Of a stretch of 64,000 nucleotides of DNA, positions 1-64,000 are shown piece by piece. The stretch is from Apostichopus japonicus (lineage: Eukaryota; Echinodermata; Holothuroidea; Aspidochirotida; Stichopodidae): the NCBI RefSeq assembly GCF_037975245.1, contig NC_092579.1:17493678-17557677 (forward strand), read 5' to 3'. A model generated the notes under the pieces. The model made no database searches, had not been told where the DNA came from, and was given only the letters and a program-made list of their open reading frames with translations. Positions within the stretch are counted from its first letter, which is position 1. Each line of letters opens with the position of its first letter. The translations under genes were made by a program, and so were the position numbers.

Positions 1-272
1 GATAAGAAGCTAGAGCTGACATTTCGACCCTAGCAGGATAAGAGGCAAACTGACAGGAAAAAACGGACTGGAAAACGACATTTAAAGATATACAGATGGA
101 GAGATAACTAAGAAGGAACCAGGAATAGATTGAAATAAGACCAAAGAAACCTTTTTATGGCAGTGAGATGAGAGAAATCTTAGGACAGAATTGTATGGAT
201 ATATAAAACTCCTCATTAAAACATTCTCCACTTAGTTTTCTCTTTATCTTTCTTACTTTTTTTTTTTTGCAG

Positions 273-325
273 CTACTGTTACAGTTCTGGTGTGGCTCCT
301 TGTACCAAAATGGGTTGTTTTGCCA
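273..325 (+). CDS. VWC-like gene, first visible exon
   Basis: Follows a T-rich tract ending in GCAG and ends at a GTAAGA donor. It encodes a short cysteine-rich stretch (YCYSSGVAPCTKMGC) and enters and leaves in phases compatible with the next exon. Confidence 0.5.
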
Positions 326-3300
326 GTAAGAGAGTTTACAATCACATTGATAATTGAACATATTACTTATTAGAGAAAACATTAATTATGATAAATGTTG
401 GGGTTGATTAGTAGCAATGGGGATGTGAGGATTCATCAAAGATGGGTTTAGTTTTTTCCCTCGCTGTGAGAGAAAGGAGCAAGTGATTATCATGCACAGT
501 TATGTACAGTGTATAAATGTATGAATTTGCGAGTAACTCCAACAAGAGATATCAATTTTTTTTTTACCCCATATTATATGTAGATCTTAAAGTTACAGGC
601 TTGTGGTTATACAGCCTAACTAGTCCAGCCAATTTCATTGATGAGCCAGCCACATTAAAGGGTCATTTGTCAAAAAATAATAATAAAAAAGGTATAGATA
701 CACCATGTGGCCGGTGGATTGCATAGAGGTGTCTGTAATAGTTTCCAACAGACCAAAGCAGTTTTTGGTGCCTATTAAAAGCTGTCCTTTAATATCTGTA
801 TTCTAGTGGGTGCAAGAGTCTAGTAAGGAGTTCAGACATTTCTGAAGGTCCATACAGAAGTTTTTTTTTTTTTTTTTACTTAGCACTGACTATTAATCTG
901 TTTTATTCCATTGATATTAGGACCGGGAGACTGCTACCTCACTCACAGATACTACCAGAATGGACAAGAGTTTACACGAGGATGTGACACATTGTAAGCA
1001 GCTCTTCCATTTAATTTGAAAATATTTAAAAATCAATCTTTCAAGTCATTCGTCTCTATTTCATGTGATCACTTTTGGATCTATCCTTCGGCATTAAGCA
1101 ATTGATTTTTGAAGAACTACTAAAACCCCTTTCCCGGCCGCTGCTCTTGAAAGTTGTGTTGAATTTAATACAATGGGAATGTAAGTCGGATTCTCTCTGT
1201 GGTTAAATCAAACCGTAAGGTGAACAGGTCTGACCGTAACAGAACACTACCTAGTTTACAAAGAGAACAGCATAGTTTAATATACATTGGACATTTAAGG
1301 TAAATCCACCGAGCAGGGTACTAATGGTCCAACCTACAGAACGCTACCTAGTTTACGAAGAGAACAGCATAGTTTAAGAAAGGAAGATTCGTTCTAAGAG
1401 GACATAAGTCTGTATATTTTTCAGGTAACCGTGCGTAGCATGATCCACTTCAGTTAGATTCGGATTATTGATTCCAATATTTGGAATAAAAAAAAGTAAA
1501 CACAGTACCTTCTAATTGCAAAAAAAATCACAGGAATGTTTAAAAATCCCAACCTCCTTCCACACTCTCCTTCTCTACACTTTTCCGACTTCACCTCCCT
1601 GTGCCCTCCTTTTCCTATCCATCCCTCCCTCTTGATCCCCTGTGCCCCTATACAATTAATTAGCAGAGTAATAACAAGTCAATTTCTGTTAAGTTTGAGC
1701 CGATTCATTATTACCGTTACATCACACTCTTTGCAACATTTTCTTAATCAAATGTTGAGAATGGTTTTTTTATGTAACTTCATTACTAAGTTCTCTGGGA
1801 TTGAAACCTTACTACTCTATTTTCCCTCTTGTGGCAGGCGTTGCACTGAAGGTCAAGTGGAAATGGTTGAAAGTTGTGCTTCCATTACAAATGGTATGAT
1901 TTTCGTACAGACCAAACCAGAGGGTAAGAATTATTTTAACTACAGGCCCCTTACTGTGTCCGCAAAGTCTTCAATGGTTTCTGACAATTAAATTTGAGAC
2001 AAAAGTTTTGAGGAACTGAGTGCACAATCTTTGTGGGTTACTGTCACTTGTAACACTAATTCTAACAAACCTACTACGATCTTTCTGCTCAAGTTTATGT
2101 ATGTTGGGAGAGATACTGATTGCCTTCAAGAAGTGTCCACAGTGACAATGTTTTTTTTTTCTTTTTCCCTATATCACTTATATCTCGTCAGTGGCTTGTG
2201 AGTATGAAGGTGAAGAATTCTACAACGGAGAGAGTATGCTTCTTGGATTCAAAATGTGGTAAGTTTGATGGCAAGGAATAAGTCATTTCTGTTTGATAAA
2301 TGTTTGGAACGATGCCAAGGTTTTCTACTAATTAAAGGCTTGTTAATGTGTGCAGCAGAACTAGTGAAATTCTAGTGTTCTATTAAAAACATTTTCAGTT
2401 TGGTAAAGTCTGTTGTAAAAAGTTAGTTCATGGTTTAAGTTTTTGCTTGAATCAAACTAAGATTCACAAATGGCATTGATGTCATATAGAGGGACATGTG
2501 GCCTGGAATCAGTACTGGTAAGGCAAGTTAGAAATTGCCCTTAAGTTTCATTGAAATAACAAGACCCCCCTGTCAGTAATTCAGCTTTCAAAAGGGCACT
2601 TGAGGCTATCTTCCACAAGTGTTGAAACATGTGGCATCTACGCCCCATTTCCAAATGGCGAGAAACCACATACAGAAATGTAAGAAAGTTGGAATGATTT
2701 GCTAAAGAGGATCGTTGCATGTCATGCAGCTGCTGAAGAGGTGTTTTCTGGTGCAAATTATAGCAGGAGTTTTCAGACAAGTTTTGAGTCCTGATAATTA
2801 AGTTTAGTGATTGCGATAGATATGAGGGCGCCGTCATCAATTAGTTTAAAAGGGCATGGCAGTTGTTGCTGCCTTAAAGGATGATATTTTAAAGGCGTTA
2901 AGTCAAGTGGTACGGACACTGACGCCAATTTGCCGTCAGTTAATCTCAGCCAAGATTGACATGATGCTGTTATCAGCAACTAGAAGCCTTCCATTGGCAA
3001 GTGAGACAACCACTGTTTGTTTGTGTGACGTGGACAATCGAGGCGCAACCATCATTTGGCTAAACAGGCCAACCTTTTCGTTTAAAGTGCAATTTATTGA
3101 ATCAAGGATTGTTGCTTTCTTTCTACCATTCTTTAACCAAATGTGCATTCCCTTTATTAATTAAGGGGTAGTTTTCTTATAGCCTAACCGTTCCCTTCAT
3201 ATAATCAATGATGCATGTTTTGCTTGTTTGCTATTTAAGCTTATTTTGAGATTTGTCAGAAATTCCTTAGTATACACATATAAAAGAAATAAAGTTAATG

Positions 3301-3415
3301 GAATGAACAGAAAAGCTTGAATAATTTTAATATATTTAAAGTGTTATTTCATTTCTCATTTATCTTAATCAGCAAATGCCAGTTCTTTAACTGGGACTGT
3401 CAGATGATAGTGTAG
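273..3415 (+). CDS. Cysteine-rich VWC-like secreted protein, 3' part (partial gene)
   Basis: Five exons read in one continuous frame: 273-325, 921-993, 1838-1923, 2192-2258 and 3373-3415, ending in TAG. Each has a pyrimidine-rich AG acceptor, and the four internal ends have GTAAG-type donors. They encode about 106 residues with 11 cysteines. Modules repeat a pattern like CYL..RYYQNGQEF..GC...RC.EGQV....C and C.YEGEEFYNGES....CKC, which resembles von Willebrand factor C or single-VWC modules (C-x-Y-x-G-x-x-Y-x-x-G). Such modules are usually extracellular and bind ligands such as BMPs, or act as small secreted factors; the ligand here is unknown. The first exon begins one base into a codon, so upstream exons and any signal peptide lie outside the window. 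I do not recognise an orthologue. The splice model is well supported; the family assignment is tentative. Confidence 0.62.
921..993 (+). CDS. VWC-like gene exon
   Basis: Acceptor TATTAG, donor GTAAGC. Encodes a GDCYL..RYYQNGQEFTRGC module that joins in frame to the next exon. Confidence 0.6.
1838..1923 (+). CDS. VWC-like gene exon
   Basis: Acceptor GTGGCAG, donor GTAAG. Encodes RCTEGQVEMVESC followed by a linker, completing the cysteine module begun in the previous exon. Confidence 0.6.
2192..2258 (+). CDS. VWC-like gene exon
   Basis: Acceptor CGTCAG, donor GTAAGT. Encodes CEYEGEEFYNGES, the start of the last cysteine module; its final codon is split with the terminal exon. Confidence 0.6.
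3373..3415 (+). CDS. VWC-like gene terminal exon
   Basis: Acceptor AATCAG. Encodes CKCQFFNWDCQMIV and then TAG, closing the last module. Confidence 0.6.
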
Positions 3416-4950
3416 TGATGTGAGTGAAAGAGCCTCAAGATTGCAAAGGTGAGCATGCCAGCCAATTTTGAGGTCATATTTTTACATGATAACATTAGGC
3501 ATTTCCTTCTCTCACTCTCTCTGTTTTATGTTTTTTGATATTCCTCGTATTCTGCTCCCTCCCAAGAGAACTCTACATAAGTCAGATATGTTGAATTTGG
3601 AGCAAATTTATTGGGCAAGGAATCACAAAGTCAACTGGCTTTCTGGGGTTTTAATTGTAATAATTTTTAATAATCATTCAATCTTTCAGTTCAATCATTT
3701 TTGCCAAAAACACTTTTACCCACAAACAGTTGCAGTGTTTTGGTATTAAAACAAAGCTTCCCCTTCATGATTGTAGCATTATCCATCGTTATCATTTTAT
3801 TTTATTTTTATTTTATTTGTAACTATGTGATTCCTGTCTCTCATTTTTCTCCAGATTTGATATCTTCTGCATCATTACTCAGTTAAAGTCTTCATCAATT
3901 TTCTCAAAAACCGCTGCTTATATTGAGACTTATTTTGCCTTCTGGAGAGCATCACCTACTGCCTTTAACTATATTCACTACATTTTAGAGTCTGTGGAAG
4001 TGGATGCTGTTTTATTCCGCATATGTCGTTTACTTCTTCTCAGCTTATATTTTGCATCTATAAACTGTTGCTTATGATTTTTTACAATTCTCAAGAAAAC
4101 AAAAGCTGTATTACATATCAAGCAGTACATGATTTGATAAATTGGGTTCATCATTTCTGTCTATATTTCATTTCTGTAATATTGACAGGTTTTCCCTGAA
4201 TTCTGAATTTTTTTTGGCTGACCATTAATGCAAGACAAATCAAGTCACAAAATATTTCAGAGTTGAATTTTGAAGTATAAACAATATCATGTTTTTGGAT
4301 GGGAAAGAAAATCAATGAAGAATATTCATGCATATTTTTGTCAGCCTTACCTCGAGAATGGGGTTGTCTCATTAGAATTGTTAATCATTACCTTATTAGA
4401 CAATTCTGGATTACATTTACATAATTTCATGGATGTAAAACTACTAATGAAGAAAGGCAACAGACTGTTTACAAATGTTTGTTTAGAGGTTGCATGGTTA
4501 GGTTTAATTGAAATAAAAAAACTAGAAAATAAAGATTTAAATCAAACACTAGTGATTCTTTTTGTCTTTTCTTCTTTATCATTTGATGTTAGCAAAATTT
4601 CAGGTCATTTGGAACGATAAGTCTACAAATCCAAGGTTCTCTGCCTCCGGTCGAACATCTCCCAAACTACTGATTTGTGTTCCTTACTGGGTTTTTAAGA
4701 ATATGAAATATGAAATTTTTATGTGAAGATTTAACCAGTGAAAACTGATCTGCAGTGTTGTCGTTGTTCTACATTGATATAATTTAGCTTTAAAGCAGCA
4801 TTTTGCGTCCTTTTCTATGGTTTTTATCAACCTCACTGATACCACTATGCTATAACAACATACATAACTAGCTTATCTATTCAAATCTTACTTCAAATGG
4901 TGGCATAAAAGTCGAAAAATTTACACATTTCAACTGTTTTTAACTCATAC
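3416..4950. other. Probable 3' UTR and AT-rich intergenic DNA
   Basis: Follows the stop codon of the VWC-like gene. AATAAA-like hexamers occur (for example near 4514), but no single polyadenylation site stands out. No further gene is visible. Confidence 0.3.
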
Positions 4951-5560
4951 CAGCATGCTGGTGTGAGCTATTGTTACAGTGCGGCGTCTATCACTCTATC
5001 ATTCTATCACTCTATCCGTCAACAATTGGTAAAACTGCTCCCACTCGCACAGTGTTTGATGGAATTTCATGAAACTTGGACACAAGGACCATTGGGTATA
5101 GGGCCATCAGAGATGGTCTGAAATTTGGGTCAAAGGTCACCTGTAGGCCGTAATGGGCCATTTTGTGGAAATACGCAAAATGCTTCTTCTCCTACAGATT
5201 CCATGGTACAATGTTGAGGGTTTGTCACGATAGTACTATGGAAGTTTTACCTTCAGGGTGTTCATGAATTTGAGATCAAAGATCAACTAGGGGTCTTTTG
5301 TGGCCCGGGCCGCGGCCCTATATTTTCAAATTGCCCCTGTTCGTACAGTGTATGGCCAGTCATAATGAAACTTGGTCACAACGTTCCTCGGGATGAGAGT
5401 TACGAGGTGTGTTCGGAAAATTGAGGTCAAATGTCAGTTAGGGGGTCATCGGGGGTCATTCTTTGTAATATTTTCAAATATCTCAATCTCCTCAAGATTT
5501 TGATGGATCATATTCAAAGTTGAACTGATGATTGTTGGATTGTGTATGAATAAGGTGATG
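4951..5560. repeat. Dispersed repeat with internal sub-repeats
   Basis: Contains diverged repeats of a unit with 'CATGAAACTTGGACACAA...' and 'GGTCAAAGGTCA' motifs, preceded by a short ATCACTCTATC microsatellite (4985-5020). The style recalls the GGTCAAAGGTCAT blocks at 43740-44470 and 46080-46640. It looks like a non-coding interspersed family. Its class is not identified. Confidence 0.45.
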
Positions 5561-5592
5561 CCTAATAATTTTTGGTCAAAAGTTAATTACAA

Positions 5593-5869
5593 TTAATCCC
5601 CATTGTTTAAAAAAATCTGAGCCTTCTCATTTTGCCAAAGCTCCTTTAATTTGTCTCCCAATCTCTGCAGTGTTTGTTTACATTTGTGGTTAAGCTCTGC
5701 AGAGGCTGTTAGTGGAATTAAAGCAGGACTGGGAGTTGTTATTAACTGTTGAACTGTAAGCATGAGAGCCCTATAGCCAATCAGCACTTGCCGATTCTTA
5801 GAAGTCTTTGAGCCTGAGGTATGTAGGCAGCCAGCCAAAATTTTGGCAAGGAGTGCTTCAGGTCTGCTC
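5593..5869 (-). CDS. Orphan exon-like open frame, unidentified protein C-terminus
   Basis: On the minus strand a pyrimidine-rich tract ends in GAGCAG near 5870. It is followed by an open frame of about 92 codons ending in TAA at 5593. The translation has ordinary protein composition, with an amphipathic tail containing LQRLGDKLKELWQNEKAQ, and could be a terminal exon. The frame actually stays open to about 5934, so the acceptor is a guess. No upstream exon was found between here and the TXNDC11 end at 10572. I do not recognise the family; a gene relic or a chance frame remain possible. Confidence 0.3.
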
Positions 5870-5964
5870 AGGTAAAGGGGAGAAAGTTTAATAGGGTAGG
5901 TCAGTGGTATTGTTTGAGAGAGTGGGTAAAATAGGATTTAAAGGGGGAAAAATAGGAATTATAG

Positions 5965-6070
5965 CCAGTGGTGTGGCCAGGATTCTGCTAACGGAGGGGG
6001 TGGGGGGGTTATCCCTCACGGGCCCAAAATTGGTGGAATCTGAAAAATGGCCTGAAATTTGATGGGCCAT
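5965..6070. mobile_element. hAT-like terminal fragment
   Basis: CAGTGGTGTGGCCAGG followed by a G-rich tract resembles one end of the non-autonomous hAT-type elements seen elsewhere in this window. The other end was not found. Confidence 0.25.
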
Positions 6071-8599
6071 AAAGTTTTGTGGGCCCTACATTTTTAAGCT
6101 TGAAAAGGTATGAGCTTCTGCACCATTGGTGCTCTAGTTCTCAAAGATATTTTCCGTTGGGATCCAAATAAACCTCGCCCATAATATGAATATTTAAAAG
6201 TAAGAACGTCATTGGCCAATACATAATACAACACCATGCTTGATTGTGTAGATTGTCTATGGCAGTTGTACCAGGGAGCTGTTAGAGTCTAGCTCGCTGG
6301 TTGTACCAAGTTACCAACTCGATGTTTGAATCTATTTTTAGCAACAGCTCATAACTTAACCTGCATCTCTGATGGTTAAATTCAAACTAGTGGGTTGGGG
6401 GAACTGTATGCGATTATTATTAAATGTGTAATTTGTCGGTGGACACTTTTCATTATCTGCAAATGTCCTTAATTACTCGCCAATTAACGCTTTTGGCAGG
6501 GAAAACACTTGGCTAATATCTTAGTTTGCTGTTTTGTGATTGATATATGTAAAAAACTTGATGGACTTGTCAAAAAGTGGAAAACGGCGACAAAACGCAA
6601 AATGCTGCTTTAAGTGTCTGGTGATGGATGTCATATGACACACGTCACACATCTCCTTGCTTGTTATCCTTTGTTTTGATATCACAGACTCAAACAAGAG
6701 GATAAAATACTTTAAAGTAGTCAATTGCTATTCACCATCTTGGATTCTGCTTTTAGGAATGGCTGCCACTACAGTGTACACAATTGAAATATGGAAATAA
6801 AAAACACAAATCAAAAAGAGTCTTTATAATTACCATGAGTGTATTTACAGAGATTTAAGGCACTCATATTTTCAATTATCAACATTGCACTGATTAGAGA
6901 AACCATCTTTGCATTTTAACATCAATATACTATGCTACCCTACAAACAATGAATATATACTTCAGACCTGCCAACCCCCAAAGGTATTAAACCTGGAAAT
7001 TAAAAAAAAATAACCCTGAAGGTTGGTGCCCAAAACCAGGGAGATTTAAAAGACACCCCCCCCCCCACCCAAAGAGTCCCAAAAGTCAAATAAAATCGTC
7101 ACTTTAACACAACTTCATGTGTAAGGTTACACATCTCCATGTTTAAGGTTAAGATTTTTACATGTGTGATTCGGAGGTCCCACCCTGAGACGCTACGTAA
7201 TACATAGTAAATCTGTGAGCATTGGCAGGTACGGTACTATAGTAATAAATCTGTAACCGAATGGAGGCACCCCTTCATTGTATTTTAATCTACCACAAAA
7301 CAGTTTTTTTGCATCTGAAAGTCATAAAATATGGTTCTCCGGGAAAAAACGGCAAAATCATAGCCCACTTTTGACATTAATGTTATGAGAAGATTATTGT
7401 ATCATCAGGTGTTGACTTGAGCTGTACTGGTGACAGGTTCTATCTACACCTTCTGTCCACCCCCCCCCCCCCCCTCCATACACAACCACACCTCTCACTT
7501 CCTGTTCACAAGCCTGAAATCCTCAGTGTTGATAATTAAACTGCGTTAGAGCTGTGTGTCAATGTCAAAATAACACAGCTTAGTATCACAATTATTGCAT
7601 AATTGTGAGAATTTGTGTCAAGCATGATTTTGCTTTGGATGCTTAAATTGTTCGAACCAAATACATTATTCTTTATGAACAATTATTTCAGTGGTTTTCA
7701 AAGCAAAACTTGTCCTATAACCAAATCAGTGTCTCTACAGCAGGGCATATAACACAGATACATATCCATACCTGTAAATTATGACCTATGCCGCAAAACA
7801 TTGCACAACAAAATTTAAGTAAATTGTAGTACTCCTTCACCTGACAGGATATAAAGAAGCATGTAAGCCATCCGAACTACAGTAAGTGAATCATGAGGAG
7901 ACATTTGATGAAAATTTACATTCACCCCAACCTCCGCACCCCACCCCTCCTCCCCCATCCCCCACCCTGGCACCCTTCTCTATGTTACTCTCAAATAGCA
8001 TCCAGTAAGAACTTTAAAACTCAACAGAAGAACACATCCATCACTAGCACTGCTAGGGTTTTTACAAAGAGGGGTTGGGGGGGGGATGGAGCTCACTTTT
8101 TCTAAGAATGATCAATCAATGCTCTTCAACAGAATTAGAATCTGAAAACATCAAACATGAACTTGTCCCAGTGCAGCTTTATATCAAATTATCAAAATGG
8201 AATCAAGAGAGAGTGTTAGATGTGATGCTTGATTTGAGATGCACATAAACACAAAACACTCAGAAACACAAAACAGAGTTGTGATCTTTCCAAGTTCTTA
8301 ACATACTATGTAATTTACATAAATATAAACAAATTCTTGTTTCTTCCTTCTTCATTGTACTGGGAGTTATAAAGTGGACTTCAAAGCTTCTACCACTTCA
8401 TAATACTGCCAGTAACAATCTACAAAATTTAGTCGCGTTTAATTTCGTCGCAATTCAAAAAATTGAAACTTTATGCTGAAGAAACATTTTATAATATTCT
8501 AAATATACATGAAATCACCAGATAATAATTTCTCAAGAACAAACCAAATTCATCAAACTCAAGGCTAGAATTTATCCATATTCAATTAAGTCCCAACCA
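6071..8599. other. Intergenic DNA with C tracts, no gene seen
   Basis: Holds two long poly-C runs (about 7056-7066 and 7460-7474) and a C-rich stretch near 7925-7975. No open frame here is flanked by convincing splice sites. Confidence 0.4.
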
Positions 8600-8885
8600 T
8601 AATGATAATAATAATACTCAGCATTTATTTTTACGATGCGACCACAAATGTGGGAGAAACCTGCAAGGGCTTGTGGAATACAACTTATATATAGGGTGGC
8701 TTCCAATTCAACATTTTTAACCCAAATTTGGAATCTTTTCAATTTATAAAGTCAATTTAGCTGGGAAAACCGTAGATTGCTCTTGGAAGAAAGACCCACC
8801 TTACTCCTCCCGATTGCTAATCGTCAATGCTTCAAATGCCACCGCCGTTATCCACTCGGCCACAGCACAATTGGTTAATCATAAG
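8600..8885 (-). mobile_element. tRNA-derived SINE (serine-tRNA-like head)
   Basis: Read on the minus strand, the head near 8880 contains TGGCCGAGTGGATAA, a good Pol III A box in a tRNA-Ser-like context. A body follows, and the element ends in an ATT/AAT-rich tail near 8600. The body reappears at 39706-39955 with clear similarity (for example the CGACCACAAATGTG and GGGTGGCTTC segments), which shows it is an interspersed family. Confidence 0.6.
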
Positions 8886-10571
8886 GATTGAAGAGACTTG
8901 GTCACATTGAATATGAAACTAACATTTCTACTGGCATCATTTTCCTGGAAGTTCATGATCATCACTATTGAACTTTATTATACATCAAATAAGATAACTG
9001 ATTGTGCACAAAGGAGTATATGCTGCACTATGCATTGAACTTGTGGCAGTCTATTGGCACCATAAGTACCTGATATTAAACAGAGATAAATATTAAAAGG
9101 AATCAAAACTCACAAACCCGCAAGGATTATATCAGACCTAACTTCAAAGGTTTACAAATGAAACAAATCAATTAGTACATTTATGTATTTGTAGGATACA
9201 AAGAATGAACAAATAAAAAGTCTCACTATTTTAAACTTAGCCATTTATTTGTATAAATCGACACAAATCTCTTACTTTAGAGTGAGGTGGGTATCCAAAA
9301 TGTGCTTAGAAGATTATACTTGTCTTGGTTGGTTTACAGCACAACTCAAAGAACAACTTAAAGGAATTGTTTGGTGGAAGATTTTGATACATTGCCCTTG
9401 TAGTTCTTATTTATTTATTTCTAACCATGTAAAAATTGTCCCCATTCGACATTTTCTTCTTGTAGAAATCTGTTTTTTTTACAATGTTTGAACATATATT
9501 GGATTTTGATCCAGCTATATACTTTCAGACTCAGTTAGTTTAGGTAAAACAAATAAATATTTGAACAGCATTTGTTATTATAACAAACCCTGGTGAAGGA
9601 TATATTTTGTATAGAATGTTTCTATTATATACTCTTTATACACACAGTTACACCAAATTGTGAAAAAAAAGGTTATTGAAGAACAATTGAAGTGACATCA
9701 CTTTTACCGTCTGTTCCACTAATAAACTGTTTTCCTCCCTGTGACCTTGTTCAAATCTAATATAGATTTCATTTGTATTCTTACAGCACCTGTCATGAAA
9801 CATTAGAATATACAAAATTTGTATACAGCAATGTTCTTTATTAACCCATTTCCACTACCTGCACCTCTAAGCAGTGACAAACCTTAAATCTGCGCCTCCC
9901 TAGTCAACTATGGAGGAATGCTTTGCACATTAGGCATGGTGTCCAAGGGCCTACTATTTTTAGGAAATTTGTGTTGGCTATACCAGTCGCTTTGCACCGC
10001 CTGGAGTCCCTGCCACACACTCCCATGGGGTTGACACACCCCCAGGTTAGGAAACGCTGGTCTATGGCATCTCAGTGTTATTGTTCAATGATAGTTTACA
10101 CAGGTAAATGTGAACAATGACCAAATGTTATGTAAGTACGACAGCTGGTTACAAACCACTTCTACAATACCATTTCACTTGACTAATATTGGAAATAAAA
10201 GCAGCCAATGGTTTAATTCTTCGGTGCTTTTTTAACAAAAACCAGCCCTTCTGTACTGGATCACAAGTATTGGGACAAGCAGCAGAATTGTTTTTAATTT
10301 ATTAAATTATGTTTTCTTTTATTTAATTATGTTTTCTATTACATAAAACAAGTAAATTCTGTAATTTAAGATCAATTGGCTTTACTTTATAGTATCGTAG
10401 AATATTTGTGATCCATTATCTGCCAGATTTGACAGATATTTTGGGGGAATGTATACATTCAATTTATTGACTCTGTTGGCATTGCAAAGAACCGAGATGT
10501 GAAAGAGAAATTACAGTCGGATGAATAATTATTACCTGAGAGTACCAATATCATCATCATCATCACTACCA
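8886..10571. other. Probable TXNDC11 3' flank
   Basis: Lies downstream of the TXNDC11 stop on the minus strand. Several TTTATT hexamers (AATAAA on the minus strand) are present, for example near 9840, but none can be assigned. On the minus strand, around 10033-10062, a sequence like CAGCGTTTCCTAACCTGGGG resembles a hAT terminal repeat. No other gene was seen. Confidence 0.3.
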
Positions 10572-10737
10572 TCAGCTGCTGTGTTGCACCACAAATTGTA
10601 CAAGGTGGGGAAGGGTGAACGGCTGTTCCTTGGGGTATATCACGCTATTTTCTTTGTGCTTCAGAGGGAACAGTATGACGGTGGGATAGGCGAGAGGAAC
10701 AAACTCCCATGGTAGATCATTCTGATCGCCGTTAATT
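10572..10737 (-). CDS. TXNDC11: TXNDC11 terminal coding exon
   Basis: Residues 660-714, including NDLPWEF, the cis-proline segment AYPTVILFP, and FTLPHLVQFVVQHSS followed by TGA. A good donor (CTCAG/GTAATA) lies at 10535. Skipping one base before it would give DGSDDDDDIGTL, so the stop may reflect a frameshift (see findings). Confidence 0.85.
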
Positions 10738-13700
10738 CTGCAAGTAAAGGGGAAAAAATGTGCGATAAGAACAACTACCTTGTAAAAATTTAAGGGAGCA
10801 AAGATTCAAAACAGGTGTACGATGTAAACTATATTTAAAGACCACCATATTGTTTTCTTCAGGAAATCCTGGGACTGATGTTGACCCCCCACATTGACAT
10901 CAGGCGGGGGAGGGGGGAAGGGGAGGGTCACACAACACGTTAAAACACTTAACATTTTAAGGTACAGGTGGGACTTTGAGGGCATCTCAACGTTTTTAGG
11001 GGTGCTATGTTCATGGATGATGGTTAAATACCCAAGTTTCTGTAATAAATCCTCCACAAAACAGACATTTGTTCAAAATTTTCTGATTATTCAGAGCTAT
11101 TTTTGCACGTTTAATTTGGAAATATGATATCCATTCTAGACACTGTTGGTACGTGTTGTTAAGATGTTCTTAGACTTTTGGATGTCTCGATTCTCACCGA
11201 GAGAGGTTATTCATTATTCGTGACAGTTTTTTGGGATGAATTTACTTTGGACTGAGGAAGTTACGACACGTTTTTACAACAGTTGGCACGATGGTAGAAT
11301 TACAGCAAACAGGTGTGGTGATGTCATAATCTGACACTGCAAAAAAAATTGTTTGCTCTACTTAATTTTCTACTGTACTATTTTGACCTATGGATGAGTT
11401 ATGCTGCAACTTAAGGGGATTTGATGTTAACGATATATGAAAATTATGCTGTATCGACAATGATGCATCTGAATGTCAAGGTAGAAACGGTTGGATGCAT
11501 GTTGAAAAAAACACAAACACACATAATTTGTCGATGTGAATCTATGACTTCTTGCACGTTTGCTTAAATGTTGTTATCGCTACATTAGCACAAAGGAAGT
11601 GAATGCACACTGTACTCTGAAGAGTTTATTGTTTACAGTTCACTAGAAAAATGTACCTAATTAATGGTAGCATACTGCTTTAATTCTTGTACACGACCAT
11701 TTCCTATTCTAGGTTAAGTTGAACCTGAGAAAATATCTAATGCAAACCCTGTCATCAAACCAATATTTCATTAATTTTTATAGTTACATAATATGTGAAA
11801 TAAGACACAACATACAAAGAAAACCTGGATAATCAAAACTTAAACAATAAAAAGAACTGTTTTCTTGTCATGATGGTGGGTCTTAGTTTTCTAATGTATA
11901 TGCTGAAAGTCAAATTCCATTTCTTCCAAAAATAACAGATGAATCCCAAGAGGAGTTAGAAAAATTCCTACGAATAATGCTTACCTTGCAATTACTATAT
12001 TCTCTGATGATTCGAACAGCTGTGCCAGGGCTAAATATATATGAGCTATTCTTTTACAGGCTCCACACCACGGTGTATAGTATAGTAGTACAACATTCTG
12101 TATTAAAGAAAACAAATAGCAGTCAGTCAATTGAAAATATACTATAACCTCTACTACTCAGCCAGAATATGCAAATACTACACAGCCTAGCCTACATAGA
12201 GTTGTGTGTTCAATTAGTGCTATATAGTATGCAGGGTACATCCAGCCTACACAATATTATACAGTATTAAATATTATTCTGTATTAAAGAAAACAAATAG
12301 CAGCCAGTCAATAGCAGACATACTATAACCTCTACTACTCAGCCAGAATATGCAAATACTACACAGCCTAGCCTACATAGAGTCGTGTGTTCAATTAGTG
12401 CTATGTATGCAGGGTACATCCAGCCTACACAATATTATACAGTATTAAATATTATTCTGTATTAAAGAAAACAAATAGCAGTCAGTCAATAGCAGACATA
12501 CAGTATTATAACCTCTACTACTCAGCCAGAAATACACAAATACTACACAGCCTAGCCTACATAGAGTTGTGTGTTCAATTAGTGCTATGTATGCAGGGTA
12601 CATCCAGCCTACACAATATTATACAGTATTAAATATTATTCTGTATTAAAGAAAACAAATAGCAGCCAGTCAATAGCAGACATACTATAACCTCTACTAC
12701 TCAGCCAGAATATGCAAATACTACACAGCCTAGCCTACATAGAGTTGTGTGTTCAATTAGTGCTATGTATGCAGGGTACATCCAGCCTACACAAAATTAT
12801 ACAGTATTATTCTGTATTAAAGAAAACAAATAGCAGTCAGTCAATAGCAGACATACAGTATTATAACCTCTACTACTCAGCCAGAAATACACAAATAATA
12901 CACAGCCTAGCCTACATAGAGTCGTGTGTTCAATTAGTGCTCTATAGGCAGGGTACATCCAGCCTACACAATATTATACAGTATTAAATATTATTCTGTA
13001 TTAAAGAAAACAAATAGCAGTCAGTCAATAGCACACATACTATAACCTCTACTACTCAGCCAGAATATGCAAATACTACACAGCCTAGCCTACATAGAGT
13101 CGTGTGTTCAATTAGTGCTATGTATGCAGGGTACATCCAGCCTACACAAAATTATACAGTATTATTCTGTATTAAAGAAAACAAATAGCAGTCAGTCAAT
13201 AGCAGACATACAGTATTATAACCTCTACTACTCAGCCAGAAATACACAAATAATACACAGCCTAGCCTACATAGAGTCGTGTGTTCAATTAGTGCTCTAT
13301 AGGCAGGGTACATCCAGCCTACACAATATTATACAGTATTAAATATTATTCTGTATTAAAGAAAACAAATAGCAGTCAGTCAATAGCACACATACTATAA
13401 CCTCTACTACTCAGCCAGAATATGCAAATACTACACAGCCTATCCTACATAGAGTTGTGTGTTCAATTAGTGCTATGTATGCAGGGTACATCCAGCCTAC
13501 ACAATACTATACAGTGCTAGACTTTACTACAGCCAGACTTATATATGCATAATAATACTACTAACCTTAGAATCATCAAGTACAATCTCATGGAATGTGT
13601 CTGTTATAACCTCTACTATACAACCAGTGCTAGAAGATGATGATGACACACAGCCGGTGTCTTTCCTCCTGGCTGGAGAGCCACCGGATGTCAAATTACG

Positions 13701-16700
13701 ACGAAGTTCTCCATTAGTAAAGTTAAGTAGAAATTTTTGTAATGAGAGGACGGTGACATCTTCATCAAGAGGATGTAAATAAAATTCTTCATACTGGAAA
13801 AAAAAGGAGAAAGGATCAGAATATCAATTTCTGAGGTTAAAATTCCAAATAGTGAATTCCCACTAACACCATACAATTACGATATTTTTATAATAGCCTG
13901 GTGACTTTATATGATACGAACAAATTCACTGCATTTTGAATAAACAAAATAAATTATATTGAAGGCAGCAGGTGGCCATTTTTAAATAGGAGAACCTGGC
14001 AATTTTGGACTGTCTTTCAGTTGGGCTTGTAGCCACTTTAAGAATGATGTTGCAAAGATAACTGTTAGCGACTGATCAAATAATTGATGAAGTGTGCAAT
14101 GGTAGGAGGTTGTCTAAGTTTGCAAAATAAGAAGAAGAATCAGATGGAAACAAAACTCACCGTTAAGATTGTAATAATTTATTGTAAATTAACAAATTAA
14201 TGAGCTGCTCTTAGACCTACTTTAATGTTAACTAATTAAAAAAAAAAAAAAAAAAAAGGAAACCCTTACCTCTTCATCAATAATAATAGCTACATCACTT
14301 CTCTCATTCAACACAGTTTTCTCAACTCCAAGCCTCTCAGCTAGGACTGAAAAGTATTCCATACGGACGGCAAAGAAATTGACAGAGACATCGGCGATGC
14401 AACTGAGACCTCTAAAGGATTCTAAGACCTTTGCCGACTCCCTATCATATAAAGTTTCACATAAATGTTTTGTTTTATCTCCTTGCCCGTGAGATTCATT
14501 ACTACAATACACACAATCGTGGTCTACGGGGCGACTAGTTCTCCATTTTAAGGTCTGGTCGCAGACGTTGCTATGACGATTTACTAGGTTGTCTCTTGTG
14601 CAGCAGAGTTCACAGTGACTGAAAGGACTGTAGAAGTTATTCAAGTGTCTGCAGTTATTCGGAACTCCGAAGACGGTTTCTCCGAATAACGGCCACAGGG
14701 AATGGCAGGACTTGCCCGCGGTAACGGCACAGTAGTCCAAGTTAAAGCTATAAGAGACGGAAGACTGTTCGCAAATCTGGCAGACGTTTCCCCGGACTCT
14801 GACGGTCTCTGCGGGAACTACTGTTGCGAGTGACTGGCAGCAAGGCTTCGGTACGGTCGACTGAATACAATCCTCTGGAGAATGTGGACTTCTCTTCTCT
14901 TTTATGAACTTGATTATATCTTTTAAGGGCTCTTCCATTTCCTCGCATTGGTAATACTTCATGGCAACTTCTCTGAGCTGTGGGAAAGATCAAAACGCTG
15001 ATGCAGTTAGTAAGGTTTCAAGAAGCTTTGTGCTTCTTATTAAAGGGTTAAAGTGTTGAAAATAAATGTTGGCTTTGTGTTTCATTTTCTTCAACCCTGA
15101 CAAAAATAAAAAGCTCAATAACCTCCACATTCTGCAAGTGACAATATTTTCCAGTAAACGCATAAAACTCCCAATCTATCCATCATGCTCAGTTTCATAA
15201 TATTACTCAGCATTACAAAGTCAAAGTGGTCAATTTGGAAGTGTGTGACCATTGAAGACTGGAGCAACCAGACCTTCCAATGTCAATGGCAATGGTATAA
15301 TGTATCTTACATGCTAATTTTCCTAAATATTATTCATGATACCTTTGCCTACAACACATGTTTCATATCAACCCTTACTTCAAGCCCAAGAATGGTTGCA
15401 CAATTCAAATTTACTGCTTTGGAATTTTGGCTTATATATGGAGTGTTAGCTCAGTGGTTAACACGGGTGCCTTTCAATCATAAGGTCCCGAGTTCGAGTC
15501 ACTTCAAGATTAATGTATGTCGTCCAGTTACAGAGTTGTTGACAATTGACAATTCATAATCATGGATGTTAAATATGAATCTAAGAGACTGACTTTGGTC
15601 AGCTTGCATCTTTGATAAGCCCAATGAGGCATCTTCGCAGTTCCTGCTTGCAGGAGGATCTAAAATACAATACATATTAAGGAAAAGAGGTTGAGCAGAT
15701 ATGATGTTAAGTTATACACGAATCTGCTATTTGTTACGACTAGCATCATATTCACCAGCAGATATCACAAAGACGAGAAACGTATCAGAACAATATTTCA
15801 TCGATAACAGACTTCATTAACACTCACCATATAGTAATTATTCTGATAGCCTCTGTCTTCCTCATCAGTTGTAAATAACAGAAGCGCTGGACCCTTCATT
15901 ATTTGCTGTGATAATATAGTGCTTTTAACACCAGCAGGGGAAATCCATACTACTCTCTGTGGAAGGAAGGGGAAATAGTTACACATTTAGTCTAGTCATG
16001 AGTGGAGAGAAGGTTATTCTCGATATCTTCATATGAGAATTGCTTATTTATTTTCTTTTCCAATGTCTTGCTGAGAGGGGAGGGATAAATAATCCCAAGA
16101 AGTGGACAACGGAACCATTCTGCATGTTGGGAAAGAATTTTGTGGTGAATTTCATCTCAGACTCATTAGACTATTTTTGCGGTAATAAAATAAGGGGTTA
16201 ATCAACGGTCTAGCGTGCGTTACTCACAGGATTAATGCACGATCGGGGGATAATGCAAGCGATGCACGAGGGCGGAGCCCGAGTGCATCCAGCGATAGCA
16301 TTAACACCCGGAGTGCATTAATCATGTGAGTAACGCACGCTAGACCGTTGATTAACCCCGTTCATTCATACACTACCATTTGTGTGGGGGAAAAATCATA
16401 AAACAAAACATTTTTGGTTACATATAACCAAAGATTTATTAAAGTGATGCCCCGTAATTTTACCGTGCGTTACTCACAGGATTAACCACGGTCAGCTGAC
16501 CTCAATGGACCAATAGGATTTAGGAATCTTTACTAAGTATGAATGAACATCTGTTTAATGCTAAAAGGGTAACGATATAAACTCTGCTAAATGTAATTGA
16601 CACATTGAGAGACATTAATGTTGAAAACCCGACTAGATCCTTTCCACTACCGGTATTTAACATGCCCTGCCCTTTTGTTTTTTGAAAAAGCCAAGCAAAG

Positions 16701-19700
16701 TTTATGAAAAGCTTTATGATATTCCATTCAGATAGATTTTTTGAAGTGCATTTCATGATGTATGACAAGATTCATTAATTTTCCCTAAAATGTCTCATGT
16801 ACCTGTTCTCTGGCTTCTCCATAAACAAACGACAAAATATTTGCAGCTTTAAATCTCTCAGTTGGTGGAAAAGTCTAAGAATGAAAGAACAACAAACAGA
16901 CAAATTTATTTTCTTACAAGTGCAATGTACTGTGTGAATTCTATGAAGTTTTTATCAGTTCAAAACCATGCGAGTAGCCAGTTACGAATCAAAAAAGTTA
17001 CCAACAACACCACGTTCTACTCCAATATTTCTATGCCAAGTAGGCTAGCCTATAAAACTTAGGCCAGAGGGCCAGCTTATAAAAAACTTTATAGCTTATA
17101 TAAATTTCAAAATTTAAATATGTCACTGTCTCAACAACCACTGCGTGGCATGTGTTTTCAATTTTCATCCAAATATAAACTTATTTATAATACTTTCATA
17201 CTAATTTGGTGATAAATTCTTTGTATAACATATTCATTGCATCATTCCAAACAGGACATTTACTCTTTTTCATCCTTAAATGTTGCTTTATACTTCAATT
17301 TTAATATTTTTTATACACTATATCTGTTGTGAAAGTGTAGGAAATCTATTCCAAATATTTATTATTAAATATATAGTTTGTTTTGATAAGTAAATTTTGT
17401 TATTAGTGCAACAAACTAACATTATCTATGGCAGAGGTCAAACTGCATATGCTCCCAGGAGCATATATTATTCTATGAGTGACAAACTATTAAAGAATGA
17501 CCTCATCTAACAGTGACAAATGGAGCCCTTCTTTCAAATTGCCTTTCATGGCTTCAAGCCCCCATTGATTTGCAAGAAGATCTTTAGTGATTGTAGCCTC
17601 CATTATACAGCCCATGGCTTGTATAACTCACTTCCAGTTCATTTAAGATCATAAGATAGTTTAACCTTGGCATTAAAACTTTACATTCTTCTAAAAGTTA
17701 TTAAGTGGTCTCTTTAACTTGCAACAGTAATGGAGCCACCATGGATATAACCCTTAGTCTAAGAATTATTACTGTAGTAATTTATTACAATTATTACAAC
17801 AAGGTTAACAGCTCCCTTTTGTACAAAGACCTTATCATAATATGACATATACAAGAGACTTACTACAGTATAATTGAAATTCCTCAATAGCACCAATGAT
17901 TGTGAGTGATTTAACCCTAGGTCCCTGGCGAGGTCTAATTTTGTGACTACTCCAAACGGTGTCGGGTGGATGGGGTCCTTCTCCAAGGATGACAGGGCAG
18001 CTTGATGGAAAGAGGCCAAACCAGGAGGGGTAAGAGTAGATGTAAAGTTGAAGTAGGCAATGGCAATAGTCTAGAGGGGGGGGGGGAGAGGAAAAACAGA
18101 GAGAAGTATGCAATTATTAAGTGGCTTATTTGAATTGATTTCTTACAGCTTAGAATATATAGAAATAAACTGATTGTTGGTATGGTCTCTAACATAGTCC
18201 TGTTCTTTTTTTTCTTTTTTTTTTAATAATCTTTCTTTTCTCCAGCTTTTAGAGGTAATTAACAGATTTTCCAACTCTCCAGTTCTGATAGCCAACATAG
18301 TCTGAACTTCTTTGAACTTATCCAGTCATTCTTAAGTGAGCATGTAGGAGGGTATACAAGATTGACAAAAGTTGTAAATAAATACAGTGAAAAGATATCT
18401 CAATGGTGAGTTGGTCATCAATTTGAATACAAAAGGAGTCCCCCATGTTGTCATGACTTTATTTACAATGTATGCAAGGTACAGCTTTAAACTGAGGTCA
18501 CTTTCACATTGGTACCTTGAAAATCAATTTTTGTTTCACTTAGGGGACAGGGAACCCCTCAACTCAGACCCTTCCCACAGGACAGTAACCACCTTTTTCT
18601 CCTTTCTTCAGATACAATATGGTAACTGTATGATCATGCAACATTGTAGTACTCTCTAGAACAAAGTGTTCTTTCAGGAAAACTGAGTATTTGTTAGAGT
18701 ACAACTTACATCATCCTCAGCCCTCAAGGCAAGGACATCTTCCTCTCTCTGGACGTAAGTGAAAGGATTTCGTAACTTCTTCAAAAACTTTCTCATCTCT
18801 GGAAGTTTCTGAATGCCTGTAAATTGGACGCCTTCCCTACCGAGCACATGGCCAACGAATATAGGATACATCGGTGGTTTCACTCTGGACTTGCAGCTCC
18901 CATATGGCCACCAGCAATTTACAGCAACAAAGGTAACCTGTGAATGGGAAAGAAAACATTTGAAAAGCTGGCCGCATAGCAATTTAAACACATTGTTTAT
19001 TTCTTGGTAAGTTAAATCAATTTCATTGCATATAAAGTTAAGGTTAGCCATGAGATCTACAATATTTATTTCCCTTTCAAAGATGATTTATAGAGTACAT
19101 ATTTGTATCTGTTAGTTCATATGGCATACTGAATACAGGAAGTACATTTATGGTTACAAAGTTTTTACAGTACAAAGATTGCATGAGATGGGATTTGATC
19201 AATACGATTTGACTCTTGGAGTTGACATTTTCGCTAAATAGTATTTATAACATACACAGTCTCAACGCTGCTACAAAACAAGATTCATGCATTCTGTGAA
19301 TATGTTAATGAGCATAAAGTACCACTTCTTCAAATTCCTTGGCGAGAAGATCAAATTCCTTGGCAGCATCCAGAGAGGCTGTATCCCAATGTGCATAGTA
19401 CATCACCATCCACTCTTCCGTCCTAGACAATTTAATGAACTCTAGAGTTGCCTGAAGGTCTCCCAAGTAAAAATCTACCACTGGTGATTCATCTCCAAAT
19501 AATGGAGCAGGAAGAGGAGGAGGCTGAATGTGTCCCCTGAAGGAGAAAAGATGGGTATTTGGGTACTGTGCAACAATTCTGCTTCAATTGGACAATTTTT
19601 CTAATGCTTATCATACCACTCTATACTGTTCACATTTTGAGGCACCCAACCTAACAGCACAAACAGTTCCTTAACTTTATTTAATGGAAATAGAATATTC

Positions 19701-20208
19701 ATACTGCTCATACTGTCTGTGCAAGTGCTTTGAAGCATAACAGTAAAGTGTTTTGAAATATTTTACACGAATACCAACTGGGTAAACAATTTCCAGTACT
19801 TAGGCTCGTCTATTCAAATTGAGGATTTTGTGGTGTGACATCAACCCAATTTTCCAGACAACAGAAGATCTAGACTACTACAACAAATACTCTTACCAAA
19901 TTATCCACATTCCTTACTTAACTTAAGAAATTAAATTGTCTTCACATTAAGATAGATTACCAACTCCTTCTCTCAGTAAAATTTAACTTTGGTTGTCATA
20001 CATGAGTCACATGACAATATATAGCCAGGTTGGGTGTTGCTGAGAGAAACCAGTGGGCACCACAGTTTGGAAAAATTTCTCCAGATGTTATCAGTTTTAC
20101 AGCACAGAAATAGCTGTTTATTACAAACCTGTTTTCATCAAATTGATTGACGAAGAAAAGAAGAGAAAAGGCCAACATGAGACTGACGGTTTCTGGATTT
20201 CTTGCCAT
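10572..20208 (-). CDS. TXNDC11: Thioredoxin domain-containing protein 11 (ER membrane, thioredoxin-like)
   Basis: Ten coding segments join without a frame break: 20208-20129, 19536-19323, 18937-18710, 18070-17864, 16874-16803, 15956-15828, 14977-14270, 13793-13566, 12097-11985 and 10737-10572, giving 714 residues. The order matches vertebrate TXNDC11: an N-terminal hydrophobic anchor starting MARNPE, a first thioredoxin-like domain, a second with NCWW..GSCK and FTYV, a cysteine-rich middle (about 311-546), then an active thioredoxin domain with WCGACK (CxxC at 633-636). In vertebrates TXNDC11 (EFP1) binds DUOX oxidases and forms a disulfide-linked complex with EDEM2 in ER mannose trimming. 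Oddities: the first domain has WDTAS (77-81) in place of a cysteine motif. The frame stops at HSS, so the C-terminal coiled coil of the vertebrate protein (about 950-985 residues) is missing. The start was chosen for its strong Kozak context; an in-frame ATG 19 codons upstream (20265) is an alternative. Confidence 0.9.
10738..11984. other. TXNDC11 intron 9
   Basis: AT-rich, with a G-rich tract near 10904-10925. No element or gene recognised. Confidence 0.5.
11985..12097 (-). CDS. TXNDC11: TXNDC11 exon 9, catalytic CxxC
   Basis: Encodes VVLLYYTPWCGACKRIAH, a canonical thioredoxin or PDI active-site helix with CGAC at 633-636. The acceptor TTTCTTTAATACAG is the sequence repeated through the upstream intron array. 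Donor GTAAGC. Confidence 0.93.
12098..13522. repeat. Intronic minisatellite carrying repeated splice acceptors
   Basis: About eight units of 170-186 bp fill nearly the whole 1468-bp TXNDC11 intron between exons 8 and 9. Units alternate in length, giving a higher-order period near 355 bp (the blocks at 12712-12987 and 13067-13342 are nearly identical). Each unit contains the complement of TTTCTTTAATACAG, the same sequence as the authentic exon 9 acceptor. Unit-to-unit identity is high, so expansion was probably recent. Confidence 0.92.
13566..13793 (-). CDS. TXNDC11: TXNDC11 exon 8
   Basis: Residues 547-622, ending VITDTFHEIVLDDSK, which leads into the catalytic thioredoxin domain. Acceptor TTTCCAG, donor GTTAGT. 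Confidence 0.9.
13794..14269. other. TXNDC11 intron 7
   Basis: AT-rich, with an A run at about 14239-14257 (a T run on the coding strand) just downstream of the exon 7 donor. Nothing else seen. Confidence 0.45.
14270..14977 (-). CDS. TXNDC11: TXNDC11 exon 7, cysteine-rich middle
   Basis: The largest exon (236 codons, residues 311-546). It contains NVCQICEQ, YSPFSHCELCC and a C-terminal AERLGV..., all recognisable in TXNDC11. Acceptor CCCACAG, donor GTAAGG. Confidence 0.92.
15434..15662 (+). mobile_element. tRNA-derived SINE
   Basis: A head with TTAGCTCAGTGGTTAACAC (A box) and GAGTTCGAGTC (B box) is followed by a body ending TTCCTGCTTGCAGGAGGATCT. The same body occurs twice, in opposite orientations, at 28381-28660, so this is a repeat family. 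It lies in the intron between TXNDC11 exons 6 and 7. Confidence 0.72.
15828..15956 (-). CDS. TXNDC11: TXNDC11 exon 6
   Basis: Residues 268-310, with MKGPALLLFTTDEED corresponding to the family's LKKGPALFLF segment. Acceptor CCACAG, donor GTGAGT. Confidence 0.88.
16194..16359. repeat. Near-perfect 166-bp palindrome (foldback or MITE-like)
   Basis: The left arm GGGGTTAATCAACGGTCTAG and the right arm CTAGACCGTTGATTAACCCC are exact inverse complements. Pairing continues inward through CGTGCGTTACTCACAGGATT almost to the centre. The CGTGCGTTACTCACAGGATTAA core recurs at about 16463-16486, and ATTCAT-type flanks recur near 16365 and 16540, suggesting nested or related elements. It sits in a TXNDC11 intron. 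Confidence 0.75.
16803..16874 (-). CDS. TXNDC11: TXNDC11 exon 5
   Basis: A 72-base exon for residues 244-267 (TFPPTERFKAANILSFVYGE...), matching the family region after NFNTSL. Acceptor TCTTAG, donor GTACAT. Confidence 0.82.
16875..17863. other. TXNDC11 intron 4
   Basis: AT-rich. Near 17432, GGCAGAGGTCAAACTGC loosely resembles a hAT end. Nothing firm. Confidence 0.35.
17864..18070 (-). CDS. TXNDC11: TXNDC11 exon 4
   Basis: Encodes residues 175-243 (AYFNFTSTLTPPGLASF... to NFNYTV). Its acceptor is preceded by an 11-base poly-C tract on the coding strand (18076-18086), an unusual polypyrimidine tract. Donor GTAAGT. Confidence 0.88.
18071..18709. other. TXNDC11 intron 3
   Basis: Begins with the poly-C/G acceptor tract and a T-rich stretch near 18205-18224. 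No element recognised. Confidence 0.4.
18710..18937 (-). CDS. TXNDC11: TXNDC11 exon 3
   Basis: Encodes residues 99-174 with FVAVNCWWPYGSCKSR, closely matching the family's NCWW..GKCR segment, and PFTYV later. Acceptor CACAG, donor GTAAGT. Confidence 0.9.
18938..19322. other. TXNDC11 intron 2
   Basis: AT-rich, with no recognisable element. Confidence 0.4.
19323..19536 (-). CDS. TXNDC11: TXNDC11 exon 2, cysteine-less first thioredoxin-like domain
   Basis: Encodes residues 27-98, including SPVVDFYLGDL and MVMYYAHWDTAS, where a thioredoxin active site would sit. Acceptor CTTCAG, donor GTACTT (weak). Confidence 0.85.
19537..20128. other. TXNDC11 intron 1 (after first coding exon)
   Basis: AT-rich, with no recognisable element. 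Confidence 0.4.
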
Positions 20209-20384
20209 GCTATTCAGGATAGACACTACCAATGCGTGAACTTGGCAAAATAGCTCCACTGTCATATCTTTTATAATTGCCAAATACTGCTTCAAGAAAT
20301 GGTAGAATCGAAGTCAACCAAAGCAAAGCTATGAAGCAATTAACTTTACTAAGGATCATTTCTTCTGCTGATTGCAATCATGAC
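20129..20384 (-). CDS. TXNDC11: TXNDC11 first coding exon with 5' UTR and upstream ATGs
   Basis: The acceptor TTATTTCTTTCCCAG ends at 20385, so an untranslated exon lies further upstream. The exon holds two out-of-frame upstream ATGs (a 10-codon uORF and a 49-codon frame overlapping the main start). It then holds ATG at 20208 encoding MARNPETVSLMLAF..., a signal or anchor segment. The donor is GTTTGT, a weak consensus. Confidence 0.75.
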
Positions 20385-20900
20385 CTGGGAAAGAAATAAG
20401 GCAAAAGATATCTCTAAATGTTTATCTTGTGAAATGTCAAACATGCTAGCAAATTGTAATGTAAGTCTCTTTAACTTTGCATATATGTTCCAGTATTTGG
20501 ATACTCTCACATGGTATACAGATACGAGTATTGCTGGTTGGGTTAAACATTCAGCCTAATCTTAACCATTGATATGTAACTTTGGCTACCGTGGGCCTAG
20601 GCTACGCTTTAGGCCTAACCTAGGCCTAGGCTAACTTAGTTTAGGGCTAGGCTAGGCCAGTTAAGCTCACTGTGTTTCCAAGCCATTGTGAGTGGGATGT
20701 GAATTTGCTGAGATATCTTAATGAGTTGTGAAGTTTCATAGTCTCACCGCACTTATTCCTTCATCTACTGAGTACTGGATATGTTATATATCATAGGACT
20801 GTCTGTGGCTTCGCTGATCTTATCCTTACGTAGTATAGTGATTCCTGTAATAGTAGATGGGGGCGGCCATGTTGAATGTATACGGCTATGGTAGGCCATA
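20385..20900 (-). promoter_or_regulatory. Likely TXNDC11 5' region with TAGGCCTA motifs
   Basis: Upstream of the splice acceptor at 20385, so it should contain the untranslated first exon and promoter. It holds a cluster of CCTAGG/TAGGCCTA palindromes (about 20595-20660) and a GGCGGCCATGTTGAATG segment near 20863-20880. Similar clusters lie upstream of both MFSD13A copies. The transcription start cannot be fixed. Confidence 0.3.
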
Positions 20901-20929
20901 CGGGATATAATTGCTGTTTTAATGTCCGT

Positions 20930-21330
20930 ACGAATTAAAATTATTACCGGTATTAATTCTATTAATTACCGGCATTATTTCTCAGCCAATCACCATGCAG
21001 CTTCATTTGCCAGTATTAAACATATTAGAGAAAGGTTTTAATTCTAATATATGCGGACATAAAAGCATTTATGTCCTTCATAAATACATTATGTGCCTGC
21101 AACACATAAATTATGTGCCGGTATCAAGAACATGAAAATGAATATATGCCGACATTAAATGGTATATCTACCGGTAATTTAGTAGTATTAATACCGGCAT
21201 TTAATAGGCCATTCGCATAAGCGAATTTTGAGCTTGTCATATACCGGTATTAAATAGAATTAATACCGGCATTAAATATAATTAATACGGACATTAAATA
21301 GAATTAATGCCGGCATTAAATAGACCAATC
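20930..21330. repeat. Cluster of palindromic ACCGGTATTAA / GCCGGCATTAA repeats
   Basis: At least eight variants of the motif (A/G)CCGG(C/T)ATTAA with spacers such as ATAGAATT appear within about 400 bp, in both orientations. The richest part is 21180-21325. It does not match the other repeat families in the window. Confidence 0.65.
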
Positions 21331-23052
21331 ACATCATTAGCCTAGCTAATTTATACTAGAATTTTAAATTTCTGCCCCTCAAACTTCAATTACTTCATCT
21401 CACAATTTCGATTTCTTCCAGTCATTTCGACTTTGTTTATTCTAATAAAACCCTTTAAAACCCGAGACAAAAGCACGGTCATCGCATCCGCGATCATGCA
21501 TATACGTGATGAGCGGTTAAAAAAAATCTTCTTTTTTTTGTTCTCCTTCAATACGTGCCTAGAATCATGAGGTTGCGCCCTATACTGACTAATGGGCAGA
21601 GGTTATACAGTGAATATCGGTTAGACTGGGCTACCCATGCAGTCTCTGGCTAAGATGACTAAATTTCTTGAAAAGTGTGATCAAAATAAGCCTGCCTGCA
21701 ATCGACATGAGTTACTTAATCGGAAACGAAGGCGTGTATTTCAATTTTGCCATTTGGTTTCTCTGAGTTTTCGTTCAGGTGATCATTTATATGATGTTCC
21801 ATTCAATGAAACCACTAACTTTATTTTGACTTGACAATATTATTGTGCATACTGACTTATCTCAGTACTTGTTTGCCAAATTTAAACTTCGACCTTACCA
21901 GCTTACTACACTAAAAGCTCAGTAAAAATGACACCATATTCTATGCAATTTTCATATAAATATTCATTACTTTTATTGAGTTATCTGTCGTTAAGAATTT
22001 GGAGCCCAATAAAATTCGCCAAATTTATTAACGATTCCGTAGATTGTACGAATTTCAATCAAAATTTGCAAGCCCGCACAACTAATCATGCGTCAATCAT
22101 ACCCCTGTTTTCAGGGACGTAGCTAAGGCCTGGTGATGGGTGGGGGGGGGGTACGGTGTAGTGGCTGAAAATCCAACTGGATGGGTTTTGAAGCCAGAAA
22201 ATTCCGACTCCTGGTTTGTATCCCCCCCCCCCAGTCCTCGCGCTACTCGTTAACGATACAGTCAGTGTCACTCAGACACCAAATCTTTCGCGACTGCACT
22301 TTTGTTCCGAACTTTTTTCGATACATTTGTACCCACTGGCACTCATTTCACAAATTTATTAGCCCCCCCCCCACCCCAACCAAATATTTTTTTGAAAATT
22401 CGGGCAATATGCTGATAACTTTTCGGGCACCTACTGAAAGAAAGATTATTTGCAATGTGTTTTTTAGTAGTTAAACTTATATTATTATTACCATTAATAT
22501 TGCAACGACTTCCCCAATAATTATAACCAATATGGAAGGGTAATAACTCGGACATGATTATGTTATTGGCATGCGACGTAAAAACCGATGCATGCCTATA
22601 TTATGATATGCACATTAACATGTGGAACGCGCGAAATTTTGGTTATATTTCTCGGGCAGGTCGTTATAGTCCCCCCCCCCCCCAATCAAATTGGGCTCCT
22701 ACGCCTATGGCGGTATTTCTATTAGGCATTTTTTTAAGTATTCAAAATCATACGAAGTTTCTTACGTTGGAGGATAGGAATCGCGAGATAAAATTTTCTT
22801 AAGTGGCATGGAAAACGTGATAAATATGACTGATTACTAAAGGTCAACTTTGACCGAAATTTTTAGGTCATGCACAATCACAGGAATAAATGAATAGGCC
22901 TAGATAAACTAGAGTGCGACAGTCGGAAATTCCGACTGCCGCACTCCAATTTTCCAACTATCATCAGTTTTACCAAGTTTGGGGTGAGATACCCACACAC
23001 CCTATAACTTTCAGTTTCGTGGCTAGCCTGTCTTGAGTCCATTCTCTTGAAT
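21331..23052. other. Intergenic DNA with poly-C/G tracts and hAT-like ends
   Basis: Contains G or C runs near 22140, 22203, 22366 and 22671. CAGGGACGTAGCTAAGG at about 22109 and CTCCTACGCCTATGG at about 22696 resemble ends of hAT-type MITEs. Target duplications could not be matched. No gene is visible. Confidence 0.35.
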
Positions 23053-23394
23053 CATTGGCGTAGGAAGGTACTTTTGAGTGGGGGGGCTGAAGACTGATGG
23101 CCGGCCTGGGGGGGGGTCCTCCCCTTTGGATTTTTTTTGCATTTCCAGGTGGCCTCAGATGCATTTTGGTGCAATATAGCACACTTCAACACCCAATCCA
23201 TTTTGTAAATAATTTTGCATTTTCACCTGGCCCTATAGATGCAATTTGGTGCTCCAAATGAGATTTTTTTCTCATTTGGAAATAAAAAAGGGGTTTTCTG
23301 ACTCGCGGAGCGGGGGGGGGCGGAATGATACTTCCGCCCCCATATTTTTCACTGGGGGGCTGGCGCCCCCACCCCCCCGGTTCCTACGCCCTTG
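23053..23394. mobile_element. hAT-type non-autonomous element (MITE), complete
   Basis: A 342-bp element with inverted ends CATTGGCGTAGGAA and TTCCTACGCCCTTG. It is flanked by an exact 8-bp duplication TCTTGAAT (23045-23052 and 23395-23402). The 8-bp duplication and the CAGTGGCGTAG-like ends are typical of the hAT superfamily. The interior is rich in G runs and has no open frame. Copies or fragments occur at 51400-51765 and 52936-53016. Confidence 0.85.
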
Positions 23395-23986
23395 TCTTGA
23401 ATAGTACCTTTCTCTCGGTCACACCGATGCAGTTTGCGAAATTGTGTCATTTACTTCCATTGCAATGAATAAACTGCAGGTATTTTCATGTTTCCTCTGT
23501 GGAACTTTAAAAAGTGGACGATTCGGTGTTAAAATCTTGACCGGGCAGCATGTTTAGACTATTTTTTTTTTAACATTTGTGCATAATGAACATGCTGACA
23601 TGAGTGGTCGCATTGATTTTAGCTTTCTGTCTTTAGATTGCGACAGCTTTTCCAATAAAACCACCTGGTCGGAGTGCATTTAGAATAAGAAACATTGAAT
23701 GAATCTACTTCGGGGAAGTTTGTTTTCCGAAACTCATCAGCAAACAGGTACTGAGACTTTTAAAGGCCAATTCCCCTGACAAGCAGCTTTGTGAAATGGC
23801 GACCTCAGTTAGTTTTACAATTCGACGATATATAATATATATATATAGAACGAACGCCTTGACCAAGATTACTATTATGATGAAAATACTTTCATGTACT
23901 GGTTAAGAAAAGTCACCCAAGATAAAACCTGGACACGAAAACCAAACAAGCATGTTTCATGTTATCTTTCCTTTGATATAATATAG

Positions 23987-24029
23987 GGGTGTCACATACA
24001 TCACACCAGAGCAGTTCCAAGGCAACGAG
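23987..24029 (+). other. Candidate upstream (5' UTR) exon of MFSD13A copy 1
   Basis: A 43-base segment with acceptor GATATAATATAG and donor GAG/GTAAGT. Spliced to 26085 it gives an open frame (VTYITPEQFQGNE, then VDYKKLF...) that stops before the MFSD13A ATG. It would therefore be 5' UTR, possibly with an upstream frame. A TAGGC-rich stretch lies nearby (24400-24460). Confidence 0.3.
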
Positions 24030-26084
24030 GTAAGTCATCTGAATAATGCTGTAGGCACCTTGATTACAGACAACTGAATCAATGGATCTCGCTGACCTTG
24101 ATGAGAGATTATTGCGCAATAACTCGAATTGTGGGCGCACGTAAAAATACAGTATACGGATCTACAGTCCCTACGTACAACCATTACCTCAATGGTACAA
24201 CCATCATGGAGCTATAACCGTGGTACAACTTTCGGTAGCACAGGCGCTTGTTTGTAATTGTACTGTTATTGTTACCTTCAAGTAAACATGTGAAATTGAA
24301 GACGATAATAGCAAATAAGTGAAGTAAGTACAAGTAACCTCCCCTATAATATAATCTTTAAAGACAAATCTGGTAGTTTAGAAACAACTTTGAAGGTGAA
24401 TAGCCTAGTGAGGCTTCAGCTAGGCGTAAGTCAGGCCTGAAGTTTAGCCCTAGCCTAGTGCTTTTTGTTTAGGGCAAAATTATTGAAAATAGGCCGACAG
24501 TGGTACACAAAATCTATTTTGCTATACCTTTTCAATATCTGCATTTCTCTATTATGAATTTGTCAAGTTTGGTTGGCTCTAATGTAGAATGTCCTCGCAG
24601 TATGTAAAGTACACTTATACTAGGCCTGCATTGTTTATACAGTATCTTCGAAAAACTGCTGCAGTTTGTAACTGAAAGGTTCTTCACACTAATGAAACAA
24701 CCTACAGTAGATGCCATTATTGCTGTGTATCAGTTGACGATGCCGGTGCTTGGAAAATAGGTCAACATGCAAAACGAGTTTGGATATATAGTAACTTTCC
24801 GAAATATATATCTCTGATGTACACTTTCTGACTATTTTCAATGGACGTATCAGATTGTCCAAGTGAAATCTGGTATAGTATACTTGCAAAATACTTTGGT
24901 TACACCCTACGAGTTGTATATTCGTTCAGTTAAAAGCCGTATTTCAATTTCTTGGCACCTTGAAAATGTTGTTAATCGTGCTGTATGCCTCCCTAGATAG
25001 GCACTGTTAAGTGTTATTTCTGTATTTCCAAGCAGTAGAGTTTGAGCAGCAACAAACTGTTTTGTGGAACAAAGGTTTTCTTTAACAGAAGCATGATAGA
25101 GATTCCATTTCGTTTTTCCATTCCACATACATATACTCCTTTTAAGTGGCTCACAATTCTGTGTATTTACTTTATATTTTTATTTAATAATTTCTTACAA
25201 TATGGATATTAATTGGGCGCTTCATTGCCTTACGTTAAGACTCTACGTAAAATATCAGTGCAGGTTGACGTTTTTGGGTGAGCTGTTGATCTTCAATTTG
25301 CTGAAGCGACAAGCCCGAAGTGGCCTCTATGTATAAATTTCTGTGGTTAGGAGTTTTCTGTAGTGATAGGCTAGTCATACTCATAGAAATGCAACAACTA
25401 GGTAGTCCATGCATGAACAACTACAAGGTAACTAGGCTAGTGCAGAAAGCTAGAAGATTACAGTAGCAAGCGTACTGATTGGACATTGAATCTATATGTG
25501 AAATATGTATAGTGTAAGCACTGCTGTGCTAACTTGTTAGTGTGGTTGTGTCAAATGTATACTGATATTTACATGTCATGTATGTTCCCTGATTGATCTA
25601 GCCTAGAGATGGAACGAGTTTATTGTGATATTTAATTTGCACTAAAAACTAAAAGGCCTTTGCCGAGGCCCGTAGTTATACCCTTTACTCCTGTACAATG
25701 CTTTGCAATGGCATGCATTCTATTATATACCTGCATATTAATGATGCATGGTCTGAGTGACAGACATGTTCGAGCCATGCAAGGCACGGCTCCTGCAGGT
25801 AAATTGGATATTAATGATTGCTGTTGAGGTTGTCAATTTAGATGAGTACATAGCCTATGGTTGAGTGTACGTGTGTAGTTCAAATGTGTACAGCTGAACT
25901 GAGGAGATTTAAGACATCAGTACTACTAGTACAATAACTAGTACAAAAACAGCACTTTTATCTATGTATACAGTTTACTATATACTGTGTATGTATCATT
26001 CAAAAGTATAATTTCATACAATCTTGACATCTGTATTATCTTTTCCGTTGTTTTGTTTCATCTAAATTCATTGTTTCTTTGCAG
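24030..26084. other. 5' flank or leader intron of MFSD13A copy 1
   Basis: AT-rich. Holds a TAGCCTAG-type motif cluster at 24400-24460. No transposon or other gene was recognised. Confidence 0.3.
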
Positions 26085-27130
26085 GTGGATTATAAGAAGC
26101 TGTTTCATCACTTTCTGAACAGAAACCATCTCTTACTTAAAAGTACGGCATCTCCAACTAGAGATTACCAACAAGAGCTTTAAAATATCTTGTTATTCTA
26201 GCTCCCAATGTGATAAATCACCAAAAATTGATCACCATGGCAATCTCCATCGATCGAAATGCCTTTTTTCTATCTATGACGATTTTTGGATCAGGACTCA
26301 TGTCCTCTGTATTTCGCTTCTATTACGTGAAGCTCTTCCTCGATATGTACGGCATTTCACAACCGTGGTTTCAGTTTGCGCAAGTCGTTTATCTGATATG
26401 GAATGCGCTCAATGATCCACTGTTTGCCTACTGGCAGGATAATTCTATGCTTATGGCATTCAGGAGTAGACGGCATTCGATTCTATATGGGGCTCCAGTC
26501 TTTGCTTTAAGTTTTCTACTATTTTGGTTTCCCTGGAGACAGTATGCTACCCACGATTGGATGATAGGACTACATCTGATGGTGTCACTCTGTTGTTATG
26601 ATTCTCTATACACTTTTGTGCTCCTAGCCTACTGTTCACTTTTCGCTGAAATATCAAAAAACTTGGATTACCGGCTGACGCTGACTCGATATAGTCAGGT
26701 CGCTGGCATCTTTTCGTCGCTCTCTGTTACGGCCGTGCAATTTATATCTAACGGACTGGAAGACTTCCATGCTTTTCAGATGTGCTGTATTTGCATTGCA
26801 TTCATGGCTTGGATTTCCATGCATTTCACAGGGAAACATGTCAGGACAAATCCCACTTATAGCTATGACACCCTCATCTCCAATGACGAAGTAGAAAGCA
26901 GTCAGAAGTCAGTAGAAAACGAAGGTTCCTTCCAACAGCCTTTACGTCAGTTGAGACAGATCCTAACCAAAGATTTTGTGGCCTTTGTAGCCACAAATTT
27001 CTTGCAAGTTTTACACATGGAGTACGGGGCCAATTTTATGGTGATATTTGGTGACCAACTGATTCCTAAAGATGACATCTCTGACTTTTCAAGAAAGCTA
27101 TTCTATGGTTCTTCAGCCATTCTACCAACT
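26085..27130 (+). CDS. MFSD13A: MFSD13A copy 1 exon with start codon
   Basis: Begins at acceptor TTTGCAG; coding starts at 26237 and encodes residues 1-298. Its last third (from about 26737) is nearly identical to copy 2, the earlier part clearly less so. Donor GTGAGT. Confidence 0.88.
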
Positions 27131-30100
27131 GTGAGTACAAGAAACCGATGTGTTACACTTTGTGCTTCAAAGCTGCATTTTTTGTTGTGTTTGCTAAAAT
27201 CTGATGTTACTTTATTTGTTACTGTATATATCTGTAATTAATATCTCATCGGGAAGGTTAAAATTAGGCATACCTAATAGTTGGCTAATTAATGTATCTT
27301 GTATTTCTGTATTGGAATTTATGATTAGTAAGTTGCTAACTGTTATGTTTTATTGCTAATTTGCATACCTTTAAACGAGAAGATAACTGCGTTTCCATCC
27401 GTTTGTGATGATATTTGTGATTACTAAGTAAATTATAGTGATACTTTGATATGTCTCACATTGACAATGTGACATCTCTTAAAGCCTGATACCGCCCAAA
27501 CGAAAGATTATTATGCAAACAGTAGATATGTTGGGAGAGTTGTTCATCATCAAGATCTCTATATCTATATCTCTATCATACATTTTCGATGTATATACAT
27601 ATTTATTCACAGGTGGGAAATTTGGAATAAGGGAAATTTCCCAAGCCCTGCCGTGCCTTGTCCATAAATGAATATAAATCGAGTAAACTTCTCATTAGAA
27701 ATCTTCTTGGTGCATTCAATAGCAAATTCTAAATTCACCAAACAGAAACGGGTAAAGGCATGTGTAGCTGTACACAAAGATCATGAGATGAACAGTCGTA
27801 ACACATGGGTGACAACGGACAAACCTTGTATGGGGTGGTGTATAAGTCATCATCAAGAATAATATGCCTAACGAGGATTCTGAAGGGTTTAACAAGGGGT
27901 TGCCTTATCAAATGTCAATGACATTACAAGAAGACTGCTCTTGTAATATTAAAGTATCCATATTTAAGTAAATATACAATTACACACTGTACAGTACATT
28001 ACAAGTTACTGTGTCATTTGTATTCATGTCACTCTCATTTTCATCCACACACATCAAATGAATGATAATGAAATGATAATGTATGTAATCTTTCTTACAA
28101 ACTACAAATACTACTTTTTCTTCTTTCCAGATTGTGGTTTTTGCACTTAGCCCTATAATCGCCAACCACGGTTACTTCAGAATGATAATATTGACCAACT
28201 ATATCAACGTAGTGTTAGCCATGGCAATGTACTTTATAGGACCCTCCCACACTTGGATATTTGTAGCGTATCTGCTAATTGACAGGTAATTTGCATAATT
28301 CAACTAATTACACCTTTCTTCCATGCGGAGGGCTACTGTTCCTGAAAACTGGAGGGTACGGACAATTATGTATGTATTTTAGATCCTCCTGCAAGCAGGA
28401 ACTCACGAAGAAGCCTCATTGGCTTATCAAAGTCGCAAGCTGACCGAAGTCAGTCTCTTAGATTCATATTCATATCCCCGGTAAGAGTCACTCCAAGATT
28501 AATGTACTGTATGTCGTCCAGTAACAGAGTTGTTGACAATTAACAATTCATCATCATGGACGTTAAATATGAATGTAAGAGACTGACTTCGGTCAGCTTG
28601 TGGCTTTGATAAGCCAATGAGGCTTCTTCGCAAGTTCCTGCTTGCAGGAGGATCTAATATATATACATACACATAGTAGACATGTATGATAAATGGCTTG
28701 CAGACTTCAGAAAACCCAGGGAACTGTGTAGAAAAATACCTTCCATTATACTAATGTACCGAATAAAACTGTTCACAATATATCCTGCAAGTTGAATACA
28801 GAGAAGAATAAGCTACCATTCATAGAATTATGATAGTTTGCAGGAATATTAATTATTCAAGGTCAGTAACAATTTAAGAAGTTTTCAGATCATCCAGATG
28901 TATATTTGGTGTTGGAAAAAAATAAAAACATACACAGTTTTGTGCAGCTGACTAAGCTAATATAGTATATTGTTTATTGATTTTTGTTCACTTGTTCATA
29001 CTGTGCAGCTTATGTATCTAGAAACAATATTGGCAATACAAACATGAACAGGCTATCAGTTACATTATTCACCCAGTATGTTGTAGGAACAGTTTGATTG
29101 TAATATAGTGGGTCTGGTATTGCTGTACAAGCTAAAAGTATTCCATAGGGATTCCTGCAGTACTATTTCATAGTGATGTATGAAATCAATATTTAAATCT
29201 CGGTCTGGGTTTTATTTTTTGTTGGGTACCTGTAGTTTAAGAAATTGAATAATATACTATTTATAGAAGTTGTAAATCGGGTTCAAGGTATGAATCAACT
29301 CACAAATTTATTATTAGAATGTTAGATGCTTATTTATTTTTGGAAGGAGGGGAGGGAGGGGGAGGTGGTGGAACTTTTGTAACATGACTAAACTTGTTAT
29401 TAGAAAATATTTAATGTGGATGATATCTTTACATATCATCATGTTGCTAATGCCATAATATTGATGTCAAATTGAATTATGTACAGTACAGTAGCTTTGA
29501 TGTACATTACCAGCGCTGTGTGTTAGTCCACATATCCTGATATCCAACTGTCTAAGCTCAACTATATTCAGTGCGAGTCAAGCCCTCTCACCCGCCCGCT
29601 CACCCTCCAACTCCGGGTCCCCCTCCCCTTCCCCGAGTTGTTGTGATACAGAGACTTGCCACATCATATAGTTTTTAAATCGCTGTACAGTTTTTGTTGT
29701 TGTGAATTGTAGTCTGTGCGAAAGATAGCTTTTAATCGAGTCAAGGCCTCTAATACTATAATGAGAAAGTTTCATATATAAAATTTGGGGGTCCATATAT
29801 AAAGAACCCTTTGGTCAAATCTAAAAAGACACCCACAGAAATGATCTACTTATCCATAGCATTTTACAAACCATCTCAACCATCCCTTAAAGCCAGCTCA
29901 GTTGAATGTCCTGGTCGGCAAAACGTATTGAACATACTACTATGCTTACTAGCAAAACTGAATACGGTTATAAACTATTCTTTCAAATATCTTGAAAAAC
30001 CTGATAAGACAGAAACTGGACGATAATTGTCACTAACTTCAGGGTCACCTCTTCTATATCTACCAATGACTATGGCTATTTTCAATTGATCGGGATTCAT

Positions 30101-33058
30101 ACAACCAGATAGAGATAAATTAATAATGTAAGCAAGAGGCTTAAAGAATAAAAAGGTATTAATACTTTTCTTATCATGGAAGGGATTATGATATCAAAAT
30201 CGGCAAATTGTTCTAGTTTCAAGGTTCGCAATCCATTCATATTCAGTGAAGCGTTATTAGAAGAGAGAAAAGACAAGCATTTTGTCATGCCCATGTATCT
30301 ACAGTAGAACTATAAACATGGTAAAGAAGAGTAAACCTAACATCAGCATACTGTAGATTAGAACTATAACATGGTAAAGAAGAGTAAACCTAACATCAGC
30401 ATACTGTAGATTAGAACTATAACATGGTAAAGAAGAGTAAACCTAACTTCAGCATACTGTAGATTAGAACCGTATAACATGGTAAAGAAGAGTAAACCTA
30501 ACTTCAGCATACTGTAGATTAGAACCGTATAACATGGTAAAGAAGAGTAAACCTAACTTCAGCATACTGTAGATTAGAACTATAACATGGTAAAGAAGAG
30601 CAAACCTAACTTCAGCAAACTGTAGATTAGAACTATAACATGGTAAAGAAGAGTAAACCTAACTTCACCATACTGTAGAATAGAACTATAACATGGTAAA
30701 GAAGAGTAAACCTAACTTCAGCATACTGTAGATTAGAACTATGACATGGTTAAGAAGAGTAAACCTAACTTCAGCATACTGTAGATTAGAACTATAACAT
30801 GGTAAAGAAGAGTAAACCTAACTTCAGCATACTGTAGATTAGAACTATAACATGGTAAAGAAGAGTAAACTTAACTTCAGCATACTGTAGAATAGAACTA
30901 TAACATGGTAAAGAAGAGTAAACTTAACTTCAGCATACTGTAGATTAGAACTATAACATGGTAAAGAAGAGTAAACCTAACTTCAGCATACTGTAGATTA
31001 GAACCGTATAACATGGTAAAGAAGAGTAAACCGAACTTCAGCATACTGTAGATTAGAACCATATAACATGGTAAAGAAGAGTAAACCCAACTTCAGCAAA
31101 CTGTAGATTAGAACTATAACATGGTAAAGAAGAGTAAACCTAACTTCAGCATACTGTAGATTAGAACTATAACATGGTAAAGAAGAGTAAACCTAACTTC
31201 AGCATACTGTAGATTAGAACTATAACATGGTAAAGAAGAGTAAACCTAACTTCAGCATACTGTAGATTAGAACTATAACATGGTAAAGAAGAGTAAACCT
31301 AACTTCAGCATACTGTAGATTAGAACTATAACATGGTAAAGAAGAGTAAACCTATAACTTCAGCATACTGTAGATTAGAACTATAACATGGTAAAGAAGA
31401 GTAAACCTAACTTCAGCATACTGTAGATTAGAACTATAACATGGTAAAGAAGAGTAAACCCAACTTCAGCATACTGTAATTTCTCTATATTCTGGGGTTC
31501 ATATGACAATGCACACTAAGAAATGTTAATTACATAGGTATTCTACGCCATTGTGTTTGCCATAGGTACAGTAGTGTATTGTTAAGTGTTTACTCAGTGT
31601 GCATGTTATAAACAGAACCACATGCTGATGTATTGTACTTGCAGGTATACTGACTGAATGATTGGCACAGTAGCTAGCATACAGTATGTTAGTGGCAAGG
31701 TACAGTATACCAGCATGATGGCATCAATGTTTAGTATGTAGAAAAGATATATGGGCATTTGAAATGTTGCTTAAGATTTATATCAGAGGAAATAAATAGA
31801 GAAATATAAAAAAAAAAAAAAAATATTGCAGAAACAAAATCCTAATTTATCACCTTCAGCGATGGTATGTGATGAGAACTAATTAGAGACTAGCTTGGAA
31901 CTGTCTTGCCTGTTTGTCATCTAAAATGTCAGTACTTGGGCTTGAAAACTGGTTTATCATGATCTTTTTCTTACATTTTGTTTTTGATTCCTTGCCGGAG
32001 GCAGAAGGAATTTCTATATGATGGTGACGGGCATGTTTGTGTTCATGTTGTGACACTTGCTTGTAAACATCGTAACTCAAAAATTATATGGTGGATTTAA
32101 ACTTAATACTTGGTGCGTGGATCTGTCTTATTGAGTAAAAGAATGCTATTGTTTTCTGTGAAGTTCAATGGTAAAGAGGTAAAGTATGAAAACTTTGAAA
32201 TCTTTGTTGAACTTCATTCATGGTATCCTTACCAATGGATTATTAAAAGGGTTGATGCCACACAAGGGATAGTGCTAAAAAGAAGAGCTGCAGATCTCTT
32301 CTGGTTGTCGCTTAATTCCTGGACTAATTTAACCCACTCGCTCTACGTTAGTCAGATAGTTATTTGGAATTCTGAGTATATTGAAAGGCAACTTTTCACA
32401 AATTATCCAACTGGCATTTTGGTTATTTTTACTTTTTCAGATGTATGTCATCTTTTGTGTTTTCCTTCTTCAACCTTCCGCTGTCCGACATCATTGATCT
32501 TGATCAAGAAAAATACGACAGGAAGTAAGTTTTAGACTCATTTATAAAGGAGGGGCTCTGTCTTGCTCCAAATTATGCTACAAATTATCCCAAAATGATT
32601 ACTTTCAAATCCTTACAAATCTGTTTACCGACACTTCTCAGCTTTTTCTCTCACGGTTATGTACTTGTTTGTTTTATTTGAAATTGCTCAATGTCACGGA
32701 CGATCTACAATTTACATGATTTTTGCTATTCGTTCAGATTAGATCGTTTCTGATTCTCTCCTTTTTATATTCAATCAGGACACCGTTGTCCAGTAGTGTC
32801 TTCGGCTATAACGCTCTGTTCACCAAACCGGCCATCTCCATCGCACCGATGTTGGTTGTCGCCATCCTAAACGGTTACGGGTACGAATCTCTCCAGACGG
32901 ATAGCCTCACGTCTCAGGAATACAGCTCTCTGAGGAACGCTATGTTCAACATTACTTGTTTCTTCCCGTTGGTACTGAGTGCGTGCAGAATTTACACCTG
33001 GAGTAAATACAGCATTCGTACGTCACACTCTCAAGTAGCTCGCCACATTGAATCTTGA
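26237..33058 (+). CDS. MFSD13A: MFSD13A/TMEM180-like transporter, copy 1
   Basis: Four coding exons (26237-27130, 28131-28285, 32441-32524, 32779-33058) give 470 residues, close to vertebrate TMEM180 (517). The start ATG at 26237 has an excellent Kozak context (ATCACCATGG), and an acceptor at 26084 shows an upstream untranslated exon. Recognisable features are FSGLM-like transmembrane 1, the MFS segment WNALNDPLFAYWQD (a GPH-type N-D-P loop), many hydrophobic helices, and VFGYNALFTKPAISIAP in the last exon. The family is a multi-pass membrane protein of the MFS/glycoside-pentoside-hexuronide-like group; the substrate is unknown. A paralog follows 14 kb downstream in the same orientation. The splice model is fully in frame. 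Confidence 0.9.
27131..28130. other. MFSD13A copy 1 intron 1
   Basis: AT-rich. The first 12 bases match copy 2, then the introns diverge. A short ATCTCTATATC simple repeat lies near 27555. Confidence 0.45.
28131..28285 (+). CDS. MFSD13A: MFSD13A copy 1 exon 2
   Basis: A 155-base exon encoding two hydrophobic helices (VVFALSPIIANHGY... and MYFIGPSHTWIFVAYLLID). Acceptor TTTCCAG, donor GTAATT. Confidence 0.87.
28381..28661. mobile_element. Inverted pair of SINE bodies
   Basis: 28381-28466 is the inverse complement of the SINE tail seen at 15590-15662. 28470-28661 is the same body in forward orientation, including CAGTAACAGAGTTGTTGACAA and TTCCTGCTTGCAGGAGGATCT. The two copies form a large hairpin in intron 2 of MFSD13A copy 1. 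Confidence 0.75.
29640..30300 (-). mobile_element. Decayed non-LTR retrotransposon RT fragment (CR1/L2/Jockey-like)
   Basis: Minus-strand frames show reverse-transcriptase hallmarks in the right order: YRRGDPEVSDNYRPVSVLSG, then PGHSTELAL, then VGVFLDLTKG, then HYSIRG...IKSYLSHRLQF. Frames are broken by stops and shifts, so the fragment is dead. It lies in intron 2 of MFSD13A copy 1 and differs from the Jockey-like copies at 51-63 kb. Confidence 0.7.
30303..31478. repeat. Minisatellite, about 22 units of 53-54 bp
   Basis: Unit: ACTGTAGATTAGAACTATAA, then CATGGTAAAGAAGAGTAAAC and CTAACTTCAGCAT. Units are nearly identical, with small variants (ACCGTAT, AACATC, CAAACT). It lies in intron 2 of MFSD13A copy 1. 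Confidence 0.95.
31479..32440. other. MFSD13A copy 1 intron 2, remainder
   Basis: AT-rich with an A run at 31809-31822. The open frame at 32110-32535 is the retained intron plus exon 3, not an independent gene. Confidence 0.45.
32441..32524 (+). CDS. MFSD13A: MFSD13A copy 1 exon 3
   Basis: 84 bases encoding CMSSFVFSFFNLPLSDIIDL..., matching the family's cytoplasmic DLVDED-like segment. Acceptor TTTTTCAG, donor GTAAGT. Confidence 0.87.
32779..33058 (+). CDS. MFSD13A: MFSD13A copy 1 terminal exon
   Basis: Encodes TPLSSSVFGYNALFTKPAIS and the last helices, ending ARHIES, then TGA. The tail codons belong to a repeat that continues into the 3' UTR. Acceptor AATCAG. Confidence 0.88.
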
Positions 33059-33170
33059 TTGGTCAGAGGTGGCATTCCCGATTAACTCGCCGCATCGGAA
33101 CAGGATCGATTGTAAGTCACACGCCCAATTAGCTCGATCAACGTGCCGAAACCTGATTGCCAGTTTAATA
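33020..33170. repeat. Short tandem repeat across the MFSD13A copy 1 stop codon
   Basis: GTCACACTCTCAAGTAGCTC, then a variable ATTGAATCTTGATTGG-like stretch, recurs in diverged form about 90 bases downstream (GTCACACGCCCAATTAGCTC...GAAACCTGATTGCC). This is the same unit expanded after copy 2. Confidence 0.6.
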
Positions 33171-34547
33171 CGACACAGAGACTTCCTACCTACTGAAATA
33201 TGTATTGAAATCTGATTGGTGGAAATATAGTAGAAATTGGTTTTACCAGGAGATTTCTAAGTGTTGGGAACTTGGGATACATTTTTAAGGAACACACAAA
33301 ATGACTGAATGTCCCATTGAGGTTAATTTCCTCAAAGGTTGTAATAAAAACAGTTTAAGAATTTTGACCGAAGGTGACCTTATTTGACTATAGATCTAGC
33401 ATATGTGGTGCCAATACAGCCTATGGACCTTTAAAGTTATCCCGATGAGAAAAGGTGGATCTTTCAGTATGACTAAACCCTGACCTTGTGGTAACAATTC
33501 TACAGCTATCAGCTAGCAATCACTTGTGTTTTCAGGATGTCCAATAATAAGATTAGCAAACACAATTGCTAAGTATTCTTGTCGTTTAATATTACTTGTG
33601 TTAATTTGCGTATCAATTATAACATGCTGGAATGCATCTTGTGGACCTCTTCCGTGAGCGCTATATCAAAACAATTTATCTCAATAAGATCTCCATACCT
33701 TCCTTTATTTAATACAACTATTGATTCTAAATGCATGAACAGAGTTTGTTAACATTAAAATAGGAACTAGGAAGTCACAACAATCGTATTGAACATTTTG
33801 TCATTTTTTCGATCAGTCTTGTCAGAACGTTATAATCCTTCCATATGACTTTCTGTTTTCTTGCACGGTGCCATTTAGAGGTCACAATACCTTGCAACCC
33901 AAGTAACCAGGGATAATCACACCCCAATTTCATTCCACAGGACCACAAAATTCTGAGGTCAAAGACAATATCTTTGCTCTTTGCAATTTTTTTTTTTTTT
34001 TTTAACAGACATTCACAAAGTAATTCCCATCTTCTCTGACATAATGTTTCTGTTCCAATTAATAATGTTAGTAATATGGAAGAGAGTTTATACGGCATAT
34101 TACAACTGGTCTCCTAACAATGCATTTGCCAGTTAGTTTTGATCACTTTTCTTATTCTGTTTGAGCCTAACATGTGTAGATTCACATAATGAAGTAATCT
34201 TCATTTTTTTTTTTTTTTTCATTTTCCAATTTGCTATTCAGTGTGTTATTATACAACTATGACGAATATTAGAATTGCAAACAATGATGAGAATTTAAAG
34301 GAATTTATTTAGTTAATTTCCTCATTTAGGTTCATTTTGAGAAAGAAATGTCACCGAGGTCGCCTTGTAAAGGAATATCAATTGGAATTAATCTCGTACT
34401 GAATACTACACAATATTAATTTTGTGGATCTGCTGGTAAAATTAAAACTTTGCATAAACATCTGATATCCTCGTATGATGTCAACAAGTTGTAGCAATTA
34501 TTAGCTTCAAGATTTTTTTATTACGTACCTGTATAAATTTCTGTTGG
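33171..34547. other. Intergenic DNA downstream of MFSD13A copy 1
   Basis: AT-rich, with T runs near 33989-34004 and 34206-34219. No gene recognised. Confidence 0.4.
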
Positions 34548-35105
34548 AGTTCTTATTATGACCTGCACAAAGCAATTTCTACAAATGAGCCTAACAACAC
34601 TAACAGATTCTCTGTCAGTGTTGATTCTATACAGTTGGAAGTATATTTACATAGGAGTTCTTATTATGACCTGCACAAAGCAATTTCTACAAATGAGCCT
34701 AACAACACTAACAGATTCTCTGTCAGTGTTGATTCTATACAGTTGGAAGTATATTTACATAACAATATCTACAAATGAGCTTAACAACACTAACATATTC
34801 TCTGTCAGTGTTGATGCTATACAGTTGGAAGTATATTTACATAACAATTTCTACAAATGAGCTTAACAACACTAATAGATTCTCTGTCAGTGTTGATGCT
34901 ATACAGTTGGAAGTATATTTACATAACAGTTTATACAAATCAGCTTAACAACACTAACAGATTCTCTGTCAGTATAGATTCTAAACAGTTGGAAGTATAT
35001 TTACATAACAATTTCTACAAATGAGCTTAACAACTGTAACAGATTCTCTGTCAGTGTTGATTCTATACAGTTGGAAGTATATTTACATGACAATTTCTAC
35101 AAATT
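34548..35105. repeat. Minisatellite, about six units of 82-107 bp
   Basis: Core unit ACAATTTCTACAAATGAGCT, then TAACAACACTAACAGATTCT, CTGTCAGTGTTGATTCTATA and CAGTTGGAAGTATATTTACA. The first two units carry an extra GAGTTCTTATTATGACCTGC insert. Confidence 0.93.
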
Positions 35106-35502
35106 TCTGCAAAAAGAAGAAAATGTAGTAATTTGCCAAGAACTGAATGTCTTCCATAAATACACACTATTTATTACACTATTTCCTTTTTTATATATGG
35201 AATCATGATACTGTTCATAACATTTGTTTCTGCACAGTTCTTTTATAATAAGATATTAGATCACCTTTAGTGTTCCATTGATGGCTTTCCATGATAAATT
35301 TATAGAAATAGTATTAAAATTCAACATAGATTAGGAGGAGAAAACGATTCACTTTAAGGTAATTATCTTTTCCTGAATTTCTTTGCCAGATGTTAATATA
35401 AAATGCAAAATCCAATCATTTCTTTGGATTTTTGTTCCTGTTCGGCTGCCAATCAACTTGAATACTTCCTCATGTCACAGGGTGAAGTCTAAATGACATT
35501 TT

Positions 35503-35930
35503 CTTCCTTCATAATTTATATAGGTCAAAGACAAACATAATGAAAGAGGATGGTTGATGGGCTGGCAAATTATTAGAACAACTTTTTACACTTGATTATT
35601 TATGAATGTTTATAGCAGGTTTAACTATTGCTTATATTATTGGTACCCAAGTCATACTTGTTCTTACAAATACAGATGTCTAATATAAGTACTTTCAAAA
35701 TTCCTTCATAATTTATAGGTCAAATACAAAAGTAATAAAAGAGGTCAGTTGATGGGCTGGCAAATTATTAGAATGATGTTTACACTTTATTATTTATCTC
35801 ATTTATGAATGTTTATAGCAGGTTTAACTATTTGATTATATTATTGGTACCCAATTTCATATTTTACCCAAGTCATACTTGTTCTTACAAATACAGATGA
35901 CTAATATTACTGTAGTACTTTCAAAATTGG
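35503..35930. repeat. Tandem duplication of a ~215-bp unit
   Basis: Two diverged direct copies (about 35503-35699 and 35701-35930) share GGCTGGCAAATTATTAGAA, AGCAGGTTTAACTATT and AGTCATACTTGTTCTTACAA. Confidence 0.8.
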
Positions 35931-37181
35931 AATGGTGTTTCAAATCAATTAGTCAATCAATCAATCAATAAAATAATATTTCTCATGGTACGTTATCCAG
36001 CTATGCTAACAGACTGACTTGCCATGTTTTTTTTCCACCTCTGTTGGTCGCAGAGTTATTAGTATTAAGCCAGTCTACCAATTTAGTGAAGTTATGAAAT
36101 AGCACAAAAAGGTATGAAAAGATACAGGATACAACTCACATTAATTGTTTTGTTTTGGGGTTACATTACTCTCATCTTCAATATATTATACTGTGTATTA
36201 GTACATTATCGTTGTTATTTGATTATCAATCTCAGTTTAGAAATAAATAAATGAATTCCTTATACAAAATCTCCAAGTTGGATATTACAAAGTGCTTACA
36301 CAGGTAAATATATTTCCTTGAACTTTAAGGTCACAGAGGCATTGAAAGATAAGTTGGGGTTGGTCTGGTGGAAGGTCGTGGAGGGAAGTATCGGTACATA
36401 TACAAAAGTTGCAGTGCAAAGATAACATTTGTGAAAATAACCTATTTGCACAATTTATCTGTTTGGAAATTATGCTTGAAGGATCTGTTGACTGCCCATC
36501 TCAACAACCCCAAATGACCAAACTAGTTACTTACTTTAGTTACTTTGAAAAGGTAAAATGATTAATCTATTAATTTCTTGTAATAGTAATATTTGAATAA
36601 TATGTGGTGTATGAATTCTAATTGTCATCTTAACAACATACAGGTCAAAATTTAATACAAGAAGAAGACAATCATTTGAAGTCATGTTTACTTTATTATT
36701 CTTTGAAATGATCCTCCTTTACTCTTTTGTGCACTTGTGTCTTAGCATGGAATTGGTGCAATGGGGGAGGGTAGAGGGCCGGGGGTGGGTGGGTGGGAAG
36801 GGGACACTGTTTTTTTTCTTCATTAAAGTTACTGGGAGGTGTTCAGGCATGATACGATCAATGGGAATGAATACACAAGTTGGAAGGAAATTCTTAAAGG
36901 ATCACAAATCAGTTTTCGTGAGGTGGCAGGGGGTGTGGGGGGGGGTTCTCTGACCCTCTGATTTATATACAGAGGGATTGACCATTTCTCTCAACCACTT
37001 TCCCTATCCCCATCCCAGCCCAGTGAGGTTCACAGATGTTTGAATTTGGTTTCAGCTATTATATGCCTAATGCTGGTTTCCACACAAAAAGAACAATTTA
37101 TGATAAATAATTGGAAATCCAACAATTTTGGTCTTGGGACGCAACATTTGCATGCAGTATATATTTCGTAATATTATGCAG
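35931..37181. other. Intergenic DNA, no gene seen
   Basis: AT-rich with a CAATCAATCAATCAATAAA microsatellite near 35950 and G-rich tracts near 36764-36800 and 36930-36945. Confidence 0.4.
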
Positions 37182-37481
37182 TTAAATGGCATTGTGGTGA
37201 GAAATGTTTATTCTCAAAAATATAGAAAAAACCCTCACAAAATGGAATCCTCCAATCCTTGATGGAATTTGGGGCTTCCGAGGCCAACTAGCTACCGTCT
37301 CAAAGATGACAGAAAGCCTCTGGAACACTATCAAAGGTGGATGTTCTGCTTTTAGTTTTACAACACTTTGAAACAAACTAGTGTTCTTGCTGTGGTGAGT
37401 ACCATATCCAACCCCTCTGGATGGGTACCATAAATTTCCCCATTCTTCATTTTCATCACACCATCGACCTCCAAGAATTTT
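37182..37481 (-). CDS. Orphan exon-like frame, unidentified
   Basis: The minus-strand acceptor TTTTTCCTCCTTTAACAG is excellent and is followed by a 99-codon open frame ending in TAA. A second frame of the same segment reads KFLEVDGVMKMKNGEIYGTH, then PEGLDMVLTTART. That resembles the E...YGT segment of guanylate-kinase-like (MAGUK) domains and could end at a GTACTC or GTTTGT donor. No neighbouring exon was found. It may be a true exon of an unrecognised minus-strand gene or a relic. Which frame is used cannot be decided. Confidence 0.3.
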   Translation of the reverse strand, partial: KILGGRWCDENEEWGNLWYPSRGVGYGTHHSKNTSLFQSVVKLKAEHPPLIVFQRLSVIFETVASWPRKPQIPSRIGGFHFVRVFSIFLRINISHHNAI

Positions 37482-39594
37482 CTGTTAAAGGAGGAAAAAT
37501 TAGCAATATAACATCTCTCCACATTCATTCTGCAAGTAACTGAACATAGTTGATTTTCTTGTGACTATTTTCAAATTACGCCCTCACTTTGGAAGAGTAA
37601 AATCCCATCGCATTTGATTGGTTAATATACGTAGCATGTTATTTGAGACTTCATGTTAGTACATAAACATTAGACGTGCAACAGCCACAGATTGTAACCC
37701 ATGTAGAGGAAGCAAAGAACTGCACAATATATGTGCTATGTCAAAGTTTTGCGTGCTATATATGTAATTACCATATATGATGTCGTACGATGTTGGCGGT
37801 TTGTTCAATAGCATATTGTTATCGATGTTATCATGCAACGTATCCAGGTATTGGTATTGATAGCTGGCACTGCATGATCGCATCCAGAAACTTTTCGTGT
37901 TTGCAACGCCTCACAAACGTAGTTCTTATTTCAATGGTAATTACTACGATCAAGTGGATGGTGCGGCAATGGGTTTCTTCATTCGTATCCGTGTTGGCCA
38001 ATTTATTTTGGGGGCATTTGGAAAAACATTTCCATAATGATGTGTCTGCATTCTCCATCCAAACCTAAGCAATTTACCGCGTAGATGTGTTGACGTTATT
38101 AACTGTATTTTCAATAAATGAGAATGAAGCCGAGGATTTCCTTCAATTTATCAATACCCGGCACCCCAACATAATGTTCCAAGTATAGAAACAAAAGATG
38201 TTAATCTTCCATTTTGGATGTGCTTATCATGTAGTATTGGTAAATGCCACATTTCTGTGTTTCATGAGCCCACGTACGAATTTTCCCGTTCCGGTACATC
38301 GATATACGATATGTACATATGGTAATCCGACACGTTATGATAACGTTTTGTGTTTGCACACTGGGAGGTAAATTTGATGTAGATTTAAAACGACTTATGT
38401 CAACATTCGGGGGAAATCAGTCCTCATCTCACTAAAATTAATTGACAAAGTTCAGTTCTAACATCATATGTAGAAAACAAGGTCTCTTCCAAAAAAACAC
38501 TACTGCATATATGTTTCTTACTACACTAGATTTTACAAACTTCCCGACGTACATTTGGTAATTTTTCTGGTTACGCACATTATAAACTTAACGACAGTTA
38601 TTGCACAGCCACTGATGTTTTTATTTAAGTAATAAGTGTTAACTTTTAATTTTTACAAGTTAATTACATATCGCCAAACCGACAATTTTATAATTCTTTC
38701 TACGATCCCGTATAGTACGTATGCAATGACCTCCTTTTGGGAAATGGCCACCCTATTTGAACGTGAGATTTTTGACATAACTTGTGAGACGATGCATGAC
38801 AAAACGTCCGGTATCCCAATGATGTAGTACGTGCGTAAACTTGCAACAGTATAATATGGTAATGCAGTGCATCATATTCATATAGTATCTGTCCAGGGAC
38901 TGTCCATAGGCACTGCACGGACTGTCGGAGTTTGTTTTGCGTAGACCCGAACTCGACAGTGGATGGATGATCGTATCAACTAGACTACTCACTGTACTGC
39001 TACCTCGATAATACTACCTGTAATATACCGTAACTTAAGGCGGATCACAACCTAAAATGTTTTAACCTCTAAGGCTCTATACTATACGAGAAGCTGTACA
39101 GTAAGTAGTAATATTGACATGCCTAACCCATACTCCATAGGCCTAAATTTTTAAGTTTAGGCTACAGTGCTACTGTTTACTGTAGGACTGGGCTAGGTAT
39201 GCCAGTATTTGCGTTCAAGTGATTGATTCTGCGAAACGTAAGTAAAAGTATTGCGTGAAAACGCATAATCGGAAATAGTTGTGCGATTTTATGAAATTGG
39301 CATGTCCTTTCACAGGTTTCAGCCTTATGTCATGATTGATACCAATACATACCACACAGGCTAGGCCTCTATGGCTATTCCCTCACCAATGCTTTTAGCC
39401 ATCAACCTTGGCTATTGTTATCTATAGGCGTACAGCATCTGTGAGACTAATTAAACAATCAATATACAGTATGCATGTATATTTGCTTGTGGAGAGAAGT
39501 TATGTTGGAAGCAGAACCGTCTGCTTTCATTTACTTGTAAATGCAGCAGCTGTAGAGTAAAGATCTGAATTTTTTTTTACTTCTGTTGGAACAG
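37482..39594. other. Intergenic DNA and probable 5' region of MFSD13A copy 2
   Basis: Mostly AT-rich without genes. A TAGGCCTA-type motif cluster at about 39120-39200 parallels those upstream of TXNDC11 and MFSD13A copy 1. Confidence 0.3.
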
Positions 39595-39676
39595 TGTTTA
39601 CTTCAGGAAGGGTATATTGTATGTGTGTACGAATATTCACTTCTGAAATATTTTGTTGAGAACTTTAATACTGCAG
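39595..39676 (+). other. Candidate 5' UTR exon of MFSD13A copy 2
   Basis: Bounded by TTGGAACAG and the donor CTGCAG/GTACGT. It is only a possibility; MFSD13A copy 2 needs an upstream exon because its coding exon begins at an acceptor (40089). Confidence 0.2.
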
Positions 39677-39705
39677 GTACGTATCTTCATTTTTTATTCT
39701 TTTCT

Positions 39706-39955
39706 AATAATAATAACCAGCAGTTATTTTTAAGACACTTAAGCGACCACAAATGTGAGAGAAACCCGCAATGGCTTATGGATTAAAGCTTACATATTGG
39801 GTGGCTTCTAATTCAACAATTTTAACTCAAATTTGGAAAGTCATTTAAGATAGGAAAACCGAAGATAGCTCTTGGATGAAACACCCACCTTACTCTGACC
39901 CGGCTGTGTATCAAACCTGGAACCTTCCGATTGCTAAGCCTCATTTCCTTCCATA
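39706..39955 (-). mobile_element. SINE body, same family as 8600-8885
   Basis: Shares CGACCACAAATGTG.GAGAAAC, GGGTGGCTTC.AATTCAACA and CACCCACCTTACTC with 8600-8885 in the same orientation, again with a TAATAATAA tail at the low-coordinate end. The tRNA-like head is incomplete. Confidence 0.65.
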
Positions 39956-40089
39956 TAATAGTATATTGTACAAGGTGGTATTTCATAAAGGCCTGAATAT
40001 AGTGCATGCTATTTGTGCATAGGCCAGAAGCATGGGTTTACCTGTTTAAGTGTATTACTTACAGTCTAAATTTGCCTTATCTTTTGCAG

Positions 40090-41126
40090 GTGTGAAAGGA
40101 TATATGTTATCGGAAGATCAGGAAGCTACATAGTTGCCTTAATGCATCTCCCTTGTTAAACTTTCTTCAACAACTGTATGTGAAATCCATTTTTGAGGTA
40201 CTGTGCTTAACATTGGGGAATCCATCATCATGTCTGTCTTCTCCATAGACAGAAATGCATTCTTTCTGTCGTTGACTCTATTTGGATCCGGGCTCATGTC
40301 ATGCGTGTTTCATTTCTATTACGTCAAACTTTTCTTAGATAAGTATAACATTTCCCAACCGTGGTTTCAGTTTGCACAAGTTGTTTATCTGATATGGAAT
40401 GCCATCAATGATCCACTGTTTGCATACTGGCAGGATAATTCCAAGATGGTCGCATTTAGGAGTCGACGTCATGCGATTCTCTATGGGGCACCGCTCTATG
40501 CCCTTTGTTTTCTACTATTTTGGTTTCCATGGAGAGATTATACTAATCATGATTGGCTGACAGGAGTGCATCTGATGGTGGCACTCTGTTGTTATGATTC
40601 CTTGCTGACCTTTGTCCTCCTTGCCTACTGCTCTCTCTTTGCTGAAATTTCAAAAGACCTGGATTATCGACTTACACTTATGAGGTATGGAAAGGCCGCC
40701 GGCATTTTGGCATCTACCTCGGTCACTGCTTTGCAATTCATATCTAACGGACTGGAAGACTTCCATGCTTTTCAGATGTGCTGTATTTGCATAGCATTCA
40801 TGGCTTGGATTTCCATGCATTTCACAGGGAAACATGTCAGGACGAATCCCACCTATAGCTATGACGCACTCATCTCTAGTGACGAAGTAGAAAGCAGTCA
40901 GAAGTCAGTAGAAAATGAAGGTTCCTTCCAACAGCCTTTACGTCAGCTGAGACAGATCCTAACCAAAGATTTTGTGGCCTTCGTAGCCACAAATTTCTTG
41001 CAAATTTTTCACAAGGAATATGGAGCCAATTTTATGGTGATATTTGGTGACCAACTGATTCCTAAAGATGACATCTCTGACTTTACAAGAAAGCTATTCT
41101 ATGGTTCTTCAGCCATTCTACCAACT
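40090..41126 (+). CDS. MFSD13A: MFSD13A copy 2 exon with start codon
   Basis: Acceptor TTTTGCAG at 40089; ATG at 40230; donor GTGAGT. From about 40733 to the donor it is about 95% identical to copy 1 (counted by eye). Confidence 0.88.
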
Positions 41127-44100
41127 GTGAGTACAAGAACCAATGTAAACAGCTTTCCATGTTGTATTTCAAAGACAGATTTTTCCAAGCTTTCTTTTGG
41201 AATCCACGTACTGTACACAGATTAATTAGAACACAAGTGTCATTGAAATCATGTGAAACTTTGGTAAATATTAAAGTACGTAGGCCTAGTAATGGCATTG
41301 CTGTGTAACATAGATAATGTGGTGTTACATTATGTTGTGTTACATTATGTTTATGTTGTTTATGTTGATTTATTTTATACTGTCTGACTGCATTGTACAA
41401 TAACTGTTTTAAGCAAATTTTAATAGGAAAGTCTTGTTGTGTTCACCTGACTTTGAAACCCCTCACACTGTCTTGATAAATTTACAACATGAGTTACACA
41501 ATAAATTTGATGAAGGAGAAATGCACTGTTTAGACTTAATTGTCCAATCTGTGTGAAATCTTTTATATTTTCCCATGTAATATCCAAGTCTTTTAGTCTA
41601 TGAGTCATGATTGAAGTGAATATATTAGAGTCTTCTTTCTAATTTTCACAATCTTTTACATATTCTTCTTTCTACAGCTGACAGTGTTTGCAGTAAGCCC
41701 TGTGATTGCTATACATGGGTATTATAAAATTATCGTATGGACTAACTATCTCAACATACTGTTAGCCATAGGAATGTATTGCATAGGATCGTCCCACACT
41801 TGGATACTTGTAGCATACATGTTAATTGACAGGTAATTTGCATAAATATGATTAAATTCATGTTCATACTTTTACATTGTGAGACATTCAGGTTTAATAG
41901 ATTCATTAACATTTTTACTAGCAATATTATGTTCAATATGATCAGGTTTAGATAGATTAGAAAAAAGGGGTATTGTTAGTTTGATCAATGTTATAATTTG
42001 TGAGATATTTAAACAACTTATCAACATACTATAGCCCAGTTGTGTGATGTAATGATTTCATTTTCCTTGTGGGTTTCATCAGCAACTGAAAATTTGCTCA
42101 ACCATTTTGTGAAATTAAGTTACTTAGAATTACTTTCACATGATTAGATCTTTGTGATAAAATAATGAACATTGTTTTCTGGCAATAACGGGCAGGGCCG
42201 CAGGGGTGTTGTAAATTTGAGCAATAGTAATAATTCATGGAATGCTCAACTATTATATTGTAGTAACATTAGTATTTAATATCAAGATTGAGTAAATCAT
42301 AACCCAATAGTATGATGTGAAGATTTCATGTTCGTTGGTGCTTCATCAACAACCAAAAATAGAGCAAAGTTCTGTTTCATAAAATCGCGGCAATTCTAGT
42401 GTTTTCAGTCTCCAAACTGCAGTCCCTTGCATTGCAATGCATTAACTCTCTGCGTAGATGTTGAAAAAGAATTTTATTTGAAAACTCTTTAAAGCTTTGG
42501 AAAAACATTTGCTACCTATTCAACTGTATCAATTAACATGACTCATGTGATCTGTTTTGTTTACCATTGTTGGTGAATATCAATTTAAAAAACAATCGTA
42601 AACAATTAAAGTAATTTATTATTGGGACTAACAAGTTAAATCACAAACCTCAAATTTGTATTAAAGCTACTACAATCACTGGGTTTAAAAAGGTTCATCG
42701 CCTTTAATGTTGATCATATAAACATGTCCAGTACATTTTCATAACCGCACAAACTGATCCGTTCAGATATGTACTGGGTGTAATCATGGAGGTAAAACAG
42801 ACTCCATGGTGTAATTAATACTAACGGAAAGCTGTCATTACATCTATTCTGTGAAATAACCTCAATTACAAGACTTTTCCTGACTAACCATGCTTTTTAC
42901 ATAGATATCATCTTTTATCATTCTAGGAAATGAAATATTTTTCTTTTTCATTGCATACATAACAACAGAGTACTAGGCTATCAGTACCCAGGCCATGAAT
43001 ACCATGGTTACCTTTAATATTTTCTTCCATTTTCATTGTTTACAGGTGTCTGTCATCTTTTGTGTTTTCCCTATTCAATCTTACTCTCTCTGACATCATC
43101 GACGTAGATCAAGCGAGATTCAACAGAAAGTAAGCTCATTTAAAGCTAAGTGTATCAGTGGAGAGCGTTGTGGTCAAGTGGTTAAGGCAGTGGACTTGTG
43201 ATCTAAGGATTACAGGTTCGAGCCCTGGCCAGATCATTGCGTTGTGTCCTTGGGCAAGGCGCTTTATCTCCATTGCCTCTCTTCACCCAGGTGTATAAAT
43301 GGGGACCTGCGAGGTAACTTGTAAATATAGTTGCGTGCGCCGGTTTGTGGCTGCACCCTATGGGAAGTCCCCCGGGGGACACGTGGTTGTGGTGCACTGT
43401 GGTGCCCCAGGAGAGATTGATTGAATTGTGCACACTTTGGTGTGTGGGTGTGACAAGTTACCAATGACCAGGGGTTAAGTTTTAAAGTCGTGTGAGGAGG
43501 CATTAGCCTCATACAAGACTGTAAACCTTCAACTTCAACTTCAACTTTATCAGTACTGCTGTGAAATATGCTAGAGACTTAAAACTTGGTCGCTTGGTGA
43601 ATTCACATGATCGCTCAAGTTAACTACTGTGGTTGATGGCTGGTAAGTCTAGTCACTGAATTTGCATTTTGCATTGGTTGTCATTTTGGTTTCGATGATA
43701 ATCGTAACCTTTGCATTCATGATGGCGTATGTGTGTAAGTGCGTGTGCGTTTGTGATGCCCAGCTTGTAAACACAATATCTCAAAAAGGGGAGGTCGGAC
43801 CAATTTCATATTTGGTGTGTAGAAGAACCACATTAAGTACAAGACGCCTATCATTTTTGGCAGAGTTGAAAGGTCATTTTGGGTCACCAGGGGTCAAATT
43901 GTGAAAACCTTGTAAACACGATATCTCAAGAAGGGAAGGTCGGATCAACTTCATAGTTAGTGTGTAGATGAGCCACATTAAGTACAAGAAGCCTATTGTT
44001 TTTGGTGGAGGTCAAAGGTCATTTGTAGTCACCAGGGGTGAAATTGTGAAAACCTTGTAAACATGATATCTCAATATGGACGGATGTCATATTTGTTTTG

Positions 44101-47100
44101 TAGATGTACCATATCAAATTTAAGGAGCCCAGTATTGCTGTTGGTGGAAGGTCACTTGAAGTCAACAAATGCGAAACATTTACTTCACTCCCCTCTTATC
44201 TGTCTCTTTACACTAACACACCATCCTAAACATAATATCGCAAGGGAAGCTTGGACAGATTGCATATTTGGTATGTAATTGTACCACATTGAGTACAAGA
44301 AGCCTAATGTAGTGGGCGGAGGTCAATGGTTGTATGAGTTCACCCGGGGTCAAATTATGAAAACCATGCTTATTTCCAAAATATTTCAGCAAGAACAGAT
44401 GTCATATTTAGTATGTTGATGTATCTATCACATTTAGTACAAGAAGCCTGTTGTTGAGGTTAATGGTCGATTCAGGACAGCCTGTGTCATTGTGAATTTA
44501 TTGTCTGTCACATCACACTGCTTTTCACTGTATTACTAAGATCAAGTATGTTGTACACCCTCACTATACATTACGTCAGATTCATGAAGAAAACTGCTCA
44601 TGTTACATCATCAAAACCACAATGCTTGTTTGCATTCTTTTTATTTCACTGCGTAATACTTACCAGGGAGTTGCTAGAAGGAGAAACAATTCCAGTCATT
44701 TGTACAACGTCCATATTTCACAATAATCTATTGATATATTTTCTGCGAACATTTAAATCTTGGCTTTTGTTTCAGATCAGCAAACTGAATATCAGAATCA
44801 TACATGGAAGTGGCTTTTAAGTCCAAATGTCTGCATTGATGTAATATTGACAATAATCATGATGAAATTGCAACATTTGTTGAGTTTTTGACACAAATAT
44901 GAATAAATAGTATCAATGCATTGAAGTAATTCTTTTGTTCCAAATTGCTCAAAAGTACACAGGTGTTTGTCTATACTCTTGCTAAGATAATGGAGTAATG
45001 CAAATGTGGGGGTGGGGAGAGTTGAAGGAGGTGGTCTGGGAGGAGGTAGGTGGAGGGGGGGAGAAATAACTTGGAAGTTATTATTCAGTAGCTTGCTCAA
45101 ACAAGTTCATGGTAATTCTACACCTCTGTACTCTGTTGTTGTCTGTTATGAAATTATTTTGATTAGAACATTTTGTTTCAGGACTGGATAAGAGTGGTGG
45201 TTGAGCTAGAGAAAAGTCCTGTCCGTGAACAAATTTGGCATGACAAAGATTCAAGCCCATGTTCAAAGCATCCTTAATTAAACCTTAAAAATATTAGAAG
45301 CAAATGCAATCCTTCTCTAACAACTCTCTGCTTCTAAGGATTGGTTAGAAGTACTTATTAAATTCACCTGCTATGGAATGGTTGGTTCTAAATAAACAAA
45401 TAAAGCTGAAGTATTTTTTGTTGCATGTATTGACATTTTTTAAAGATATTTTATTATTTCATTGTTGAGTGTCCTGCAAGATGCTAAACAAGGAAGGATA
45501 TATTTTGAGGAAAAGAAAGCAGTAGTTGGTATTGAACCAGGGACCTCCTGCTGCCAAACCAATTTCTCTACCACTAGACCATTAGGTGGGAGAAAGCTCT
45601 TCCTTGCTTTTCAAATATTTAAAGATCCAGTTGTTTGGACTTAGTGTTAAGTGTTTTTATAAAACATTTTCTCCACTGATCCTTGTCAGGGAGAGTTCAT
45701 AATGGAAGGAAAGAGGTATAAGAATAGAAAAAAGAAATTGGCTTCACTGGGGTTTGAACCCTAGACATTGAGTTTGTCAGACACAGAGCACTACCACTGC
45801 ACCACTGTAACTGAGGAGACTTAAAAAAAAAATACGGAAAAGCCTGTTGGCTTTGAGATTCCTTGCCATATACGTTGCTCAAAATTTCAAATAAGTGAGG
45901 CAATTTACCAAGCGTAAAAGTAGTGAGAGATATTGAAAACTGGATACGATTTGTGAGGAGAACCAGGAAAGACTTCATCACACCAGGAATTCTCAGGACT
46001 AGAATTTTGTTGATCCTGCTTTTTGGTTTCGATGATAATCTTAACCATTGTAGTCATATGCGGATGTGTGTGTGTGTGTGAGACGCATTGCTCGTAAACA
46101 CGATATCTCAAGAAGGGAAAATTGGACCAATTTTATATTTGGTGTGTAGGAATACCACATTGAGTAGAAGAGCCATATGTTTTCTGGGAGGTCAAAGGTC
46201 ATTTGGGGTCCCCAGATTTCAAATTGTGAAAACATGTAAACAAGATATCTCACGAAATAGAGCTTTGACTAATCTCATATATAGTATATAGTTGTGACAC
46301 TTTGACTTCAAGTTCCTTATTAATTTTGGTGGAGATCAAAGGTCATTTGGCATAACAAATCTTGTTATACTTGGCATGTGCATGAATCATATTGAATCAT
46401 ATTGAAGTTTATTGTGTAACGTGGAGGTTAAAGGTCATCTGAGGTCACCAGATGTCAAACACTGAAAACCTTGTAAACACTATATCTCAAGTTAGGAAGA
46501 ATGGAGATTTAACTTGTGATATGGTGTTACAAGTGGCATGCATTATATTGAAAAGAAAAACTCAATTGCTTTTGGCAGAGGTCAAAGGTCATCTGGGTCA
46601 CCAGCAGTCAAACTCTGGAAACCATTTAAACATGATACGGTATCTCGTGGAAGAAATCAGGACATTTATATTATAATATCTGTTTCTGGTGAATAATCAG
46701 AAGTCTACTGCAATGAAGTAATCAAAACTTCAATGCAATTTTGCATTCTGGTTTCAATATTCTGACCAATATTTTGTTCATAGTTATTTTAGCAAACCTT
46801 ACTGTTTAAAAAGACCAAATTAGAGACTTAATTTATAGCCTAAACATGCCTCAGAATGCACCATTTTCATGTTTCAAATTTTAATATTTTCTATGAGAGG
46901 ATCACCACTCTTTAACCTGTTTACAAAGAGAACTCTTTGATCCAATTGTAATACATGAGATGGATTGTTCCTATCCTCATTTTGCTCCCATTTCATCTGC
47001 ATGTCTTTTTAGCTGTTTCCTTTTTGTTTTATTTTTGCCCAGGACACCGTTGTCCAGTAGTGTCTTCGGCTATAATGCTCTGTTCACCAAACCGGCCATC

Positions 47101-47322
47101 TCTGTCGCTCCCATGGTGGTCGTTGCCATCCTAAACGGTTACGGGTACGAAGCTCTCCAGACGGATAGCCTCACGTCTCAGGAGTACAGCTCTCTGAGGA
47201 ACGCTATGTTCAACATTTCTTGTTTCTTCCCGTTGGTACTGAGCGTAAGCAGACTTTACACCTGGAGTAAATACAGCATTCGTAAGTCACACTCCCCAGT
47301 AGCTCGTCATGTTGAAACTTGA
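40230..47322 (+). CDS. MFSD13A: MFSD13A/TMEM180-like transporter, copy 2
   Basis: Four coding exons (40230-41126, 41678-41832, 43046-43129, 47043-47322) encode 471 residues. Exon lengths are 897, 155, 84 and 280, against 894, 155, 84 and 280 in copy 1, so the gene structure is identical. Starts MSVFSIDRNAFFLSLTLFGSG; contains WNAINDPLFAYWQD and VFGYNALFTKPAIS. Same inferred role as copy 1: a multi-pass MFS-type membrane protein of unknown substrate. All splice sites are consensus and all frames are open, so both copies look functional. Confidence 0.9.
41127..41677. other. MFSD13A copy 2 intron 1
   Basis: AT-rich, with a TTACATTATGT microsatellite-like stretch near 41325-41365. No element. 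Confidence 0.4.
41678..41832 (+). CDS. MFSD13A: MFSD13A copy 2 exon 2
   Basis: Encodes LTVFAVSPVIAIHGYYK... to AYMLID. Only about 70% identical to copy 1 at the DNA level, in contrast to the flanking exons. Acceptor TCTACAG, donor GTAATT. Confidence 0.87.
41833..43045. other. MFSD13A copy 2 intron 2
   Basis: AT-rich. Two diverged copies of a segment containing TGATGT.A.GATTTCAT...TCATCA.CAAC (about 42040-42100 and 42310-42360) suggest an old duplication. No gene. Confidence 0.4.
43046..43129 (+). CDS. MFSD13A: MFSD13A copy 2 exon 3
   Basis: 84 bases encoding CLSSFVFSLFNLTLSDIIDV. Acceptor TTTACAG, donor GTAAGC. Confidence 0.87.
43160..43547 (+). mobile_element. Complete tRNA-derived SINE with CTTCAA tail
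   Basis: About 388 bp. The head contains GTGGTCAAGTGGTTAAGGC (A box) and ACAGGTTCGAGCCCTGGCC (B box). The body contains GGGCAAGGCGCTTTATCTCC, and the tail is CTTCAACTTCAACTTCAAC. It is flanked by a 7-bp target duplication TATCAGT (43153-43159 and 43548-43554). The intact structure suggests recent insertion into intron 3 of MFSD13A copy 2. Confidence 0.88.
43690..44470. repeat. Tandem repeat of ~135-bp units (GATATCTCAAGAAGGG...GGTCAAAGGTCAT)
   Basis: About five diverged units, each with TTGTAAACACGATATCTCAA, a CATATTTGGTGTGTAG segment, CACATTAAGTACAAGAAGCC and GGTCAAAGGTCATTT. The same family, with the same leader TTTGGTTTCGATGATAATC, recurs at 46022-46640. Confidence 0.85.
44471..45460. other. 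MFSD13A copy 2 intron 3, middle part
   Basis: AT-rich with a G-rich tract at about 45008-45062. No gene recognised. Confidence 0.4.
45500..45690 (-). repeat. tRNA-like repeat, inverse copy of 56390-56560
   Basis: On the minus strand it contains AGTGGAGAAAATGTTTTATA, ACTAAGTCCAAAC, GGATCTTTAAATATTTG, then ACCTAATGGTCTAGTGGTAG (A-box-like) and GGTCCCTGGTTCAA (B-box-like). All of these are also present in order at 56390-56560. Confidence 0.7.
45735..45815 (-). repeat. Single tRNA-like unit related to the 54-56 kb array
   Basis: The minus strand reads GTGGTGCAGTGGTAGTGCTC, then TGACAAACTCAATGTCT and GGGTTCAAACCCCAG. This is the same order of motifs as the tandem units at 54370-55925. Confidence 0.68.
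46022..46640. repeat. Second block of the GATATCTCAAGAAGGG / GGTCAAAGGTCAT repeat
   Basis: About four diverged units of the family at 43690-44470, preceded by the same TTTGGTTTCGATGATAATC leader and a TG microsatellite (46065-46081). Confidence 0.82.
47043..47322 (+). CDS. MFSD13A: MFSD13A copy 2 terminal exon
   Basis: Encodes TPLSSSVFGYNALFTKPAIS... to ARHVET, then TGA. About 91% identical to copy 1 (counted by eye). Acceptor TTGCCCAG. Confidence 0.88.
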
Positions 47323-47660
47323 TTGGTCGTCCTCCCGTACTTGCCATATTACAACCTGATTGGTCCTTGACCATACTTTCAAGTGTCTTGCTATTTTGAA
47401 ACCTGATAGGTCATTTTTCATACTCCCCAGTAGCTCACCATGTTAAAACCTGATTGAAAGCAAGTCACACTTCCCATACTTCGCATATTAAAACCTGATA
47501 GGTCCGTATTCATACCTTCCAGTAGCTAGATCTGTTGAAACCTGTTTTTTTTTCATTCTCCCCTGAATGGTCAGTAAACCTATTGAAACCTGATTAGCCT
47601 TTTGTCATACTCCCAAGTACCTTACCATATCTAAAACCTTATTGATCATAAAGTCACACC
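47280..47660. repeat. Tandem repeat spanning the MFSD13A copy 2 stop codon and 3' UTR
   Basis: About five or six diverged units of 60-70 bp share CATACTCCCCAGTAGCTC.CCATGTT.AAACCTGATTGGTC. The first unit encodes the C-terminal tail (KSHSPVARHVET) and supplies the TGA stop; the rest form the 3' UTR. Confidence 0.78.
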
Positions 47661-50600
47661 CCAAACTAAAATTAGGACATGTCAAAACTTAATTGCTTTG
47701 AACCTGATGGGGTGTGAAATGACTAGACGGACTTGCTGCCTTGTCATGATGTACACTCTTCACCTTCACCTTCCAAATATGACACTGATATTAACAAATG
47801 GAAACAGTAACATAACCCCCAAGTATATGAGACACTGACCAGGATTGAATACATAAAATGAGCTAAGTTACGGAGCTTTTAAAAAGCCATAACAATGTCT
47901 GCACGTTCTTCACCATTTCATTGTCTTTTTATCTTGCCATATCAACATCTTTAAATATCTTGCCATGTCAACATCTCTTAAAGGTTCATATCAGGTCAAC
48001 TGAGGTGAATAACCCAGGTTCCTTATAGCTTATTGTGTGTTCAGAATCCAGATACATGTTGAAGGCAACCGATATGCACTCAGGAATGTCAAATACTCAG
48101 ACACCAATTTATCTCTGGAAGACAAAAATCATGTATTACCAATATACGCAAAATTAATATTTTTTCTACTCTCTTTTCTCTGTTTTGTATTTCAGATAAT
48201 ACTTTTCACAATTTTAAGGCTGATATTTGCTTCACTATTAATATGTAGCTTATATAGGATATATACAGTAGACTTTCTTAAATGACGTGTTAGTTTTCAT
48301 AAAATTTTTACACACAATTTAACAGTATTTTCTTATAAACCTATTCGAGAATTTTTATGTGATATTCCAGGTGACATTTTCAAAACTGATGCTTTACCTC
48401 ATAATGCTGCCTGTTAATATCATGGCTTATCATTTGATAATCAATTAGGAAAGTGTGATATTCTATAATGCTGCACAAATACACAATGTAAAAATATGAA
48501 ATAGTTCTAAACATAAACAGTCTTTCAAATCATATTTTTTATTGTAAAATTTCAGATAAATCAAAATGACAGAAATGTGCTTGATAGTCTATTATAGGTC
48601 AGTCAAGCTGCTTACAACTTAAAATTGTCTTGTAGCCACCCAGGAAATAATTAATTCTTGTAATATGAAGTGAAACAAATGATGTTTCCATTTGCTAAAA
48701 TATAAAGCCTTGCATATCCACTTTAATATTGATCTTTGAGATGTCAAGTACAAAATGATACAAAATATTTTTAATATAAAAATAAAATAAAACTGTTAGC
48801 AAAATGCTTATCCACTAGAGAGCCTGTGTAATAGAATGTGTAAAAGTAAGTTGGCCAATCTATTTCATTGTGTTCACCATGCTCATTAACCTGTCTGTAT
48901 TCTGTGTGTGTTTTTGTCCCTTCTGTTACATGTCATTTAGCCTTTGAAGAAGATCCTGCTAGGATTGAAACGTCACGCCAACTTAACTTTTACACAAAAT
49001 ATTTTTAAATGAATGTCTCACTTTAGATATTCTTCTAATATTCAGTTTTAGGAAAAGAGTCATAATTTAAAAAAAAAAAATTTGCATTTTAAAGATGTAA
49101 CTGATTCTTGCTTGGATTAATTCATACTTGATGTTAATAATTTATATATTTTTGACTAATCCATAAGAGGAGATGCCTGAAATATGAAATCTTTCTCTGT
49201 AGTTAACCTTTACTCCAAACTATACTTTCTTAGACGTTGTCATCAGTATTGCCGCCAAAGTGTGGGTCCATTATAAAGCATTACCGAAGGTTTGAAAAAG
49301 GCTTAATTTCCCGGGGGGAGGGGGGGGTGCTCTGACCTGCCAATACTATTCCTGGACATTTCAGGAGTCTTAAATTAGATGAGGAGTTGTCAAAAGATGT
49401 GTGTTGAGGTTTGAATATGGGTGACCATTATTTGACCTTTTCTAGCATATTTGTTGGCTATACTGACGACTTAAGGGTAAAGTGGGCAAGCCGTCCAGGT
49501 TTCATGCCAAAGATGAAAACTCTTGTCAAAAGAGAGACACCTTCTCATATCTCTTATGTGTGTGTTACAATAGACTAAGCATGACTACCTTTTACCCTGG
49601 CATATATTAAAACCAATGGTGATATGTTTGAACAGCTATCTATCTCGTACCCCTTCATGTTGATTTGTATCTCAATTACATTTAATACGTTCTAGGTTTG
49701 TTAAAGAGTAACATGAAGAAGTACTGCAACAGAATCATGAAAACAGTTGAGTGATGCACTGCTGGAGTCTTGTTATTTGAGAAATATATTTGAAATGAGA
49801 AACCACACAAAGGGTCGTCATATTGTTGGTCGAGTTTATGATATTTCATTACATACTGACTATTTGCAGGAGACATTAGTCAGACTGAGACTAAAGTGAT
49901 ATTGATGTCTATCGTCATTTTGGCGTAGTAACTTCAAGAAATGGGGGGGGGGGGCAACCTGCTGGAACAATACATATTGTGTGCATAAAGGGTGTTTGCA
50001 TTGATCCAGTAGCAATGGGGATCTGTCTTTTGCCAAACCACCACCAACCCCCCCCCTTCCCACCCCCATCATCCCTACCCTTTATTCTTCTTTCCTACAT
50101 TGAAAGGTATTTAAATGACAGAACTGCAGTGCAAAATGGAGTCATATGAGAACACAAAAACACATTCAAAAGCGTTCGTACACATGATAGTTTTTTCTGA
50201 TTCTTTGGAGTAATTTCATTTTCCATTTGACAAAGTTCAACCAATGTGGTTAAACTGAAGACAATTATCCCCCCCCCCCCCCCTTCAACTAAAATAAATA
50301 AATAAAAACCACCAGAATGAGGTAGAAAGAGTTTTAAGCAATTTATTTCAAAGACGTATTTCGTTAAAATATTCCTAGTTTGCTAGGAATGTGTTCTTGT
50401 AAAGAATACATTCATGCAGACGAAAAAGGAATATCAGCCCAATTAGGAATTAAATTTCAACATCTGAAGAAGAAGAAACACTTGTTTCTTTCAAGGAACA
50501 GTTTTTTTTTTAAATATAAAATAATAGATACCACAACTTTCTACATTTTTCTGTACCACTGAACTTGAGACATTCTTGGAAGTACAACGTTGCTTTCGTC

Positions 50601-50749
50601 ATAAAGACATAAGGTCCCAGTATATGAGAGGGCCCAAGTAAGCAAATAGGTCCCAGAAAACCAATCAATAATTTTTAAGATTTAAATTCTTTGATTTCCT
50701 AGTTGCTAAAGTAATGGTCAAGGCAACGTTTGATGAATCTGCTTAGCTC
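47661..50749. other. Intergenic DNA, no gene seen
   Basis: AT-rich, with homopolymer C/G tracts near 49312-49327, 49943-49952, 50049-50056 and 50269-50283. At 48940-48976, TTTGAAGAAGATCCTGC, then TAGGATTGAAACGTCA, is a small hairpin motif discussed in the findings. Confidence 0.4.
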
Positions 50750-50934
50750 ATTTCGCGGCGCGGTTGGGGTTGAAAACTATTAATATACAACAACCAGTTA
50801 AAACAACAGTACCGGGCAGTATTTTATCACCCTCCATTCCATTTTTGAAGAACAAAATTAAGATTAAAACATTGAACACTTCGCTTAGCATGCAACTTCC
50901 GAGGAACAACACAAAACCGGAAAACATTTATGAA

Positions 50935-51118
50935 TAATAAAGGTTTGATTTGACTGCTTTGAAATCACTTATCACTGACAAGATGCGTGGAGCGCCCTCT
51001 TTTGTCGCCTTTATCGCTTCTATTTCTTAGCTTACAACTTCCGAGGAACAATAGAAGACCGAAAAACATTTCGGACGAACAAAGGTTTGTGAAACCTTTG
51101 TTCTGCCTAAAAGATATA
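50935..51118. repeat. Repeat related to the foldback element at 53017-53452
   Basis: Shares AAAGGTTTGATTTGACTGC / TTTGAAATCAC, AAGATGCGT.GAGGCGCCCT and CAACTTC.GAGGAACAATAGAA with 53155-53345. It ends in the palindrome GAACAAAGGTTTGTGAAACC, then TTTGTTC. Confidence 0.65.
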
Positions 51119-51120
51119 CA

Positions 51121-52872
51121 GAAAGTTGGTTTATTGTAGATTTGTGTGCGCGGAATTAGCCTGATTGATACGGGGAAAGATGATTACTTTGCTCCTGGTG
51201 GGTTCTGGTGCGGTTATCTATAATTCTTTCGAAACTCCTTACCTAAGGCTGGGAGGAGACTAATTGGTCAATAGTTTTGAATTTTGGTGCGGTCTTTACT
51301 TAGTTTCGGTATTAAACATTTTTTGGCGGATTTCCATGGGGTTGTGAAATAACCCAGTCTAATGAGTTCGTTAAATAGTGGGGAAATATGAGAGTTAACC
51401 AAGGGCGTAGGAACCGGGGGGCTGGGGGCGCCAGCCCCCCAGTGAAAAATGTGGAGGGGCGGAAGTATCATTCCGCCCCCCCCCCCGGTTCGCCAGTCAG
51501 AAAACCCTTTTTCATTTTCAAATGAGAAAAAAAAATCTCATTTGGAGCACCAAATTGCATCTAAGGCCTGGTGAAAATACAAAATTAAGTTTACAAAATG
51601 GAGTGGGTGTTGAAGTGTGCTATATTGCACCAAATTGCATCTGAGGCCACCTGGAAATGCAAAAAAATCCAAAGGGGAGGGGGACACCCCCTCCCCTTAG
51701 ACCCCTCCCCCAGGCCGGCCATCAGTTTTCAGCCCCCCACTCAAAAGTACCTTCCTACGCCACTGGAGTTAACGAATATCGGAGGGGAGTTTTTAAGCAT
51801 TTGGTCATTTATGTTGTCAAGACCTGGGGAGGGGACATTTTATAGTGGCACCATACCAATTGTTTATATCTATTTTTATGAGTAAAGGATGTTTTCTTTG
51901 AGACATCCTAAGGGGTTGGAGTTAAAGCTGGTTCCATTACTGATACTTGTACGGTCTATTTCGTGTTGGAATCTGTTGGAATCGTATGGAGGGCCATCTA
52001 AGATAATGAATATACTTTCAAAGTACGATTCAATTAGCTTTATTTGGTCTTGAGTTTTTGTGATAAGGTTACCTACGTTATCTCTAAGGCCTTGGTCTGT
52101 TTTACCTGTGTTTGGGGTTGTAATGGGTTTAATGATTTTTTCTTTTAATTTTCCAAAAGTGTTTCGGGTTTTTATCATTAACGATTGAATTGCAGTTGTA
52201 TTGGACGCGGTTTTGTTCATCATCCGCCAATATTAATCTGTTTATTGCTATTTAAGTTGGTTAATTTGGGCTTTTTTAGTTGGATCTCGGGAGATCATAT
52301 AGGTTCTTCGTAGGCGACGTCTGAGTTTCATAAGTATAAGGATATTCTTATTTAGTTTTCGTTTTCTGTTTTGTTTTAAGGGACAGTACCTTTTGAAAGT
52401 ATTGAAGATATGATGGGAAACACTGTCACAGTAATTGTCGATGTAATTTAGCTCGTTGTTTTGGTTGTTGTATTTGGGGAGTCTGTTTTATTGTAATTAT
52501 ACGTCAATTCGTTATTTTGTATGCGGTTGAGGTTTATGTCTAGCTCAAAAACGAGTGGAAAATGGTCACTGATTTAGTCATCTTCTAGGATTTTTATCGA
52601 ATGTGTTTTAGTTGCGAGGTGATTTGAGGTTATATGGGTAGTCAAGTAGTTCTGTAATATTGTGGTTTATTTGGTTTATCCTAGTTTTGGTATTTGGTTA
52701 ATTATCGTTAAGTTGTATTTATCACATATTTCTAATAGAGATTTGCCTTTTTCAGATATTTTAGTGCTACCAAAAATAATGTGGTGGGCATTTACTATGA
52801 CTTTTGCATTTTTATTAGAACATTTTTTTATTATTATAGCGCTGGATATGGGCTCATTTGGGGGACTATAAT
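51121..52872 (-). mobile_element. Truncated Jockey-like LINE, copy B
   Basis: Minus-strand frames give the end of the endonuclease domain near 52850, a linker, and the start of the reverse transcriptase (LFNELIRLGYFTTPWKSAKK then KLSKDRTKIQNY). Nucleotide similarity to copy A is strong at both ends (51121-51200 with 61501-61580; 52541-52872 with 61575-61890). ORF1 and the catalytic RT core are absent. It is interrupted by a hAT-type MITE at 51400-51765. Confidence 0.8.
51400..51765. mobile_element. hAT-type MITE nested in LINE copy B
   Basis: 366 bp with ends CAAGGGCGTAGGAA and TTCCTACGCCACTG, flanked by the exact 8-bp duplication GAGTTAAC (51392-51399 and 51766-51773). It is the inverse-oriented relative of 23053-23394, sharing GATGGCCGGCCTGGGG and TGGGGGCGCCAGCCC-type segments. 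Confidence 0.88.
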
Positions 52873-52935
52873 CATACCACGAAAGTGTCCATTAGCTATA
52901 GGTTGAATTGAGGGTGTGTTATTCTTGCGTCAAAT

Positions 52936-53016
52936 GCAGTGGCGTAGGAAGGTACTTTTGAGTGAAGGGGCTGAAGACTGATGGCCGGCATGGGGGAGGG
53001 GTCTAAGGGGGGGGGG
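52936..53016. mobile_element. hAT-type MITE fragment
   Basis: Starts CAGTGGCGTAGGAAGGTACT, then follows the same family through GATGGCCGGCATGGGG. It stops abruptly where the foldback element at 53017 begins. Confidence 0.75.
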
Positions 53017-53452
53017 TTCGTAATCAGCGTGTCGCGAACTACCAGAAAAGATACACATTTATCGCCTTTGCGACAAAATGATTTTTCACCTAAAAAACCG
53101 TAAGGGGTACGTACCCCTTGCAGTTTTTGCCAAAACTGACCCATTTATTATTCATAAATGTCAAGATAAAACTCAAGATGATAAACAAAGGTTTGATTTT
53201 ACTGCTTTGAAATCACGTATTACTGGCAAGATGCGTCGAGGCGCCCTATTATGACACTTATTTCGCTCAGTTTGCAACTTCAGAGGAACAATAGAAAAGC
53301 GAAAAACTTTTAGGGACAACAAAAGGTTTTAAGCCTTTGTTTGTCGTAAAAGTTTTTCAATCTAACTTTTTTTTTTGAGGTGAAAAAACTTGTTGTCGCA
53401 AAAGCGATATATGTGCATCTTTTCTGGTAGTTCGCGACACGCTGATTACGAA
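53017..53452. mobile_element. Foldback/TIR element with ~82-bp terminal inverted repeats
   Basis: Left end TTCGTAATCAGCGTGTCGCG, then AACTACCAGAAAAGAT...; the right end is its inverse complement to about 53371, with roughly 85% identity. The interior (53150-53345) is shared with 50935-51118. No transposase frame, so non-autonomous. The superfamily is not identified. Confidence 0.82.
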
Positions 53453-54099
53453 TCTGAAGTTTATTTTGGAATTGGGTACCAAAAAGAGGTACTTTTTAAC
53501 TTTTCAAGACAAAAAACCTATTTTTGGCGCAAGTAGAAATTGCCAAAATTGACCCCAAAATCGATTTCGCCCAAATGACGTAATTTGTATATTTATTTAA
53601 AGAAAAAGTCTACAATGAAATTGTAAATAGACTTAAAGGAAGAAAACTGTGTGGTGTCTATTCAGAAAAAAAAAATCACATTAAATTTGGTTTGCTATTT
53701 TCCAAGCTATATAAATGTTGTCTATAAGTACATATGTATATATAGTATAATTTTGTATATTCATCACTGTTTTGTACAATGACATTGTCATTAAACTGAA
53801 AGAAAATAATACTTATAATACTTATCATATCACTTAGCATATCTCTTTTCTTTCTTCAGGGAGTCTTCTACATTGTTAAGCTATTGTATGCTTTATAGAA
53901 GACTTCCTTTCCCTTTGTATATTTGCACGTGAAAAAAACAAAATAAATCAAATCAAATAAATAATAATTATTTCTAAACAGTAACAGTGGTTAGTGCTAT
54001 GTACTCAGAAAGTAAGACAAACTCTTTGTCTAGAATTCAACTCATTTGTATTGATTTGGTATTTCTTTTCCTCATTTTGCAGTTAAAATATTAGAAAAG
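53453..54099. other. AT-rich spacer with degenerate array unit
   Basis: No gene. Around 53978-54040, CAGTGGTTAGTGCTATGTAC...GACAAACTCTTTGTCTAGAATTCAA looks like a decayed unit of the following tRNA-like array. Confidence 0.4.
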
Positions 54100-55925
54100 C
54101 CTATCATTTCTCAATAAACAGTTACTGTGGCGCAGTTGTTATGTTGTATAATTTTGCATATTTGTTATTGTTTTGAACAACGAAATTGTCAATAAACTGG
54201 GGGAAAAAATGAGACAGAGGATGCATTTGATTTTCTAGTTGTTTGCCTCCTAATATGGTGAAGATTAAATATTAGAAACGAGTATTAATTCTCAACAGAG
54301 CATTTTGATTTTCTGTTCATTCCCTTCTTCTATTCTGAGTTTAAATATTAGAAACGAGTATTAATTTCCAACAGTTCTCGTGGAGCAGTTGGTAGTGCTC
54401 TGTAATTGAGAGAGACAGACAAACTCCATGTCTCCGGTTCGATCCCCAGACAGAGCATTTTGATTTTTTGCTCTTTTACTGATTCCATTCTGGACTTTAA
54501 AGTTTAAATATTAGAAACGAGCATCAATTCTCAACAATTCTAGTGGCGCAGTTGGTAGTGCTCTGGTCTGGAGAGACACAGACAAACTCAATGTCTCCGG
54601 TTCGATCCCCAGACAGAGCATTTTGATTTTTTGCTCTTTTACTGATTCCATTCTGGACTTTGAAGTTTAAATATTAGAAACGAGCATTAATTCTCAACAG
54701 CTCTAGTGGCGCAGTTGGTAGTGCTCTGTAACTGAGAGAGACAGCCAAACTCCATGTCTCAGGTTCGATTCCCAGACAGAGCATTTTGATTTTCTGTTCT
54801 TTTACTGATTCCATTCTGGACTTTGAAGTTTAAATATTAGAAACGAGCATTAATTCTCAACAGTTCTAGTGGCATAGTTGGCAGTGCTCTGGACTGGAGA
54901 GACACAGACAAACTCGATGTCTCAGGTTCGATCCCAGACAGAGCATCTTGATTTTTTGCTCTTTTACTGATTCCATTCTGAACTTTGAAGTTTAAATATT
55001 AGAAACGAGTATTAATTTTCAACAGTTCTAGTGGCGCAGTTGGTAGTGCTCTGGACTGGAGAGACACAGACAAACTCAATGTCTCCGGTTCGATCCCCAG
55101 ACAGAGCATTTTGATTTTTTGCTCTTTTACTGATTCCATTCTGGACTTGAAGTTTAAATATTAGAAACGAGCATTAATTCTCAACAGTTCTAGTGGCGCA
55201 GTTGGTAGTGCTCTGGACTGGAGAGAGACAGACAAACTCCATGTCTCCGGTTCGATTCCCAGACAGAGCATTTTGATTTTCTTTTCTTTTCCTTCTTCCA
55301 TTCTGGACTTTGAAGTTTAAATATTAGAAACGAGCATTAATTCTCAACAGTTCTAGTGGCGCAGTTGGTAGTGCTCTGGACTGGAGAGACACAGACAAAC
55401 GCCATGTCTCCGGTTCAATCCCCAGACAGAGCATTTTGATTTTCTTCTCTTTTCCTTCTTCCATTCTGGACTTTGAAGTTTAAATATTAGAAACGAGCAT
55501 TAATTCTCAACAGTTCTAGTGGCGCAGTTGGTAGTGCTCTGGACTGGAGAGACACAGACAAACGCCATGTCTCCGGTTCAATCCCCAGACAGAGCATTTT
55601 GATTTTCTTCTCTTTTCCTTCTTCCATTCTGGACTTTGAAGTTTAAATATTAGAAACGAGCATTAATTCTCAACAGTTCTAGTGGCGCAGTTGGTAGTGC
55701 TCTGGACTGGAGAGACACAGACAAACTCCATGTCTCCGGTTCGATCCCCAGACAGAGCATTTTGATTTTCTTCTCTTTTCCTTCTTACATTCTGGACTTT
55801 GAAGTTTAAATATTAGAAACGAGCATTAATTCTCAACAGTTCTAGTGGCGCAGTTGGTAGTGCTCTGGACTGGAGAGACACAGACAAACTCCATGTCTCC
55901 GGTTCGATCCCCAGACAGAGCATCA
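54100..55925 (+). repeat. Tandem array of tRNA-like units, about ten copies of ~162 bp
   Basis: Each unit has a body CTAGTGGCGCAGTTGGTAGT...GACAAACTCCATGTCTCCGG, then TTCGATCCCCAGACAGAGC, followed by TTTTGATTTT and a spacer ending TTAAATATTAGAAACGAGCA. TGGCGCAGTTGG fits the Pol III A box and GGTTCGATTCC the B box, and a T run follows like a Pol III terminator. Units start near 54376, 54535, 54698, 54861, 55022, 55184, 55347, 55512, 55677 and 55838, with one decayed copy near 54120. The anticodon arm is not canonical, so these are tRNA-like or SINE-derived rather than functional tRNA genes. Confidence 0.85.
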
Positions 55926-56009
55926 TGTCTGCGGTTAATGTCCAGACAGAGCCTTTTACTTTTCTGTTCTTTGGAGGGAGTGGAAGTATAAATATAAGAA
56001 ACGAAGTTT

Positions 56010-56110
56010 TTCCAGAGGGAACCGAAATGGTGTAATTGGTTATTCCATCGTTCAGAAAGCGATTGGTTTGGATTGCATCGGTTCAAGTCCCAGGTGAGTA
56101 TTTGCAAAAG
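56010..56110 (+). repeat. Diverged tRNA-like unit after the array
   Basis: AATGGTGTAATTGGTTATTC (A-box-like) and ATCGGTTCAAGTCCCAGG (B-box-like) lie about 45 bp apart. The unit is preceded by TATAAATATAAGAAACGAAG, which resembles the array spacer. Confidence 0.55.
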
Positions 56111-56370
56111 GAGTTCTGACAAGTGGATAAGGTGAATCCCGAAGGCGGGCGGTCCCCCTCCTCCTGGCAGGTGGACAAGGTGAGTACCGAAGGTGAGAGG
56201 GGGCAGAGGTGAGAGGGGGTGAGGGTGCGGACAAGGTGAGGTCGCTGCCCCCCTCCCCCTGACAAGGTAAAGGCGCGGACAAGTGGAGTTCGCCGCCACC
56301 CCCCCCCTGACAAGGTTCAACGCGGACAAGGTGAGTCCGCCGCCACTCCCCCCCCCTGACTAGCTAATCG
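56110..56370. repeat. GC-rich simple repeat (GACAAGGTGAG / CCCCCTGACAAGG)
   Basis: Irregular repeats of GACAAGGTGAG.CCGCCGCC and CCCCCTGACAAGG. The open frames across it are products of the repeat, not genes. Confidence 0.75.
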
Positions 56371-56389
56371 GGGGTGAGGGAGCAGTGGA

Positions 56390-56560
56390 GAAAATGTTTT
56401 ACAAAAAAGACTAAGTCCAAACAGCAGGATCTTTAAATATTTGTAAAGCTTTTGCAACCAGAGGCCTACCTAATGGTCTAGTGGTTAAGACTTTTGCTTT
56501 TGCATCTCAAGGTCCCTGGCTCAAACTCAACCTCTGCTTTTCCTTTTACAATACTCAAGT
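56390..56560 (+). repeat. tRNA-like repeat, direct counterpart of 45500-45690
   Basis: AGTGGAGAAAATGTTTTACA, ACTAAGTCCAAAC and GGATCTTTAAATATTTG, then CCTAATGGTCTAGTGGTTAA (A-box-like) and AAGGTCCCTGGCTCAAACTC. Confidence 0.7.
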
Positions 56561-57789
56561 AAAAGGAAGAAAGAAAAAAAAAGAGTGATACAGTGTGATA
56601 CTTGGAAATAACTTCTTTTTTTCAATGACAAATCAGTTCATGGACAGGATATACCTTCATCCCTTCCACCAATGTTAATACCCTTCAACTACCTGTCCAG
56701 AAACAGGTTATCCCTTATCAAATTATTATGCAAATACTAATCAAAACATGCAATACATCTTTCATAAATATTCTTAGTGATACCTGCATCTACTATTGAG
56801 AAGGTTGGGTGACAACAGACAGTTAGTTTCTATAATGTTTCTATTATTTATAATATCAGCCTGGAGGGCAGTTATTTAATGATGCTAAGCAGTCACATAT
56901 ACATATGGGTAAGCCCTATGGCCTTTTTACTTCACACCAGGTGGCTATCCAATTCACACCAGTACATTCTTTTTGGACATTTTTTTTTTAAACATTTGGA
57001 AGACCATTTTCACATGAGGGAAAAAAAGAATGGATTTCTCCTAGATAAAAATAAAAACCCCATCTTACTTTAGCCACACAGTGCTTGGATCCATAGGTTT
57101 GCTTGACAACAAGTTCCCAATAAAAAGGAGGTGGCCTTCCATGGCTGCTTGAGTTTACAATACCGTGGCACCTCTGATACCAACAAAATCATTTTCTTTA
57201 ACTTTCATTTATTAACTAAACCACTAAACCTGATTTGAAATTAGTTTTAGATAACTCTTAATTTTTACATTTTTGCCCTCCAGTTTGAAAAACGAAACGA
57301 TACTACCACAGCACAAACATCATAAATGTGGAAAAGTTGCTCCCTTTCATTGCAAACTCAATCCCCCCCTCCGACTACAACACCCCCAATAGTGCATTAT
57401 TGGCACTTTCTTTAAATAAAACCTTACCAGTAAACCTGTGCTACTGCAAACTGAAATTCAATTAAAAGATTCTCCCTCTTCACTTTCAACACTTTCATTT
57501 CTCCTTCTTGATCCTTCGCCTCACAACCCCCCCCCCCCCCACCCAACACTGGACCTTCCAACTACCATCCACAACTCCTGCCAATATTAAATTCAGTCAC
57601 CTTAACATCCCCATAAAGTGTCAGTCGGTCGAGCACCACAATGTTTGTAGACCAAGAAATCAGCAACCGAAACCCATTTTTAAAACTTTAAAGCCCCATA
57701 AAATAAAGATGCTGTTTTTTCTTCTTTTCCTTTAAACGAGATAAACACACAAACACCAAATCCAAAATATATAAAATTCCAATTCCCAT
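56561..57789. other. Intergenic DNA, no gene seen
   Basis: AT-rich with a C run at 57528-57540. A TTTATT hexamer near 57808 could be the minus-strand polyadenylation signal of SRP68. Confidence 0.35.
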
Positions 57790-58371
57790 TTTGAATAATC
57801 TTCAATTTTTTATTGCCAAGCCACGTTAAAAAAGTGAGTGTTATTCTTTTTGGCCTTCCCCCATCTTTGTGTTTAAAAAAACAAATAAAATCAAATAAAA
57901 CTTAAATAAAGATGATGACAGCACATGCAGGAGAAGAGTGAGAGCCCTCCCAAATACTACCGGCTTATGTATACAAAAGACCTCACGGACGCAGATGAAG
58001 GGTGAAGGAGTTTCACCTTTTTTCAAGTTCCAAATATCCTGGACTAGCCCATTTGATCTGATGTGTGTCATTCCTGTGGTCTTATGATGGATGTTTACGA
58101 AATGTGATATATCAATCTGTGGGAGCTTCACCTGAATGCACCCTGAACCACGACATGCAAAACATGCAGATATAATCATGTAAATGTATAATGCCAACAC
58201 ATACATACTGTAACAACAAAGACCAAAGAAGAGAGAAAAAAAAGAAAAATAACATGGTTGGTAAAGGATATCACTCCTATTCACCTGCTGACATTCCCAC
58301 TGGGGATCGCATTTGATCCTGGAGAGACGTTATCTTCCGATACTTTTTCCGACATCGTGGCAAATCGAGAG
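57790..58371 (-). other. SRP68: Probable SRP68 3' UTR
   Basis: Directly downstream of the SRP68 stop on the minus strand, ending near a TTTATT (AATAAA) signal at about 57808. The 147-codon minus-strand frame at 57841-58284 lies in it and looks like a chance frame, although it is unusually long. Confidence 0.4.
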
Positions 58372-58669
58372 TTACTTTTCACTCCCGCTCCACCATCCAC
58401 GCAGGAACCCACCCAGACCCCCCTGCGCGGCCGATCTATTCTGTTCCAGTTTCTCATCCAAGGAGGGTAACGCTGTACGGTTCAGAGCTATGTCAAAGAA
58501 GAGCGGTTTGCACGGTGACGGCTTAAAGTCTGGTGGAAATGCCGTGAAGTTGGGCTTGGCGGCCAGGTCCGACTGGTTGGCACTGACCGGTCCAGCCTTT
58601 CTGCCAGCGGTTGATTGTCCTTCAGACCGAGTGGCGCCATTCCTTTGCTGATGGAAGGATCATTGGAAT
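58372..58669 (-). pseudogene. SRP68: SRP68 last exon with an apparent one-base deletion
   Basis: 298 bases after acceptor ATTTTCAG. The first ~25 codons match SRP68 in one frame and the last ~75 in another. The switch falls around 58548-58575. Read without correction the protein would end in unrelated residues at about 58488. Either an allele or assembly error, or a real frame break; the rest of the exon is well conserved, which favours an error or a very recent change. Confidence 0.65.
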
Positions 58670-59965
58670 CTGAAAATTTGTGCAAAGAGGTTCTTGGTAA
58701 GCCTTGGCCTTTTGTTCTTAAAAAGTATTCTTGGGTGGAGGGTATTTTCTATGGGTGAGGGTAGTCGGAGGGTGGGGGAAGTCAATTCAGTTAATTGTGA
58801 GAAATGTTATTCAATTAGGAACCACCTAAGGCCTATTCTCATCTTTGTAGTAAGTTCGTCAGCTTGAGCTACAGTACCTGACTGTTCAAAAGTAGGGGGG
58901 TATATTGGAGTGGAATTTGATATTCGAATCCCTGAATAGAGAAAGTTTAAAAACTTTGCAGTCATTTTTGTTGTTTCTGTCACAAACAGAAATTGATACC
59001 CACTTTCTATTATTTGTTGATGACAGAGACTGGTTCAATCGCAATCTACAAGGCCAGATAAACTCTTTATATTTTGGCTTTCAATTTCTTTATTCTGACA
59101 AATTTCGATGGTACAAAAAACGGCATTTTTAATCGGGCTTTTGATACTTCCTTGTGATCCCAGGACATCGTACATTCAGCAACAAGCTAAAATAACTGTT
59201 GTCTGTCTTGTCCACCACAATAATCTTATTGTAATATTTTCAGACCCTAAGGGCTAAAAGGTCTCCCCAACACCCCCCCCCCCCTCAAAAAAAAAAGGGT
59301 GAAAAGCGTGGTGCTGCTTCCAACCGAATGAATCTTTTCACTCATTGTTTAACCAAAGAGAAAAATTTGGGAAAGAAAACAACAGATTATTAATATAAAG
59401 GCCACATTTCTCTGAATCATTGTCTTTGCTCTGAGAGATTACATTTGTTCAAGTAGCAGGGTTCAATTCCCAGGTTCCACATAGACATGGCAGTTTAATC
59501 TGCATTTTCCTGACGATCAGACCCAAAAGAGAAAAGCGATATGTCACTCCACTGTTATCCCAAAGACGAAACCTTTCAGTAACCCAAGGGTGCTAAAGGG
59601 ATTTCTTCATTTCAATTTAACCAGGGGTCCTACACTAAATTAACAGGGTAGTGGCATGATGGTCTCTGCCTGATTCCACCTCCCCCTCCCCCTCCCCCTC
59701 CCCTTACCCCCACCCAATTTCTTTTATTAATTTGTAGATATTCATCCTTTCATATATGGTCGGTCCATCTTGAATTTGTCTATAAAAACAAGAATCCATA
59801 ATCTTCTTCCAAAGCAGCAAAAATTTCTTTCAAAACACAGTAAAATTGATTATTATCATTATATTATTATTATTATAACTACATACCTAGAATGGAGGCA
59901 GCCCAAGCAGAGTACTTCAAGCCGTTGATATCCTGCGCAAGATTGCCCAATTCCTCTACCTCGAC
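58372..59965 (-). CDS. SRP68: Signal recognition particle subunit SRP68, C-terminal part
   Basis: Two exons (59965-59887 and 58669-58372). The first encodes VEVEELGNLAQDINGLKYSA, then WAASIL; the second starts DSNDPS..., reaches KDNQPLAERLD and ends CKPLFFDIALNRTALPSLDE, then KLEQN...GGFLRGWW and TAA. Human SRP68 has DNKPLVERF, then FPPGFQPIPCKPLFFDLALN and PPLEDKLEQK near its end, so identity is clear. SRP68 with SRP72 binds SRP RNA in the cytosol and targets ribosomes to the ER; its C-terminal end is the SRP72-contact region. The second exon is one base short of an open frame between LAERLD and SDLAAKP (see findings). Earlier exons lie right of the window. Confidence 0.85.
58670..59886. other. 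SRP68 last intron
   Basis: AT-rich with a C run near 59270-59284 and a CTCCCC microsatellite near 59682-59703. A GGGTTCAATTCCCAG B-box-like sequence occurs at 59459, without a clear A box. No gene. Confidence 0.4.
59887..59965 (-). CDS. SRP68: SRP68 penultimate exon
   Basis: 79 bases. Acceptor CGATAG, donor CTAG/GTATGT. The final G joins AT of the last exon to make the Asp codon. Confidence 0.8.
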
Positions 59966-60699
59966 CTATCGATTAAATGAAACCAAAATCTAATTATGAT
60001 GTCTTCTACATTAATTTGTTACATCTTTCATTTAATTCAAGTAAAACTTTGTTTTTAGTTTTGTTGATATTAAATCAAAAGGAGTTAAACCCCTGGTCGA
60101 CCTGGCAAGAGGTCCTACGGGGGATAATAAGTTTGTTCTGATAGAATAGACACTCTTTTTTTCTTGGAAAAGTTGTCTATGTTCAGCCAGGGAATTGCTG
60201 GTAAATGAAGTCTTATATTTTTACACTGGACAGGATAGCCATAATCATACCCGGGATTTCTAAAGAAGAGGAATTTATAAGTACTGAGGAATGTGGAGAC
60301 AGAGTGGTTTCTATTGTTTGGGTAGGAAGTGGTTGAGGTTTCTATTGTTTGGTAAAGGAGTGGTTGCTACTTTGTTTTAATCAATCGGTCATTGTTGGAA
60401 TTGTTTTTGTTCTTTATATATATGTACACTTGGAGTCGGGCCTTGACCCATTTAGGAAAGGATTTTTTTAATGGAATGAGACTTTTAGTAGTAACAATTG
60501 TTAATACAGAAAGGGTTTGGTTTTGGGGTAATGAGTTGTTGCGACTTTGCATTTCAGGGGGAGGTCTTCAATCAAAGGGTCGTTCTCCAGGTTATTTTTG
60601 TATAACTTGGTGTTTAATTCTTCAAGTAGGGTGAAAATAGATTTTGTGTTTCCTGCACGGAGAACATGCTAATTAGCAATATAGGTAGGGATTTTGAGT

Positions 60700-62205
60700 G
60701 CAAGTTGATAAGCTGTGGTGTGGATTCGGTTCAAAATTTGTTTATTGGGATAGAGATGGTAAGCAGGGAAATTGTATTCCGTAACTGAGAATCGGTTTTA
60801 CTTTGGATTTATAGATTTGGATAATGGTTTTCAGAAGGAAGTTATATTTGTGTGAGAGGATTTGAATGGATTTAAGTTGGGACCAGCAGCGTCCTGCAGT
60901 TCTGTTACAATGTAGATTAAACGATAATTTGCTATCGAGTGGTACCGAGGAAGGTTGCAAAAGGAGTAGCAGTGATTGAGGTGTTGAAAAGATTAATTTT
61001 GGAAATTTGGTTATGGCATTTTGAGTTTTTAAAGGAGAAATTGACTAGGATAGATTTTGAGGGATTTATCTTTATTCTCCACCATCGAGCACCATTTTTC
61101 TTTGCTTTTTTAATATTTTGTTCCATCATATGGATATTTTTTCTAGTGCTCCAAATGGCTATACCGTCAGCATACTGACTATAGTTGCAATTAGATAGAG
61201 GGGGGATGTTCAGATTATTAACAAATAGGGTGTAGAGCAGGGGGATGAGAACAGCGCCCTGTAGAGTACCTGCACGAAGTGGAATAGGGTTTGAGTATTG
61301 GTTTTTGTAGCATATTTTTGTATTGCACTCACTAAGGAAAGAGGAAAGAAGTCTGGTGTAATTGGAGGGGAGATTAAAGTTAAGTAGTTTAATTCTTATG
61401 CCGTTGTGCCATGTTCTATCAAACGCCTTTTCGACATCAAGACAGGGGGCAGTGGTATAACGTTTTTTTATAAAGCTGATGCAAATTTCTTTGGATAAGC
61501 GGAAAGTTTGGTTTATTGTAGATTTGTGTGCGCGGAATTAGCCCAATTGATACAAGGCAAAGTGATTATTTTGTTATGGCTCAAAAAGGAGTGGAAAATG
61601 GTCACTGATTAGGTCATCTTCAAGGATTTGAAGCGAATGAGTTGCAAGGTGGTTTGAGGCGTAGTCAAGTAGTTCAGTATTATTGTTTATTGGGTTTATC
61701 CTAGTTTTGGTAGTTTGGTTAATTATTGTTAAGTTGTGTTTATCACATATTTCTAAGAGGGATATGACTTTTTCAGATATTTTGGTGCTACCAAAAGTGA
61801 TGTGGTGGGCATTTAGATCTCCTAGTAATATTGTATTTTAGAACTAATTTTTATTATATCGATGGATATGGGCTCATTTGGGGGACTATAATAGCTAATA
61901 ATGTGGAGAGGTTTATTGTCTCTTTCGAGTACAATTTCAATTGTTTGTTTGGGTTGGGTTCGGGAGAAGAGTGGCTTTGAGGTTGTTTTTTTCAGCAATA
62001 AGTACTCCTCCCCTAGAGCGAGAGATATCGTGTCTGAAAGTTTGGTAACCAGGGATGCTCAGGTGGGAATTTGTATTTAGTTTAGTTTCATTTATCGAAA
62101 TGATATCCGGGGGGGGGCGTTGGTGAATATACTAAGTAGGAGGCTTAATTTTGGAAGGACACTGTTAATGTTTAGGTGGAGGAACTTGACCCAAGGAGGG
62201 AGTGT
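60700..62205 (-). pseudogene. LINE ORF2 (endonuclease-reverse transcriptase), broken
   Basis: An apurinic-like endonuclease N-terminus (62205-61870), then a deletion at about 61575, then the RT palm with AFDRTWH and YADG and the thumb (ILSYGIQFPC at about 60770). Frame breaks and the catalytic Asp change show it is dead. Confidence 0.75.
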
Positions 62206-62429
62206 GCTTGTCATTTTGGTGATTGAGGGCTATATATTGAGGGTTGGTGGAGACGTTCCATAATTACAGTTTTGGGGATATTTAAGTTTAGGTGTTTTAG
62301 TGCTAACACGGTCGCGTAACTGGCAAGGTCGTCAGATTCAATATTAATGTTGGCTTTTTGGAAGGTGTATTGTACTAATTCAATTAAAAAGTTGCGATAT
62401 TAAATTTTATTCAGTGGTGATTTTATTTG

Positions 62430-63335
62430 TTATTTCATTTTAGGGGCAGATTTGGTTACATTCGCGTAGGTTCTCTGTTCTTGTTCTTCAGTTTTAGCTT
62501 CTTTAAATTTTGGGCATCCTTTGTAAAGGGCTGCATGAGTCCCTGAGCAATTGGCACATGTTGTGTTTTCTGTTTTGTTCGGGACAGTCTTTAACTCTGT
62601 GGTTTTCGCCACATCTGAGACATCTGGTTTGATTTTTGCAAGTATTGTGGGTGTGTCCAAAAAGTTGACATTTGAAGCACTGAGTGATTTGGGGCGGGGG
62701 GGGGGGGGGTTCATGGTATTCTTCTGTTTTGTGTTTTGAGTATCCTAAATAGAGACCTTGTTTGATTAGGGATTGTTGAGGTTCTTGTTCTTCAAACGTT
62801 ATTTTTACTTTCCAAGTTGGATTGTTTGTGGCCTGACTAATGAGTCTTTTAGTTTGTAATTGGGGTGTAATCTTGGTCTTTGAGTTCTTGTGCAATATCT
62901 TTGATTTGTATTTTGGGGTTTATGCCACAGGTTACTACAGAGAAGTTTCTTTGTCTTACATTTTTGGGGATTCTTGGTTTGGTATTGCCTACTTTAGTCT
63001 TTTGAGTCCATGGTTTCAGGAGGATATTTGCAGATTTAGGGTCATGGGGGGGTGATTAGGATGTTGTTACTATGAAGACGGTTTATATTTGAGATCATGG
63101 CATTTGGTTTTTCTTCATTGATTAGTTTAGCAAGTGTTATTGGGTTTTTTTATATTTCGGGTAAGATTCCTGATACAATGATTGTTGGAGCGGACTTTTT
63201 GGTGGTTGGTTTGGAGTTAGGAGATGGGTTTATTTCAACGGAGTTTGGACGTTGTCTTTTTCTGCTATTTTGTACAGGGATCCAGTCATTAATGTCTGTC
63301 AGAATCAGAGAGGTTTATGATTTCGACTAGGGGGG
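62430..63335 (-). pseudogene. LINE ORF1 (zinc-knuckle nucleic-acid-binding protein), broken
   Basis: Three C2HC knuckles as described for copy A. The knuckle array is split between two frames at the poly-C/G run 62698-62709, and further stops occur near 63050 and 63140. In this class ORF1 binds element RNA. Confidence 0.75.
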
Positions 63336-63340
63336 CGGTT

Positions 63341-64000
63341 ATAGGTGGGTTAGGGGTTGCCATATTGGCAAAACAGCCCCTCCCTATGGGTTTTAAATGG
63401 CTTCTATACAATATGATCATAGACTTCCCTTACCAGAAAAAAATATGAGTCACCAGCCTAAGATGGCGGACAGAAAGAATAGGAACTCCTTTTGAAGAGA
63501 CACTATGATTTGAAATTGCCTTCGGTAGCGTTGTGTTGGTATCCAAGGACGTGTACGTTTTGTAAATTGCAGGTAAGTAATAGAGTGAAAGATGATGGGG
63601 TGGCGCTATGTCAGAAAGCTAACTGTTGACCAACATAATCCACAGATCCCTAATGAAAGGAGAGGAATGCAAAAAAAATTAGCCAGTTTTCTTCAAAGTA
63701 AGTCTCGTACATTTAGCACAAAACATTAAACACTAATTAGCAACTAATTCCAACAGAGTTTTAGGCCATGATTGAAATTTTACTGGTGCAAACCTAAGTA
63801 AATATATAACATTTTTAGGAATCTTTCTTTCTTACGACTAACCTTGACTGTATATTACAGCTTTCTAGCTTAGCTGGTGTTTTTCCATCAAATCAGCTCA
63901 TCTTTGAGTTTTCTGATCTTGACAACAATCAACTGTTGAGAGGACAAGACAGATGTTCATGATACTGGCTCACACTTTTTCTCCAATTTCTGTTAAATCA
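63341..64000. other. Right edge, no gene assigned
   Basis: Contains AAGATGGCGGACAG at about 63461 and a strong donor TTGCAG/GTAAGT at about 63571 on the plus strand. These could mark a promoter-proximal exon, but no coding evidence supports it. No SRP68 exon was recognised here. Confidence 0.25.

Follow-up and report, generated by a model that had tools for sequence, protein, structure and literature searches.

The window analysed here, i.e. the whole 64,000-nt stretch from Apostichopus japonicus, carries on its minus strand a gene whose predicted protein is probably TXNDC11-like. We take this name from its resemblance to human TXNDC11, chiefly in the exon 10 stretch, and regard it as probable. 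Exons are numbered as in an earlier reading of the letters without database searches (the sequence-only reading). Percentiles given below rank a site among sites already picked for strength, since the weight matrices were built only from sites of the same genome that scored at least 2 in our survey (78 donors, 81 acceptors). The features of the gene needed here are:

10575..10737, minus strand: exon 10, ends approximate, reading ...QNDLPWEF..YPTVILFP...
11985..12097, minus strand: exon 9, 113 nt, beginning NVVLLYYTPWCGACK... and carrying the CxxC; donor AAG|GTAAGC at 11984, 77th percentile
12068, minus strand: weak inner donor of exon 9, GTG|GTGTGG; score 5.94, 8th percentile
12095..13515, minus strand: minisatellite in intron 8 whose eight units measure 165-184 bp, with an incomplete unit at the donor side; the AB dimer has 355 bp, and the array extends over the first 3 nt of exon 9
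12098..13565, minus strand: intron 8, 1468 nt
13560..13565, minus strand: authentic donor of intron 8, AAG|GTTAGT; 38th percentile of 78 surveyed donors
13566..13793, minus strand: exon 8, 76 codons, ending ...VEVITDTFHEIVLDDSK; its acceptor, CCAG, has its last base at 13794; in-frame junction with exon 9 gives a thioredoxin fold
13604..13627, minus strand: stretch of exon 8 resembling an array unit in 21/24 nt, suggestive only

When exons 8, 9 and 10 are joined they encode a single thioredoxin domain that contains WCGAC (Pfam Thioredoxin, 7e-14) and match the yeast-type PDI 2b5e in the PDB (2.1e-29). Exon 8 ends in phase 0. It is from this joined reading that 12098 is taken as the authentic acceptor of intron 8. 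The human protein is described as having a CXXC in Trx5 only, and once this CXXC was mutated the protein no longer functioned in a degradation assay (PMC4906395). Missplicing that affects exon 9 would therefore have consequences. A further paper treating TXNDC11 and EDEM2 seems to have little bearing on the array (PMC8570694).

The array takes up 1421 nt of the 1468-nt intron and thus almost fills it, as the sequence-only reading had described. TRF on 12095-13515 returned either a period of 178 with 7.9 copies (score 2345) or a period of 355 with 4.0 copies (score 2549). A 14-mer, CTGTATTAAAGAAA (minus strand TTTCTTTAATACAG), recurs at 12098, 12279, 12457, 12641, 12812, 12996, 13167 and 13351. 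The claim that every unit repeats the exact acceptor of exon 9 proved too modest: the final 25 intronic nt (CTGCTATTTGTTTTCTTTAATACAG, ending CAG) are invariant in all eight units, and AAT directly follows the acceptor in each. In the unit alignment a second stretch of 25 nt is equally invariant. One authentic acceptor and about seven decoys had been counted, and the number of decoys is exactly seven; the decoy positions given at that time were off by 1-5 nt and are corrected as follows:

12098..12122, minus strand: authentic acceptor, 25 nt, unit U1
12279..12303, minus strand: decoy acceptor, U2, predicted reading NNI*
12457..12481, minus strand: decoy acceptor, U3, NNI*
12641..12665, minus strand: decoy acceptor, U4, NNI*
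12812..12836, minus strand: decoy acceptor, U5, NNTV*; unit identical to U7
12996..13020, minus strand: decoy acceptor, U6, NNI*
13167..13191, minus strand: decoy acceptor, U7, NNTV*
13351..13375, minus strand: decoy acceptor nearest the donor, U8, NNI*; the intron would be 215 nt

Counted from the exon 9 side the units follow the order A-A-B-A-B-A-B-A, the B type being marked by an insertion. The unit alignment showed U5 and U7 to be identical and U4 and U6 to agree in 98.2%, which makes it likely that the last growth of the array was recent. Identity to the closest partner amounted to 97.3-100% for U3-U7, 95.0% for U1 and U2 and 94.2% for U8; by these values the middle and donor-side inner units are homogenised and the edges less so, although the inner unit U2 fits this picture less well.

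Homology of the array into exon 9 ends at +3. Beyond these 3 nt we found no likeness to exon 9 on the exon side of the decoys, the best score of 18 being reached by 482 of 500 shuffles. Because only 3 nt of exon 9 are common to the units, the array barely spans the exon boundary. In six other arrays of the genome that lie over splice sites the exon part measures 6-89 nt, with 38 nt at locus L034; at L136 it is about 69-70 nt. In five decoys (at 12253-12288 and four corresponding positions) the exon side falls within a nested duplication, 17 bp long, of the end of the acceptor; in the second copy CAG is changed to CTG.

That the array grew out of the real splice site had already been suggested, and an end 3 nt inside exon 9 is what such an origin leads one to expect. 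A simple model would be a single duplication with its breakpoint at AAT, followed by growth in dimers. A segment of about 178 bp, with the breakpoint at the AAT three bases inside exon 9, would have been duplicated in tandem, whereby each copy would have received a branch-point-like motif, a pyrimidine tract and CAG; the array would then have grown mostly by 355-bp AB dimers.

Three other origins were weighed against this model. A mobile or satellite element (an introner or a dispersed satellite) that inserted into the intron and by chance supplied an acceptor would agree with an array taking up nearly the whole intron, 1421 of 1468 nt. In a search of 671.6 Mb in 35 contigs, which skips very common words and masked stretches, the 355-bp stretch 13166-13520 nevertheless gave five matches, all of them inside the array, and the 14-mer occurs 24 times in the genome, eight of these in the array, against 22 times for its reversed control. 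A dispersed element is therefore rejected as far as this search reaches, and we hold such an insertion to be highly improbable. An assembly artefact deserves even less credence: tandem arrays are prone to misassembly, but A and B types and diverged edge units are not what collapse or stutter makes, and arrays of other units lie at splice sites in four more gene regions (C4, C17, C19, C23). The third possibility is that intron 8 and its array stem from an older duplication that covered the end of exon 8, so that the unit would hold a decayed piece of this exon. Outside the array, the best match of the unit within the 64 kb is indeed exon 8 on the same strand (21/24 nt, E 0.018), with a score reached by 0/500 shuffles, although the best shuffle came within 0.5. 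That part of the unit also has a likeness in the opening 50 nt of intron 8, with a score that 1/2464 control pieces and 9/500 shuffles reach. The exon 8 match is short and AT-rich, however, and 2/534 control segments score equally high. We consider this origin unlikely; it would be compatible with the reading of the array as a splice-site minisatellite that is developed below.

Scored unit by unit with the local weight matrix, as the sequence-only reading had proposed, all eight acceptors tie at 10.13, which is the 52nd percentile of 81 surveyed acceptors, so that by local score the decoys are full acceptors. The next AG of intron 8 reaches 4.01 with the same matrix. A branch-point-like TTGAC lies at -30 in all eight units, and CTGAC is found at -26 in six of them including the authentic one. 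The proposal had been thought open to refutation if the branch point were not repeated; with TTGAC at -30 in every unit this part of the objection does not apply. The outcome predicted for decoy use agrees with the letters: a stop in the frame of exon 8 would follow in 7/7 cases, as NNI* in five and NNTV* in two, and the frame would end before the CxxC. Immediate stops would be expected of almost any AT-rich intron, and we see in them no sign of design. The best donor inside the units scores 3.52, below all 78 surveyed donors. Measured to the donor at 11984, the predicted exon is 113 nt long from the authentic acceptor and 294, 472, 656, 827, 1011, 1182 and 1366 nt from the decoys. The inner donor at 12068 would shorten each decoy exon by 84 nt, giving about 210 nt for the nearest decoy.

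Splice sites multiplied by a minisatellite are a known but little-studied kind of array. The term mirage, a minisatellite-like duplication of an intron-exon boundary, was introduced for amphioxus Adh3 and also applied to globin genes; the same report describes mirages whose length differs between haplotypes and RT-PCR without interference with regular splicing (PMC3087553). Further amphioxus cases are PGBD5 and troponin C (PMC3902484). As far as these accounts go, the array in intron 8 resembles the mirages of Adh3, BflGb6, BflGb9, troponin C and PGBD5 in that tandem repeats multiply the splice signal at an intron-exon boundary, the units here carrying the signal of the adjoining exon in 8/8 cases with 25 nt invariant. 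It also resembles them in unit length (165-184 bp against 150-160 bp in BflGb6), in the homogenisation of inner units over edge units as in the globin mirages, with the reservation for U2, and in that several genes of one genome are affected. It differs by occurring in another phylum, the echinoderms, and by its eight acceptors, its 3 exonic nt and its filling of the intron, where the units of BflGb6 are described as including the 5' part of exon 2 in 6 or 3 copies. The amphioxus globin and Adh3 cases are also backed by RNA data. Thus the kind is known from amphioxus, and it is the phylum and the rough frequency estimated below that look new. Among the matches listed in our literature search, which left most subscription journals outside its scope, no title or abstract named an echinoderm splice-site minisatellite.

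The human gene IFI6 (6-16, G1P3) reportedly contains a minisatellite with multiple splice donor sites; that repeat also copies a splice site, but the copies are donors and the unit is reportedly much shorter. Other known systems share single traits with the array. Variable internal tandem repeats in human segmental duplications are described as recruiting cryptic splice sites through minisatellite expansion, yet there the repeats, some 30 bp long, extend exons or become introns, whereas the present array lies within an intron and multiplies an acceptor that was already there (PMC2812944). Intron gain by tandem duplication also duplicates splice signals but requires a new intron from exonic sequence (PMC4974935). 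Recursive splicing provides extra intronic acceptors as well, but the ratchet points described need an AG directly before a donor (PMC8605326); the array acceptors read CAG|AATAAT in place of AG|GT, and we reject a ratchet point. An introner or other dispersed element, for which copies at many sites would be expected, was dropped on the five genome matches all lying in the array (in a search that skips very common words). A paper on worm minisatellites and alternative splicing seems to have little bearing on the array (PMC4039745).

We therefore read the array of intron 8 as a splice-site minisatellite, or mirage, in which the copy at exon 9 is used and the seven decoys are mostly ignored, and we regard this reading as quite probable. 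The copy adjoining exon 9 would stay in use as the sole one to define a short exon of 113 nt with the donor at 11984, which is strong. Its seven counterparts, equally strong but 294-1366 nt away from that donor, would mostly be passed over; with a short exon available from the exon-proximal copy only, splicing probably stays correct. Erroneous splicing to a decoy would lead to a stop at once and the product would presumably be degraded. We infer that exon definition acts as the selector, that nonsense-mediated decay removes errors, and that the array is nearly neutral and varies in copy number.

Against this reading stands co-transcriptional splicing on a first-come basis. It would favour the decoy at 13351, which the polymerase reaches about 1250 nt ahead of the authentic acceptor and which would give an intron of 215 nt, whereas exon definition would select the correct copy. 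Nor is the argument from exon length absolute, since the weak donor at 12068 together with the nearest decoy gives an exon of about 210 nt. Both points would also speak for a working ladder of poison acceptors, in which the decoys take a regulated share of splicing and the length of the array sets the output of TXNDC11. A ladder of this kind would be in line with eight acceptors of equal score that carry branch-point-like motifs, with the immediate stops behind the decoys and with the observation that 0/7 decoys have decayed. In an array so young (U5 = U7), however, decay is not expected, and the other 25-nt stretch is equally invariant. The units further lack a donor of surveyed strength, and amphioxus mirages are reported to splice normally (PMC3087553, PMC3902484). 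A 355-nt stretch also shows no unusual RNA fold (z -0.42, with 32/100 shuffles as good), and a special fold was rejected. On balance we find no support for the view of the sequence-only reading that the decoys compete in practice or tune output; we think a regulated ladder improbable and prefer the mirage with decoys mostly ignored.

We surveyed 134 further exons of the same genome, taken from the top of the lists for Pfam families: 28 + 18 myosin, 22 thioredoxin and 26 + 40 kinesin. The 40 kinesin and 18 myosin pieces had flanks of 250 nt and show copies within about 250 nt only; the other 76 loci (28 myosin, 22 thioredoxin, 26 kinesin) comprised three kilobases each. Exon ends were set at the best-scoring GT or AG near the Pfam match, as scored by splice frequencies. 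From the thioredoxin set L051 and L052 were left out, both being decoy copies of the exon piece in L041. The short-piece set left out 14 rows: 7 kinesin and 6 myosin rows in frames longer than 200 aa, and a kinesin row interrupted by five stops (C21:18086660). This frame and stop filter was applied to the short pieces and not to the three-kilobase sets. L136 and L138, both taken by list order, lie inside L009 and L029, whose arrays had already shown.

Duplicated donors were found in 6/131 cases (L004, L025, L034, L041, L046, L138) and duplicated acceptors in 1/133 (L136), the seven cases stemming from about five gene regions. Five of the six duplicated donors lie in tandem arrays, and at L025 a block of about 100 nt is copied 220 nt downstream. 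Counting the authentic site, the donor is intact and equal-scoring in 20/20 copies at L034, present as GT in 36/37 copies at L046, and intact in 19/19 copies at L004 and 3/3 at L041. At L046 two donors score equally, and the decoy at 1676 was picked by the script instead of 1635; the donor of L004 is weak (2.8 by survey frequencies, 6.1 by the genome weight matrix). At L138 an array lies over the donor with the site intact in its copies. At L136 the end of an intron, together with about 70 nt of the following myosin exon, is present three times, with the acceptor intact.

These counts suggest that duplication affects about 5% of donors, with a 95% interval of 1.7-9.7%, and some 1% of acceptors, with an interval of 0.02-4.1%. 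The percentages may not carry to the whole genome because of large differences between gene families: myosin gave 4/46, thioredoxin 3/22 (together 7/68) and kinesin 0/66. The first kinesin set, analysed as a repeat test with the criterion fixed beforehand, gave 0/26 duplicated splice sites. A bias of donors over acceptors is not established (Fisher p 0.065). Since acceptor-side duplication was rare in the survey (1/133), the TXNDC11 array is atypical even in its own genome, a point that, like the 0/66 in kinesin, weighs against the mirage reading.

Of all bases in the 76 three-kilobase loci, 10.6% belong to arrays. In these loci 1036/8056 flank 24-mers (12.9%) have a copy in the same locus, against 5/149 at splice sites, so the notion of splice sites as hot spots for arrays is unsupported. 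Among higher-scoring sites duplicated donors (5/37) equal the background and acceptors (0/37) lie below it. On the donor side, 4/21 array edges begin inside the exon and 0/21 in the first 123 nt of the intron, which hints towards hot spots. Minisatellites are produced in large number by this genome, and arrays over splice sites may be that part of them which splicing tolerates.

Eight acceptors that share the same 25 intronic and next 3 letters and differ mainly in position constitute a natural test of 3' splice site choice, in which transcription order, intron length and exon definition can be separated; for donors, L034 and L046 provide the counterpart. Should arrays of this type be common in an echinoderm as well as amphioxus, the multiplication of splice sites would be recurrent or deuterostome-wide, which would be relevant to how introns are gained and to mistakes in gene prediction. 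One may go further and picture splice-site minisatellites as a standing genome-wide source of variation, with a few percent of sites multiplied and loci like TXNDC11 acting as fast-mutating, copy-number-dependent dials, but we doubt this and put it forward as speculation.

Several other features were noted. In the mitochondrial COX1 of the genome AAA stands at a conserved Asn and ATA at a conserved Ile, which fits the echinoderm code. Besides COX1 in C35 (16,099 bases), partial COX1 stretches occur at two places in C29 (31,219 bases), which are either a nuclear mitochondrial copy or a sign of a misassembled mitochondrial contig. Within the window, an array at 54288-55923 has a 163-bp unit in 9.7 copies, whose wording we take to be like the A-box and B-box of tRNAs; ARAGORN and Rfam gave no match to it, and Rfam found no known RNA family at E 0.1 in window positions 10000-64000. 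Tandem MFS_2 transporter genes lie at 26162-33064 and 40197-47328, 77-91% alike in four conserved blocks, and each has its own intron minisatellite with different units. The arrays at 30305-31478 and 43764-44074 are at least 630 nt away from the blastn-conserved blocks of the two genes and so do not lie at the ends of these block exons, the only exons considered. An array with 108-bp and 82-bp units follows at 34546-35104, past the final conserved block in the first of the two MFS_2 genes, and a reverse-transcriptase fragment (Pfam RVT_1, 2.4e-19) is located at 60932-61537.
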